This document shows, piece after piece, positions 1 to 44,810 of a DNA stretch of 44,810 bases. The notes under the pieces were generated by a model, which was not told the DNA's origin, ran no database searches, and worked only from the letters and a program-made list of their open reading frames with translations. Position 1 is the stretch's first letter, and every line of letters begins with the position of its first letter. The DNA is from an uncultured Lachnospiraceae bacterium (lineage in GTDB: Bacteria > Bacillota > Clostridia > Lachnospirales > Lachnospiraceae), in assembly GCA_946616835.1 (NCBI GenBank), contig CAMOJK010000010.1, positions 1-44,810 on the forward strand, read 5' to 3'. Both the position numbers and the translations under genes were made by a program.

Positions 1-105
1 GAGATTATTCAGAGAATAACTCTGATTTTGTTGCCAAATTGTTGCCAATTCTTAAGCAAATATGCTTGCAACCCGCATAAATACTGGGTTCTTTTTGAGA
101 AAAAA
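1..105. repeat. Tandem 11-mer downstream of guaA, possible attachment-site region
   Basis: The region just past the guaA stop holds two adjacent copies of TTGTTGCCAAW (28-38 and 39-49). A weak inverted repeat AACCC/GGGTT lies nearer the stop, but no convincing intrinsic terminator follows it. The 3' end of guaA is an established integration hotspot for genomic islands, so the repeat could be an arm site or a remnant of an integrated element lying outside the window. The repeat is seen directly; the attachment role is inference. A short reading frame through it has no ribosome binding site and is not called. Confidence 0.35.
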
Positions 106-1746
106 TCACTCCAGCTCAATCGTTCCCGGCGGCTTGCTCGTCAGGTCGAACATTACCCTGTTCACGCCCTTGACCTCATTGATGATCCTGTTCATCACAG
201 TCTGGAGTACTGAGTACGGGATCTCCGCACTTTCGGCGGTCATGAAGTCAATGGTCTTCACACCCCTGAGGGCAACTGCGTAATCATATGTCCTCTCGTC
301 ACCCATGACACCTACGGAACGCATATTTGTAAGTGCAGCAAAGTACTGGTCAGGCATCCAGGACGGCCAGAAACTCCTGAGCAGGGCGTGGTCCGGTGCC
401 TCCTTGTCCAGGGGAGTGCCAGATTCCTCTGCTGCCTTGTAAGCATACTCATTCGCTGCCTTTTCCACTTCGTGACGATAGATATAGTCAGCATCCTGAA
501 CTATCCTTACCTTATCTTCTGTTACATCACCGACTATGCGGATGCCTAATCCCGGTCCCGGGAAAGGCTGCCTGAATACAAGATAGTCCGGAATGCCAAG
601 CTCCAGTCCCACCTTTCTCACCTCGTCCTTAAAGAGATCGCGGAGGGGCTCAATTATTTCTTTGAAATCGACATAATCAGGCAGACCGCCTACATTATGG
701 TGACTCTTTATGACTGCGGACTCTCCGCCCAAGCCGGACTCAACCACATCCGGGTAGATCGTTCCCTGTACGAGGAAATCAACCTTACCGATCTTCTTTG
801 CCTCTTCTTCAAACACGCGGATGAATTCCTCGCCGATTATCTTCCTCTTCTGCTCCGGCTCCGACACACCTGCAAGCTTTACATAGAACCGGTGTCTTGC
901 ATCCACTCTTATAAAATTAAGGTTGTAGTTTCCACCCGGTCCGAAGACAGACTCTACTTCTTCACTCTCATTTTTACGAAGCAGACCATGGTCAACAAAC
1001 ACGCAGGTAAGCTGCTCACCGACAGCCTTGGATAAAAGTACTGCAGCCACCGAAGAATCAACACCTCCGGAAAGAGCACAGAGGACTTTACCGTTTCCGA
1101 CCTTTTCCCTGATTGCCTTTATCTGCTCCTCAGCAAATGCGTCCATCTTCCAGTCACCGGCGCACCCGCACACCTTATATACAAAGTTGGAAAGCATCTT
1201 TTTTCCTTCCACCGTGTGAAGCACCTCAGGATGGAACTGGATCAGATACAGATTCTTTTCCCTGTTTTCTGCTGCCGCCACAGGACAGTCGTTAGTGTGG
1301 GCTGTGATCTTAAATCCTTCTGCTGCTTTTTCTATATAATCATTGTGGCTCATCCAGCAGACAGTTTTTTCACTGACGTTGCTGAATATTGCTGATGATT
1401 TATCCACCGTCACTTCTATCTTCCCATACTCACGCACCGGGGCTTTTGCGACCTTTCCCCCCAGTACCTGACTCATAAGCTGCGCACCGTAGCACAGTCC
1501 CAGTACAGGTATTCCCAGCTCGAACAGCTCACGGGAGCAGGTCGCCGCATTCTCCTCATACACACTGTTGGGACCTCCCGTAAGGATTATACCCTTAGGG
1601 TTCATTGCCCGAATCTCTTCAAGAGGTGTGCGGTAAGAATAAATCTCACAATACACATGGTTTTCCCTGACACGGCGTGCCACCAATTGGTTGTACTGTC
1701 CGCCGAAATCAATGACTATGATCTTCTCTCTGCTGTTAGCTGCCAT
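106..1746 (-). CDS. guaA: GMP synthase (glutamine-hydrolysing)
   Basis: Converts XMP, ATP and glutamine to GMP in cytosolic purine synthesis. The N-terminal class I glutamine amidotransferase domain (about residues 8-195) shows the nucleophile cysteine in GLCYGAQ and the histidine in FHPEV. The ATP pyrophosphatase domain follows with its P-loop SGGVDSS near residue 227, then the C-terminal dimerisation domain ending in KPPGTIELE, the usual family terminus. At 546 residues it is slightly longer than typical (about 510-525). The start at 1746 is chosen because AGAAAGG lies just upstream and the homologous region begins there; an in-frame ATG at 1797 lies beside the upstream terminator. It appears to be its own transcription unit behind the hairpin at 1796-1820. 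Confidence 0.97.
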
Positions 1747-1795
1747 GATGTCTGTACCTTTCTGTCTGTAATTAAAGAATTTTATAAAAATAATC

Positions 1796-1820
1796 AACCT
1801 CCCGCTATATGCAGGAGGTT
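1796..1820 (-). terminator. Intrinsic terminator after the 1827-2864 gene
   Basis: Read on the minus strand, AACCTCCTGC pairs with GCGGGAGGTT over 10 base pairs (one G-U) around a five-base loop, followed by GATTATTTTTAT. It lies six bases past the stop of the unknown gene and 50 bases before guaA, so it probably separates the two transcripts. Too little sequence remains for a purine riboswitch. Confidence 0.8.
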
Positions 1821-1826
1821 CATAAA

Positions 1827-2864
1827 TTAACTATCCTTAAGTCCCGGAAGAGTCTTCACCCATGCTATCTGCTCCTCCGTATAATGAAAACGTCTCTGCT
1901 TTTCTTCATTCACCCCTCCGTCCTGCATGCAGCCTGCATACATTCTGAAGAGACCTCCCCTTTTGAAGGCCTGATGAAGAAGCCTTCCCTTAACTCTTTC
2001 ATCCTCAATGCGTACAAGATGCGTGGCAAACCTGGATACCAGTGAATTTTCTTTCTCAGTCTTCCTGTTCTTAAGATAATATCCGCATACCGCTTCATCC
2101 GAAGAATTGAAATCCAGCTTGTATACTGAAGCAAATTCCCTGGTGGTCCGCTCATCATAATTTATGGTGATGCGGAGCAGCTTATAAAGCTCCCTCGCAG
2201 GCGGAAGACACGCTTCCGGCACACTGTATCCAAGACAGAATATGAGCTTTGTAGTATAAAAAACCGAATGTGATGCAAAAACCTTATCTGTAAGTGCCTT
2301 AATCTCAGCCAATTCCCTATAGGATGTATGTTTTCTATTTGCCTTTACGCCACGAATCAGTCCGGTGACTGTTTCCTTCGGCTCATTCTCTATAACGGTA
2401 TCTGTAAGGTCAAGCAGCTTATAAGTATCGGCTCCTGCTACGAATATCTTAAAAATCGTCTTATTGCCCAGTATCAGAGGATACATGGAAACAGGATCGG
2501 CATAGGATTTAAGGAAATGCCCCGCGATGTTCATCCTCTTATCCGGACACTCCTTTACCCATTTCTCTATAGTCTCCATATCCGGCACATACCTGTCAGC
2601 AAGCTCAAAAGAAGTAAAGGTTTGCATCTTCAATTCCGCCGGCATATCCGAATCCAATATGGTAGCTACATACTCATCTATGCCAAGGAAATCTTCCTTA
2701 TGGAATCCCTTTTTTTCCGCATAAACTCTTGAGAGGATGCTGAAAAGCTTTTTCTCATATCCTCCACTTGCCATTTCCGCACATATTTTCATCAGTTCTT
2801 CTGATGAACACTGTGCTCCTATTTTTCTTATTTGCGCCGTTCCCGGAATCATAACCCCGTCCAT
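1827..2864 (-). CDS. Unrecognised protein, 345 aa
   Basis: I do not recognise the family. The protein is soluble, without signal peptide or membrane segment, and looks mostly helical, with many charged and leucine-rich stretches compatible with a repeat-type helical fold. A cysteine/proline spot CLPPAREL sits near residue 220 and the C-terminus is basic. Start at 2864 is supported by GGGAGG nine bases upstream; Met5 is an alternative. It follows the sirtuin-like gene by 56 bases on the same strand and ends in a strong terminator, so the two are probably cotranscribed. No function is assigned. Confidence 0.75.
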
Positions 2865-2920
2865 TACTGCAATCCTCCCGGTATACTCAGGTACACCTTA
2901 TTCACTGGAAAAAGCATATA

Positions 2921-3745
2921 TTACTTTTTCTTTGCTGCTTTCTTTGTCGCAGGCTTTTCTTCTGTATCTTCCTTTACCCTCTTCTTTTCAGGCAGATCCT
3001 TTGAAATGATCTTGGGAAGCACATCACACACCTTATCGTGAATAACCAGATCCGCATATCTGTCGGTATAGTGCTCTTCCTTGGTGACAAGTACCAAAGG
3101 CGGCCTCTCACCTTTATAATCACCGGTACAAAAACGCACCATATTGTCATACATATTTGTTCCAAGCACTAAGATCAGATCCGCTTTTTCACAGGCATTT
3201 ACTGCCTCAGTCATAGGCCCGTTCAGTATCTTCTCACCAAACAGAAGAACCCCCGGACGGATAGCGCACTTACACTCATCACAGGTAGGTACGCCCTTTG
3301 CCTTCTGCATATACTCCACATCAAACTTTTTGCCACAATGAGGGCAGATATTATGCTTTATGTTTCCATGGAGTTCTATAACATCCTCAAGTCCGGCCTT
3401 GCACTCAAGATTGTAATAATTCTGTGTAATAAACTTGCTAACCTTGCCCTGTTTCTGCAGGATCACCAGCTCATCATAAAGAGACGCCGGCTCCAGGATA
3501 TTCGCAATTATCTCATTTTTATAAAACTCAAAAAACTTATCCCGTCTCGCACTGTAGTACTCAACCGACATCATTTCATCAGGTGACTTGTGGTACTTTT
3601 CCTCCAGGCGATAACACTCTCTGGATGACCAGATATTCTCTCCGCCACTCTCAATAACAGTTCCTATACCTAACAGAACCACGATATTGTCAGCGTCACG
3701 AATCATCTGTTTTACTTTTGAGATTGTTCCGTTTTGATCATTCAT
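2921..3745 (-). CDS. Sirtuin-like (SIR2 family) protein with degenerate NAD pocket
   Basis: The fold signature is that of NAD-dependent protein deacylases. It has ITQN, then VIELHG with the catalytic-type histidine, a zinc site CPHC...CDEC (about residues 133-156), RPGVLLFGE and a late ADLVI strand. Several family-invariant residues are changed. GAGIS is replaced by GIGTV, the DFR of the NAD loop is NIW, and the TQNID...LH segment reads TQNYYNLE, losing the NAD-contacting aspartate and the following histidine. The last 25 residues are lysine-rich (ending KKAAKKK), as in nucleic-acid-binding tails. It probably does not act as an ordinary deacetylase; it may bind another ligand. The start has GGGGGT upstream. 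It lies 30 bases after the secreted-protein gene. Confidence 0.8.
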   Translation of the reverse strand: MNDQNGTISKVKQMIRDADNIVVLLGIGTVIESGGENIWSSRECYRLEEKYHKSPDEMMSVEYYSARRDKFFEFYKNEIIANILEPASLYDELVILQKQGKVSKFITQNYYNLECKAGLEDVIELHGNIKHNICPHCGKKFDVEYMQKAKGVPTCDECKCAIRPGVLLFGEKILNGPMTEAVNACEKADLILVLGTNMYDNMVRFCTGDYKGERPPLVLVTKEEHYTDRYADLVIHDKVCDVLPKIISKDLPEKKRVKEDTEEKPATKKAAKKK

Positions 3746-3775
3746 AATACCGTACCCCCAAAATAATATTTTTTT

Positions 3776-5398
3776 TCACCATTTCTTTTGTGCACTTCTG
3801 CCTTCAGCATAACCATAATTCATAAAATGCAGATAATACTGTTTCAGGTCATTACCGTACGCGTTCCTTACATCTGCATAATTATCCCTATAAACGAAGA
3901 CATTGAAATTCTCACAGCCCTGTCTGCCTTCTGCCATGCCACTGTTGACAAAGTGTGCCAGCGCACCCTTTGGATCTGTCTGGTACAGAACCCTCACATC
4001 AGCATAATGGCTCACATAGAATGAGTAATCATAAACCCTTGAATAATCAACTCCGTTATATACCTGAGCCTCAGCCACCGATGCGGTGCGTGCATCATTT
4101 GAAAGGGCCGGCAGAGAATATATAACCATCTTGGCACCATTCGTGGTATACCAATATATATTCGCACCTATGAGAATGGGATAACAGTCAGACAGACAAC
4201 CTGTCATGCTCTTTACTTCACCGCGCATATTTCCAGCACCGTCTATATAAGCATAATATATGGTTTCTGTCTCGCTGTAGCCTTTCTTAGTCTCCCAGAT
4301 TACTACAAAATGATCACCGTCAACCTTTACAAGATACGGTGTCATTACCGTATTCTCATCACCGTATGCATATCCTGTCAAATATGCCAGCTCCGTATTT
4401 TTCCCAAAATTACTCTTTGGGACAGCAGAAACAAATACATTGTGATTAGGTGAAGTACCGTCTGCAGTAGACATGGCACCTACAGCCAGATAATACTGGG
4501 CGGAGGACTCCAGACCTCCAAGAGTAGCTGTTGATTTCCCAAGAAGAGGTACATCCGTACTGTATGCATACTGGCTAAAGCTGCTCCTGCCCGCAGGGGT
4601 GGAGTATTTTGACATTACCATGGAATAAGGTGATGTCATACTGTGATCAACTGTAACGATATTTCCATCAGATGCGTCAATGTATGTCGCAGCCGTATTA
4701 GCAAAACATCCTGCAGTAACATTGGAATCAACACACAGGATATCCGTAACCTTAAAGGTAGAAGAATCAAAGGAAAAAGTGATGCTGGCCTGACCACCGT
4801 TACAGGTCTGATGCCCCGCCTTAACATATACTGTATTGCCATACTCCGTCAGGTCTGAATTACAGCCGTAAAAAGGCATTCTGGTATTACATCCATATAT
4901 TGAAGCAGAGCCCACTCTTCCCCATGTCTTGGTGTATTTTACGACACGGATAACTTCCTCACTGGAATTATTGGAAGGGTTCGGATAGCCAAAAAGTATG
5001 TAATTATAATTAGCTCCTGAAAAACATCCGCCATAGATCGGAAGCTCCATATTTATAAAGCGCTGTTCCAGCAGCACACCGGAGGTATTGTACTTTTCCA
5101 CAAGTACTATATCGCCCATATTTTCCACACGGCTGAAGGTTCCATCATTATTATTGACCAGTGCGGAATTGGCAACAGATGCCGTGCCTGAATAATTATT
5201 ATTATGGATATTGTTAGTGACCACACCTTTGGTAGTTGCTGAGGCAGCATCAGACTCAAGTGATGCAGCAGACAAAAAGAACACGCAAAAAACCACTGCC
5301 ACAGACAAGATAAAACGAACGGCATTTCTACCCCGCCTTGCAGGCTTGCCGTTAATCACATTTCCATTATGTATTTTTGACACCCCACCTTTTTTCAT
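3776..5398 (-). CDS. Secreted surface protein with C-terminal AEGR-type repeats
   Basis: Residues about 15-50 form a signal peptide: a basic stretch (ARRGR), a hydrophobic core (ILSVAVVFCVFFLSAA) and small residues before the mature chain. The body (about 60-450) is rich in Asn, Ser, Thr, Tyr and aromatic beta-strand patterns, like a propeller or solenoid of exported proteins. The last 80 residues hold two copies of a repeat with pattern YADVR...HF...G.AEGR, common in extracellular proteins of Lachnospiraceae and presumably a cell-wall or carbohydrate attachment unit. The enzymatic role, if any, is not evident. The start is uncertain: ATG 5398 lacks a clear ribosome binding site, and 5413 or 5476 are in frame. 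A GC-rich hairpin lies upstream (5482-5510). Confidence 0.75.
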   Translation of the reverse strand: MKKGGVSKIHNGNVINGKPARRGRNAVRFILSVAVVFCVFFLSAASLESDAASATTKGVVTNNIHNNNYSGTASVANSALVNNNDGTFSRVENMGDIVLVEKYNTSGVLLEQRFINMELPIYGGCFSGANYNYILFGYPNPSNNSSEEVIRVVKYTKTWGRVGSASIYGCNTRMPFYGCNSDLTEYGNTVYVKAGHQTCNGGQASITFSFDSSTFKVTDILCVDSNVTAGCFANTAATYIDASDGNIVTVDHSMTSPYSMVMSKYSTPAGRSSFSQYAYSTDVPLLGKSTATLGGLESSAQYYLAVGAMSTADGTSPNHNVFVSAVPKSNFGKNTELAYLTGYAYGDENTVMTPYLVKVDGDHFVVIWETKKGYSETETIYYAYIDGAGNMRGEVKSMTGCLSDCYPILIGANIYWYTTNGAKMVIYSLPALSNDARTASVAEAQVYNGVDYSRVYDYSFYVSHYADVRVLYQTDPKGALAHFVNSGMAEGRQGCENFNVFVYRDNYADVRNAYGNDLKQYYLHFMNYGYAEGRSAQKKW

Positions 5399-5481
5399 GC
5401 CATTATAAAACATACACCGTTTGTAACAGCAAGTGCAGAAACAAAAACACTTTACCACTCTGCTATATTTTATCACAAGCA

Positions 5482-5510
5482 GGGGGCTTGTTCAATGCAA
5501 CAAAGCCCCC
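5482..5510 (-). terminator. GC-rich hairpin after the lipoprotein gene
   Basis: On the minus strand GGGGGCTT pairs with AAGCCCCC, with a bulged T and an inner GTT/AAC stem around GCATTG. It lies 25 bases past the lipoprotein stop and before the secreted-protein gene. No long U-tract follows (TGCTTGTGATAAAAT), so termination may be partial; the adjoining TAAAAT could instead serve the next gene's promoter. Confidence 0.5.
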
Positions 5511-5534
5511 AAAATTATCAGTATTTAATAACAC

Positions 5535-7340
5535 TCACCTGTGGGCCTGTCTGTATGGAATGCCTTTGATAAAGCTTATGACCGCCCAGACCGCAAATGC
5601 AAGCACGATAAGCGTTAGTACTCCCAGCACATAACCGGCAATAACAGAAATGCCGCTGCTTTTTCCTTTTATAAACACGCTTATTGGCTGAGTCGAGTCA
5701 AAATCACTGTATGTCACAATATACTGCCCGCCATCCTCGACAGTCACGCCATTCACCTTATATGTCACAGTGTCAATGCTTCCATCAGAGAAACTGTTAA
5801 GATCAAAACTTTCATTCAGGCAAATGGATGCTGACAGTGGTAAAGGGGCCTGGGTATTTGATGTCACATATATTTCATTGTCTGAGCCAAAAGCCTGCTG
5901 CCACAGCTCATCCTCCCTGACCATATCTCCCCCTTTGGCCTCAGACACAACCACTATACTGAAACCGGAAGCATCAGCCTCGATACTCTTAAGTTTTATT
6001 GAAGCCCTGCTGTCTTCCGGAATAATCCCTGACAGGTAGTTCTCCACCTCGCTTCTTACATCAGCAAGCTCATCCTCAGAGATTTCTGTCGTAAAGTGAA
6101 TGGTAACCATGCGTTCTATGTCGCCGTTTCGCTTAACACTGAGCTCGACATCCGCACTGTCAGCGTGTATGCCATTGCTGTATGCATAATCCACGCTGTA
6201 GACTGGTGAATCCTGGGAAAAGAGCTCAGAGTAGCCATTCGCGCTGAAACGATTGTCGCCTATTGAATTTACTTCCAGGCTTTGACCGTTATCCAGTGTA
6301 AGCTTTCCCACCGCACTGTTAGAACGAAAGACATAATATTTAGTCCTCAATGCTTCCGAATTACTTCCGGTGAAATTACTCAGATTGACACTTTCCTTTA
6401 TGCCACCCATGCTGTAGAAAAATCCTGCGGCATTTTTTGCCAGCTCATTATAGGCACTCCTGTATTTCCAGGCACTGGCGGATGAATATTCAAAAAATGT
6501 TCCGGAGTCCAGCCCGTAGAAATTTCTCATAAACCCATCCACTTCCTCAGCAGACAGATTCGAAGCGTACAGGCTGTAGACTGTTTTATTTCCTGAAGTC
6601 TTCCATTCTCCGAATATCTTGCCACCCTCGTTGGCTTCTAAAAATTTAGTAATGGGTACACGATTCCTCTCCATTGCTTCGTTAGGTATACGGACTTCGA
6701 TCCTGCGGTCAAAAGTCCCATCGCCTTTTGCAATAGTATAGATATCTATCTCATCCAGAGAGTAATACTCTATATTATCTATGTTTATCTTCAGTTCGCT
6801 TCCGCTTACACCCTTTACGGTATAGTTTGAAACTTTCTCACCGTAGATATCCTTGCGGTTTGATTCACTTAAGGATGTCTTTTCTATCAGAAGATTTTCC
6901 AGCCAGATCATGGGATCATGCATGGAGAAATTCTCCTGATAGATCATGCCGGAAACAAAGGGTGAATCGGGCATCTCATAAATAACAGCATCAGCAGGTG
7001 CCAGACCTCCACCGGCCACTATCAGCGCATCTATCTTATCTTCATAGTCCTCCAGGTCAGTAAATTCCAGCGTAAACTCAAGCACTGCCTGATCTCCGGA
7101 TGAACGGTCCCTGAAACTCAGCTCCTTGGGCGTACCATTCTTTATTTCATTTATAATTCTACTGCCGTCGTCAAAAAAGCCGTTCCGCAGGTCTGATTTT
7201 TTGGCGGTCAGCGTATATACACGGGTTCCGCTCAGGTCATCGTTTACTTGAAGATCCGACTCCAGGCGCCCCTCACAGCCGGTCAGCATTGCAATCCCGG
7301 CAACCATTATGACAAGAAGCATGATCTTTAACTTACTCAT
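5535..7340 (-). CDS. Lipoprotein with C-terminal membrane anchor
   Basis: The N-terminus carries a lipoprotein signal with lipobox LTGC (cysteine about residue 22). The extracellular part of about 540 residues has beta-rich segments and repeated talk of small acidic loops. A single hydrophobic helix near the end (VIAGYVLGVLTLIVLAFAVW) is followed by a short basic tail (PYRQAHR), so the protein would be held both by lipid and by a transmembrane helix. I do not recognise the family. The start at 7340 is set by GGAGGTGG six bases upstream. It overlaps the preceding gene by eight bases, showing translational coupling; the two proteins probably act together at the cell surface. Confidence 0.8.
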   Translation of the reverse strand: MSKLKIMLLVIMVAGIAMLTGCEGRLESDLQVNDDLSGTRVYTLTAKKSDLRNGFFDDGSRIINEIKNGTPKELSFRDRSSGDQAVLEFTLEFTDLEDYEDKIDALIVAGGGLAPADAVIYEMPDSPFVSGMIYQENFSMHDPMIWLENLLIEKTSLSESNRKDIYGEKVSNYTVKGVSGSELKINIDNIEYYSLDEIDIYTIAKGDGTFDRRIEVRIPNEAMERNRVPITKFLEANEGGKIFGEWKTSGNKTVYSLYASNLSAEEVDGFMRNFYGLDSGTFFEYSSASAWKYRSAYNELAKNAAGFFYSMGGIKESVNLSNFTGSNSEALRTKYYVFRSNSAVGKLTLDNGQSLEVNSIGDNRFSANGYSELFSQDSPVYSVDYAYSNGIHADSADVELSVKRNGDIERMVTIHFTTEISEDELADVRSEVENYLSGIIPEDSRASIKLKSIEADASGFSIVVVSEAKGGDMVREDELWQQAFGSDNEIYVTSNTQAPLPLSASICLNESFDLNSFSDGSIDTVTYKVNGVTVEDGGQYIVTYSDFDSTQPISVFIKGKSSGISVIAGYVLGVLTLIVLAFAVWAVISFIKGIPYRQAHR

Positions 7341-8076
7341 TAGCATCCACCTCCCCGTCATGATCACCATCCGGCGCATCTTCTTCACCCGCATCAGTGG
7401 CCCCGTCAGTCTTTATCCGGAGGAAGCCTTCTGCACCGGTAGCATCCATATCTACAAGCCAACCATCCTCCGTCTCCGTCAGAACATAACCTGTCCTATA
7501 GGCCTTATCGGAATCATTGATAACAATAACATAAAGCTCTGCACAACTTTCTCCTTGTTCATTATCGAAATAGGCCGGCTTTGAAACAGTCACTTTTTTT
7601 ATTTTTCCATATACACCTGAATATATATCAGAAAGCATCTCTCCTGTAGCAATCCCGGATTCATCAGGAGATTCAGTGCCTCCTCTCACCATGTCTTCTG
7701 CATTGTCAAAATTTCCGTTCCACACGGATTTGGTAAATTTCACTGCGCATTTGGCTGCGGGATCAGCTCCCTTAAATGAAAGAAAAAACATAAGCGTCAG
7801 CATAACAGCAGCTGCCGTAACCGTGATGAAAACAACACCGATGGAAGCGCCGCTCTTATCGGTTATCACCTCATCATTTTTAACTTCTGCTGCTATCTCG
7901 GCCTTTTCAGGCCCGTTATCAGATTCTGACACTTCCACAGGCTTATCGTTAAGGCGCTTCTTTCCTGCAATATCATCTATGATTACATAGTTCTTTTCTT
8001 CCGAAGCGTCCTCTATTACCTGTCCGGGAGAACCGTTCATACCGGTATCAAAGTTTTTTTCATTATTCTTTGCCAT
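7333..8076 (-). CDS. Membrane-anchored protein with extracellular DUF4878-like domain
   Basis: The first 90 residues are charged and low in complexity (cytosolic), followed by one transmembrane helix (about 97-120, VVFITVTAAAVMLTLMFFLSF). A domain of about 110 residues then starts AAKCAVKFTKSVWNGNFDNA, which resembles the small alpha+beta lipocalin-like or NTF2-like modules (DUF4878/DUF5105 type) of Firmicute exported proteins. It ends with YVLTETEDGWLVD and an acidic tail. AGAGGA precedes the ATG. Its stop overlaps the lipoprotein start (TAATGAGTAA), so both are made from one message. The family call is tentative; the topology is well supported. Confidence 0.75.
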   Translation of the reverse strand: MAKNNEKNFDTGMNGSPGQVIEDASEEKNYVIIDDIAGKKRLNDKPVEVSESDNGPEKAEIAAEVKNDEVITDKSGASIGVVFITVTAAAVMLTLMFFLSFKGADPAAKCAVKFTKSVWNGNFDNAEDMVRGGTESPDESGIATGEMLSDIYSGVYGKIKKVTVSKPAYFDNEQGESCAELYVIVINDSDKAYRTGYVLTETEDGWLVDMDATGAEGFLRIKTDGATDAGEEDAPDGDHDGEVDANE

Positions 8077-8107
8077 ATATTATTCCTCTGTAGGGATCTG
8101 CTTTTCC

Positions 8108-8145
8108 GGAATAACGGCCTCAAAATATCCGGACTCCGTTATTCC
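8108..8145. repeat. Perfect 10-bp inverted repeat at the end of the alcohol dehydrogenase gene
   Basis: GGAATAACGG (8108-8117) and CCGTTATTCC (8136-8145) are exact inverted copies separated by 18 bases. The second arm includes the dehydrogenase stop codon. There is no U-tract on either side, so it may be an mRNA-processing or stability element between dehydrogenase and the downstream membrane-protein gene, rather than an ordinary terminator. Confidence 0.6.
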
Positions 8146-9338
8146 AGCACATCAAAATACAGCTGCATCAGTTCGTTTGCATCCATAAGCACCGGCACGG
8201 GATATACGGGATTGCCTTCCTTTGCCGCTTTCTTTGCAAGCATGTAAATATCTTCTTTTTTAAGTTCAGCCACAGTCTCCGGTATTCCTATCTCACGCCA
8301 GAGTGTCTTGAGCGCTGCCTTAAAATTAGCCGCGGCCTCTGCGTCACTCATTTCCTTATCTGCCACTCCGGCTGCTATAGCCAGTGCATGAAGCTGCGGG
8401 TTGATCTTGGGGCCATAGGCATCCAGCACATAAGGAAGCAGTATTCCGCAGGTCATGCCGTGAGGCACATTGTACTTTCCGCTCAGTGAATGTGATACGG
8501 CATGAGCATAACCCACATAGGAAACCGTAAAGGCAGAGCCTGCAAGATATGATGCTCTTGCCATGGCACGCCTTGCCTTCATGTCGTTACCGTTTTTATA
8601 TGCCCTCTTAAGATATTTAAAAGAAAGCCTGACAGCCCTCAGCGCTTCCCTTCTGGTAAGCTTTGTAGTGGAATTTCCGATATATGCCTCAACGGCGTGG
8701 ACTATGACATCAGCTCCGGTCCCTGCAGTCACGACAGGAGGAACCGTTCTGGTATTTTCAGGATCAAGCAGGGCCGCATCCGGTATAAGAGGAAAATCCA
8801 TAAGAGCATACTTATGTCCCGTCTCCGTATCCTGTACAATAGCAGCTACCGTAGTTTCACTTCCTGTACCGGCAGTTGTAGGAACAGCGATGGTAAGTGG
8901 AGTTTTGGCCCATATCCTGAGCATGCCTCCCAGTTTTTCCAGATCTGCATCCGGTCTGGCTATGAGCGCACCCACGGCCTTTGCGGTATCCATGGAAGAG
9001 CCGCCTCCAAACCCTATCAATGCGTCACAACCGTTTGCAATGTATATTCCCCGTGCTTCCTCTACCTGGGCGACAGTGGGATTGGGCGTTACCTTATCAT
9101 ATACGGTCAGCTTTATTCCATTCTCTTTGATCAGGCTTTCAAGATGCGCTGTTATTCCCAGTCCCCTTATGGCACTGTCTGTAACCAGCAGTACCGATGT
9201 CCTGCCATGCTTTTTCAGATAATCCGGTACCTGGTCAGCTTTATTCAGCACATCAGGATTTCTGTATGGCAGGAAAGGTATAGCCACTTTGAACCCGAAC
9301 TGGAATATCCTGCAATAGACTCTGCTTGCAATATTCAT
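8139..9338 (-). CDS. Iron-containing (group III) alcohol dehydrogenase
   Basis: NAD(P)-dependent oxidoreductase of the Fe-ADH family, interconverting alcohols and aldehydes in the cytosol. The dinucleotide-binding GGGSSMDTAKAVG lies near residue 101. The metal ligands are an aspartate and three histidines, seen in GADVIVHA, GYAHAVSHSL and NVPHGMTCG. The 399-residue length is normal. The start at 9338 has GAGGAG eight bases upstream; a longer frame reaches into the transporter gene and is rejected. It lies 70 bases after the GldFG-like gene and may be cotranscribed. The substrate (butanol, ethanol, propanediol or other) cannot be told from sequence. Confidence 0.93.
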   Translation of the reverse strand: MNIASRVYCRIFQFGFKVAIPFLPYRNPDVLNKADQVPDYLKKHGRTSVLLVTDSAIRGLGITAHLESLIKENGIKLTVYDKVTPNPTVAQVEEARGIYIANGCDALIGFGGGSSMDTAKAVGALIARPDADLEKLGGMLRIWAKTPLTIAVPTTAGTGSETTVAAIVQDTETGHKYALMDFPLIPDAALLDPENTRTVPPVVTAGTGADVIVHAVEAYIGNSTTKLTRREALRAVRLSFKYLKRAYKNGNDMKARRAMARASYLAGSAFTVSYVGYAHAVSHSLSGKYNVPHGMTCGILLPYVLDAYGPKINPQLHALAIAAGVADKEMSDAEAAANFKAALKTLWREIGIPETVAELKKEDIYMLAKKAAKEGNPVYPVPVLMDANELMQLYFDVLE

Positions 9339-9408
9339 GAATTTAACTCCTCGGATAGTTTTAACATCAGCATTATCCCTGATTTTCAGCATTTGAACAA
9401 GGTATAAC

Positions 9409-11580
9409 TCACCCTCTCCTTCTGTAGATCCATATTCCCAGACCGCCAAAGAATATTACTGCGATTACTATAAACTGTGTAAGCAGTATGTTCCTCGCCT
9501 GTGCAGGTGTAAAATATATCGTAGCCACGGAATCATGCGGAGGAATGGTCACAATATCATTTTCAAGCTCCACTAACTGTCCAAGGGTATTCCCGAAAAG
9601 CTTCTGGTTCATACCCCCAGTGTAATAGTCCGTTGCCTCGGAAAACATTCCATATGTTCCATAGGGATCCATAAATACTCCCGTATATATTACAGCCTTT
9701 GAAACATTTCCATCCTCAAGTATCTTCTGCGCACGGAGAGCTATCACGAACTGTCCCTCCTCATCACCTGCTGCCTTATCAAGATTTTCCGCAGTCCGGT
9801 AATCCGTCTTTATATACGCTTTTTCAGATGTGCGGAGAAGCGGTGAATAGGAAATATTATCGTCCGGATCATCCGTATAGACTAACGCCTGTGAGAAAGG
9901 TGACATCACATGCTCACCATCACCGTCTGCAACATTTTCCGTTATATCATCATAGCAGAGCTCCGGATAAAGATATACCGGCACCTGAAGCTGATAAAAA
10001 TACATAGATTCATCTGACTCTACTACCAGTCCGGGCTTTTTCTCAACGCCGTAATAAGAAAGCAGTTCATTAAAATTATTCATGTCCGGTGTTGCATAGA
10101 ATGTCATTATCAATATGTTGCCGCCCTTGTCCAGATATTCTTTTATCAGAGAAACTTCCTCCGCCATATAATCTGACGCGGGAGCGTTTATGATAAGCAG
10201 ATCGCAGTCTTCCGGAATCGCAGAAGCTGTCTTAAGGTCTATGTCATGCAGATTCATACTGTAATTTGTAAATACCCTGTCATAGCTCTGATCAAACCTC
10301 ATCTCATCATGACCAGTCACACAGTATGCATTAAGAAGCTTGTCTGCTGAAAGCATTACATACTGGATAGCCCCCGACACCTGGCCTTCTATATCGTAGC
10401 TTGAAATATAAGGCTGATAATTTGAGTCATATTCCATGTTGACCATATCATAAAAATCAACAGCCCTGCTCCTGCCGTTTGTCTTGTCCACAACGATCAC
10501 GCTGTTGTACGAAAGCTCATTATCGGTATACTGGGCAGCAAACTGCGGATCAATACTGATATCAACATAACTGAGCGTCACATGCTTGCCTGTTCCGGCA
10601 TAAAGCTTAAGTATCCGCTCTATATCAACATCTTTTTCACCCTCAGTATCATTTTCCTTTGCCAGATAATATATTGCCACATCATCCGTCATATTATTCA
10701 GTATGTCCTTACTATCCTGCGAAAGGGAATACATTCCGGTTCCGCTGACATCAACATTTTTTACATTCTCAGGAAACTCAGCCGAAGAAACATTTATAGC
10801 AATAACAGCCGCAACACAGATAATTATAAGGCTTCCGGAATAAATGCCTGCACTGTACATTCCCTTTTTCAGGCTGTATCTCCTCTTCTCGATCACCTGA
10901 GTACAGAGAAAAAGAAAGAGAAGTGTAAATGAAACAAAATATATCACAGCCGTCCAGTCAAGAGTTCCCATCATAAGATCAGCCAGCCTGTCCGTAAAGT
11001 TGTAGGTGGAATCCAGAAACTTCCTAAGCCATTCAATAGGAATATGTGTATATGCTCCCGGCAGTAATATTCCCAAAAAACTTGCTATCATTGAAAACAC
11101 TGCAGCGATTATCGGATTTTCTACCAGAGATGACATGAACATACACAGTGAAATGATCATCATTCCGTAGAGGATAAAAGCTAATACACAGGTATAGGAC
11201 CATTTATATGAAACATTTCCGTATTTGCCAAGCACAAGAGGCAGAAAGCAGGACAGTCCCGCAGGTATCAGCAGCACGGACACAAGCGCCATAAATTTAC
11301 CCATTACTATCCCGGCAATGGATACGGGTGCGGTAAGTATCATCTGGTCTGTCTTGCTGCGTCTCTCCTCCGCAAAAGTCCTCATACAAAGAATTGGCAT
11401 CGAAAAAGTAATACCGTACAGACACGCCCCGTAAAGTGCGGCATTTATCACTGAATAACCGTAAACCAGGTTATTCACCGCAAAAAATATCATCATAAAT
11501 ACAAGTATTACGGTAACAGCAAGCGGTCCTATAAAGCTATGCAGATAAGATTTGAAATCTCTTTTAAATATCGCAAGCAT
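9409..11580 (-). CDS. GldF-GldG fusion: ABC-2 permease plus auxiliary domain
   Basis: Membrane component of a Gld-type ABC exporter. Residues 1-240 form an ABC-2 permease of six helices with the family pattern FAEERRSKTDQMILTAPVS after helix 2. Another helix near 245-262 leads to an extracellular GldG/ABC_transp_aux domain (about 265-690) containing VTGHDEMRF and a DLLIINAPASD strand. A last helix (FIVIAVIFFGGLGIW) is followed by RRRG. GldF and GldG are separate proteins in Bacteroidetes; in Firmicutes the fused form is common. Its ATG overlaps the ATPase stop by one base (TAATG), so the two are coupled. The transported substrate is unknown. Confidence 0.88.
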   Translation of the reverse strand: MLAIFKRDFKSYLHSFIGPLAVTVILVFMMIFFAVNNLVYGYSVINAALYGACLYGITFSMPILCMRTFAEERRSKTDQMILTAPVSIAGIVMGKFMALVSVLLIPAGLSCFLPLVLGKYGNVSYKWSYTCVLAFILYGMMIISLCMFMSSLVENPIIAAVFSMIASFLGILLPGAYTHIPIEWLRKFLDSTYNFTDRLADLMMGTLDWTAVIYFVSFTLLFLFLCTQVIEKRRYSLKKGMYSAGIYSGSLIIICVAAVIAINVSSAEFPENVKNVDVSGTGMYSLSQDSKDILNNMTDDVAIYYLAKENDTEGEKDVDIERILKLYAGTGKHVTLSYVDISIDPQFAAQYTDNELSYNSVIVVDKTNGRSRAVDFYDMVNMEYDSNYQPYISSYDIEGQVSGAIQYVMLSADKLLNAYCVTGHDEMRFDQSYDRVFTNYSMNLHDIDLKTASAIPEDCDLLIINAPASDYMAEEVSLIKEYLDKGGNILIMTFYATPDMNNFNELLSYYGVEKKPGLVVESDESMYFYQLQVPVYLYPELCYDDITENVADGDGEHVMSPFSQALVYTDDPDDNISYSPLLRTSEKAYIKTDYRTAENLDKAAGDEEGQFVIALRAQKILEDGNVSKAVIYTGVFMDPYGTYGMFSEATDYYTGGMNQKLFGNTLGQLVELENDIVTIPPHDSVATIYFTPAQARNILLTQFIVIAVIFFGGLGIWIYRRRG

Positions 11581-12713
11581 TATTCCTCATCTCCCTTCTT
11601 ATCATCTGATTCCGAAACATCAGAATCAGGCTCGTCTGCTGCCGATTCATCTGAATCTTCGGAGCTTTCATCAGATCCTTCCGCATCATCTGATATATCA
11701 TTCTCCCCAATCCTGCCCCTTGTCTGCTGAGTAACAGAAAGGAACACGTCCTCCATGGAGCTACTCTCAACATTCATTGAAAGTACCGGCAGCGCTGCTG
11801 CCGCAAGGGCTTTGGCTACATCCGTGCGGATGTCATCTTCGGATGAGGTTTCAACGGTTATCTTTACACTGTCACCGCTGTCTGCCGTGCCCTCAGGCTT
11901 AGCCGTATTTTCATCATCATTTGCAGTCTTCGCATAAAGCACTCTGTCGCCTGAAAGGATCCGGTCGATGGAATCCACGTTCTTCAAGGCATCACAGATC
12001 TTATCCTCACTGCCAAGGACTTCAATATCTATCCTTGTCTTTTTCTCCAGCTTGCTTTCAAGCTCATCCGGCGTTCCCCTGGCTGCCAGTTCGCCGTTAC
12101 TTATTATAAGTACCTCATCACATACCTCATTTACTTCCGTCAGTATATGGGTGCTGAGTATCACGATATGTTCTTCCCTTAAGGAACGCATCAGATTACG
12201 CATTTCTATTATCTGCTGGGGATCAAGCCCGACGGTAGGTTCATCCAGAATGATGACCTCCGGATCTCCCACAAGTGCCTGGGCCAGTCCTACGCGCTGC
12301 TTATATCCTTTGGAGAGATTGCGTATCATCCGATATTCATATTCTTCAAGCCCCGTAAGCTTTAAGATCTTACTCAGTTCCTCCGGCCTGCTGTCTCTGG
12401 GGACCTTTTTAAGCTCCTGGGCAAAAGTGATATATTCACCGACTCTCATATCAGTGTAGAGGGGCGGGAGTTCCGGAAGGTAGCCGATGTTCTGCTTTGC
12501 TTTTTCCGGTTCCTTCCTTATGTCATGACCATTTACCACCACAGTTCCTGCAGACGGTGCAATATACCCGGTCATTATGTTCATGGTAGTTGATTTTCCG
12601 GCACCATTAGGCCCGAGGAAACCGTATATCTTCCCCTTTTCCAGTTCAAAAGACAAGCCCTTCACAGCCACCACTTCACCGTAGCTTTTCGACAGATTTG
12701 TTACTTTAACCAA
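11580..12713 (-). CDS. ABC transporter ATPase, GldA-like, with acidic tail
   Basis: Energises the adjacent permease fusion. It has Walker A GPNGAGKST, a signature NLSKGYKQRVGLAQ, Walker B VIILDEPTVGLDP and a switch histidine in ILSTHIL. After the nucleotide-binding domain (about 1-230) comes a domain typical of GldA/CcmA-like ATPases, then an unusual last 45 residues made mainly of Asp, Glu and Ser (GSDESSEDSDESAADE). The start is a TTG at 12713 with a perfect AGGAGG seven bases upstream; the in-frame ATG at 12764 overlaps the probable -10 box (TATAAT, 12754-12759) and is rejected. The tail is low-complexity and probably disordered. Confidence 0.92.
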   Translation of the reverse strand: MVKVTNLSKSYGEVVAVKGLSFELEKGKIYGFLGPNGAGKSTTMNIMTGYIAPSAGTVVVNGHDIRKEPEKAKQNIGYLPELPPLYTDMRVGEYITFAQELKKVPRDSRPEELSKILKLTGLEEYEYRMIRNLSKGYKQRVGLAQALVGDPEVIILDEPTVGLDPQQIIEMRNLMRSLREEHIVILSTHILTEVNEVCDEVLIISNGELAARGTPDELESKLEKKTRIDIEVLGSEDKICDALKNVDSIDRILSGDRVLYAKTANDDENTAKPEGTADSGDSVKITVETSSEDDIRTDVAKALAAAALPVLSMNVESSSMEDVFLSVTQQTRGRIGENDISDDAEGSDESSEDSDESAADEPDSDVSESDDKKGDEE

Positions 12714-12753
12714 TGTTATGCCTCCTGTTCTGCTTCGGAAATTCTCTTCCCGA

Positions 12754-12759
12754 TTATAA
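12754..12759 (-). promoter_or_regulatory. Probable -10 box for the Gld transporter operon
   Basis: TATAAT on the minus strand, 40 bases upstream of the TTG start of the ATPase. No good -35 is visible at 17 bases, so the call is modest. Confidence 0.4.
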
Positions 12760-12857
12760 ACCATATTTCATTTACATCCCCGAATTATGATAATACTACT
12801 TTTTCGGTAATTTATAAGCCTTCTTTACGAATATTTCACTTTTTTTTCATAAAATAA

Positions 12858-12887
12858 TTAATAATTTGCGCATTTTTCGTGTATAAT
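12858..12887 (+). promoter_or_regulatory. Probable promoter of the LacI-GGDEF gene
   Basis: TATAAT at 12882-12887 lies 39 bases before the ATG, with TTAATA at 12858-12863 as a weak -35 (spacing 18). The surrounding sequence is strongly AT-rich. GAGGAA at 12914-12919 is the ribosome binding site. Confidence 0.5.
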
Positions 12888-12925
12888 CTTCTCTAAAGTA
12901 TTGTTGGGAAGCCGAGGAATTCGAT

Positions 12926-14860
12926 ATGGCCGGCGGCAGAAAACTGATTGCTCTCTGCACATCCAGGGTCTATGACCCGCAGATACATGGTTTTATAGTG
13001 AAAGTAAATGAGAAGCTCAAAGCAAACGGCTGCTCTTTGCTTGTGTTTGCCATTAATTCCGATATCTATTGGGAAGAGGACCGGCCTGCCACGGAAAAAT
13101 ACGTCTTTGACCTGATCCCCTATGACTCTGTCGAAGCAGTCGTTATCATGGACGAGCGCATCAAGAGCCATAAGATAGCCAACAAGATCATCAGCAATTC
13201 AAAAAAACATAATGTTCCTGTCATTGTTGCAGATGGCCACTACGAAGGTACCACATGCATAAACTATGATTATGAAAAGGGCTTTGAGCTTGTGGTCCGC
13301 CATGTAATTGAGCACCACAAGGTAAAGCGTCCTCATATGATGGCAGGCCATAAGAATAATGAATTTTCAGACAGACGTATCGAGGTCTTTAAGAAAGTAC
13401 TTGCCGAAAACAACATTCCCTTTGACGATACAATGATAAGCCACGGCGATTTCTGGGCGGATCCCTGCCGTGTCGCTACCAAGGCGCTGCTTGAAAGAGA
13501 CGTTCTTCCGGATGCCATTATCTGTGCAAACGATGTTATGGCGATAACCGTTTCGGAAATGCTTTTGGATGCGGGATACAAAGTACCCGGTGATGTCATC
13601 GTTACAGGTTTTGACGGATATGACGGCATATATTTCACCTCGCCCAAGATCACTACCGCAGCCTGTGACACACTTCAGCTTGCTGATGCAACAGCCGAGC
13701 AGGTACTTGAAACGATCAAAAATAAAAATGTCTGCCACGACCGAAAGATCATGCCGGTCTTTATGGCTAATGAATCCTGTGGCTGCCCCGAGCATACCGA
13801 GCATCCGATTATACTCCGTAACTGGTTCAAGGAAAGCTTTGCAAGACACAATGACGACAACCGCGTTCTCCATATGATGACATCGGCGATGCAGACAAGC
13901 AGGGACATCAATGAGCTTACATCAAATCTCAGATCGTACAAAACCGATTCACTTTTGTGTGTTATTGACAAAAGGTGCTTTGATAATGACATAAATTATT
14001 TTACCGAGCAGCAGACAGATAATTCCGGAAAGGAATTCATATTGCTCTATGATTCCGAGAACCCCCAGAAAGTATCGGAAAATATCACCCTTGACAGAAT
14101 CTCCGAAAATATCACCGAGGATATACTTGAACCCGCCATACACGACAGGATGCTGGAGCTTACCCAAAGCGGATATCCTCTTATTTTCAATGCGCTCGAC
14201 TATATGAACCGTCCCTTCGGTTTCGTGTGCTACTATTTTAAGGATTATCTGATCTCAAACTACTCCAATGCAATGGGAGTTACCAATGCCATCAGTATCG
14301 GCATCGGCGGTTTTATCAATATACAGTACCAGAGCATGCTTCTTGAAAAAATGGATGAAATGTACCGGCACGATCCTCTGACCGGACTGTATAACCGTAT
14401 TGGTTTTATGAATATCTTCAACAGGCTTAAGAAAAAACCGGAAAATAAGAATAAGCCCATAACCGTGATCATGTCCGATCTGGACGGATTGAAGTATATT
14501 AATGATAATTTCGGACATGCCGACGGAGACAGTTCCATTGCCGCTGTGGCCCAGGCTCTTTTCAATGCTACTCCCGAGAAAAGCCTTTCGACACGATTCG
14601 GCGGTGATGAAGTATTTTCAGTGATAATCGGAGACTGCGATCCCGATGAGATCATCAGGAATATAGAAAAATATCTTGATAATTACAATAAGGAAGCAAA
14701 AAAACCGTACACGGTCGCTACCAGCAGCGGCTACATAACCTCCGTGCTCAATGATGATTTCGATTTTAATACGGTATTAAAGTCCGCTGACGAGGAAATG
14801 TACAAAATAAAGAACTGGAAATACAGCACCAGAAGCAAAGCCCAGAACAGCGGAAACTGA
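12926..14860 (+). CDS. LacI-type sensor domain fused to a GGDEF domain
   Basis: Putative cytosolic diguanylate cyclase. Residues about 5-295 match a periplasmic-binding-protein-like fold of LacI/GalR regulators (CANDVMAITVSEMLLDAGYKVPGD, VTGFDGYD) but without the DNA-binding helix-turn-helix. A middle region of 160 residues is unassigned. The GGDEF domain (about 475-635) begins HDPLTGLYNR, has SDLDGLKYINDNFGH, and carries FGGDEV where the consensus is GG(D/E)EF. No inhibitory RxxD site is seen five residues before it. There is no signal peptide or membrane helix, so the ligand must be intracellular. The architecture suggests that a sugar or other small molecule controls c-di-GMP synthesis. 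Enzymatic activity with GGDEV is uncertain. Confidence 0.9.
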   Translation: MAGGRKLIALCTSRVYDPQIHGFIVKVNEKLKANGCSLLVFAINSDIYWEEDRPATEKYVFDLIPYDSVEAVVIMDERIKSHKIANKIISNSKKHNVPVIVADGHYEGTTCINYDYEKGFELVVRHVIEHHKVKRPHMMAGHKNNEFSDRRIEVFKKVLAENNIPFDDTMISHGDFWADPCRVATKALLERDVLPDAIICANDVMAITVSEMLLDAGYKVPGDVIVTGFDGYDGIYFTSPKITTAACDTLQLADATAEQVLETIKNKNVCHDRKIMPVFMANESCGCPEHTEHPIILRNWFKESFARHNDDNRVLHMMTSAMQTSRDINELTSNLRSYKTDSLLCVIDKRCFDNDINYFTEQQTDNSGKEFILLYDSENPQKVSENITLDRISENITEDILEPAIHDRMLELTQSGYPLIFNALDYMNRPFGFVCYYFKDYLISNYSNAMGVTNAISIGIGGFINIQYQSMLLEKMDEMYRHDPLTGLYNRIGFMNIFNRLKKKPENKNKPITVIMSDLDGLKYINDNFGHADGDSSIAAVAQALFNATPEKSLSTRFGGDEVFSVIIGDCDPDEIIRNIEKYLDNYNKEAKKPYTVATSSGYITSVLNDDFDFNTVLKSADEEMYKIKNWKYSTRSKAQNSGN

Positions 14861-14884
14861 GTACTGTCCCGGATTATTCTGTTA

Positions 14885-14896
14885 TTCTGATCAGAA
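14885..14896. repeat. 12-bp perfect palindrome between convergent genes
   Basis: TTCTGATCAGAA lies in the 38-base gap between the GGDEF gene and the SDR gene. There is no U-tract; it may be chance or part of a weak bidirectional end. Confidence 0.3.
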
Positions 14897-14898
14897 TT

Positions 14899-15741
14899 CT
14901 ACCAGCTGGTCCTTCCGCCATCACATATCACTGTGGAGCCTGTCATATATGTTGCAGCATCAGAAATCATATACAGTATGGTGCAGACATATTCGTCAGG
15001 ATCGCTCATTCGCCCCATGGGTATCAGGTTACTTATCTTTGCCACAAATTCATCATCCTGTCCATTTGAGAGACTGGCAGGACAGAGAGTATTCACACGT
15101 ATTCCCTTATCTGCCCAATAGATGGCAAGGTACTTCGTAAGACCTATGATGCCGTGCTTTACTACGGAATAGGAAACCGGCTTCACAGTCTGCTCTTCCT
15201 CCGGCAGTCCCTCTTTTCTGTATATCCTCTGATCCGGCGCTATGATTCCGTAATCGGATGAGATATTGAGTACTACTCCCTTTTTCTGCTTCTCCATCAC
15301 TTCACCGAAAACCTGGGCACAGAGCATCGCACCGGTAAGACCGACTGCAATATCCTGATTCCATATATCCACAGGGAAATTGGTAAATCTCATGGCACCG
15401 AGATTCTTGGAGCCTCCCTCCACCTTGGGATTATTGGCCGCATTATTGATCAGCACATCAATATGCCCGTACTTTTCCATAAGCATATCTCTTACTTCGC
15501 AGAGCTTTTCACGGGAAGTAATATCAGTAATGATGCATTCGCATCTGACATCATCACCATACTCTTCCTTTAATTTGCAGGCATTCCTCTCCATTCCGCT
15601 ACCGACTATGTCAAGCAGTACAGGGATGCCGCCGCCCTCAACGACTGCTTCAGCATGCTTAAGTCCTATGAGTCCGCCACCGCCGGTTATGATGCAGACA
15701 CGGTCGGTGATCTCCATACGCTGTAAATATTTAGTCTTCAT
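14899..15741 (-). CDS. SDR-family oxidoreductase, PtmA-like
   Basis: Short-chain dehydrogenase. The Rossmann motif TGGGGLIG follows the first strand, NNAANNP marks the central strand, and the catalytic set includes ISSDYG and YSVVKHG (Tyr-x3-Lys). The C-terminus ends VICDGGRTSW, typical of the family. An insertion of about 20 residues between Ser and Tyr (DQRIYRKEGLPEEEQ) matches the PtmA-type enzymes found in flagellin glycan and nonulosonate loci. The start at Met 15741 is set by GGGAG just upstream. It is the last gene of a four-gene set with NeuB-, MocA- and NeuA-like genes, so it probably acts on a sugar intermediate. The PtmA likeness rests on context plus the insertion and is tentative. 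Confidence 0.85.
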   Translation of the reverse strand: MKTKYLQRMEITDRVCIITGGGGLIGLKHAEAVVEGGGIPVLLDIVGSGMERNACKLKEEYGDDVRCECIITDITSREKLCEVRDMLMEKYGHIDVLINNAANNPKVEGGSKNLGAMRFTNFPVDIWNQDIAVGLTGAMLCAQVFGEVMEKQKKGVVLNISSDYGIIAPDQRIYRKEGLPEEEQTVKPVSYSVVKHGIIGLTKYLAIYWADKGIRVNTLCPASLSNGQDDEFVAKISNLIPMGRMSDPDEYVCTILYMISDAATYMTGSTVICDGGRTSW

Positions 15742-15810
15742 TATCATATCTCCCATTTTTGTATGATGATCTTCTATACTCCCTGCCTTTTGGATCAGCC
15801 CCGATATATG

Positions 15811-16620
15811 TTATGAGTCTGAGCACTCATTTCTAAAAGGTAATTCCTCAAGTGTCTTATAATTTGCCTGCAGATACTCAAGTACCGGATTGCTGTGGTC
15901 GCTTACATAATACTCAAGGAAATCCATATCTTCCTTGGCATCCACATCAATACCGCCTTCAACGACATATCCTATCATCCAGTCGCCGTGCATCAGGTCG
16001 TTGTTTATTATAAATTCAGTCCTTAGCACATCTACATAGCTGTCAGGAATATAAACATCCGGAAAAGCCTGCCTGGGGTTATTGGCCTCGTCCAGTGTCA
16101 GCCCCGGTTTAATGCTCTTATAATATCCGTCTTCCCTCAGGTTGAACCATTTATACGGGGTATTTGGTGCCAGATGTGCCGAGCGCAGGCTGGTGGCTGA
16201 CGGATCGGCTTTCATCCTTTTTACCGCTTCACTTACTATTTCCGGTTTTCTTAAGGGATATGTGGGACGCATATGCATAAAGTATTCCGGCAGGACTCCT
16301 TCATTCTCAGCAAGCCAGGTAATGGCATGTTCCATAAACTCTATATCAGTGGATTTGTCGCCGGATATCTCGGCAGGTCTTAAGAAAGGCGCCTCCGCAC
16401 CGTAATACTTTCCTATCTCCGCATAGTACTCCGAATCCGTGGATATAAGCACTCTGGATGCCTCACCGCACATATTTGTCGCAGCAGCCGTAAATGCAAT
16501 AAGAGGATACCCCTTGAGACATCTTATATTCTTATTCTTTACACCTTTGCTGCCGGACCTGGCCGGTATGATAGCATACACGCTGTCTTTCTTTATCAGA
16601 TCAATGTAGTCTTTATTCAT
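15811..16620 (-). CDS. CMP-sugar synthetase, NeuA/PtmB-like cytidylyltransferase
   Basis: Activates a nonulosonic acid with CTP to give a CMP-sugar. The N-terminal nucleotide loop IPARSGSKGVKNKNIR (about residues 18-33) is diagnostic. LISTDSEYY, HMRPTYPLR and the late GIDVDAKEDMDFLEYY (metal-binding aspartates) are also in place. The length of 269 fits the short bacterial class lacking a C-terminal phosphatase-like domain. AGAGGT precedes the ATG. It follows the MocA-like gene by 17 bases. Context with a NeuB-like synthase supports an acidic nine-carbon or related sugar rather than Kdo. Confidence 0.87.
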   Translation of the reverse strand: MNKDYIDLIKKDSVYAIIPARSGSKGVKNKNIRCLKGYPLIAFTAAATNMCGEASRVLISTDSEYYAEIGKYYGAEAPFLRPAEISGDKSTDIEFMEHAITWLAENEGVLPEYFMHMRPTYPLRKPEIVSEAVKRMKADPSATSLRSAHLAPNTPYKWFNLREDGYYKSIKPGLTLDEANNPRQAFPDVYIPDSYVDVLRTEFIINNDLMHGDWMIGYVVEGGIDVDAKEDMDFLEYYVSDHSNPVLEYLQANYKTLEELPFRNECSDS

Positions 16621-16637
16621 GGCTTTTACCTCTGTTA

Positions 16638-17669
16638 TTACTGCAGCTTTACTACTTCCCCTGTCTCCAGGGATCCCTTAACGGCCAGCGCGATCTTTAA
16701 GCTGGCAACTCCCTCCCTTACAGGAATCGTGGTCATTTTCTTTTCACGAAGAGCCTCCAGAAAAGCTTTCATCTCATCATAGAACATATTGTTCCTGTCG
16801 AAATCAAATACTTCACCACGCGTAAGCTCCCCAGCTCTATTGTATACGGATATCCTGTTCTGAAGCAGGTCAAAAAGGATCATTCCGTCAGTTCCTACGA
16901 TCTTGCAGTGCCGTGTAGCCGGGCGCTGTACAAAATCCTCATGCACATGCACAGGTATCTTATACCCCTCATGTTCCACTTTCATAAGTATATCGGCGGT
17001 ATCTTCCACATCTATCTCGAAGTCCGCAAGAGTCCCTCCCACGGCATACACACTCTCCGGCATTCCGAAGAATGAATACAGATAATCAAGCTCGTGGATC
17101 TGAGTCATTACCACGCCGCCCCCTAAGCTTTTCTTTGCAGTATAGGAGGTACGGTAATCCTCATATTTGTGCATACCAGAAACATCCTCACCCAGCTCGG
17201 CAAATACTGAAGTCACTCTGCCAATGGCACGGCTTTCAAGGAGTTCTCTTGCAGCCATTACGCAGGGATGAAATCTCTGCTGGTATCCGGCAAAGTTGAC
17301 CAGTCCCTTTTGTTCTATCTCGTTAAGAAGCTCATCCATTCCTTCCATTGAGGATGAAACCGGCTTTTCACAGAAAATATTTACATTGTGGTCAGCCGCC
17401 GCCTTCATCACTTCAAAGTGGCATGCAGATGGATTGCAAATAAAAACAGCATCGATATTCTTATCCCATGCTGCATCAAGTGTGGGCACATACTCAATGC
17501 CATACCGTTCTTCCAGATCATCGCCTATGACATTAAGCTTATTGTCTAGTACCCTGTTATTTCTGAGAACCCTGTATGCGTATATGTGATCATCAGATCC
17601 CTTCAACACATACAGATTCCTTAAATGTCTCTGACCTATGGAACCAAGTCCCGTAAACAGATAATTCAT
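16638..17669 (-). CDS. Gfo/Idh/MocA-family sugar dehydrogenase
   Basis: NAD(P)-dependent oxidoreductase. The N-terminal Rossmann motif GLGSIGQRHLRN is followed by FICNPSACHFEV and the family lysine in FCEKPVSS (about residue 97). The C-terminal alpha/beta domain includes GGGVVMTQIHELDYL. Related PtmF-type enzymes are found in legionaminate loci. The start ATG overlaps the NeuB-like stop by one base (TAATG), with GAGAGGAAACTA upstream, so the two are coupled. It is likely to oxidise or reduce the sugar used by its neighbours; the exact substrate is not visible. Confidence 0.9.
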   Translation of the reverse strand: MNYLFTGLGSIGQRHLRNLYVLKGSDDHIYAYRVLRNNRVLDNKLNVIGDDLEERYGIEYVPTLDAAWDKNIDAVFICNPSACHFEVMKAAADHNVNIFCEKPVSSSMEGMDELLNEIEQKGLVNFAGYQQRFHPCVMAARELLESRAIGRVTSVFAELGEDVSGMHKYEDYRTSYTAKKSLGGGVVMTQIHELDYLYSFFGMPESVYAVGGTLADFEIDVEDTADILMKVEHEGYKIPVHVHEDFVQRPATRHCKIVGTDGMILFDLLQNRISVYNRAGELTRGEVFDFDRNNMFYDEMKAFLEALREKKMTTIPVREGVASLKIALAVKGSLETGEVVKLQ

Positions 17670-18550
17670 TAGTTTCCTCTCAGTTCTCTTCTCTTTTTCA
17701 ATTCCGTGTCATACAGACGCTTCTCACCGTCTCCCAGTGTCTCAAGTGCGGAGGTGATACGCTTTTTAAGAAGTGCCATTGCCTGCACTTCCAGGGATGC
17801 CTTCTGGTCCGAACCCCACATATCATGTGAAAGAGTGACATGCCTCTCAATAAGACATGCCCCCAGCACAGCGGCTATCACGGAAGGCTCAAGATTAGCC
17901 TCATGTCCGCTGTATCCTACCAGGCAATCATATCTCTCACGCATTGTATTAATGAGTCTTAAGTTCAGTTCATTATTAGGGCTGGGGTAGCTGCTGTTGG
18001 TATGGCATATTATATAGTCACCGTTTGAATAATCCTCAAGCCAGCCGATGGTGGTGTCCATTTCATCCAGCTCTGACATACCTTCAGATAATACAACCGG
18101 CTTGCCGGATTCACAGGCCTTTTTTATTATCTCCTTATTGGTATTGAGTGCCGAAGGGATTTTTATAAAAGGCACATCATACTCAAGAAGGAATTCAAGA
18201 CTCGGTATATCCCATGGGCTTGCAGTCCAGTCAAGCGGCTTTGATCTGCAATACTCGTCTATCACATCGTATTCTTCTTTTTCGAACTCAATGTGTTTCT
18301 TGTAATCAATGTAAGCCATGGTTCCCCAGGGTGTATCCCTTGGCACCTGTTTCTGCGCCTCGGGTACTGCGATATCCGGAGTACGCTTCTGGTATTTCAC
18401 GCAGTCCCATTCGCAGGCAAAAGCCGCATCCATAAGTTTTTTGGCAACCTGAATATCACCATTATGATTGATGCCAATTTCAGCTATCATATATGGAGTG
18501 CTGCTGTCGCTTACTATATGATTTCCAAGTTTTATGGTTTTGTTTGCCAT
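17669..18550 (-). CDS. NeuB-family nonulosonate synthase lacking the SAF domain
   Basis: Condenses phosphoenolpyruvate with a sugar aldehyde. The TIM-barrel signatures are present: IAEIGINHNGD, VKYQKRTP, TASPWD, KIPSALNTN, VVLSEGMS, CHTNSSYP, GYSGHE and an ERHVTLSHDMWGSDQKASLE segment matching the usual EKHFTLD...DHKASLEP. The protein ends at 293 residues, about 50-60 short of classical NeuB/LegI/PseI, because the C-terminal SAF (antifreeze-like) domain that closes the partner's active site is missing. The start at 18550 has GAGGAAGG upstream; GTG 18574 is an alternative. It is the first gene of the four-gene sugar set, 48 bases after the hydratase gene. Confidence 0.88.
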   Translation of the reverse strand: MANKTIKLGNHIVSDSSTPYMIAEIGINHNGDIQVAKKLMDAAFACEWDCVKYQKRTPDIAVPEAQKQVPRDTPWGTMAYIDYKKHIEFEKEEYDVIDEYCRSKPLDWTASPWDIPSLEFLLEYDVPFIKIPSALNTNKEIIKKACESGKPVVLSEGMSELDEMDTTIGWLEDYSNGDYIICHTNSSYPSPNNELNLRLINTMRERYDCLVGYSGHEANLEPSVIAAVLGACLIERHVTLSHDMWGSDQKASLEVQAMALLKKRITSALETLGDGEKRLYDTELKKRRELRGN

Positions 18551-18598
18551 ACACCTCTGTCCTTCCTCAGACACCCATGCCTGAACGACAAATCTCTT

Positions 18599-20917
18599 TT
18601 ACTGTCTGTTATAATTGATCAGACATCCATCAAGGATTATCTCTCTCTCTGTATCTGTCAATCCGCCCAGCGCAAGAGTAAACTCCTTCACTCCGTCTGA
18701 AGTAACTGCATACGCCTTTATGCTGTCTGCCTTTTTCTCGACCTCTTCCCTGATTCCGGGGAGATATACATAGTCGAGATTTTTGAAAGGAAGCTCTCCC
18801 TCCGGGATAACGAAGGGAAGCATACCCCAGTTGATAAGGTTTGAACGGTATCTCTTGGTGGCATACTCGTTTGCGATATTTGCCCAGCCACCGAGTACCT
18901 TCTGGCAGGAAGCTGCCTGCTCACGGGCGGAACCGTCACCGGGCTTAACAGCAAAGATCGTGGAGCCTACACCAAGCTTTCTTACTGTAGATGTAACCTC
19001 TCCTTCAGCCACAGCAGTTCCGATCCCTTCTGCTCCGGAAACGTTCTGTTCTATCTTTGCTATAACAGCTGCAATCTCATCATATCCGTCTGCCGCTGTC
19101 TTTCCTGACTCAATGGATTTCTGTGCCTGCTGCACTTCCTTGGCACGTCCCACATATTCAGGATCCTTCCTTGAGAGAGTAAACTCAGCAAGTCCCAGGG
19201 GATTACTTCTATATGAAGAAGTCTCACCCGAAGGAATCAGCTCATCCGTAGTCGTTACCGGATCATGGATCTCGGAAACAACTTTAAGCAGGAGATTCTC
19301 GGGAAGCGGACTCATAGCCGGCCAGTCCTTGATATTGGGGCCGAACTTAACTTCAACACTTTCGTCAGCTACGCCGTGTGAATCAAACACCCTTCTGTCA
19401 TATATTGTCTTATCGAAACTGTATTTATATTTACCGATCTTCTCAGGCACTTCCGTAGCAGGTGTAAGGATACCCTTGTTCGCAGCAGTAGCTGCGATTG
19501 ATCTGGCATCCATAAGAGCAACAGATGCAATCTGACCGCTCTGTATCTTGGAGCCCTCTCTGTTGGGGAAATTTCTTGTCGAGTGACGGATGGAAAGCTC
19601 TCCATTCGCAGGTGTATCGCCTGCACCGAAGCAGGGACCGCAGAATGCAGTCTTAAGGATAGCACCTGTGGAAAGTATCTTAGCTGCCGCACCATTCCTG
19701 ATCAGCTCCATATATATGGGAACAGATGCAGGATATACGCTTAAGTTGAACTCGTCAGATCCTATGCTGGCTCCGTCAAGTATGTCGGCTGCCGCACAGA
19801 TATTCTCGAATCCGCCACCGGCACAGCCTGCGATGATACCCTGATCTACCAAAAGCTTTCCGTTCTTTATCTTATTCCTGAGATTAAATTCAACCTTGTC
19901 ACCGAAGCTTACCTTTGCCCTCTCCTCACACTCGGCAAGTATGTCATCAAGATTTGCATTAAGTTCTTCGATCGTATAAGCATTTGACGGATGGAAAGGA
20001 AGCGCTATCATGGGCTTTACTTTTGACAGATCCACTTCAACCACACCGTCATAGTAAGCAACGCCTTCAGGCTTAAGCTCCTTATAGTCCTCAGGCCTCT
20101 TATGTATATCATAGAAATCCTTTATCTCGTCATCTGTCTGCCATATTGATGAAAGGCAGGTGGTCTCTGTGGTCATTACATCCACACCGATACGGAAATC
20201 AGCACTTAATTTGGCCACTCCGGGACCTACAAATTCCATTACTTTATTCTTGACATAGCCGTTCTTGAATACAGCACCGATTATAGCAATTGCCACGTCC
20301 TGGGGACCTACGCCCTTTGCAGGCTCTCCCTTTAGATAAACGGCTACCACGCCCGGCATATCTATATCATATGTCTGGGAAAGAAGCTGTTTAACCAGCT
20401 CCGGTCCGCCTTCGCCCACAGCCATGGTACCCAGAGCACCATATCTCGTATGAGAGTCGGATCCGAGTATCATTCCGCCGCCGGTTGCAAGCATTTCCCT
20501 TGCGAACTGGTGGATGACAGCCATGTGAGGAGGAACGTATACTCCGCCGTATTTCTTGGCACAGGAAAGTCCGAATACATGGTCATCCTCATTTATGGTA
20601 CCACCTACTGCACAGAGTGAATTGTGGCAGTTGGTAAGCACATACGGAATCGGGAATTTGGTCAGTCCCGATGCCCTTGCAGTCTGTATTATGCCGACAA
20701 AAGTGATGTCATGGCTGGTCAGCTTATCGAATTTGATATTGAGTTTCTTATCATTTCCGGATTTATTGTGAGCCTGCAGAATAGAATAGGCTATAGTACC
20801 CTTTGCAGCTTCTTCTTTTGAAATGTCTTTTCCTGTCTTGCTCTTTAAGAGCGCCTCATCAGTTACGAGTTCTTCGCCGTTAACCAGGTATGCTCCGCCT
20901 TCGTAAAGTTTGATCAT
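18599..20917 (-). CDS. Aconitase-family hydratase
   Basis: [4Fe-4S] hydro-lyase, 772 residues. The cluster cysteines appear as the single Cys in [13 protein letters not shown] and the pair CGPC in [11 protein letters not shown]. Substrate-loop patterns include [20 protein letters not shown] near residue 150 and a swivel domain from about 600 ([13 protein letters not shown]). It resembles the less-studied putative hydratase branch (E. coli YbhJ-like) more than AcnA or AcnB, so the substrate may be citrate or another acid. AGGAGA precedes the ATG, and a promoter lies at 20989-21017. The sugar genes follow with no clear terminator, so partial readthrough is likely. Confidence 0.88.
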
Positions 20918-20988
20918 CTTTTGTCTCCTCTTCCCTGTCCTGTTTTCAATATAAATCTACCCCGACACGGGCTTGATTTCACTACTGT

Positions 20989-21017
20989 ATTATACTTTAA
21001 TTCATTATATTTTTAAA
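20989..21017 (-). promoter_or_regulatory. Promoter of the hydratase gene
   Basis: On the minus strand TTTAAA (21012-21017) and TATAAT (20989-20994) are separated by 17 bases, about 70 bases before the ATG. It may drive the whole hydratase-sugar gene set. Confidence 0.55.
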
Positions 21018-21029
21018 GTTCGCCGGTAA

Positions 21030-21956
21030 TCACCCGAATCCCAGCGCATATACTACTATCACCGCTATTCCAAGCACTATCCTGTATATTCCGAAAGGCT
21101 TGAAATCATGACGCTTTACATATCCCATGAGGAACTTAACAGCCAGAAGAGATACGCCGAAGGCCACCACGGAGCTGACTAAAACTATCGCGATCTGCAT
21201 GCCGTTAAAATCCAGCCCCTTACCGAGATACTTTACGAGCTTTAAAAGGCTGGCTCCAAACATCGTAGGTATGGCAAGGTAAAAAGTGTATTCCGCTGCG
21301 ATGGTTCTTGACATTCCAAGCAGGAGTGCTCCGATTATGCAGGCACCTGACCTGCTGGTCCCCGGAAGGATCCCGGCTATCAGCTGGCAGAGTCCTATCA
21401 CAAATGCGGACATGAAGGTTATCTCGCTAATATTCCGGATCACAGGTTTTTCCCTGCCTTTTACTATTTCTACTATTATAAAGACAATACCCACAAGCAC
21501 CAGCATGATACCTACGATCAGGGGTTTGAAATCCGCCGTTATGCTTTCCACCCAATCGTCTAAAAGCAGACCGTAGAGAAGTCCCGGAATACAGGCCACG
21601 GCTATCTTTATCCACATAAAGAATATGTCCCTCTTTATCACCAGATCCCCTGCGATAAACCAGTAGTGATCCTCAAGATCACCAACCTTTATCTTTATCT
21701 CGTCTTTTTTCTGCAGACCGAAGGGCCAAATTTCCTTAAAGAAGAGTATGAGTATGGCGAGTATGGCTCCCAGCTGTATAACCACATCATAAAACTCCAT
21801 GAATGCGGCCTGCTCCTCTGCCGTCCCCGGCAGGTCAAAGCTCACCACTTCATTCAAAAGGATCAGATGTCCCGTGCTGGAAATGGGCAGCCACTCAGTG
21901 ATGCCCTCCACTATTCCGAATAATACTGCTTTTAAAATTTCGATCAATGCTTCCAT
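21030..21956 (-). CDS. uppP: Undecaprenyl-diphosphatase
   Basis: Recycles the undecaprenyl carrier used in peptidoglycan and surface-glycan synthesis and is linked to bacitracin resistance. The two conserved motifs of the BacA/UppP family are seen: GIVEGITEWLPISSTGHLIL near residue 15 and LPGTSRSGA near 208. About eight membrane segments cover the chain. The length of 308 is somewhat above the usual 270-285 because of a soluble insertion near 75-105. AAGGAAGT precedes the ATG. It lies 15 bases after the aminotransferase gene and is probably cotranscribed. Confidence 0.95.
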   Translation of the reverse strand: MEALIEILKAVLFGIVEGITEWLPISSTGHLILLNEVVSFDLPGTAEEQAAFMEFYDVVIQLGAILAILILFFKEIWPFGLQKKDEIKIKVGDLEDHYWFIAGDLVIKRDIFFMWIKIAVACIPGLLYGLLLDDWVESITADFKPLIVGIMLVLVGIVFIIVEIVKGREKPVIRNISEITFMSAFVIGLCQLIAGILPGTSRSGACIIGALLLGMSRTIAAEYTFYLAIPTMFGASLLKLVKYLGKGLDFNGMQIAIVLVSSVVAFGVSLLAVKFLMGYVKRHDFKPFGIYRIVLGIAVIVVYALGFG

Positions 21957-21971
21957 TATTTAACTTCCTTA

Positions 21972-23165
21972 TTATTTTGCCCCGTACTCGTTTTTTACAA
22001 ATCTCTCCAGCGCAGGCAGTGAACGCTCAACCTTTTCAGTATCTATGCAATACGCCATCCTGAAGTACCCCGGGGCACCAAAAGTATCTCCGGGCACAAG
22101 GATCAGGTCATATTTCTTCGCCTTTTCACAGAATATTTTTGCATCCTCTTCCATTGCCTTGGGGAAAATGTAAAAAGTTCCGCCCGGCTTAACTACTTCA
22201 AAGCCAAGCTCAACCAGCTTATTATATATCAGATTCATATTTTTCTCATATACAGAAAGGTCGCTGGTCATTGATACACATCTGGCCACTGCCATCTGTA
22301 TTATGGAGGAGGGACAGTTGTGGCCGATCCCTCTTGATACCTGTACACACATCGGCACTATCATGTCTGCATCCTTCGCTGCGGGATTTACAGCCACATA
22401 GCCTATACGCTCTCCGGGAATGGAAAGGGATTTGGAGTAGCTGTAGCAGGAAAGAGTATTATCATAAAATCCGGACACGTAAGGTGCATCTACGCCCTCA
22501 AAAACTATCTCCCTGTAGGGTTCGTCCGAAATGATAAATATCTCATGTCCGTATTCCTTCTGCTTATCTTCAAGTATATGTGCCAGTTTTTTTAATGTAT
22601 CTGAAGAATAAACCACTCCGGAGGGATTGTTCGGAGTGTTTATGAGCACCGCCTGAACATTCTTATTCATGAGCTTTTCAAATTCATCAAAATTTATCTG
22701 AAATGATGAAGTATCTGCAGACACTACTTTCAGCACCGCACCAGTCTGTTCTATATACGGTCTGTATTCGGGAAAGAAGGGGGCAAATGTGATAACTTCA
22801 TCGCCGGGTTCCGTCACACATCTTACAGCATGGGCAATAGCCGATGCGGCAGCGGATGTCATAAATATGTGCTTCTGTTCATAGGTCAGTCCGAAACGCG
22901 CCTTCAGAGAAGCTGCCACTATCGACCGCACTTCCGGATTTCCTGGATTTGGACTGTATCCGTGAAGCTGTGAAGAAGTAAGTTCCTCAGTCAGCTCACG
23001 TATGGCTTTATTGAATTCATCGGGCACCGGTACGGAAGGGTTTCCAAGGCTGTAATCAAAAACATTTTCGTAGCCTATCTCTTTACCTCGCTCGGTTGCA
23101 TATACCGAAAGCTCACGTATTACTGACGGAGCACCGCACATCTTTTTATATTTTTCCGATATCAT
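21972..23165 (-). CDS. Class I/II pyridoxal-phosphate aminotransferase
   Basis: Transfers amino groups between an amino acid and a 2-oxo acid. NTPNNPSGV, the SDEPYRE loop (aspartate and tyrosine for the cofactor) and the Schiff-base lysine in YSYSKSLSIPGERIGY are in order. The C-terminal PGDTFGAPGYFRMAYC supplies the substrate-binding arginine. The 397-residue length is normal. AAGGAGAG precedes the ATG. It belongs to the aspartate-aminotransferase-like group (AspC/PatA type); the exact substrate cannot be fixed from sequence. Confidence 0.92.
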   Translation of the reverse strand: MISEKYKKMCGAPSVIRELSVYATERGKEIGYENVFDYSLGNPSVPVPDEFNKAIRELTEELTSSQLHGYSPNPGNPEVRSIVAASLKARFGLTYEQKHIFMTSAAASAIAHAVRCVTEPGDEVITFAPFFPEYRPYIEQTGAVLKVVSADTSSFQINFDEFEKLMNKNVQAVLINTPNNPSGVVYSSDTLKKLAHILEDKQKEYGHEIFIISDEPYREIVFEGVDAPYVSGFYDNTLSCYSYSKSLSIPGERIGYVAVNPAAKDADMIVPMCVQVSRGIGHNCPSSIIQMAVARCVSMTSDLSVYEKNMNLIYNKLVELGFEVVKPGGTFYIFPKAMEEDAKIFCEKAKKYDLILVPGDTFGAPGYFRMAYCIDTEKVERSLPALERFVKNEYGAK

Positions 23166-23278
23166 AGTCTCTCTCCTTGTTCATTATTTCAGCATGCATC
23201 CAAACTCTTTTCTTTTTATCCGTTGCAGGCAGCATATTGCTTTACAAAATCCATATGCATCTTTGCAGGATGTAAAAT

Positions 23279-24883
23279 TCACAAAAGCGGGCTGGTTATC
23301 TTAAACAGCTCCTGCAATACTTTCTGTAAGAACGGACGATGTTTCCATGTAAGATAATCTATTTCCTTACTCTTTTCAAAAGATGCCTGTATATTGTCCT
23401 TTATCTCCTCCACAACATCTGACCTTGACAGGAACACACCATTTTCATGATGGGTATGCATGCTTCTGAAATCCATATTTATGGTACCGCATATGGCACA
23501 CTCATCATCAGCAACTATATCCTTCTCATGTATGAAGCCCGGCTGGTATTCATATATCCTCACGCCGTTCTGCAAAAGCTTTCCGTAGTTGGATACGGTT
23601 ACCATATATACATACCATTTGTCATAAATGTGCGGCGTGATGATACGCACATCCACTCCGCTCTTGGCAGCATCTATGAGATAATCTGTCATCCTGCTGT
23701 CCAGCACAAGGTATGGAGTAGTGATATACACATAATCCCTTGCCTTTGAGATCATTCTGAGGTAAGCACCCTCTACTGTATTGTAGGGCGACTTGTGGGG
23801 TCCTCCCGAAAACGGCTGCACGAAGCCTTCATCAAACACTTCCCATCTGGGCTTAAAATTTTCCGGATGCAGTTCTATGGTCCGCGAACAGTCTTCCCAC
23901 ATCATAAGGAAAATATTCGTAAGCGACCAGACAGCCTCGCCCTCCAGGCGGATCATACTGTCCTTCCACTCAGATCCCCCAAAGCGACGGATCAGGTTCA
24001 CATATTCATCAGCAAGATTGCATCCTCCGGTATATCCGATAGTCCCGTCCACCACCATGATCTTCTGGTGATTACGGTAATTAAAGTTAATGGAAGAAAT
24101 TCGCTTATGTATAGGCTTGAAGGATTCAAACTTCACGCCCTCAGCCCGGAGTTTCTTCCGCATACCTATGGTATCCATAAAGATACTGCCGAAATCATCA
24201 ACCATTATGCGTACATCTACATTCTGGTGAGCCTTTTCTATCAACGCCTCTTCAACTTCCTGCCACCATTCACCGTCATAGACGATAAAAAATTCCATAA
24301 AGATGCTGTGCTCTGCCCGCTTAAGGTCATTTACGAAATCGTCTTTCAGCTCACTTGTGCCAATAGGATAATATTTCTGCTTCGTATTCTGGTATACAGG
24401 AAAACCGTCTCCTGCTATATACCTTGATATCTGTATCTTATTAGGATGCACCTGGGCCAGCTCTTCAAGCTGCCATCTGTTCTTTGGAAGCCTGGCGTGA
24501 GCTTCCCTTTCACGTTCCCTGAGCCTTGAATTTACCAGAAAATCTTTTCTGGCGCTTCCCCAAAAGAAATACAGTATAAATCCAAATCCCGGAAGCACCA
24601 GCAGGATAACTATCCAAAATATCCTGTTATACGCATCATGGTTTACCAGTGCAAAGGCAACTATTACCGACAGTATTTCAACCACAAAATAAATCTTTAG
24701 GGCGTCCGTTCTCAGCCAGTATGTCAGCGCCGCTATAAAAAACACCTGAAGAAAAAGTACCGCCAGAACTGAGGCTGAGCGGACGATTCCCAGATACTTT
24801 GCCCGGCGTTTATCAAAACGCTTAGAGGTTATTTCTTTTTTTTCAGTGGTTGTTATTCCGTTACCCATTACAGCACACGCCAT
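23279..24883 (-). CDS. cls: Cardiolipin synthase (phospholipase D family)
   Basis: Joins phosphatidylglycerol units in the membrane. Two N-terminal transmembrane helices (about 33-90) and a third short one are followed by two HKD-type phospholipase D motifs: HQKIMVVDGTIGYTGG and HEKDIVADDECAICGT. The length of 534 is slightly above the usual 480-510 because of an N-terminal basic extension. The start is uncertain: ATG 24883 or 24868, both with weak ribosome binding sites; GTG 24892 is also in frame. A 25-base gap from the D-2-hydroxyacid dehydrogenase stop suggests no separate regulation is needed. Confidence 0.93.
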   Translation of the reverse strand: MACAVMGNGITTTEKKEITSKRFDKRRAKYLGIVRSASVLAVLFLQVFFIAALTYWLRTDALKIYFVVEILSVIVAFALVNHDAYNRIFWIVILLVLPGFGFILYFFWGSARKDFLVNSRLREREREAHARLPKNRWQLEELAQVHPNKIQISRYIAGDGFPVYQNTKQKYYPIGTSELKDDFVNDLKRAEHSIFMEFFIVYDGEWWQEVEEALIEKAHQNVDVRIMVDDFGSIFMDTIGMRKKLRAEGVKFESFKPIHKRISSINFNYRNHQKIMVVDGTIGYTGGCNLADEYVNLIRRFGGSEWKDSMIRLEGEAVWSLTNIFLMMWEDCSRTIELHPENFKPRWEVFDEGFVQPFSGGPHKSPYNTVEGAYLRMISKARDYVYITTPYLVLDSRMTDYLIDAAKSGVDVRIITPHIYDKWYVYMVTVSNYGKLLQNGVRIYEYQPGFIHEKDIVADDECAICGTINMDFRSMHTHHENGVFLSRSDVVEEIKDNIQASFEKSKEIDYLTWKHRPFLQKVLQELFKITSPLL

Positions 24884-24917
24884 CGGATACACTTTTTCAA
24901 AGCAAAAGATAGCAGTT

Positions 24918-25871
24918 CTATACTATGCGATTCCTGGACTCACCCTTTATGTAGCTTCGTATATTCTCGACACATTCACTTACGCATCTGTTGCGGGCTT
25001 CTGTACTCGCCCAGGCCATATGCGGAGTAATTAACAAGCGGCTTGAATCCTGTATCTCCATCAGGGGATTGTCTTTTGCGATGGGTTCCTGTTCTATAAC
25101 ATCCAGCCCGGCTGCCGCTATGGAGCCATTTTTAAGCGCCTGCGCCAGATCAGCATTGTTTACCACTTTGCCTCTGGCTACATTTATAAGTATGGCCGTT
25201 TTCTTCATTTTGCTTAACGCTTCGGAATTAATCAGATATTTTGTTTTATCATTTAAGGGACAATGGAGCGATATCACATCCGAACGAGAAAGCAGCTCAT
25301 CAAAGCTTACCTGTTCGTACTTATCACTCTTTGAACCTGAGGTTGAATAATGAATGACATGAGCACCGAATGCAGAAGCCACCTCCGCTACCCGTGAGCC
25401 GATACTTCCCATACCGGCAATACCCCAGGTCTTACCGGACAGTTCTGTAAAATGCCTGTCATAATGTGTAAACATAGGCTGCGCCGCGTATGCACCGCTT
25501 TTTACATATTCATCATAATAAGGAAGATTCTCCGAAAGATAGAAAAACAAGGCGAAAGTATGCTGAACCACCGCCTCCGTCGAATATCCGCTGACATTGC
25601 AAACGGCAATGCCCCGCCTTTTGCAATACTCTATATCTATATTGTCGTATCCTGTGGCAAATTCACAGATAAGTTTTACATTATCTGCACCGGATAGAGT
25701 AGATTCATTAAGCGGCATCTTGTTGGCTATCACTATATCCGCATCCGTAATGCGCTCTGACACCGTTTCAGCTGTAGTGTCAGTATATGCCGTTACTTCA
25801 CCGAACTCACCTATCGAATCTACAGAAACATCCGGTCCCACGCTGTTTCTTTCAAGTATCACAATCTTCAC
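24918..25871 (-). CDS. D-2-hydroxyacid dehydrogenase
   Basis: NAD-dependent reduction of 2-oxo acids. The catalytic arginine is in FATGYDNID-type context with INVARGKVV, the glutamate lies in DVIEQEP and the histidine in TPHMAW. The nucleotide-binding GMGSIGSRVAEV lies in the middle. The start is a GTG at 25871, preceded by GAGGTGG; an upstream frame to 25910 overlaps the promoter and is not used. A good promoter lies at 25918-25947. It may be glycerate, lactate or hydroxypyruvate specific; undetermined. Confidence 0.92.
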   Translation of the reverse strand: MKIVILERNSVGPDVSVDSIGEFGEVTAYTDTTAETVSERITDADIVIANKMPLNESTLSGADNVKLICEFATGYDNIDIEYCKRRGIAVCNVSGYSTEAVVQHTFALFFYLSENLPYYDEYVKSGAYAAQPMFTHYDRHFTELSGKTWGIAGMGSIGSRVAEVASAFGAHVIHYSTSGSKSDKYEQVSFDELLSRSDVISLHCPLNDKTKYLINSEALSKMKKTAILINVARGKVVNNADLAQALKNGSIAAAGLDVIEQEPIAKDNPLMEIQDSSRLLITPHMAWASTEARNRCVSECVENIRSYIKGESRNRIV

Positions 25872-25917
25872 AAATCCACCTCGCACAGTCTTACAAGCCG
25901 TTGCCGGCACAACTCAT

Positions 25918-25947
25918 ATTCTACTCTATTTTGCACGAGGCGGTCAA
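25918..25947 (-). promoter_or_regulatory. Promoter of the D-2-hydroxyacid dehydrogenase gene
   Basis: TTGACC (25942-25947) and TAGAAT (25918-25923) on the minus strand, spacing 18, about 47 bases before the GTG. Confidence 0.6.
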
Positions 25948-25993
25948 ATATCTTGCTTCATCATATGAAAGCTAACAGCATCCGGACATGCAT

Positions 25994-26158
25994 CTAATCA
26001 GCAGTTTCTTCCTGATTATGCTCTTCAGGCTGTGTTGAATAGTGTTCACACGGCTTGAATATAAAGATAAGCAGCTTACCATACTTAGATGAATCTCCGT
26101 TTAAACATACACCATTCTGTGCATAATAACAACTAGAGCACTTTTTCCGTTCTTCCAT
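25994..26158 (-). CDS. Small cysteine-rich protein, 54 aa
   Basis: Four cysteines at residues 7, 10, 18 and 37 in the pattern CSSC...GVC...PCEHY could bind zinc or an iron-sulfur cluster. The tail is acidic (EEHNQEETAD). GGAGGT lies just upstream of the ATG, so translation is likely. It is divergent from the MATE fusion gene, with a shared 14-base palindrome between the promoters. I do not recognise a family with a known role. Confidence 0.65.
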   Translation of the reverse strand: MEERKKCSSCYYAQNGVCLNGDSSKYGKLLIFIFKPCEHYSTQPEEHNQEETAD

Positions 26159-26183
26159 AATATTACCTCCACACCCGATGTGT

Positions 26184-26208
26184 ATTATAGCACTCATAAT
26201 CGATTATG
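26184..26208. promoter_or_regulatory. -10 box and 14-bp palindrome, candidate operator
   Basis: The minus-strand TATAAT (26184-26189) for the small cysteine-rich protein is followed upstream by CATAATCGATTATG (26195-26208), a perfect palindrome sitting where a repressor could block its -35 region. The same site lies about 60 bases upstream of the MATE promoter. Confidence 0.45.
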
Positions 26209-26263
26209 GCTATTTATATATGAGCAAACTGTCTCTATTAGCTCTCGAAAAAACAGATTTTTC

Positions 26264-26272
26264 TGATATAAT
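26264..26272 (+). promoter_or_regulatory. Extended -10 promoter of the MATE-ATPase operon
   Basis: TGATATAAT matches the extended -10 pattern TGnTATAAT about 100 bases before the chosen start. The -35 region is poor, as is usual with extended -10 promoters. Confidence 0.5.
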
Positions 26273-26374
26273 ATATTTCTGCAAGCAGGATTATACCGCC
26301 GCATATTGCGAAACGACTGAGCAGAATCGGATGTGAAGTTGTTTTGCAGTAAACATGGAGTTTGGAATATATTT

Positions 26375-28111
26375 ATGTTTGTGAAAAAGAAAAATAAAAA
26401 ATTCCAAATACTATACGATCTGTATTTTCAGCTTGTCACGGTCAACATTCTGATCAATATGATTCAACCCTGCAATCAGCTGGTAGATACAATTATTACC
26501 GGAAAATCACTGGGTGCAGAGGCTCTTAAAGTATATGCTCTTTTTCTCCCTATGAACTCCTTTTTGCTGGCAATAAGCTGTGTATTATCAAAGGGTGCAC
26601 AGGTATCAACCTCTCACTCAATTGGAAAAGGAGATTTCAAAGTCTCCAACTGCATTGTAAGTACTACATTGTTCTTAAGTGCATTTTGTTCTCTTATATT
26701 TTCGTTACTCTGTTTTATACTTTCTGAGAAAATTGCCTTTATACTGGGGAGCGGTTCTCTAACAGACCAGGTATCCGGTTATATCCGCACCTACTCCATA
26801 GGCATAGCACCGGCAATTCTCCTGGATATCTTCATGTGCCTTATGCAGCTTGAAGGCAGAAAGAAGCTTGTAATTATAGGTTCTCTCTGTGTTTTTGCCG
26901 TCAACGCATTAGGAGATTTAGCCAATATATTCATCTTTAAAAAAGGCGTTGCAGGTATGGCATTTGCCACTTCTGCCTCCAACATTACAGGCTGTTTGTT
27001 ATTAGGTCTTTTCTTTATCAAAAGGTCCTCACTTTTTAATATCAGTATAAAGAATTTCAACGGGCTATATCTACGCCAAATCCTGAAGAACGGCTTTCCT
27101 TCTCTGGCATATTATGGCAGTCTTGTGATCCGTACAACATTTATGAATATTCTTATTCTTAATACCTTCGGCAAGGATGTACTCGTACCGATGCTGGTAT
27201 TTACTAATTTTGGAACATTTGCAGATGTGCTGATAGGAGGACATGGCGATTCTGTACTCGTTATGAGCGGAATATTGTATGGCGAAAAAGATAAAAAAGG
27301 AGCAGCTTCTTTACTCAAGATTTCAATTATATCCGGCACGATCATGATGTTTGCAGCAGGAGCTTTAACCGCATACTTCTCTATGCCGTTAGCAAAGATC
27401 TTTTTAGAAGAAAACGATATGGCTTTCGCTCCTCAATCTGCCAGAGCTTTAGTCCTGGCAGCCTTTTATCTTGTACCGGACATCATATCATGCATCGAAA
27501 AAAAATATATCCAGGGAATCGGAAACGGAACATATGTTGCGGTTACAAACTTTTTATACAATGTTCCGATCGTGTGTGCTTTGACCATCGTTCTTATCAA
27601 TACAATCGGGACAGACAGTTTGTTCCTTTCATTTACCGGCTGTTATCTGGTAGCCGCCATAGTAAACACCATATACATAATCTTCTTCTCATTTAAAAGA
27701 TTTGAATCCGAGGATTACAAGATCATATCCTTCACGGTAAACGATCTTAAAGAATGCATCAATGTATCCGAGCATATACACAACTATTGCCGTGAGAATG
27801 GATTAGATAATAAAAAGAGCTATCTTATCAGTCTGTTCACTGAAGAAATATGTAAAAATATCATTATCCATGGATTTGATAAAAAGCGCAGCAATTCTAT
27901 TGTTATAAAGCTTCTCCTATTAAATGATAAGACCACACTTTGCATCAAGGATAACTGTGTGCTTTTTGATCCGGTACATTATTATGAAACCATGAAAGAA
28001 GTTCCCGGGGGTACGGCAGACGGTATCGGTATTAAACTGCTGATGAAGATGTCGAAGAATGTCAAATATACTACCGGCTTTAAACTGAATAATCTTATGA
28101 TTGAGGTATGA
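26375..28111 (+). CDS. MATE-family transporter fused to a GHKL (RsbW-like) ATPase domain
   Basis: The first about 440 residues form a MATE-type multidrug/metabolite exporter of about 12 helices (QPCNQLVDTIITGKSLGAEAL at the start, typical of the superfamily). The last about 130 residues are a soluble domain of the RsbW/SpoIIAB HATPase_c_2 type. It has an N-box TEEICKNIIIHG (Glu, Asn and His retained), a G1-type segment IKDNCVLFDP, and a G2-type GGTADGIGIKLL followed by LNNLMIEV. The nucleotide site therefore looks usable. The start is uncertain: ATG 26375 (GGAG 12 bases upstream) or GTG 26333. It is the first gene of an operon with two redox flavoproteins. A second fusion of the same design lies at 39240-40964. 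Confidence 0.85.
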   Translation: MFVKKKNKKFQILYDLYFQLVTVNILINMIQPCNQLVDTIITGKSLGAEALKVYALFLPMNSFLLAISCVLSKGAQVSTSHSIGKGDFKVSNCIVSTTLFLSAFCSLIFSLLCFILSEKIAFILGSGSLTDQVSGYIRTYSIGIAPAILLDIFMCLMQLEGRKKLVIIGSLCVFAVNALGDLANIFIFKKGVAGMAFATSASNITGCLLLGLFFIKRSSLFNISIKNFNGLYLRQILKNGFPSLAYYGSLVIRTTFMNILILNTFGKDVLVPMLVFTNFGTFADVLIGGHGDSVLVMSGILYGEKDKKGAASLLKISIISGTIMMFAAGALTAYFSMPLAKIFLEENDMAFAPQSARALVLAAFYLVPDIISCIEKKYIQGIGNGTYVAVTNFLYNVPIVCALTIVLINTIGTDSLFLSFTGCYLVAAIVNTIYIIFFSFKRFESEDYKIISFTVNDLKECINVSEHIHNYCRENGLDNKKSYLISLFTEEICKNIIIHGFDKKRSNSIVIKLLLLNDKTTLCIKDNCVLFDPVHYYETMKEVPGGTADGIGIKLLMKMSKNVKYTTGFKLNNLMIEV

Positions 28112-28185
28112 ATCGGTCACATAAACAGATCGGATAATATGTTATATTTCCGTAAAGAAAGTGTCCGCAATGAAAAGGAGAAAAC

Positions 28186-29169
28186 ATGAGAATCTATACC
28201 AAATGCTCCAACTACGCATCAGATACCTGCCCCTGTGTTCTGGCAGAGAGCGGTCACTGTATTGTATGCTCCATGTGCAGAGGGGAAGATTTTTGCGACT
28301 GTTCCGATACTTCAGGATTTTGTGTGATGCAGGAACTGTATAATAATGGCGGCAAGGCAAGAGACCAGCATCACATGATGAAATGCACAGTGACATATGA
28401 GACAGTATTTGATGACACCATCAAGCTTATCAGACTGAATATCCCTGATGGAGAGATCCGCAGTTTCACTCAGCTTGGATCCTTTGTGTTTATCAGAGTG
28501 CTTGAGAATACATTCTACGATGTTCCCATTTCAGTCTTGTATGAAGAGATCGACCTCGATTCCATAGAATTAATGATACAGCTTCAGGGAATCAAAACCA
28601 AATGCTTTAAAAACCTGAAAAAGGGTGATACCGTTTTTCTCCGCGGACCGTATCTCAACGGCATTCAGGGACTGAAGGCTTTATCATCACTTCATAATAG
28701 CAAATCCCTTGTCATATGCCGCGGGATCGGACTATTTCCTTCTCTCTATCCAATTTCGCAGATGATAAAGAATAATAATGATGTAAAAATCTATCTGGAT
28801 CAGGGAACATTCAGCAAAACACTGCTTCGGGCAGCGAAAGACCTGTATGAATTGGACATTGAAGAAATATCAATTATGGATCCGGGCGGCAGGATTTCAT
28901 CACAAATGTATGCGATCATCGATGATGCAATAAAGCAGGATGTGAAGCTGATCCATTTCGGAACTTCGGATCATGTGATGAAACAGCTGATTGACCATGT
29001 CGAAGAAAAATCAGGCAGGAATGTGGCGCTTTCCTGCATCAATAATTCCCACATGTGCTGTGGTGAAGGGATATGCGGCGCATGTACCAGAAATATCAAC
29101 TCACAAAAGATCGTACATTTATGTAAAGAGCAAATGGATGTGTATGAATACGGAAAAATCCTTATTTAA
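28186..29169 (+). CDS. PyrK-like iron-sulfur flavoprotein reductase with Cys-rich N-terminus
   Basis: Electron-transfer subunit of the ferredoxin-reductase fold. The FAD-domain strand VPISVLYEE, the NAD-type loop CRGIGLFPSLYPI and the C-terminal [2Fe-2S] pattern CGEGICGAC...HLCKEQ match PyrK/SudB proteins. Unusually, the first 46 residues carry nine cysteines (7, 15, 17, 25, 28, 31, 37, 39, 46) that could hold one or two further metal clusters. AAAGGAG precedes the ATG. It lies 74 bases after the MATE fusion and 23 bases before the FAD oxidoreductase, its likely redox partner. The electron acceptor is unknown; there is no pyrD nearby. Confidence 0.82.
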   Translation: MRIYTKCSNYASDTCPCVLAESGHCIVCSMCRGEDFCDCSDTSGFCVMQELYNNGGKARDQHHMMKCTVTYETVFDDTIKLIRLNIPDGEIRSFTQLGSFVFIRVLENTFYDVPISVLYEEIDLDSIELMIQLQGIKTKCFKNLKKGDTVFLRGPYLNGIQGLKALSSLHNSKSLVICRGIGLFPSLYPISQMIKNNNDVKIYLDQGTFSKTLLRAAKDLYELDIEEISIMDPGGRISSQMYAIIDDAIKQDVKLIHFGTSDHVMKQLIDHVEEKSGRNVALSCINNSHMCCGEGICGACTRNINSQKIVHLCKEQMDVYEYGKILI

Positions 29170-29192
29170 AATGGAAAGGAGCCGGGAATAAA

Positions 29193-30515
29193 ATGAGCAG
29201 AATAATTGTTACAGGCGGTGGATGGTCAGGTGTTTCCGCAGCACTTAGTGCCAGAAAAGCCGGAGCGGAAGTAGTCCTTTTGGAAAAGACCGATCTTGTT
29301 CTGGGTGCCGGAAATGTTGGAGGCATATTTAGAAACAACGGCCGTTTTACTGCTGCCGAAGAGATGAAATTTCTTGGAGCCGGAGAACTGTTTGACATCA
29401 TGGATAAATGTGCCGTTCATGTAAATGTCAGCTTCCCGGGACATGAACATGCCTCTCTTTACGATGTAAATAAAGTAGAACCCTGCGCAAAAGAACTGCT
29501 GGGAGAATTCGGTATTGAACTCATGACCGAATCCCATGTCATGGATATAGTTAAGGTAAATGATAATGTGGAAGCGGTCGTCCTTGATGATGGCACAAAA
29601 ATTGAAGGTGACGTATTTATTGACACCACAGGGTCTTCCGGACCGATGGGAAACTGTCTGAAATACGGTCATGGATGTTCCATGTGCATCCAAAGATGTC
29701 CTACATTTGGTCCGAGAGTGAGCCTCACGGCCAAATACGGAATAAAAGATCTGAGAGGACGGCGCTCAGACGGAACACCGGGAGTTTTTTCGGGTGCATG
29801 CAAGATTGAAAAAAAGACGCTTCGAGAAGATATCCGGGATGAACTAAATGAGAAGGGGGTTGTCATACTTCCTGTTCCCAAAGAAGATGTCAATTACGAT
29901 AAGCTGGGGCAGAAAGCCTGCAGACAGTATGCGCTCAAAGAATACAGCGAAAATGTTATCATTCTGGATACCGGGGCAGCTAAGTTAATGACAAGCTATT
30001 ATCCACTGGATAAACTAAGAAAAATCCCGGGACTTGAGCAGGCGGAATATATCGATCCCTACAGCGCCGGAAGGGGTAATTCCATCAGATATCTGGCTGT
30101 AGCCCCGTGCGAAGATACCATGCATGTTATTGGTGCGACAAATCTTTTCTGTGGCGGTGAGAAGGGAGCTCCACTTATCGGGCATACCGAAGCTGTAGTG
30201 ACAGGAGCTCTGGCAGGATACAACACCGTAAAGTACGCAGAAAAAGAAGAGCTGCTCATCCTTCCGGATACACTGGCAGTCGGAAATATCATAAGCTACT
30301 CCCATAAGCAGTTTGTACGGGAGCAGATCTATAATGAAAGATATACTTTCGCAGGGGGTGTTTTCTTCAAGCGAATGAAAGAACTTGGATTATATTCAAC
30401 AGATACAGATGATATCGAAAACAGGGTCACCGCCGCGGGACTTAAAGGGATATTTGATATTTCTCCAAAAACGCCCGTCCCTCCTCATAGCCGCGTTTCA
30501 GGCGGTCAGCTATGA
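29193..30515 (+). CDS. FAD-dependent oxidoreductase with CxxCxxxC motif
   Basis: The N-terminal dinucleotide motif GGGWSGVSAAL and the LLEKTD acidic end of strand 2 bind FAD. A segment GDVFIDTTGS (about residue 140) is the usual second FAD contact. It is followed by CSMCIQRC, four cysteines that could form an iron-sulfur or disulfide centre. The C-terminal part NLFCGGEKGAPLIGHTEA resembles the FAD-dependent oxidoreductase superfamily including MnmG-like ends. GGAGCC lies upstream of the ATG. Its last 74 bases overlap the convergent patatin gene. Together with the PyrK-like protein it probably forms a NAD(P)H-linked redox pair acting on an unknown substrate. Confidence 0.82.
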   Translation: MSRIIVTGGGWSGVSAALSARKAGAEVVLLEKTDLVLGAGNVGGIFRNNGRFTAAEEMKFLGAGELFDIMDKCAVHVNVSFPGHEHASLYDVNKVEPCAKELLGEFGIELMTESHVMDIVKVNDNVEAVVLDDGTKIEGDVFIDTTGSSGPMGNCLKYGHGCSMCIQRCPTFGPRVSLTAKYGIKDLRGRRSDGTPGVFSGACKIEKKTLREDIRDELNEKGVVILPVPKEDVNYDKLGQKACRQYALKEYSENVIILDTGAAKLMTSYYPLDKLRKIPGLEQAEYIDPYSAGRGNSIRYLAVAPCEDTMHVIGATNLFCGGEKGAPLIGHTEAVVTGALAGYNTVKYAEKEELLILPDTLAVGNIISYSHKQFVREQIYNERYTFAGGVFFKRMKELGLYSTDTDDIENRVTAAGLKGIFDISPKTPVPPHSRVSGGQL

Positions 30516-31239
30516 TGTCGTCCGATACGGCAAGTATAAATCCAAGAGTTTCTTTTGGATATAAATGATACAACACAGCATCACTTTCCGGAATCTTCAC
30601 ACCGTCATACTCTGCCTGTCGGTGTGAAGATTCTTCGACGGTATTCAGATGCAATACCAGCACTTTATCACAGCCTCGTTCTATAAGAGGTTTATATGGT
30701 GTTTTGTCGGAGAAATCTCCGTCTATGCAGATTTGACTGCCAACAAGCCTGCGGGGATATACATAGGGAATAGCGGTAGATGCCAGAGCAACCTTTTTCA
30801 TTGACTTAAATTTTCTTCTGTTTAAAAGAATGTATTCAGGCTTTCCACCTAAACGCTTTATCACATCTACCGTATCCAGAGTTTCACCTTTCTTTCCCAG
30901 TGAAGACACACAGGCATATATGGGAATGCCCTTCCTTGTATTTTCCCAGTTATACTCCAGTCGATCAATAAACGCTCCATACCCTTCCTGAGAAAAAACA
31001 CCCATACCCGTCATACCCTCACGTACCCGGAAAAGGTCGGCAGTTTTAAGATTCGTCCATATATCAAGTGCCAGCTCCAGATCACCGTTAGCATACAGTA
31101 GTGCATTGAGAGTACCGACAGACGAACCGCTCACTGCCGTTACCTTTTTATCAAGACCATATTCCTTCAGTGCTTTCCAAAAACCCAGCTGATAGACACC
31201 ACAGGTCCCGCCACCGCTGAAAACAATTCCCAATGACAT
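30442..31239 (-). CDS. Patatin-like phospholipase
   Basis: Lipid acyl hydrolase. The oxyanion loop SGGGTCGVYQLG (Cys replacing the common Arg), the nucleophile elbow GSSVG in VSGSSVGTLNALLYANGD, and the catalytic aspartate in CIDGDFSDKTP give the Ser-Asp dyad. The length of 265 is normal for RssA/YlbK-type bacterial members. No signal peptide is seen, so it acts in the cytosol or on the inner membrane face. Its ATG follows the stop of the upstream small gene with no gap. The 3' end overlaps the convergent FAD gene by 74 bases. Confidence 0.88.
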   Translation of the reverse strand: MSLGIVFSGGGTCGVYQLGFWKALKEYGLDKKVTAVSGSSVGTLNALLYANGDLELALDIWTNLKTADLFRVREGMTGMGVFSQEGYGAFIDRLEYNWENTRKGIPIYACVSSLGKKGETLDTVDVIKRLGGKPEYILLNRRKFKSMKKVALASTAIPYVYPRRLVGSQICIDGDFSDKTPYKPLIERGCDKVLVLHLNTVEESSHRQAEYDGVKIPESDAVLYHLYPKETLGFILAVSDDIIADRLKRGYEEGRAFLEKYQISL

Positions 31240-31488
31240 TTACTTCTTCCCCCAAAGCGCATTAAGCGGATTGATAGCCGCTGCCCTTTTCTTAAGATCC
31301 GGCAGATTTTCCCTCAGGTAATCCGCAAGCCGGGCTGTCTCTTCATCCGTAAAACCTTTAACCTTTGTAAATTTACAGTCAGGGATATAACCTTCAGCAT
31401 AGTCCTCCCCCCGTGAAAACCTTACATGTGAAACCTTTTTACCGTCTGTTTCCACCATGCCGGTGATATCAAGCTTGATTTCATCCAT
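31240..31488 (-). CDS. Small unrecognised protein coupled to the patatin gene
   Basis: 82 residues, mixed alpha/beta, no cysteine pair or membrane helix; an early beta hairpin (KVSHVRFSRGEDYAEGYIPD) and a C-terminal helix (DEETARLADYLREN). AAGGGG precedes the ATG. Its stop abuts the patatin start, so the two are cotranslated and the product may modulate or localise the lipase. Function unknown. Confidence 0.7.
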   Translation of the reverse strand: MDEIKLDITGMVETDGKKVSHVRFSRGEDYAEGYIPDCKFTKVKGFTDEETARLADYLRENLPDLKKRAAAINPLNALWGKK

Positions 31489-31668
31489 AAAGAATTACCC
31501 CTTTATCAGATGTTTGACTGATTTGCAAAAAAAACTTTCACCATAGACTGTAGAGTACGATACCGATCATCACAAGGTATGCAATATCCTGTCAGCCCAT
31601 TCAACATAATTATATACGGCATCCCCTCATAACGGAATATTAAAAAACATACAAGTAAAACAGCCACC

Positions 31669-31698
31669 GGATGTAAAACCGATGGCTGTAATCATGTC
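31669..31698 (-). terminator. Intrinsic terminator of pgi
   Basis: On the minus strand ACAGCCATCGG and CCGGTGGCTGT pair over 11 bases with one mismatch around an eight-base loop, then TTTTACTTG. It lies 65 bases past the pgi stop. Confidence 0.75.
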
Positions 31699-31764
31699 TC
31701 ATGGCATTAACTTTTCAGAACACGTAAGTTCTTCCAGTTACTTATAAAATCTCATTTATATCTG

Positions 31765-33345
31765 TCAGATTTCGAACAGATCACTGAACTCCTTAAGAGC
31801 TCCATCTGTCTCATGAGCAAGTACCTTCTTTGCAAGCACTTTACCAAGCTGAACACCTTCCTGATCGAAGCTGTTTACATTCCAGAGGAAGCCCTGGAAC
31901 ATGATCTTGTTCTCAAAGTGTGAAAGCAGTGCGCCCATTGACTCCGGTGTAAGCTGCTTGCCTATGATAATGCTGGAAGGACGGTTTCCTGCAAACTTCT
32001 TGTTGTTGTTGTCATCATCCTTGCCGCATGCAAAAGCAATTATCTGAGCAACCACATTTGCACAGAGCTTCTTCTGGCTGGTGCTGCCCTGGATGTCTAC
32101 ATCCACACCAAGCTGGCTGTCCTTGAAACCGATGAACTGCAGAGGGATGATATCTGTTCCCTGGTGAAGCAGCTGATAGAATGAATGCTGTCCGTTTGTT
32201 CCCGGCTCACCGAAAAGTACAGGACCTGTAGGATAATTTACAAACTCACCGAAGCGGTTAACGCTCTTACCGTTGGACTCCATGTCTGCCTGCTGAAGAT
32301 GAGCAGGGAAACGGCTGAGTGCCTGTGAATAAGGAAGAAGAGCTGTTGAAGGGAAACCGAGCACGTTTCTTTCATATACACCGATTAGTGCATCAAGCAT
32401 TGCAGGATTTTCTCTTACATTCTTGTTAGTTGCAAGCTTATCTTCCTCAGCAGCACCGTTTAAGAAGCTTGCAAACACCTCAGGTGTGAATGCAAGTGAA
32501 AGCACTGCACCGCCTACTGCAGAGGTAGAAGAAAATCTTCCGCCGATGAAATCATCCATGAAGAACGCCTGCAGATAATCGCTGTTTCCTGCGAGAGGTG
32601 AAGTCTCACTTGTAACTGCTACCATATGCTTGGAAGCATCAAGACCTGCCTTCTTAAGGGCATCCTTTACAAAAGACTCGTTTGTAAGTGTCTCAAGTGT
32701 TGTACCGGACTTTGATACAAGTACAAAAAGTGAATGAGCAACATCTATTCCCTGAAGAACGCCTGCAGCATCATCAGGATCTACGTTGCTGATGAACTTT
32801 GCTTCCATATTGAAATTGCCGGTCTGTCTTGCCCAGTTCTCAAGTGCGATATAGATAGCACGGGGACCAAGGTCTGAACCGCCGATACCAATCTGAACAA
32901 CTGTTGTGAATTTCTCACCGGCACCGTTTACGATCTTGCCTGCATGTACATCATTGGCAAAGTCAGCTATCTTCTTCTGCTGTGCCACATAAAATTCTCT
33001 CTTGTTTACGCCATCCTTTACCACATCATTGCCAAGCTGTGAACGGGTAAGCTGGTGAAGCACCAGTCTCTTCTCACCTGTGTTGATCACTTCACCGTTG
33101 TAAAGAGCCTCAAACTTTTCAGCTAGCTGAGCTTCCTCAGCAAGCTTTGCAAGTCCATCGATTATATCGTCATTTACAGCCTTTGCAGCATAGTTATAGT
33201 TAAGACCTGCTGCCATGGGCATTGTGTATTTCTTCACACGGTCAGCTCCACTGTCACCGCTCATTACATCCTTTAAAACTACTTTTTCCTTCTTTCCTAA
33301 CTCCTGAAATGATTCAAGAGTGTCAAGGTTTTTCCATTCTACCAT
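31765..33345 (-). CDS. pgi: Glucose-6-phosphate isomerase
   Basis: Interconverts glucose-6-phosphate and fructose-6-phosphate in glycolysis. GIGGSDLGPRAIYIALE near residue 157 and VSKSGTTLETLTNES near 211 form the phosphate site. GRFSSTSAVGG and GTNGQHSFYQLLHQGT carry conserved active-site residues (the catalytic glutamate precedes PGTNGQHS, and the histidine lies in LLHQGTD). The 526-residue length is between the long E. coli form and the short Bacillus form. GGGAGG precedes the ATG. A clear promoter lies at 33401-33429 and a terminator at 31669-31698, so it is a single-gene unit. Confidence 0.96.
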   Translation of the reverse strand: MVEWKNLDTLESFQELGKKEKVVLKDVMSGDSGADRVKKYTMPMAAGLNYNYAAKAVNDDIIDGLAKLAEEAQLAEKFEALYNGEVINTGEKRLVLHQLTRSQLGNDVVKDGVNKREFYVAQQKKIADFANDVHAGKIVNGAGEKFTTVVQIGIGGSDLGPRAIYIALENWARQTGNFNMEAKFISNVDPDDAAGVLQGIDVAHSLFVLVSKSGTTLETLTNESFVKDALKKAGLDASKHMVAVTSETSPLAGNSDYLQAFFMDDFIGGRFSSTSAVGGAVLSLAFTPEVFASFLNGAAEEDKLATNKNVRENPAMLDALIGVYERNVLGFPSTALLPYSQALSRFPAHLQQADMESNGKSVNRFGEFVNYPTGPVLFGEPGTNGQHSFYQLLHQGTDIIPLQFIGFKDSQLGVDVDIQGSTSQKKLCANVVAQIIAFACGKDDDNNNKKFAGNRPSSIIIGKQLTPESMGALLSHFENKIMFQGFLWNVNSFDQEGVQLGKVLAKKVLAHETDGALKEFSDLFEI

Positions 33346-33400
33346 TTTCTTATCCTCCCAAAAACTGATCCCGCATATACGGGCCTATTTTGCCAACAAA

Positions 33401-33429
33401 ATTATACTTTATAGGCCAAACATTCACAA
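33401..33429 (-). promoter_or_regulatory. Promoter of pgi
   Basis: Minus-strand TTGTGA (33424-33429) and TATAAT (33401-33406), spacing 17, about 55 bases before the ATG. Confidence 0.65.
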
Positions 33430-33461
33430 GTAGCAATTGCTGACCTGATGTGTTGTAATCA

Positions 33462-33539
33462 GTCGTCAACGGATCCCATCAACGACTTCTTCCGCCTTGC
33501 ATATCGACATTTATACAGCGCCATCATTGACGACATTTA
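33462..33539. repeat. Repeat cluster between pgi and the ROK kinase
   Basis: GTCGTCAA (33462-33469) is inverted as TTGACGAC (33527-33534), and CGACATTTA occurs twice in the same direction (33505-33513 and 33531-33539). The arrangement could bind a regulator of these sugar genes; unproven. Confidence 0.4.
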
Positions 33540-33689
33540 ATGGCTGTAGTAATAGTATCCTGCGCAATTCATTATGAAAAAAACACTCAGTTGTGTTATA
33601 TTGTGAATGGCATAAATTTGTTCTATTTTTTACCTGTGAGCAGCAGTTAAATCTGCTACAGTATATATTTCAGACAGGAGGCAGGCATT

Positions 33690-34595
33690 ATGCAGTACGG
33701 CGCATTGGAGGCAGGTGGAACCAAGATGGTCTGTGCCATCGGGGATGAAAACGGAAATATCCTTGAACGGTGCTCCATCCCAACACTTATGCCGGAGGAA
33801 ACAATATCTTCCATAATAGGATTCTTCAGAGGAAAAAAGATATCAGCATTAGGGATTGCCAGTTTCGGGCCGCTGTGTCTTGATAGATCCAAACCAAAGT
33901 ACGGATACATTACCACCACTCCAAAGCCCGGCTGGATGAATTGTGACCTGGCCGGAACACTTGGCAGGGCCCTGAATGTGCCCGTAGGTTTTGATACAGA
34001 TGTAAACGGTTCACTGCTGGGCGAGGTTACATATGGCATTTCAAAAGGCCTTAGCGATGTGGTCTATATCACCATTGGCACAGGAATCGGCGGAGGCGTA
34101 CTTTCAAATGGCAAGCTTCTCCACGGAATGCTCCACCCTGAGCTGGGACATATGCTGCTTAGGGCACATCCGGATGACAGCTTTGCCGGCAGATGCCCCT
34201 TTCACCACAACTGTTTTGAGGGAATGGCATCCGGTCCTGCCATTAAAGACAGATGGGGAGCCGAGGGAAAAGAACTTTCGGACCGGGAAGATGTATGGAG
34301 ACTTGAAGCATACTATATAGGACAAGCGATAGTAAACATCATTCTCACACTTTCCCCGCAAAGGATAATCCTGGGAGGCGGTGTAATGCACCAGCTGCAG
34401 CTGATGGATATGATACGGAATGAAGTGAAAACGCAGCTGGGCGGCTACCTGGAAACCGACGAGCTGAATGACCTTTCAACGTACATCGTTACGGCCAGCC
34501 TCAATGATGACCAGGGCATAATGGGCTGCATAAAGCTGGCACTGATGGCAGCGGAGGAGAATGATCAGATTATCGGAGTGAAAATATGTATCTAA
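33690..34595 (+). CDS. ROK-family fructokinase
   Basis: Phosphorylates a hexose, probably fructose, with ATP. The N-terminal phosphate loop GALEAGGTKMVCAIGD and the second GTGIGGGVL motif near residue 130 are typical. The zinc-binding stretch HPELGHMLLRAHPDDSFAGRC followed by HHNC matches fructokinases of the YdhR/GmuE group. The catalytic aspartate lies in FDTDVNG. The length of 301 is normal. The preceding GGAGG lies close to the ATG. Its last ten bases overlap the GNAT gene. Confidence 0.9.
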   Translation: MQYGALEAGGTKMVCAIGDENGNILERCSIPTLMPEETISSIIGFFRGKKISALGIASFGPLCLDRSKPKYGYITTTPKPGWMNCDLAGTLGRALNVPVGFDTDVNGSLLGEVTYGISKGLSDVVYITIGTGIGGGVLSNGKLLHGMLHPELGHMLLRAHPDDSFAGRCPFHHNCFEGMASGPAIKDRWGAEGKELSDREDVWRLEAYYIGQAIVNIILTLSPQRIILGGGVMHQLQLMDMIRNEVKTQLGGYLETDELNDLSTYIVTASLNDDQGIMGCIKLALMAAEENDQIIGVKICI

Positions 34596-35026
34596 GGAAA
34601 GCTACAATTGATGATGCCATGGATATCCTTGCATGGCGGAATGATCCGCAGACCAGAGCCGCATCCTTTAATAAGGAAGAGATTGACACAGACTCGCATC
34701 TGAAATGGTTTGAAGGGAAACTTGCCGACGAAAACTGTGAGCTCTTTATCCTTACTGACGGTGAAAAAAAACTGGGACACATCCGGGTAGATATAAATGA
34801 TAATACCGGCACCATAAGCTACATGATAAACCCCACTCACAGGGGCAAAGGCTATGGTACTGAGATGATCAGGCTTTTAGATGCATCCGTCGATAAACGG
34901 GTATCGGTTCTTTCTGCACTTGTTGAAAAAGATAACGCCGCATCACAGAAATGCTTCGAACGGAACGGATATGAACGACGCGAGGAAGGGGATACGATAA
35001 GGTACAGCAAACTGAAGGCTGATTGA
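34586..35026 (+). CDS. GNAT-family N-acetyltransferase
   Basis: Acetyl-CoA-dependent acyltransferase of 146 residues. The start RKATIDDAMDILAWRNDP resembles RimJ/PseH-type enzymes, and the acetyl-CoA loop is PTHRGKGYGTEMI (about residue 85), followed by EKDNAASQKCFERNGY. It overlaps the ROK kinase by ten bases, and its ribosome binding site (GGAG) lies within the kinase gene, so translation is coupled. The WRNDP-type start recalls acetyltransferases acting on amino-sugars, but the substrate is not known. Confidence 0.85.
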   Translation: MYLRKATIDDAMDILAWRNDPQTRAASFNKEEIDTDSHLKWFEGKLADENCELFILTDGEKKLGHIRVDINDNTGTISYMINPTHRGKGYGTEMIRLLDASVDKRVSVLSALVEKDNAASQKCFERNGYERREEGDTIRYSKLKAD

Positions 35027-35080
35027 CAAGTGCAGTGTGAATATCACAATTGATTCGGAATCTAATTGCTACTCCTTATA

Positions 35081-35953
35081 TCAGCCTATTTTCTGTGCAA
35101 GCTCAATCGTTTCATAGGTGTACTTTTTTTCCATCTCATACATGGACACCCCATTTCGAAGATCTTGAATCGCATTAGCTAAAGCATCTCTGCCTTCTTT
35201 TATACCCTCTTTTATTCCTTCTTCTCTGCCCTCTTCCTTAAACATCTGCATAGTTTCGGCTTCGTTGTATTCTGTCAGGCACATATTTTTCACCTCCGCA
35301 CGGTTCTTTATCAGAAAACTTCTTATCTGAAAGTCCTTTGGAATCTCGTCAATTGTTTTATCTATTGCTTCCTCCAATGTCATATCCTTGGCTTTGTGTT
35401 GTCTAACAGTTTCTACAAACCACGAATACTCATTAAGTATTTCACACGAGCCAAGCAGTTTATCATTCTTACCCGGATTGATGTTGATCAGCCTCACACT
35501 TACCTGCACATCTGATTCATCTGCCCTCTCTGGAAATGAGTCACTAAGTTTCAGTATCCTGTCCCCAATATCTTTGGGGCCATTATAGAATGTTACAAGC
35601 TTTGGTACCGGCAGTTGAAGCTGTTTGCCACTGTAAATATTCTTGCCTGTACCCTTAACATATCTATCATACTGCCTGCCCAGGTACATTAGCTGCCGCA
35701 AGGGCATATTCGGATTATATGTACTCTGCTGCTCATAAAGGCTCAGCATATTTGATACAATACAGGATACATCATTCTTCATTCCCATGTACACCGTATC
35801 TGACATAGTTGTAATTTCGATATCACTTTCGTCAGTATACTCCGTACCATTAATAGCATTGTACAGCGACAGCGTCCACTTTTTATTTTCCTCCCTTCCG
35901 AAAATAAAAGTAAACAATCTGTCCTTATGATTCTCATTAACTTTTTCGCGCAT
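35081..35953 (-). CDS. Rpn/PD-(D/E)XK-family putative nuclease
   Basis: Member of the Rpn/PDDEXK_2 group often labelled transposase-associated. The N-terminal KDRLFTFIFGREENKKWTLS and VYMGMKNDVSCIV (acidic residue and lysine/glutamine equivalents of the nuclease core), then LYEQQSTYNPNMPLR carrying the E-x-Q of the motif. A C-terminal charged repeat EEGREEGIKEGIKEG is characteristic of the family. The length of 290 is complete. AGGAGA precedes the ATG. No inverted repeats flank it, so it is not a standing insertion sequence. Confidence 0.82.
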   Translation of the reverse strand: MREKVNENHKDRLFTFIFGREENKKWTLSLYNAINGTEYTDESDIEITTMSDTVYMGMKNDVSCIVSNMLSLYEQQSTYNPNMPLRQLMYLGRQYDRYVKGTGKNIYSGKQLQLPVPKLVTFYNGPKDIGDRILKLSDSFPERADESDVQVSVRLININPGKNDKLLGSCEILNEYSWFVETVRQHKAKDMTLEEAIDKTIDEIPKDFQIRSFLIKNRAEVKNMCLTEYNEAETMQMFKEEGREEGIKEGIKEGRDALANAIQDLRNGVSMYEMEKKYTYETIELAQKIG

Positions 35954-36118
35954 GCAATTCTCCTTTCATTATAGCTTTTATAAATCTTCTGTTTCAACTG
36001 TAATTTCTTGGAAAAATGCGGCGAACTGCCTCAGAAATTTCCAGAAATGATATCCCAAATATAGCATTCTTTATCATTTCTGTAAAGCACGGATTGTAGA
36101 AAGCCGTCTGTGACGCTG

Positions 36119-36715
36119 CTATCTCCGCAGCGCTAACAGCCAGGCTGCGATATGTACTGCCTGCTGGAACTTTTCTTCAGCGATAAGAGTTTCTATTTCC
36201 TGTGCGGAAAGCTTTATCACATTCAGGAACTCCGTATCATCCAGATCCTGGCCGGAAACCTTACGGCAGTTTCTTGCCACGAATAGATGTGCATAATTAT
36301 CCGCTATGGTCGCATTGGAAGGAACCTTAAGCAAGTGCCGCCATTCATCTGATTCGTAGCCGGTCTCTTCACGCAGCTCCCTTTTGGCGGCAGCCAGCGA
36401 TTCCTCGGCTGAAATATCTCCCGATCTCCCATACTCTTTTCCGTCCGTGCGTTCTATTCCCCCTGCCGGGAACTCCGTGGTCACTTTCTCTATTCCCTGT
36501 CGATACTGACGCACACACAGATAATTACCTTCCGTATCTGAAGCCACTATCACCACATAATCCTTTCTGCTATAGCTGTAATAAGGCTCAAATACACTTC
36601 CATCCGGAAATCTGTATGCAGATCTGCGGAAATCTATCCACTCGTCCTGTATAATATGCTCCGTGCTTATTTCCTCCCATGCAAGGGGATCTTTATTCTT
36701 TTTATTCTCTCCCAA
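36119..36715 (-). CDS. Nudix hydrolase, probably ADP-ribose pyrophosphatase type
   Basis: Cleaves nucleoside diphosphates linked to another group. The Nudix box is seen as GGIERTDG followed, after a 15-residue insertion, by ESLAAAKRELREETGYE (REUxEExGU core). The N-terminal strands WIDFRRSAYRFPDGS and YVVIVASDTEGNYLCVRQYR match ADP-ribose pyrophosphatases. The start is a TTG at 36715 with GGAGGT a few bases upstream. A possible promoter lies at 36764-36791. The insertion inside the box is unusual, and the enzyme's substrate is not certain. Confidence 0.88.
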   Translation of the reverse strand: MGENKKNKDPLAWEEISTEHIIQDEWIDFRRSAYRFPDGSVFEPYYSYSRKDYVVIVASDTEGNYLCVRQYRQGIEKVTTEFPAGGIERTDGKEYGRSGDISAEESLAAAKRELREETGYESDEWRHLLKVPSNATIADNYAHLFVARNCRKVSGQDLDDTEFLNVIKLSAQEIETLIAEEKFQQAVHIAAWLLALRR

Positions 36716-36763
36716 AACTAACCTCCGAACCGGCTGCCGCCATCTTCATTGCATTCTTACAAC

Positions 36764-36791
36764 CTTATATATTTTATCATATAAAATTCAA
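36764..36791 (-). promoter_or_regulatory. Possible promoter of the Nudix gene
   Basis: Minus-strand TTGAAT (36786-36791) and TATAAG (36764-36769), spacing 16, within AT-rich sequence after the Dus stop. Confidence 0.35.
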
Positions 36792-36807
36792 GTCAGCCGT
36801 TATCCTG

Positions 36808-37791
36808 CTACCGATCCAGTATCTTCCTCACCTGCTCATGATACTCATCGGCGTGCCTGCATTTCTTTATGGCGTCAAGCTGCTTTGAGTACTCCGGGTA
36901 CATGCTGCCCATATGAAACCACAGTTCCTTCATCTTGAATAAAACATCGCGCTCACCTGAGAAAATTTCGCTGTACTCCCGCCAAAGTGTATCAACAAAT
37001 TCACGCATTAACTCATTGTCAGGACGAGTCGGGTCCGAAATAACATCAACTTTCTCTGAATCTACGGATTCAACATCGACTGACTGTCTTCTTATTTCCT
37101 TCGCCAGTGCCGGATTAGACACTAGCCCTCTTCCTATCATTATGTGCTGCACATCGGAAAACATATCACATATCCTGAATGCATCTTCCGGAGTTCTGAT
37201 GTCTCCGTTATAACACACCGGACACGACAGCTTACCTTTCATTATCCGGAATGCATCAAGATCAGGGACTCCGGAATAAAAATCCTGCCGCACCCTTGGA
37301 TGAATGACCACTTCACAGAAAGGGTAATTCGCATAGAGTTCTCCCAGGTACTCAGCTTCATCAGGGCTGTTAAACCCTATTCTTGTTTTAACGGAAATCT
37401 TCGGAAGGTCAGTGGCGGAAAAAATCCCATCCAGAAAACACTCCAGAGCATAGGTATCCGCTAAGAGTCCGGATCCCTTTTTCTTGGTCACCACAGTTGA
37501 AGCCGGACAACCGAGATTAAGATTGACTTCCTCGTAACCGGCATCCGCTATTGTTTTTGCCGCCCATACGAAATCCTCTGCTTTTCCGGTCAGCACCTGT
37601 GGAACAAGGCATGGATCATAGGGAAGAAACTCCCTGGTCTCCCTGTGCTTGAATTTATGATTTTTATTTGCAGCCAGGAAAGGCGAATAATACCGGTCCA
37701 CGCCACCGAAGAATTCACGATGAACCCTCCGGTATGTAGGACCGGTAATTCCTTCCATAGGTGCAAAGCTTATGGTTTTGATCACTCTCAT
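36808..37791 (-). CDS. tRNA-dihydrouridine synthase
   Basis: Flavin enzyme reducing uridine to dihydrouridine in tRNA. The start SFAPMEGITGPTYRR and the catalytic cysteine in NLNLGCPASTV (about residue 95) with the following lysines define the Dus family. The FMN-phosphate loop is seen in NGDIRTPEDA and MIGRGLVSNPAL. The length of 327 is normal. The ribosome binding site is weak (GAAGAAAG). It lies 90 bases after the condensation-type gene, with a possible hairpin between them. Confidence 0.92.
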   Translation of the reverse strand: MRVIKTISFAPMEGITGPTYRRVHREFFGGVDRYYSPFLAANKNHKFKHRETREFLPYDPCLVPQVLTGKAEDFVWAAKTIADAGYEEVNLNLGCPASTVVTKKKGSGLLADTYALECFLDGIFSATDLPKISVKTRIGFNSPDEAEYLGELYANYPFCEVVIHPRVRQDFYSGVPDLDAFRIMKGKLSCPVCYNGDIRTPEDAFRICDMFSDVQHIMIGRGLVSNPALAKEIRRQSVDVESVDSEKVDVISDPTRPDNELMREFVDTLWREYSEIFSGERDVLFKMKELWFHMGSMYPEYSKQLDAIKKCRHADEYHEQVRKILDR

Positions 37792-37859
37792 TTACTTAAC
37801 TTTCTTCAACCCAAATGCGTTTTATTTTAACACTTTGTACTGTCAAAAAATACATCCCT

Positions 37860-37872
37860 GCCGCAATGCGGC
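37860..37872 (-). terminator. Weak hairpin after the condensation-type gene
   Basis: GCCGC and GCGGC pair around a three-base loop on the minus strand, followed nine bases later by TTTTTT. The stem is short, so it is a weak terminator candidate for the NRPS operon. Confidence 0.4.
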
Positions 37873-37880
37873 CGCGAACT

Positions 37881-39161
37881 TTATTTCACAGGTATTTCAT
37901 GCTTTGGCAGTCTCTTGGGAAACGGACCCTCAATCGTAGACGGAATACCAACCTTCTCAAGTTCTTCCCGGAAGAGATTTACGTACTTATCTGTTTTTAT
38001 AAGCTGCATGAAGCCGACATAAATCTTATCTGCCATGGCGGTAATCTCTATCGTAAAATGGCCTTCGATAACAAAAACAAAAAACTCAACATAATCCGCC
38101 AGTTCACCCCAATCCATCAGCCCCGTATAATTGGCAACAAAGCTTCCATGCTGTGCATCCTTTCCGGTGGCAAGGCTGTGTTTTTCCATATACTTCCTTT
38201 TGGCCTTAAGGCCGTGCTGTTTGTCGATCTCTTCATACAGTTCAAACAGTTCTTTTACCTGTGCATGGCTGACAGTCGGGTCTGTCTGAAGAATAATCTG
38301 TCCTCTGGTTCTTGTTCCCAGTTTTTCCAGATCACCTTTTAAACTTTCTCTGTCATAGTCCACATACACATGGCTTAAAAAATCACAATGTGTATTTGGA
38401 AGCCCGACACTCTCTCGCGGATTATGCGCCGCCTCTCCCACAATAACCCTGTCTTTCTCGGGAAACACCCTGTCTAAAGTCCTTGCAAACATAATGAAGA
38501 ATAAAGAAAGCACACTAGAGTCATTCATTTTCGAGACTTTCAGAAGGTCCTGCTGATTGACGGTAATGACCATATAATTCGGATCTCTTTTTATCGGAAC
38601 AAATACACTCGTAAGGTAATCCATGCCAAGAACCGGAGCTTTTTTAAATTTTCTTTTATAGATTGGCTCTTCCGTTGTCAGCATATCCATTGTGGGTTCC
38701 TCAGTCTCACCCGGAAGAAAGTCACTGTCCGTTTTTCTGATTTCCGGTGCCAGGGGCTCCACATTGTATTTTTCTTTTACATACTCATATACATTTGTCA
38801 TAACCCACGGCTGAAAGCCTCTTCCGCCGCACATGGCATGGCTTATGTTGAAAAAGATATCCTTTCCAGCGCAGTCCACAAAAAGCAGATGATCGTTTAT
38901 GCTCTTGCTTCCAATCATCGGCAGTTTTTCGACCGTAGGCATCACAACAATCTTCTTATCGTTCGGAACGAGAATATACCCTCCATCCTCATCAACAGCC
39001 ACTCTGACAGCAAAGTAAGGATATCGCTTAATCGCTGCGTTAACTGCTTTATCCAGTATGTTTATATCGACTTCATCCTTCATTCTGACATGAATGCGGA
39101 CAGTATGTGCAAAATATTTCTCGCTCTGATATAGTCTGTATGTATCAATGCTGTATTTCAC
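37881..39161 (-). CDS. Stand-alone condensation-type acyltransferase
   Basis: Member of the chloramphenicol-acetyltransferase/condensation fold (also labelled alcohol acetyltransferase-like). The active-site histidine is in FNISHAMCGGRGF; the usual HHxxxDG is altered, with serine for the first histidine and glycine for the aspartate. A second-half motif with NPRESVGLPNTHCDFLSHVYVDYD resembles the latch region. There is no adenylation or carrier domain. The start is a GTG with GGGAGGG upstream. As the last gene of the deoC-NRPS-MATE operon it is the likely releasing or tailoring acyltransferase. Activity with the altered motif is plausible but unproven. Confidence 0.78.
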   Translation of the reverse strand: MKYSIDTYRLYQSEKYFAHTVRIHVRMKDEVDINILDKAVNAAIKRYPYFAVRVAVDEDGGYILVPNDKKIVVMPTVEKLPMIGSKSINDHLLFVDCAGKDIFFNISHAMCGGRGFQPWVMTNVYEYVKEKYNVEPLAPEIRKTDSDFLPGETEEPTMDMLTTEEPIYKRKFKKAPVLGMDYLTSVFVPIKRDPNYMVITVNQQDLLKVSKMNDSSVLSLFFIMFARTLDRVFPEKDRVIVGEAAHNPRESVGLPNTHCDFLSHVYVDYDRESLKGDLEKLGTRTRGQIILQTDPTVSHAQVKELFELYEEIDKQHGLKAKRKYMEKHSLATGKDAQHGSFVANYTGLMDWGELADYVEFFVFVIEGHFTIEITAMADKIYVGFMQLIKTDKYVNLFREELEKVGIPSTIEGPFPKRLPKHEIPVK

Positions 39162-39172
39162 TTTTTCCCTCC

Positions 39173-39223
39173 CTATTCTTCATAAATCCATTCCGAAGGT
39201 CCGGCTGCCAATGGATTATACAT
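39173..39223 (-). CDS. Possible 16-aa peptide ORF between MATE and condensation genes
   Basis: ATG to TAG reading MYNPLAAGPSEWIYEE, preceded by AGGA five bases upstream. It fills most of the only sizeable gap in the operon (78 bases). The same DNA contains an inverted repeat (AATCCATT 39185-39192 with AATGGATT 39210-39217), so the alternative is a purely structural mRNA hairpin. No similarity is claimed. Confidence 0.3.
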   Translation of the reverse strand: MYNPLAAGPSEWIYEE

Positions 39224-39239
39224 TGCATTCCTGTCTTCT

Positions 39240-40964
39240 TTATTCCTCATTTTTATTGAAGCGGATCATATTGCGGTTATAACCTGTAGTAGTCTGATAT
39301 GCCTTTTCTTTGTGTGATTCCATCAGACCGCTCAGGATGAAACCACTCAGGCCGTCAATCTTTAAGTCAGGATCGGTAATATCAAATACCTTTCCCGCAT
39401 CGCGTTCTATCAACAGAACAGATCCCTCATCAAAAAGCAGCGATATTTCCGCCAATACAGGGCTTTTACTGTCTTTATTCTTTTCAATAATAGTCAGACC
39501 GATCTCTTCGGTAAACAACGCTGCCCTCATAGACTGTTTTTTTGAGTATCCCCTCTCGTTCATAGTATTCTGCACCTTTTCGGAAAGCTCGGAACACATC
39601 TCAGGAGTAAAAACACCGTCAAACACAACTATATCCGCATGCTTTGGAACCAGCAGACCAGGAAAGCTCGCTTTACCATATCGCCACCTGATGTATATCG
39701 AGGTAATGATAAGGGCAAGTACAGGAGACAGCGCAAACGCTGCCCACAACCCTGTCTGTCCCAATATAAACGATCCCACAACCGGCAGCACGGAATAAAG
39801 CACTCCATCCTTAATTAATGTTACTCCTACTGCTAATCCCACCCGGTCGATCAGCATATAATATGAAGTCATCAGAGATACCATACTGCAGAAGATCAAT
39901 CCGAATGATACGATCCTGACAGCCACAACAGTAGGTTCCAGAGCTGCTCCTTCCCTGATGCCAAACAAACCACAGAACTGTCTGGTCAACAGTAATATCA
40001 GCAGACCTGCTATCAAGCCTTCAGCAACCGCAGCCATCTTTGCCGCATTCATCACACGTTTTATCATGACATTGTTACCCTCGCCCAGATACGTGCCAAG
40101 CAAAGGCTGAATTGCCAGACCGACTCCGTCCATAACAACGCTGAACTCCAGAAGACTGATAACAACAGCAAGAGTGATAAGTCCGATTTCGCCATAACGG
40201 GCTGATACATGCGCTATCAGGACATAATCCGCAATAGCCCAGCAGATATAAATAACCGCATCAACAGCGCTGAATCTTACTGCCTGAAGGATATCACTGA
40301 TGGATAAGTGCCATGTAAACTTAAGCGTATTGCATTTTCGGAAGAAATGCACAATAACAGGTATCAGACCGAAAACATTGCCTGCTATTGTGCCCCAAAT
40401 GATTCCCTGCATTCCGAAAAATCTGACAAGTACCAGTGAAAGAGCGATGTTGCCTGCTATCTGAAGAACATATGATATGTTAGTACAGGTTTCATCACCA
40501 TCTGTGTAGACCATATTTCCTAAATAGGAATTCAGTATGGTGAATACAGCACAAAGCGGAGTCCACTTATAGTATTCCGAAGCGAGCTCATATATTTCGC
40601 CCGATACACCGTTTATATCAAAATACAGATCTTTCCCCAGCCAAAGTATAACAGAACTAAACAACGCTACCGCCACATTCAGGATCAGTCCCTGTCCGAA
40701 CAGCTCATCAGCATGCTTCTTGTTCATTGCTCCGATGGATCTGCTGTATAGGATACCTGTACCTATCGAGGTAATATTAGCAAAGAACGTTGTTATTCCG
40801 GTAACCGGCGTTATCGCATTTATTGCAGCAACACCGTTTTCGCCGATAAACAATCCTGCGATAATGCTGTCACATAACAGCATCACATAGATTATCGCCA
40901 TCGTAAAAGTACCGGACAACAACATGGATCGGAATTTAATCTCGCAGAATCCACGTTTTCTCAT
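39240..40964 (-). CDS. MATE-family transporter with degenerate GHKL-like C-terminal domain
   Basis: About 440 residues form a MATE exporter of about 12 helices (LLCDSIIAGLFIGENGVAAIN near the start). The last about 125 residues resemble the same RsbW-like ATPase domain as the protein at 26375-28111. The correspondence is TEEIGLTIIEKN for the N-box (Glu kept, Asn replaced by Thr), RDAGKVFDITD for G1, DGLSGFILSGLM for the glycine-rich G2, and NRNMIRFN at the end. The loss of Asn and of the GIG glycines suggests that it no longer binds Mg-ATP. Its ATG overlaps the NRPS stop (ATGA), with AGGAGG ten bases upstream. It probably exports, or senses, the peptide product. Confidence 0.85.
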   Translation of the reverse strand: MRKRGFCEIKFRSMLLSGTFTMAIIYVMLLCDSIIAGLFIGENGVAAINAITPVTGITTFFANITSIGTGILYSRSIGAMNKKHADELFGQGLILNVAVALFSSVILWLGKDLYFDINGVSGEIYELASEYYKWTPLCAVFTILNSYLGNMVYTDGDETCTNISYVLQIAGNIALSLVLVRFFGMQGIIWGTIAGNVFGLIPVIVHFFRKCNTLKFTWHLSISDILQAVRFSAVDAVIYICWAIADYVLIAHVSARYGEIGLITLAVVISLLEFSVVMDGVGLAIQPLLGTYLGEGNNVMIKRVMNAAKMAAVAEGLIAGLLILLLTRQFCGLFGIREGAALEPTVVAVRIVSFGLIFCSMVSLMTSYYMLIDRVGLAVGVTLIKDGVLYSVLPVVGSFILGQTGLWAAFALSPVLALIITSIYIRWRYGKASFPGLLVPKHADIVVFDGVFTPEMCSELSEKVQNTMNERGYSKKQSMRAALFTEEIGLTIIEKNKDSKSPVLAEISLLFDEGSVLLIERDAGKVFDITDPDLKIDGLSGFILSGLMESHKEKAYQTTTGYNRNMIRFNKNEE

Positions 40965-43891
40965 ATATTAGTGACCTCCTTAACACAAATATCCGGACAA
41001 TCCCTGTAATTTATGAGTTTCCCCGCAATAGTTCTGATCAAAGCGCCATATTGTTCAATTGTTTCCGGCTTATATAAACTGTCTGCATAGTCAAGATAAA
41101 GACCGGGTTCATCTCCTCTTGTCGTAATCTCAACATCAAGAGACGTCTGAGATGCCCTGTTTTTTATCTCAAGCTCTATCTCGTCGAACTGATGCTGCCA
41201 ACCCTCCGAGAGAGCCCTTACATCATCCTGAAGCATGAAACAAATACAGTCATCCTTCACCGGAGACACATAAGTTGAACTGACAAATGAGCAGGAATTG
41301 TATTTTATGGAATTATTCAACTGTTCTTTTATATCGGTCAGCATTTCTTTCATCGTAAGATCATCTGTGACTGAAAGTGCCAGCGGCAAAGTGTAGAACA
41401 ACATGCCAATACTGTTCATGGAATTGAGGTCTTTTCTTCCGTTGTAGATCCAGGTGATCATGACATCGTCAGTGTTAGTTACGGCACTTAGTGCGAGAAG
41501 TCCGGCCATAAGGAACAAACCGTTCCTTCCTATCCCGGTAGCAGCTTCAAATGCCATATAATCATCATCGGTAAAATGCAGGTCAATATCTATATCACTT
41601 GCACGATTTTCGTCATAAGCAAAATCATACGGAAGATTACGGATCCATTTCGTCCCTGTATAATGTTTTTCAAAATATGACTTTGCCTCATCATATAATG
41701 AACTGTTCAGCTCTTTCTCACGCTGTGCAATAACATAATAATAGTAATCAGGCTCAGGCTCCTTACCAGACAGACACTTTTGCAGATTACTCATAAACAG
41801 CCAGTAAGACGTACCATCAAAAATCAAATGGTGAACATCAAAGAATATGTAATTCCCGGACGGAGCACTGAAAACCCTGCTCCTCCATAGCAGGCAGTCA
41901 GTGACCTCACCGAATGGCTGCACCAGATTCCTGCGAATGTTCTCAAGTTCTTCGTCTGAAACCTTCTCCACAATGATTTCCCGGAACAACTCGGGAGCAT
42001 ACCTTTGCTTATACTCTCCGTTCTCATAATAGAATATGGTCATGAGAGCAGAGTGATTTAGTATGGTTTTATTAATTGCTGCTGCAAGGTCTTTGGCATC
42101 AACATCATTAAATCTGCACAGGCCCGGATTGTTATACATAACAGTATCAGGCGTATACAGCTCATAGTTCAATATATACTGCTGCTCCACAGTCAATTGA
42201 TGAGGCCTTGACATAGATTCTGAATTGACCTGTGCAGGAGACTCATGTGTCCGGCAGGTTTTGTTCAAATAATGTCTGACAATGCCCGAAACAGTACATC
42301 CAAAATAGATGTCTTCAAAGGTAAGCCCGCTTAATCCGGTCTCAACGATCAACTTCATTGAAGATAATGAATCTCCTCCAAGAAGGAAGAAATCATCATT
42401 TATCCCAACTTTCTTTATCCTCAGCACTTTCTGCATTGCATCGCATATTATCTTCTCTGTCTCATTGGTTGGCGGAGCATACTCTTTCATGCAGTCAGTA
42501 ACAGAAGGTTTGGGAAGTGCATTTCTGTTCATCTTACCGTTATGCAGACGCGGGATCGAATCAACCTTTATAAAATATGAAGGCAGCATGTAATAGGGAA
42601 GAATCCTGCCAAGTTTCTCACGCAGCTCAGCTATTCCGATTTCAACATTCCCCAGATGATATGCGCAAAGATGCATTCCATTTTTGTCATTAAAACTTCT
42701 GACCGCTGTCCATTCAAGATCCGTAACACGCTTAATAGCCTCTTCGACTTCCGTCGGTTCAACTCTTTTACCATTGATCTTTATTGTATCGCTGATCCTT
42801 CCAATTATCTGATACTGCCCATCACTCATTTGTCTGGCAAGATCTCCACTGTGGAAAACACCGTTTATAAAATTCTCTTCAGTCTGATTGATATACCCCC
42901 TCGTAAACGGAGCATCAAAACAAAGCTCACCTGCCTCGCCTTTTTCGACCGGATTGCCATCTTCATCCAAAAGATATACACCGACATCATACTGAGGCAG
43001 TCCGACAGGTGCTGTGTCATTAGGCTTATCCAGCACAGATACCAATAACCCGCAGGCCGTCTCGCTGCTGCAATATCCATTAAACACTGTCATTTCGGAA
43101 GGATCCTTCCAGATACCATGTGCCGGTTCAGAAGAAAGAATGACCTTTTTAAGGTAAGGACCGAAGTCTTTTTGTATCCTGAACAGCGATGGTGGGAAAA
43201 ATGCCAGAGTTACTTTGTTCTCCACTAAAAACCTCATTATTTTCAGTGGATCTTTTGACACAGAATAAGGAGCAATCAAAAGCTTCGTCCCTATCATGAG
43301 GCTAATGATCATAAACATGATCGAAGCTACAAAGTTCATCGGGAAGTACAATAAAATAATGTCGCTCCTCTTACTTATGGAAACGCCATTCCAACGGTAT
43401 GATGCAAATGTGATCGGTATCCTGCCGTATTCATGCAAAACACCTTTCGGATTTCCGCTGGTCCCTGATGTATATACCGCAAATGCCGCTGCATGAGGAT
43501 CCAAAGGTTCATGTCCTTCAAGCGGTTCACAGCACCGTATCTCCTTCCATGCCTTTTCATCAAGGACAAAAGCACAGTTGCAGTCTTTTTCAATATATTC
43601 GATCCTTTCAACAGGATCATGATCCTCGATGATCACCGCCGCAGCACCTGTTTTCCAAATACCCCAAAGAGCTACAGCAATAGCAACTCCTCTGGGAAGG
43701 AGTATGCATATCATATCCTCTTTGCCGAATCCCTTGTTCTTAAGATACCTGTAAACCTTTGCGGAACTGCGGTCCAATTCCTGTACTGTCATATCGGTTT
43801 CTGCCGGACCTTCACTTAGGATCACATGATCCGGACACTCTCTTAACAGCGCATCATATCTTTCAAATATGTTAGTCTCCTCAGCTTTCAT
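40961..43891 (-). CDS. Nonribosomal peptide synthetase, A-T-C
   Basis: Single-module synthetase of 976 residues. The adenylation domain (about 1-475) has core A3 YTSGTSGNPKGV, A5 GYCSSETACG, A7 FHSGDLA, A8 GRISDTIKINGKRVEPTE and A10 NGKMNRNALPKP (catalytic lysine). The carrier domain has DDFFLLGGDSLSS with the phosphopantetheine serine. The condensation domain (about 575-970) has HHLIFDG. There is no thioesterase, reductase or epimerase domain. In the A4 region the usual FDxS aspartate that grips the alpha-amino group is not seen (PMNFVASIMF), suggesting a non-standard acyl substrate. The start is ATG 43891, overlapping the deoC stop by four bases; GTG 43909 is less likely. Confidence 0.92.
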   Translation of the reverse strand: MKAEETNIFERYDALLRECPDHVILSEGPAETDMTVQELDRSSAKVYRYLKNKGFGKEDMICILLPRGVAIAVALWGIWKTGAAAVIIEDHDPVERIEYIEKDCNCAFVLDEKAWKEIRCCEPLEGHEPLDPHAAAFAVYTSGTSGNPKGVLHEYGRIPITFASYRWNGVSISKRSDIILLYFPMNFVASIMFMIISLMIGTKLLIAPYSVSKDPLKIMRFLVENKVTLAFFPPSLFRIQKDFGPYLKKVILSSEPAHGIWKDPSEMTVFNGYCSSETACGLLVSVLDKPNDTAPVGLPQYDVGVYLLDEDGNPVEKGEAGELCFDAPFTRGYINQTEENFINGVFHSGDLARQMSDGQYQIIGRISDTIKINGKRVEPTEVEEAIKRVTDLEWTAVRSFNDKNGMHLCAYHLGNVEIGIAELREKLGRILPYYMLPSYFIKVDSIPRLHNGKMNRNALPKPSVTDCMKEYAPPTNETEKIICDAMQKVLRIKKVGINDDFFLLGGDSLSSMKLIVETGLSGLTFEDIYFGCTVSGIVRHYLNKTCRTHESPAQVNSESMSRPHQLTVEQQYILNYELYTPDTVMYNNPGLCRFNDVDAKDLAAAINKTILNHSALMTIFYYENGEYKQRYAPELFREIIVEKVSDEELENIRRNLVQPFGEVTDCLLWRSRVFSAPSGNYIFFDVHHLIFDGTSYWLFMSNLQKCLSGKEPEPDYYYYVIAQREKELNSSLYDEAKSYFEKHYTGTKWIRNLPYDFAYDENRASDIDIDLHFTDDDYMAFEAATGIGRNGLFLMAGLLALSAVTNTDDVMITWIYNGRKDLNSMNSIGMLFYTLPLALSVTDDLTMKEMLTDIKEQLNNSIKYNSCSFVSSTYVSPVKDDCICFMLQDDVRALSEGWQHQFDEIELEIKNRASQTSLDVEITTRGDEPGLYLDYADSLYKPETIEQYGALIRTIAGKLINYRDCPDICVKEVTNI

Positions 43892-44568
43892 AAGCAGTAA
43901 ATCTCCCACAAAAGCGGAGCTACGGCAGAAGATCCAATCCTGTCTGCACCGGAATCAACCATAGCCACGGCATCTTCAATGGTGCGGATCCCGCCGGCTG
44001 CCTTTATCTTCACATCAGGACCGATATTTTCCTTAAAAAGCTTTATATCATCAATGACTGCTCCGGCAGTACCGAATCCGGTGGAGGTTTTGATATAGTC
44101 TGCACCTGTGTCCGTCACTATATGGCAAAGTTCTGTCTTTTCCTTTTCATTCAGATAGCAGGTTTCCACAATGACCTTGAGTATTTTATTTGCAGTTACT
44201 TTCCTCATAGCACTGATCTCATTACTTACTGCATCGAAGTCACCGTTTTTTACATCAGTGACATTGATCACCATATCGATTTCATCAGCTCCCTGCATGA
44301 GGGCATTTTCTGTTTCGAACAGTTTAACCGCACCTGTTGAATATCCCAGAGGAAATCCGATGACCGTGCAGATTTTCAGCGTATCAGCGTAAGCTTCCTT
44401 AACTTTTTTTACATAACCGGGTGGTATGCAGACGGAAGCCGTCTTGTATAAAACAGCTTCATCGCAGAGGGACTTTATATCTTCCCATGTAGCAAAGGCT
44501 TTTAACTGGGTGTGGTCTATCCTACTCATAATGTCTATTGCTTTTTCTTTGGTAATTACATTTTCCAT
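43888..44568 (-). CDS. deoC: Deoxyribose-phosphate aldolase
   Basis: Class I aldolase cleaving 2-deoxyribose-5-phosphate into acetaldehyde and glyceraldehyde-3-phosphate. The Schiff-base lysine is Lys160 in YIKTSTGFG; Lys189 in KIKAAGGIR and Asp98 in DEIDMV complete the catalytic set. The 226-residue length is normal. GGGAGG precedes the ATG, and an extended -10 box lies at 44601-44609. Normally it belongs to nucleoside salvage operons, but no deoA, deoB or transporter is nearby. Instead it heads the NRPS operon, its stop overlapping the synthetase start (ATGA). Confidence 0.94.
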   Translation of the reverse strand: MENVITKEKAIDIMSRIDHTQLKAFATWEDIKSLCDEAVLYKTASVCIPPGYVKKVKEAYADTLKICTVIGFPLGYSTGAVKLFETENALMQGADEIDMVINVTDVKNGDFDAVSNEISAMRKVTANKILKVIVETCYLNEKEKTELCHIVTDTGADYIKTSTGFGTAGAVIDDIKLFKENIGPDVKIKAAGGIRTIEDAVAMVDSGADRIGSSAVAPLLWEIYCL

Positions 44569-44600
44569 GATGCTCCTCCCGGGATATTGTTTTCGTTGAT

Positions 44601-44609
44601 ATTATACCA
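44601..44609 (-). promoter_or_regulatory. Extended -10 promoter of the deoC-NRPS operon
   Basis: Minus-strand TGGTATAAT matches TGnTATAAT, 33 bases before the deoC ATG. The -35 region is weak. The remaining bases to 44810 show no gene that I can support. Confidence 0.5.
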
Positions 44610-44810
44610 TAATGTACCGCTAACTTTCTCACACCGGTAGCGCATCTTACGGCAGTGCCGTTCGCCATGCTCACCTAAAACACCGTCAGACAAGACTACA
44701 CGCGGGGGAAGTTTTAGTTAGTAAATCAACTATGATGTATGGCCTATACTGAAGTTCTGTGAAAGATCTTTGACGAAATGTTGAAAACAGGGTTAGTGTA
44801 TTCATGAAAA

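Follow-up and report, generated by a model that had tools for sequence, protein, structure and literature searches.

A MATE exporter with a predicted RsbW-type tail encoded beside an NRPS gene, and the recurring neighbours of its class

RsbW and SpoIIAB are anti-sigma factors, and partner switching is known mainly for sigma-factor control. SiaD is the output of the SiaABCD system of Pseudomonas. Among NRPS products, indigoidine is NRPS-made and colibactin is encoded by a cluster that contains both a MATE gene and NRPS genes; we know of no RsbW-like tail on the colibactin exporter.

Passages of PMC12826045 state that unphosphorylated STAS proteins bind RsbW and that phosphorylation breaks this contact. 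In SiaABCD (SiaB-SiaC structure, 6kko) and in SypE/SypA of Vibrio fischeri (for SypA, PMC8256260 and PMC12826045), RsbW-like/STAS/PP2C logic controls something else than a known sigma factor. The former source describes SulP/SLC26 as membrane transporters bearing one half of a STAS/anti-sigma pair, the STAS domain (PMC8256260), and the latter mentions TciR of Vogesella, with a receiver and an RsbW-like domain, in indigoidine control (PMC12826045).

Here we analyse a 44,810-nt stretch of DNA from an uncultured Lachnospiraceae bacterium (hereafter, the window), which encodes a MATE exporter with a predicted RsbW-fold tail. As in SpoIIAB/SpoIIAA/SpoIIE and RsbW/RsbV/RsbU, an RsbW-fold domain occurs here and, in part of the class, a STAS protein with a conserved serine and a SpoIIE-type phosphatase are encoded nearby. 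Unlike in those systems, the RsbW fold is a MATE tail, the window has neither the kinase Asn nor a STAS gene, and no sigma factor was noticed among the recurring neighbours of the fusions, as judged by look and not by profile. The output, too, is of another kind than in SypE/SypA and SiaABCD, apparently an exporter together with an NRPS enzyme. Compared with SulP/SLC26, the transporter carries the kinase-fold half, whereas the STAS half is on an enzyme in some relatives. TciR likewise ties an RsbW-like domain to small-molecule control, but is a response regulator and not a transporter fusion, and the colibactin cluster shares co-encoded MATE and NRPS genes but is not known to include the tail. 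We found no description of a MATE-RsbW or STAS-condensation fusion in titles and abstract beginnings of CC0, CC BY and CC BY-SA literature, which is no proof of absence; the surveys below show MATE-RsbW fusions to be a large class.

The exporter and its altered C-terminal domain

A first-pass annotation of the window had proposed a MATE fusion beside an NRPS gene at positions 39240..40964, and this gene is real: the minus strand carries there a 574-aa ORF that overlaps by 4 nt the gene for an A-T-C NRPS. The transporter part (residues 1-430; 39675..40964, minus strand) matches PF01554 with an E value of 3.9e-19 and a score of 69.4 bits, as compared with a gathering score of 24.9, which places the protein in the MATE family by profile; cation-coupled export of a substrate is only predicted. 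In the full-length AlphaFold2 model (pLDDT 78), helices extend to residue 429 and are followed by a mixed alpha/beta domain. WP_014430909.1, a relative encoded on plasmid pSRC2 of Selenomonas ruminantium TAM6421 and 29.7% identical over 98% of the query, carries no further annotation than MATE transporter, and the gene preceding it is assigned to the glutamate-cysteine ligase family.

The C-terminal domain (residues 441-570; 39255..39644, minus strand) had been called a decayed ATPase domain, with an unrelated fold named as one outcome that would speak against the annotation. Structure comparison of the predicted tail instead points to the RsbW/SpoIIAB fold, with matches including sigma-bound SpoIIAB (1l0o), although confidence in the model of the C-terminal domain is modest (pLDDT 67). 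Profile-profile comparison related the tail to intact HATPase_c_2-type domains, while Pfam gave no match to it at E 1, to HATPase_c_2 or any other family, and a sequence search of the domain against solved structures returned a single chance-level row. Alignments confirmed that both the N-box Asn and the GIG glycines are missing, as had been reported: the N-box reads EEIGLT (residues 486-491; 39492..39509, minus strand), with Thr in the position of Asn, and the glycine-rich G2 box GIG aligns with GFI. A G1-box-like DxG plus FD is retained (residues 522-528; 39381..39401, minus strand), with D522, G524, F527 and D528 invariant across 12 aligned sequences, the window protein among them, and the later part of the domain has a conserved branch signature (ERDxG, FDxTDP and TTGYNRN).

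The altered motifs are common to Clostridia relatives with 49-97% identity in the C-terminal domain, many of them rumen-derived according to their record titles and including Lachnospiraceae bacterium AB2028 and Ruminococcus flavefaciens MC2020. Five of the compared pairs had a dS below 1 in the domain; for these, dN/dS of the tail was 0.00, 0.04, 0.10, 0.11 and 0.13, and that of the transporter part 0.08-0.24. The altered tail is under purifying selection and is not decaying; because it is also kept in relatives down to 49% identity, the term decayed is wrong. It is highly improbable that the protein is just a common drug exporter whose accessory domain is decaying and whose neighbours are coincidental: the lost N-box Asn and GxG motif would fit such a reading, but the tail is selected and conserved across genera, and the linkage described below is absent at plain MATE loci.

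Neighbours of the exporter and a second fusion in the window

The adjacent NRPS (982 aa; 40961..43909, minus strand) contains A, PCP and C domains (PF00501, PF00550 and PF00668), all above the Pfam cut-off, with HHxxxDG and LGGDS seen by eye; neither a TE nor an R release domain was matched by Pfam in these 982 residues. At 78 nt downstream of the exporter lies the gene for a 426-aa condensation/PapA5-like protein (37881..39161, minus strand), whose match to the NCBIfam PapA5 model (E 8.7e-6) is far below the cut-off of that model. The exporter-NRPS pair is retained in the near-identical relatives L032 and L033, with the PapA-like gene absent from L033, and an 87% homolog of the PapA-like protein occurs near the exporter relative in L041. 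We also considered the PapA-like protein as an ortholog of the STAS-condensation proteins described below, but do not claim this because the profile match was weak and local (probability 3, E 0.015).

Related A+C NRPSs adjoin fusions in L068, L079 and L080, with 29-30% identity to the window NRPS over about 970 residues and 35-44% among themselves, located one gene before the fusion, directly before it and directly after it, respectively. Since the exporters of these loci are themselves only 29-32% identical to that of the window, this kind of NRPS appears, judging from the sequences, to have been linked to this kind of exporter for a long time. In relatives at 54-58% identity, the available stretches, some of them short, carry no labelled A+C NRPS; genes for an FGGY kinase, a HAD phosphatase, SpoIIE and STAS recur near them, and in L044 also a free RsbW. 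L034 contains two fusions of the window branch (658-2394 and 8001-9725; 56% and 79% identical to the window exporter), between which lie HAD, FGGY, SpoIIE, APH and tyrosine-phosphatase genes.

Profiles for STAS, SpoIIE and RsbW matched, among window ORFs of at least 70 aa, none besides the two fusions, and the expected partner is therefore missing at the window locus. The other contigs of the same genome gave seven STAS and three SpoIIE matches: contig C35 carries a fusion-STAS-SpoIIE row, in which the STAS match has one internal TGA, and on contig C58 a free RsbW gene lies with SpoIIE, while STAS follows at a distance of 6 kb. Because the genome encodes all three elsewhere, a STAS partner for the window tail could possibly be supplied in trans. 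Alternatively, the tail might be a structural or ligand-binding appendage, for instance a sensor of product or nucleotide, in a branch that has lost an ancestral link and has no STAS partner. Both the lack of STAS and SpoIIE ORFs in the window and the signature peculiar to its branch agree with this alternative, which we nevertheless consider rather unlikely, as relatives of the same branch (54-58% identity, e.g., L038 and L044) adjoin STAS and SpoIIE genes with the signature unchanged.

The second MATE fusion of the window (26333..28111, plus strand), 11 kb away, has an intact HATPase_c_2 domain by Pfam and alignment. The two fusions had been described as equal in design, and they do align nearly end to end; their identity is, however, only 21%, so they are distant relatives and not a recent duplication, and the motifs are kept in the second. 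Likewise, the proposal that each sits beside a small-molecule operon holds for the altered copy, with its A-T-C NRPS, but not clearly for the intact one, which is followed by a flavoprotein pair (28186..30515, comprising 28186-29169 and 29193-30515, plus strand) and no clear biosynthetic cluster; homologs of this pair (45% and 67%) adjoin a sister fusion in L077. Elsewhere in the window, three adjacent ORFs at 3776-8076 (566, 619 and 247 aa) have no Pfam match at E 0.001, and a cytidylyltransferase (15811-16620) and a NeuB-type synthase (17669-18574) suggest a nonulosonic-acid pathway.

Fusions and plain MATE genes across the family

We ran a profile from 30 diverse fusions over 298 genomes of the window's family and scored the best candidates, up to four per genome; fusions were counted among the matches listed and in earlier searches, with weaker ones missed. 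The search profiles came from fusions chosen by sequence, not by neighbours. MATE-labelled ORFs of at least 540 aa were counted, giving 100 fusions at 92 loci, near-identical pairs included and mostly from one family. Left uncounted were L067 and L076, of 529 and 510 aa, as well as L065 and L113 (truncated at contig ends) and L109 (behind a longer antisense ORF), and L043, with a broken frame, was excluded from every alignment. As controls we used plain MATE genes chosen by hand among the matches listed (45 ORFs, 38 loci), one per locus in the Fisher comparison.

In Fisher tests that ignore kinship, at least one of SpoIIE, STAS or RsbW was encoded within 6 kb of 36/100 counted fusions and of 0/38 control loci (P 1.6e-6), an A+C NRPS near 18/100 and 0/38 (P 0.0033), and either context near 51/100 and 0/38 (P 5e-10); the remaining 49 of the 100 fusions had neither. 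Taken singly, SpoIIE was near 31-33 of the 100 fusions, STAS near 20-22 (31 and 20 by profiles, 33 and 22 by BLAST clustering) and free RsbW near 12, whereas none of these, nor an A+C NRPS, was found within 6 kb of the 45 control ORFs. When only representatives with less than 50% identity were kept, the excess of partner-switch genes persisted (26/70 vs 0/14, P 0.004), and that of NRPS genes was not significant (12/70 vs 0/14, P 0.2), nor were those of STAS alone (14/70 vs 0/14, P 0.11) and free RsbW alone (10/70 vs 0/14, P 0.2). These counts support the earlier proposal of a class of exporters, here MATE-RsbW-type, with recurrent linkage to amide-forming biosynthesis, a class that is also recurrently linked to partner-switching genes.

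Links of MATE genes to adenylation or condensation genes are not exclusive to fusions, because A-domain ORFs lie within 6 kb of 1/45 controls (24 fusions) and condensation-like ORFs of 2/45 (19 fusions); in the control L181 (MATE 6961-8334) an 871-aa A-domain ORF is 28 nt from a MATE gene without RsbW-like tail. The NRPS gene was upstream of the fusion in 9/18 cases and downstream in the other 9/18, on the same strand in 17/18, and STAS and NRPS share a gene row with the fusion in L095, L096, L114, L128 and L137. SSAG or SSSG was present in 21/25 STAS-labelled ORFs near fusions. Neighbour clustering also placed GH3-type synthetases (e.g., L095 7123-8865; one confirmed by Pfam) and the LPG_synthase_C family each near 8/100 fusions and near no control. 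Phosphotransferase (APH-like) domains adjoin fusions in L096 (5403-6407), L100, L107, L150 and L201, and in several loci such a domain is fused to STAS, with an RsbW domain as a further fusion partner in L107 and L201 (Pfam-confirmed in L096 and L201).

A set of 25 hand-picked fusion-bearing genomes contained 92 SpoIIE domains (mean 3.7), so that, as a rough background, some 1.5% of genes taken at random would have SpoIIE within 6 kb, and 52 condensation-domain matches in 18 genomes; in six of the 25 (G040, G145, G245, G326, G386 and G426) all condensation matches adjoin a fusion. The 3-Mb genome G395 encodes 24 SpoIIE domains and four intact fusions.

The N-box Asn was lost in 42/100 counted fusions, as read from one column of one alignment. 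The idea that intact and altered forms occur as pairs found no support, since only 10/25 genomes with at least two counted fusions were mixed, against a shuffle mean of 15.0 (P of at least the observed number, 0.99). Nor is the altered form the NRPS-linked one, the Asn being kept in 11/18 NRPS-linked fusions and absent in 7/18. The notion that the N-box is lost only when an RsbW kinase is encoded in trans was not supported either (9 lost and 5 kept with such a domain, 18 and 19 without; P 0.36). In the tree, in which several deep nodes are weak, plain MATEs occupy three places, one of them the tip used as root, which would fit one fusion event or several.

STAS-condensation fusions next to MATE-RsbW exporters

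A search of 378 genomes across the window's phylum at E 1e-98, a threshold that retains strong fusions only, gave ten fusion places outside the family. Nine of these were analysed (8 genomes, 6 genera), leaving out the tenth at a contig end (G663 C10), and in 9/9 STAS, free or fused, and/or SpoIIE was next to or near the fusion. In L200, L203, L205 and L206 a STAS-condensation fusion is encoded directly before the exporter, and in L204 an A-T-C NRPS sits between both genes. The five STAS-condensation proteins match Pfam STAS (E 7.3e-11 or better) and Condensation (E 7e-37 or better); in all of them SSAG keeps its second Ser, and the condensation motif keeps its His, Asp and Gly, with the first His replaced by Tyr.

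In 189 genomes of the G888 family, the STAS part was found at 31 places in 28 genomes, 5 of the places being the seeds. At 28 loci (4 of them seeds), STAS-condensation is followed by MATE in 20 cases and by an NRPS A domain in 7, the next gene being hidden by ORF calling in the remaining one (L232); ORF calling also hid the STAS-condensation gene itself in L223, L229 and L230. Longer sequence from the 19 non-seed loci revealed a MATE with an RsbW-like tail in 18/18 readable cases, the nineteenth ending inside the NRPS, and the exporter gene follows STAS-condensation directly, mostly with a 4-nt overlap, or is separated from it by the gene for a roughly 1,200-aa A+C NRPS; L244 has a disrupted MATE reading frame. 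The fullest order, SpoIIE, STAS, STAS-condensation, NRPS and MATE-RsbW, occurs in L204, L252 and L253. By eye, the N-box Asn is absent from 16/18 STAS-condensation-linked tails, which is not a count of independent events because these loci are related to each other.

A STAS domain on a peptide-making enzyme encoded next to an RsbW-tailed exporter suggests that maker and exporter are plugged together, which is the simplest reading of this arrangement. The termini of MATE proteins are cytoplasmic. We propose that the RsbW/SpoIIAB-type tail serves docking and gating and not phosphorylation. Across the class it would bind STAS partners, which are either free proteins under the control of SpoIIE phosphatases and RsbW-type kinases or domains carried by NRPS condensation enzymes. 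Through this contact, an enzyme that forms amide bonds would be joined to the exporter of what it makes, and the contact would be switched when the STAS serine is phosphorylated. Tails without the N-box Asn would still bind STAS but not phosphorylate it. Having lost this Asn, the window tail would be a dock that is either fixed or under control in trans, and that couples export to the A-T-C NRPS and perhaps also to the PapA-like protein. We put the chances of such a dock-and-gate exporter, coupling synthesis to export through STAS partners, slightly above even. The wider generalization is more tentative, falling somewhat short of even chances: that in anaerobic Firmicutes RsbW-STAS is a phospho-switchable plug joining STAS-condensation enzymes to MATE-RsbW exporters, with the window as a kinase-dead branch in which the A-T-C NRPS-exporter pair is fixed.

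The transporter could instead act as a sensor whose tail captures or frees either a sigma factor or a STAS antagonist, the output being transcription and not export. The anti-sigma role of RsbW and SpoIIAB, the fold match to sigma-bound SpoIIAB and the free RsbW, STAS and SpoIIE genes alongside some fusions are consistent with this. We consider it unlikely, because STAS-condensation fusions are hard to explain by transcription control and the Asn is lost so often, both among the counted fusions and in the STAS-condensation-linked tails; moreover, the listed unlabelled neighbour families include by look no sigma-factor candidate, with one ECF-like ORF, likewise judged by eye, some kilobases away in L198 and L199.

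If docking and gating are correct, a partner-switch lock would couple the making of a metabolite to its export under phosphatase control. With the altered tails, the function of RsbW-like domains that lack kinase residues could be tested directly, and the linkage could guide genome mining for amide metabolites not yet known from anaerobes of the rumen and gut. A comparison of a STAS-condensation protein with 72,556 plasmid records gave no match at 80% coverage. In L235, three tandem stand-alone condensation-like genes lie directly before the MATE gene, and many genomes of the same genus carry such stand-alone forms.
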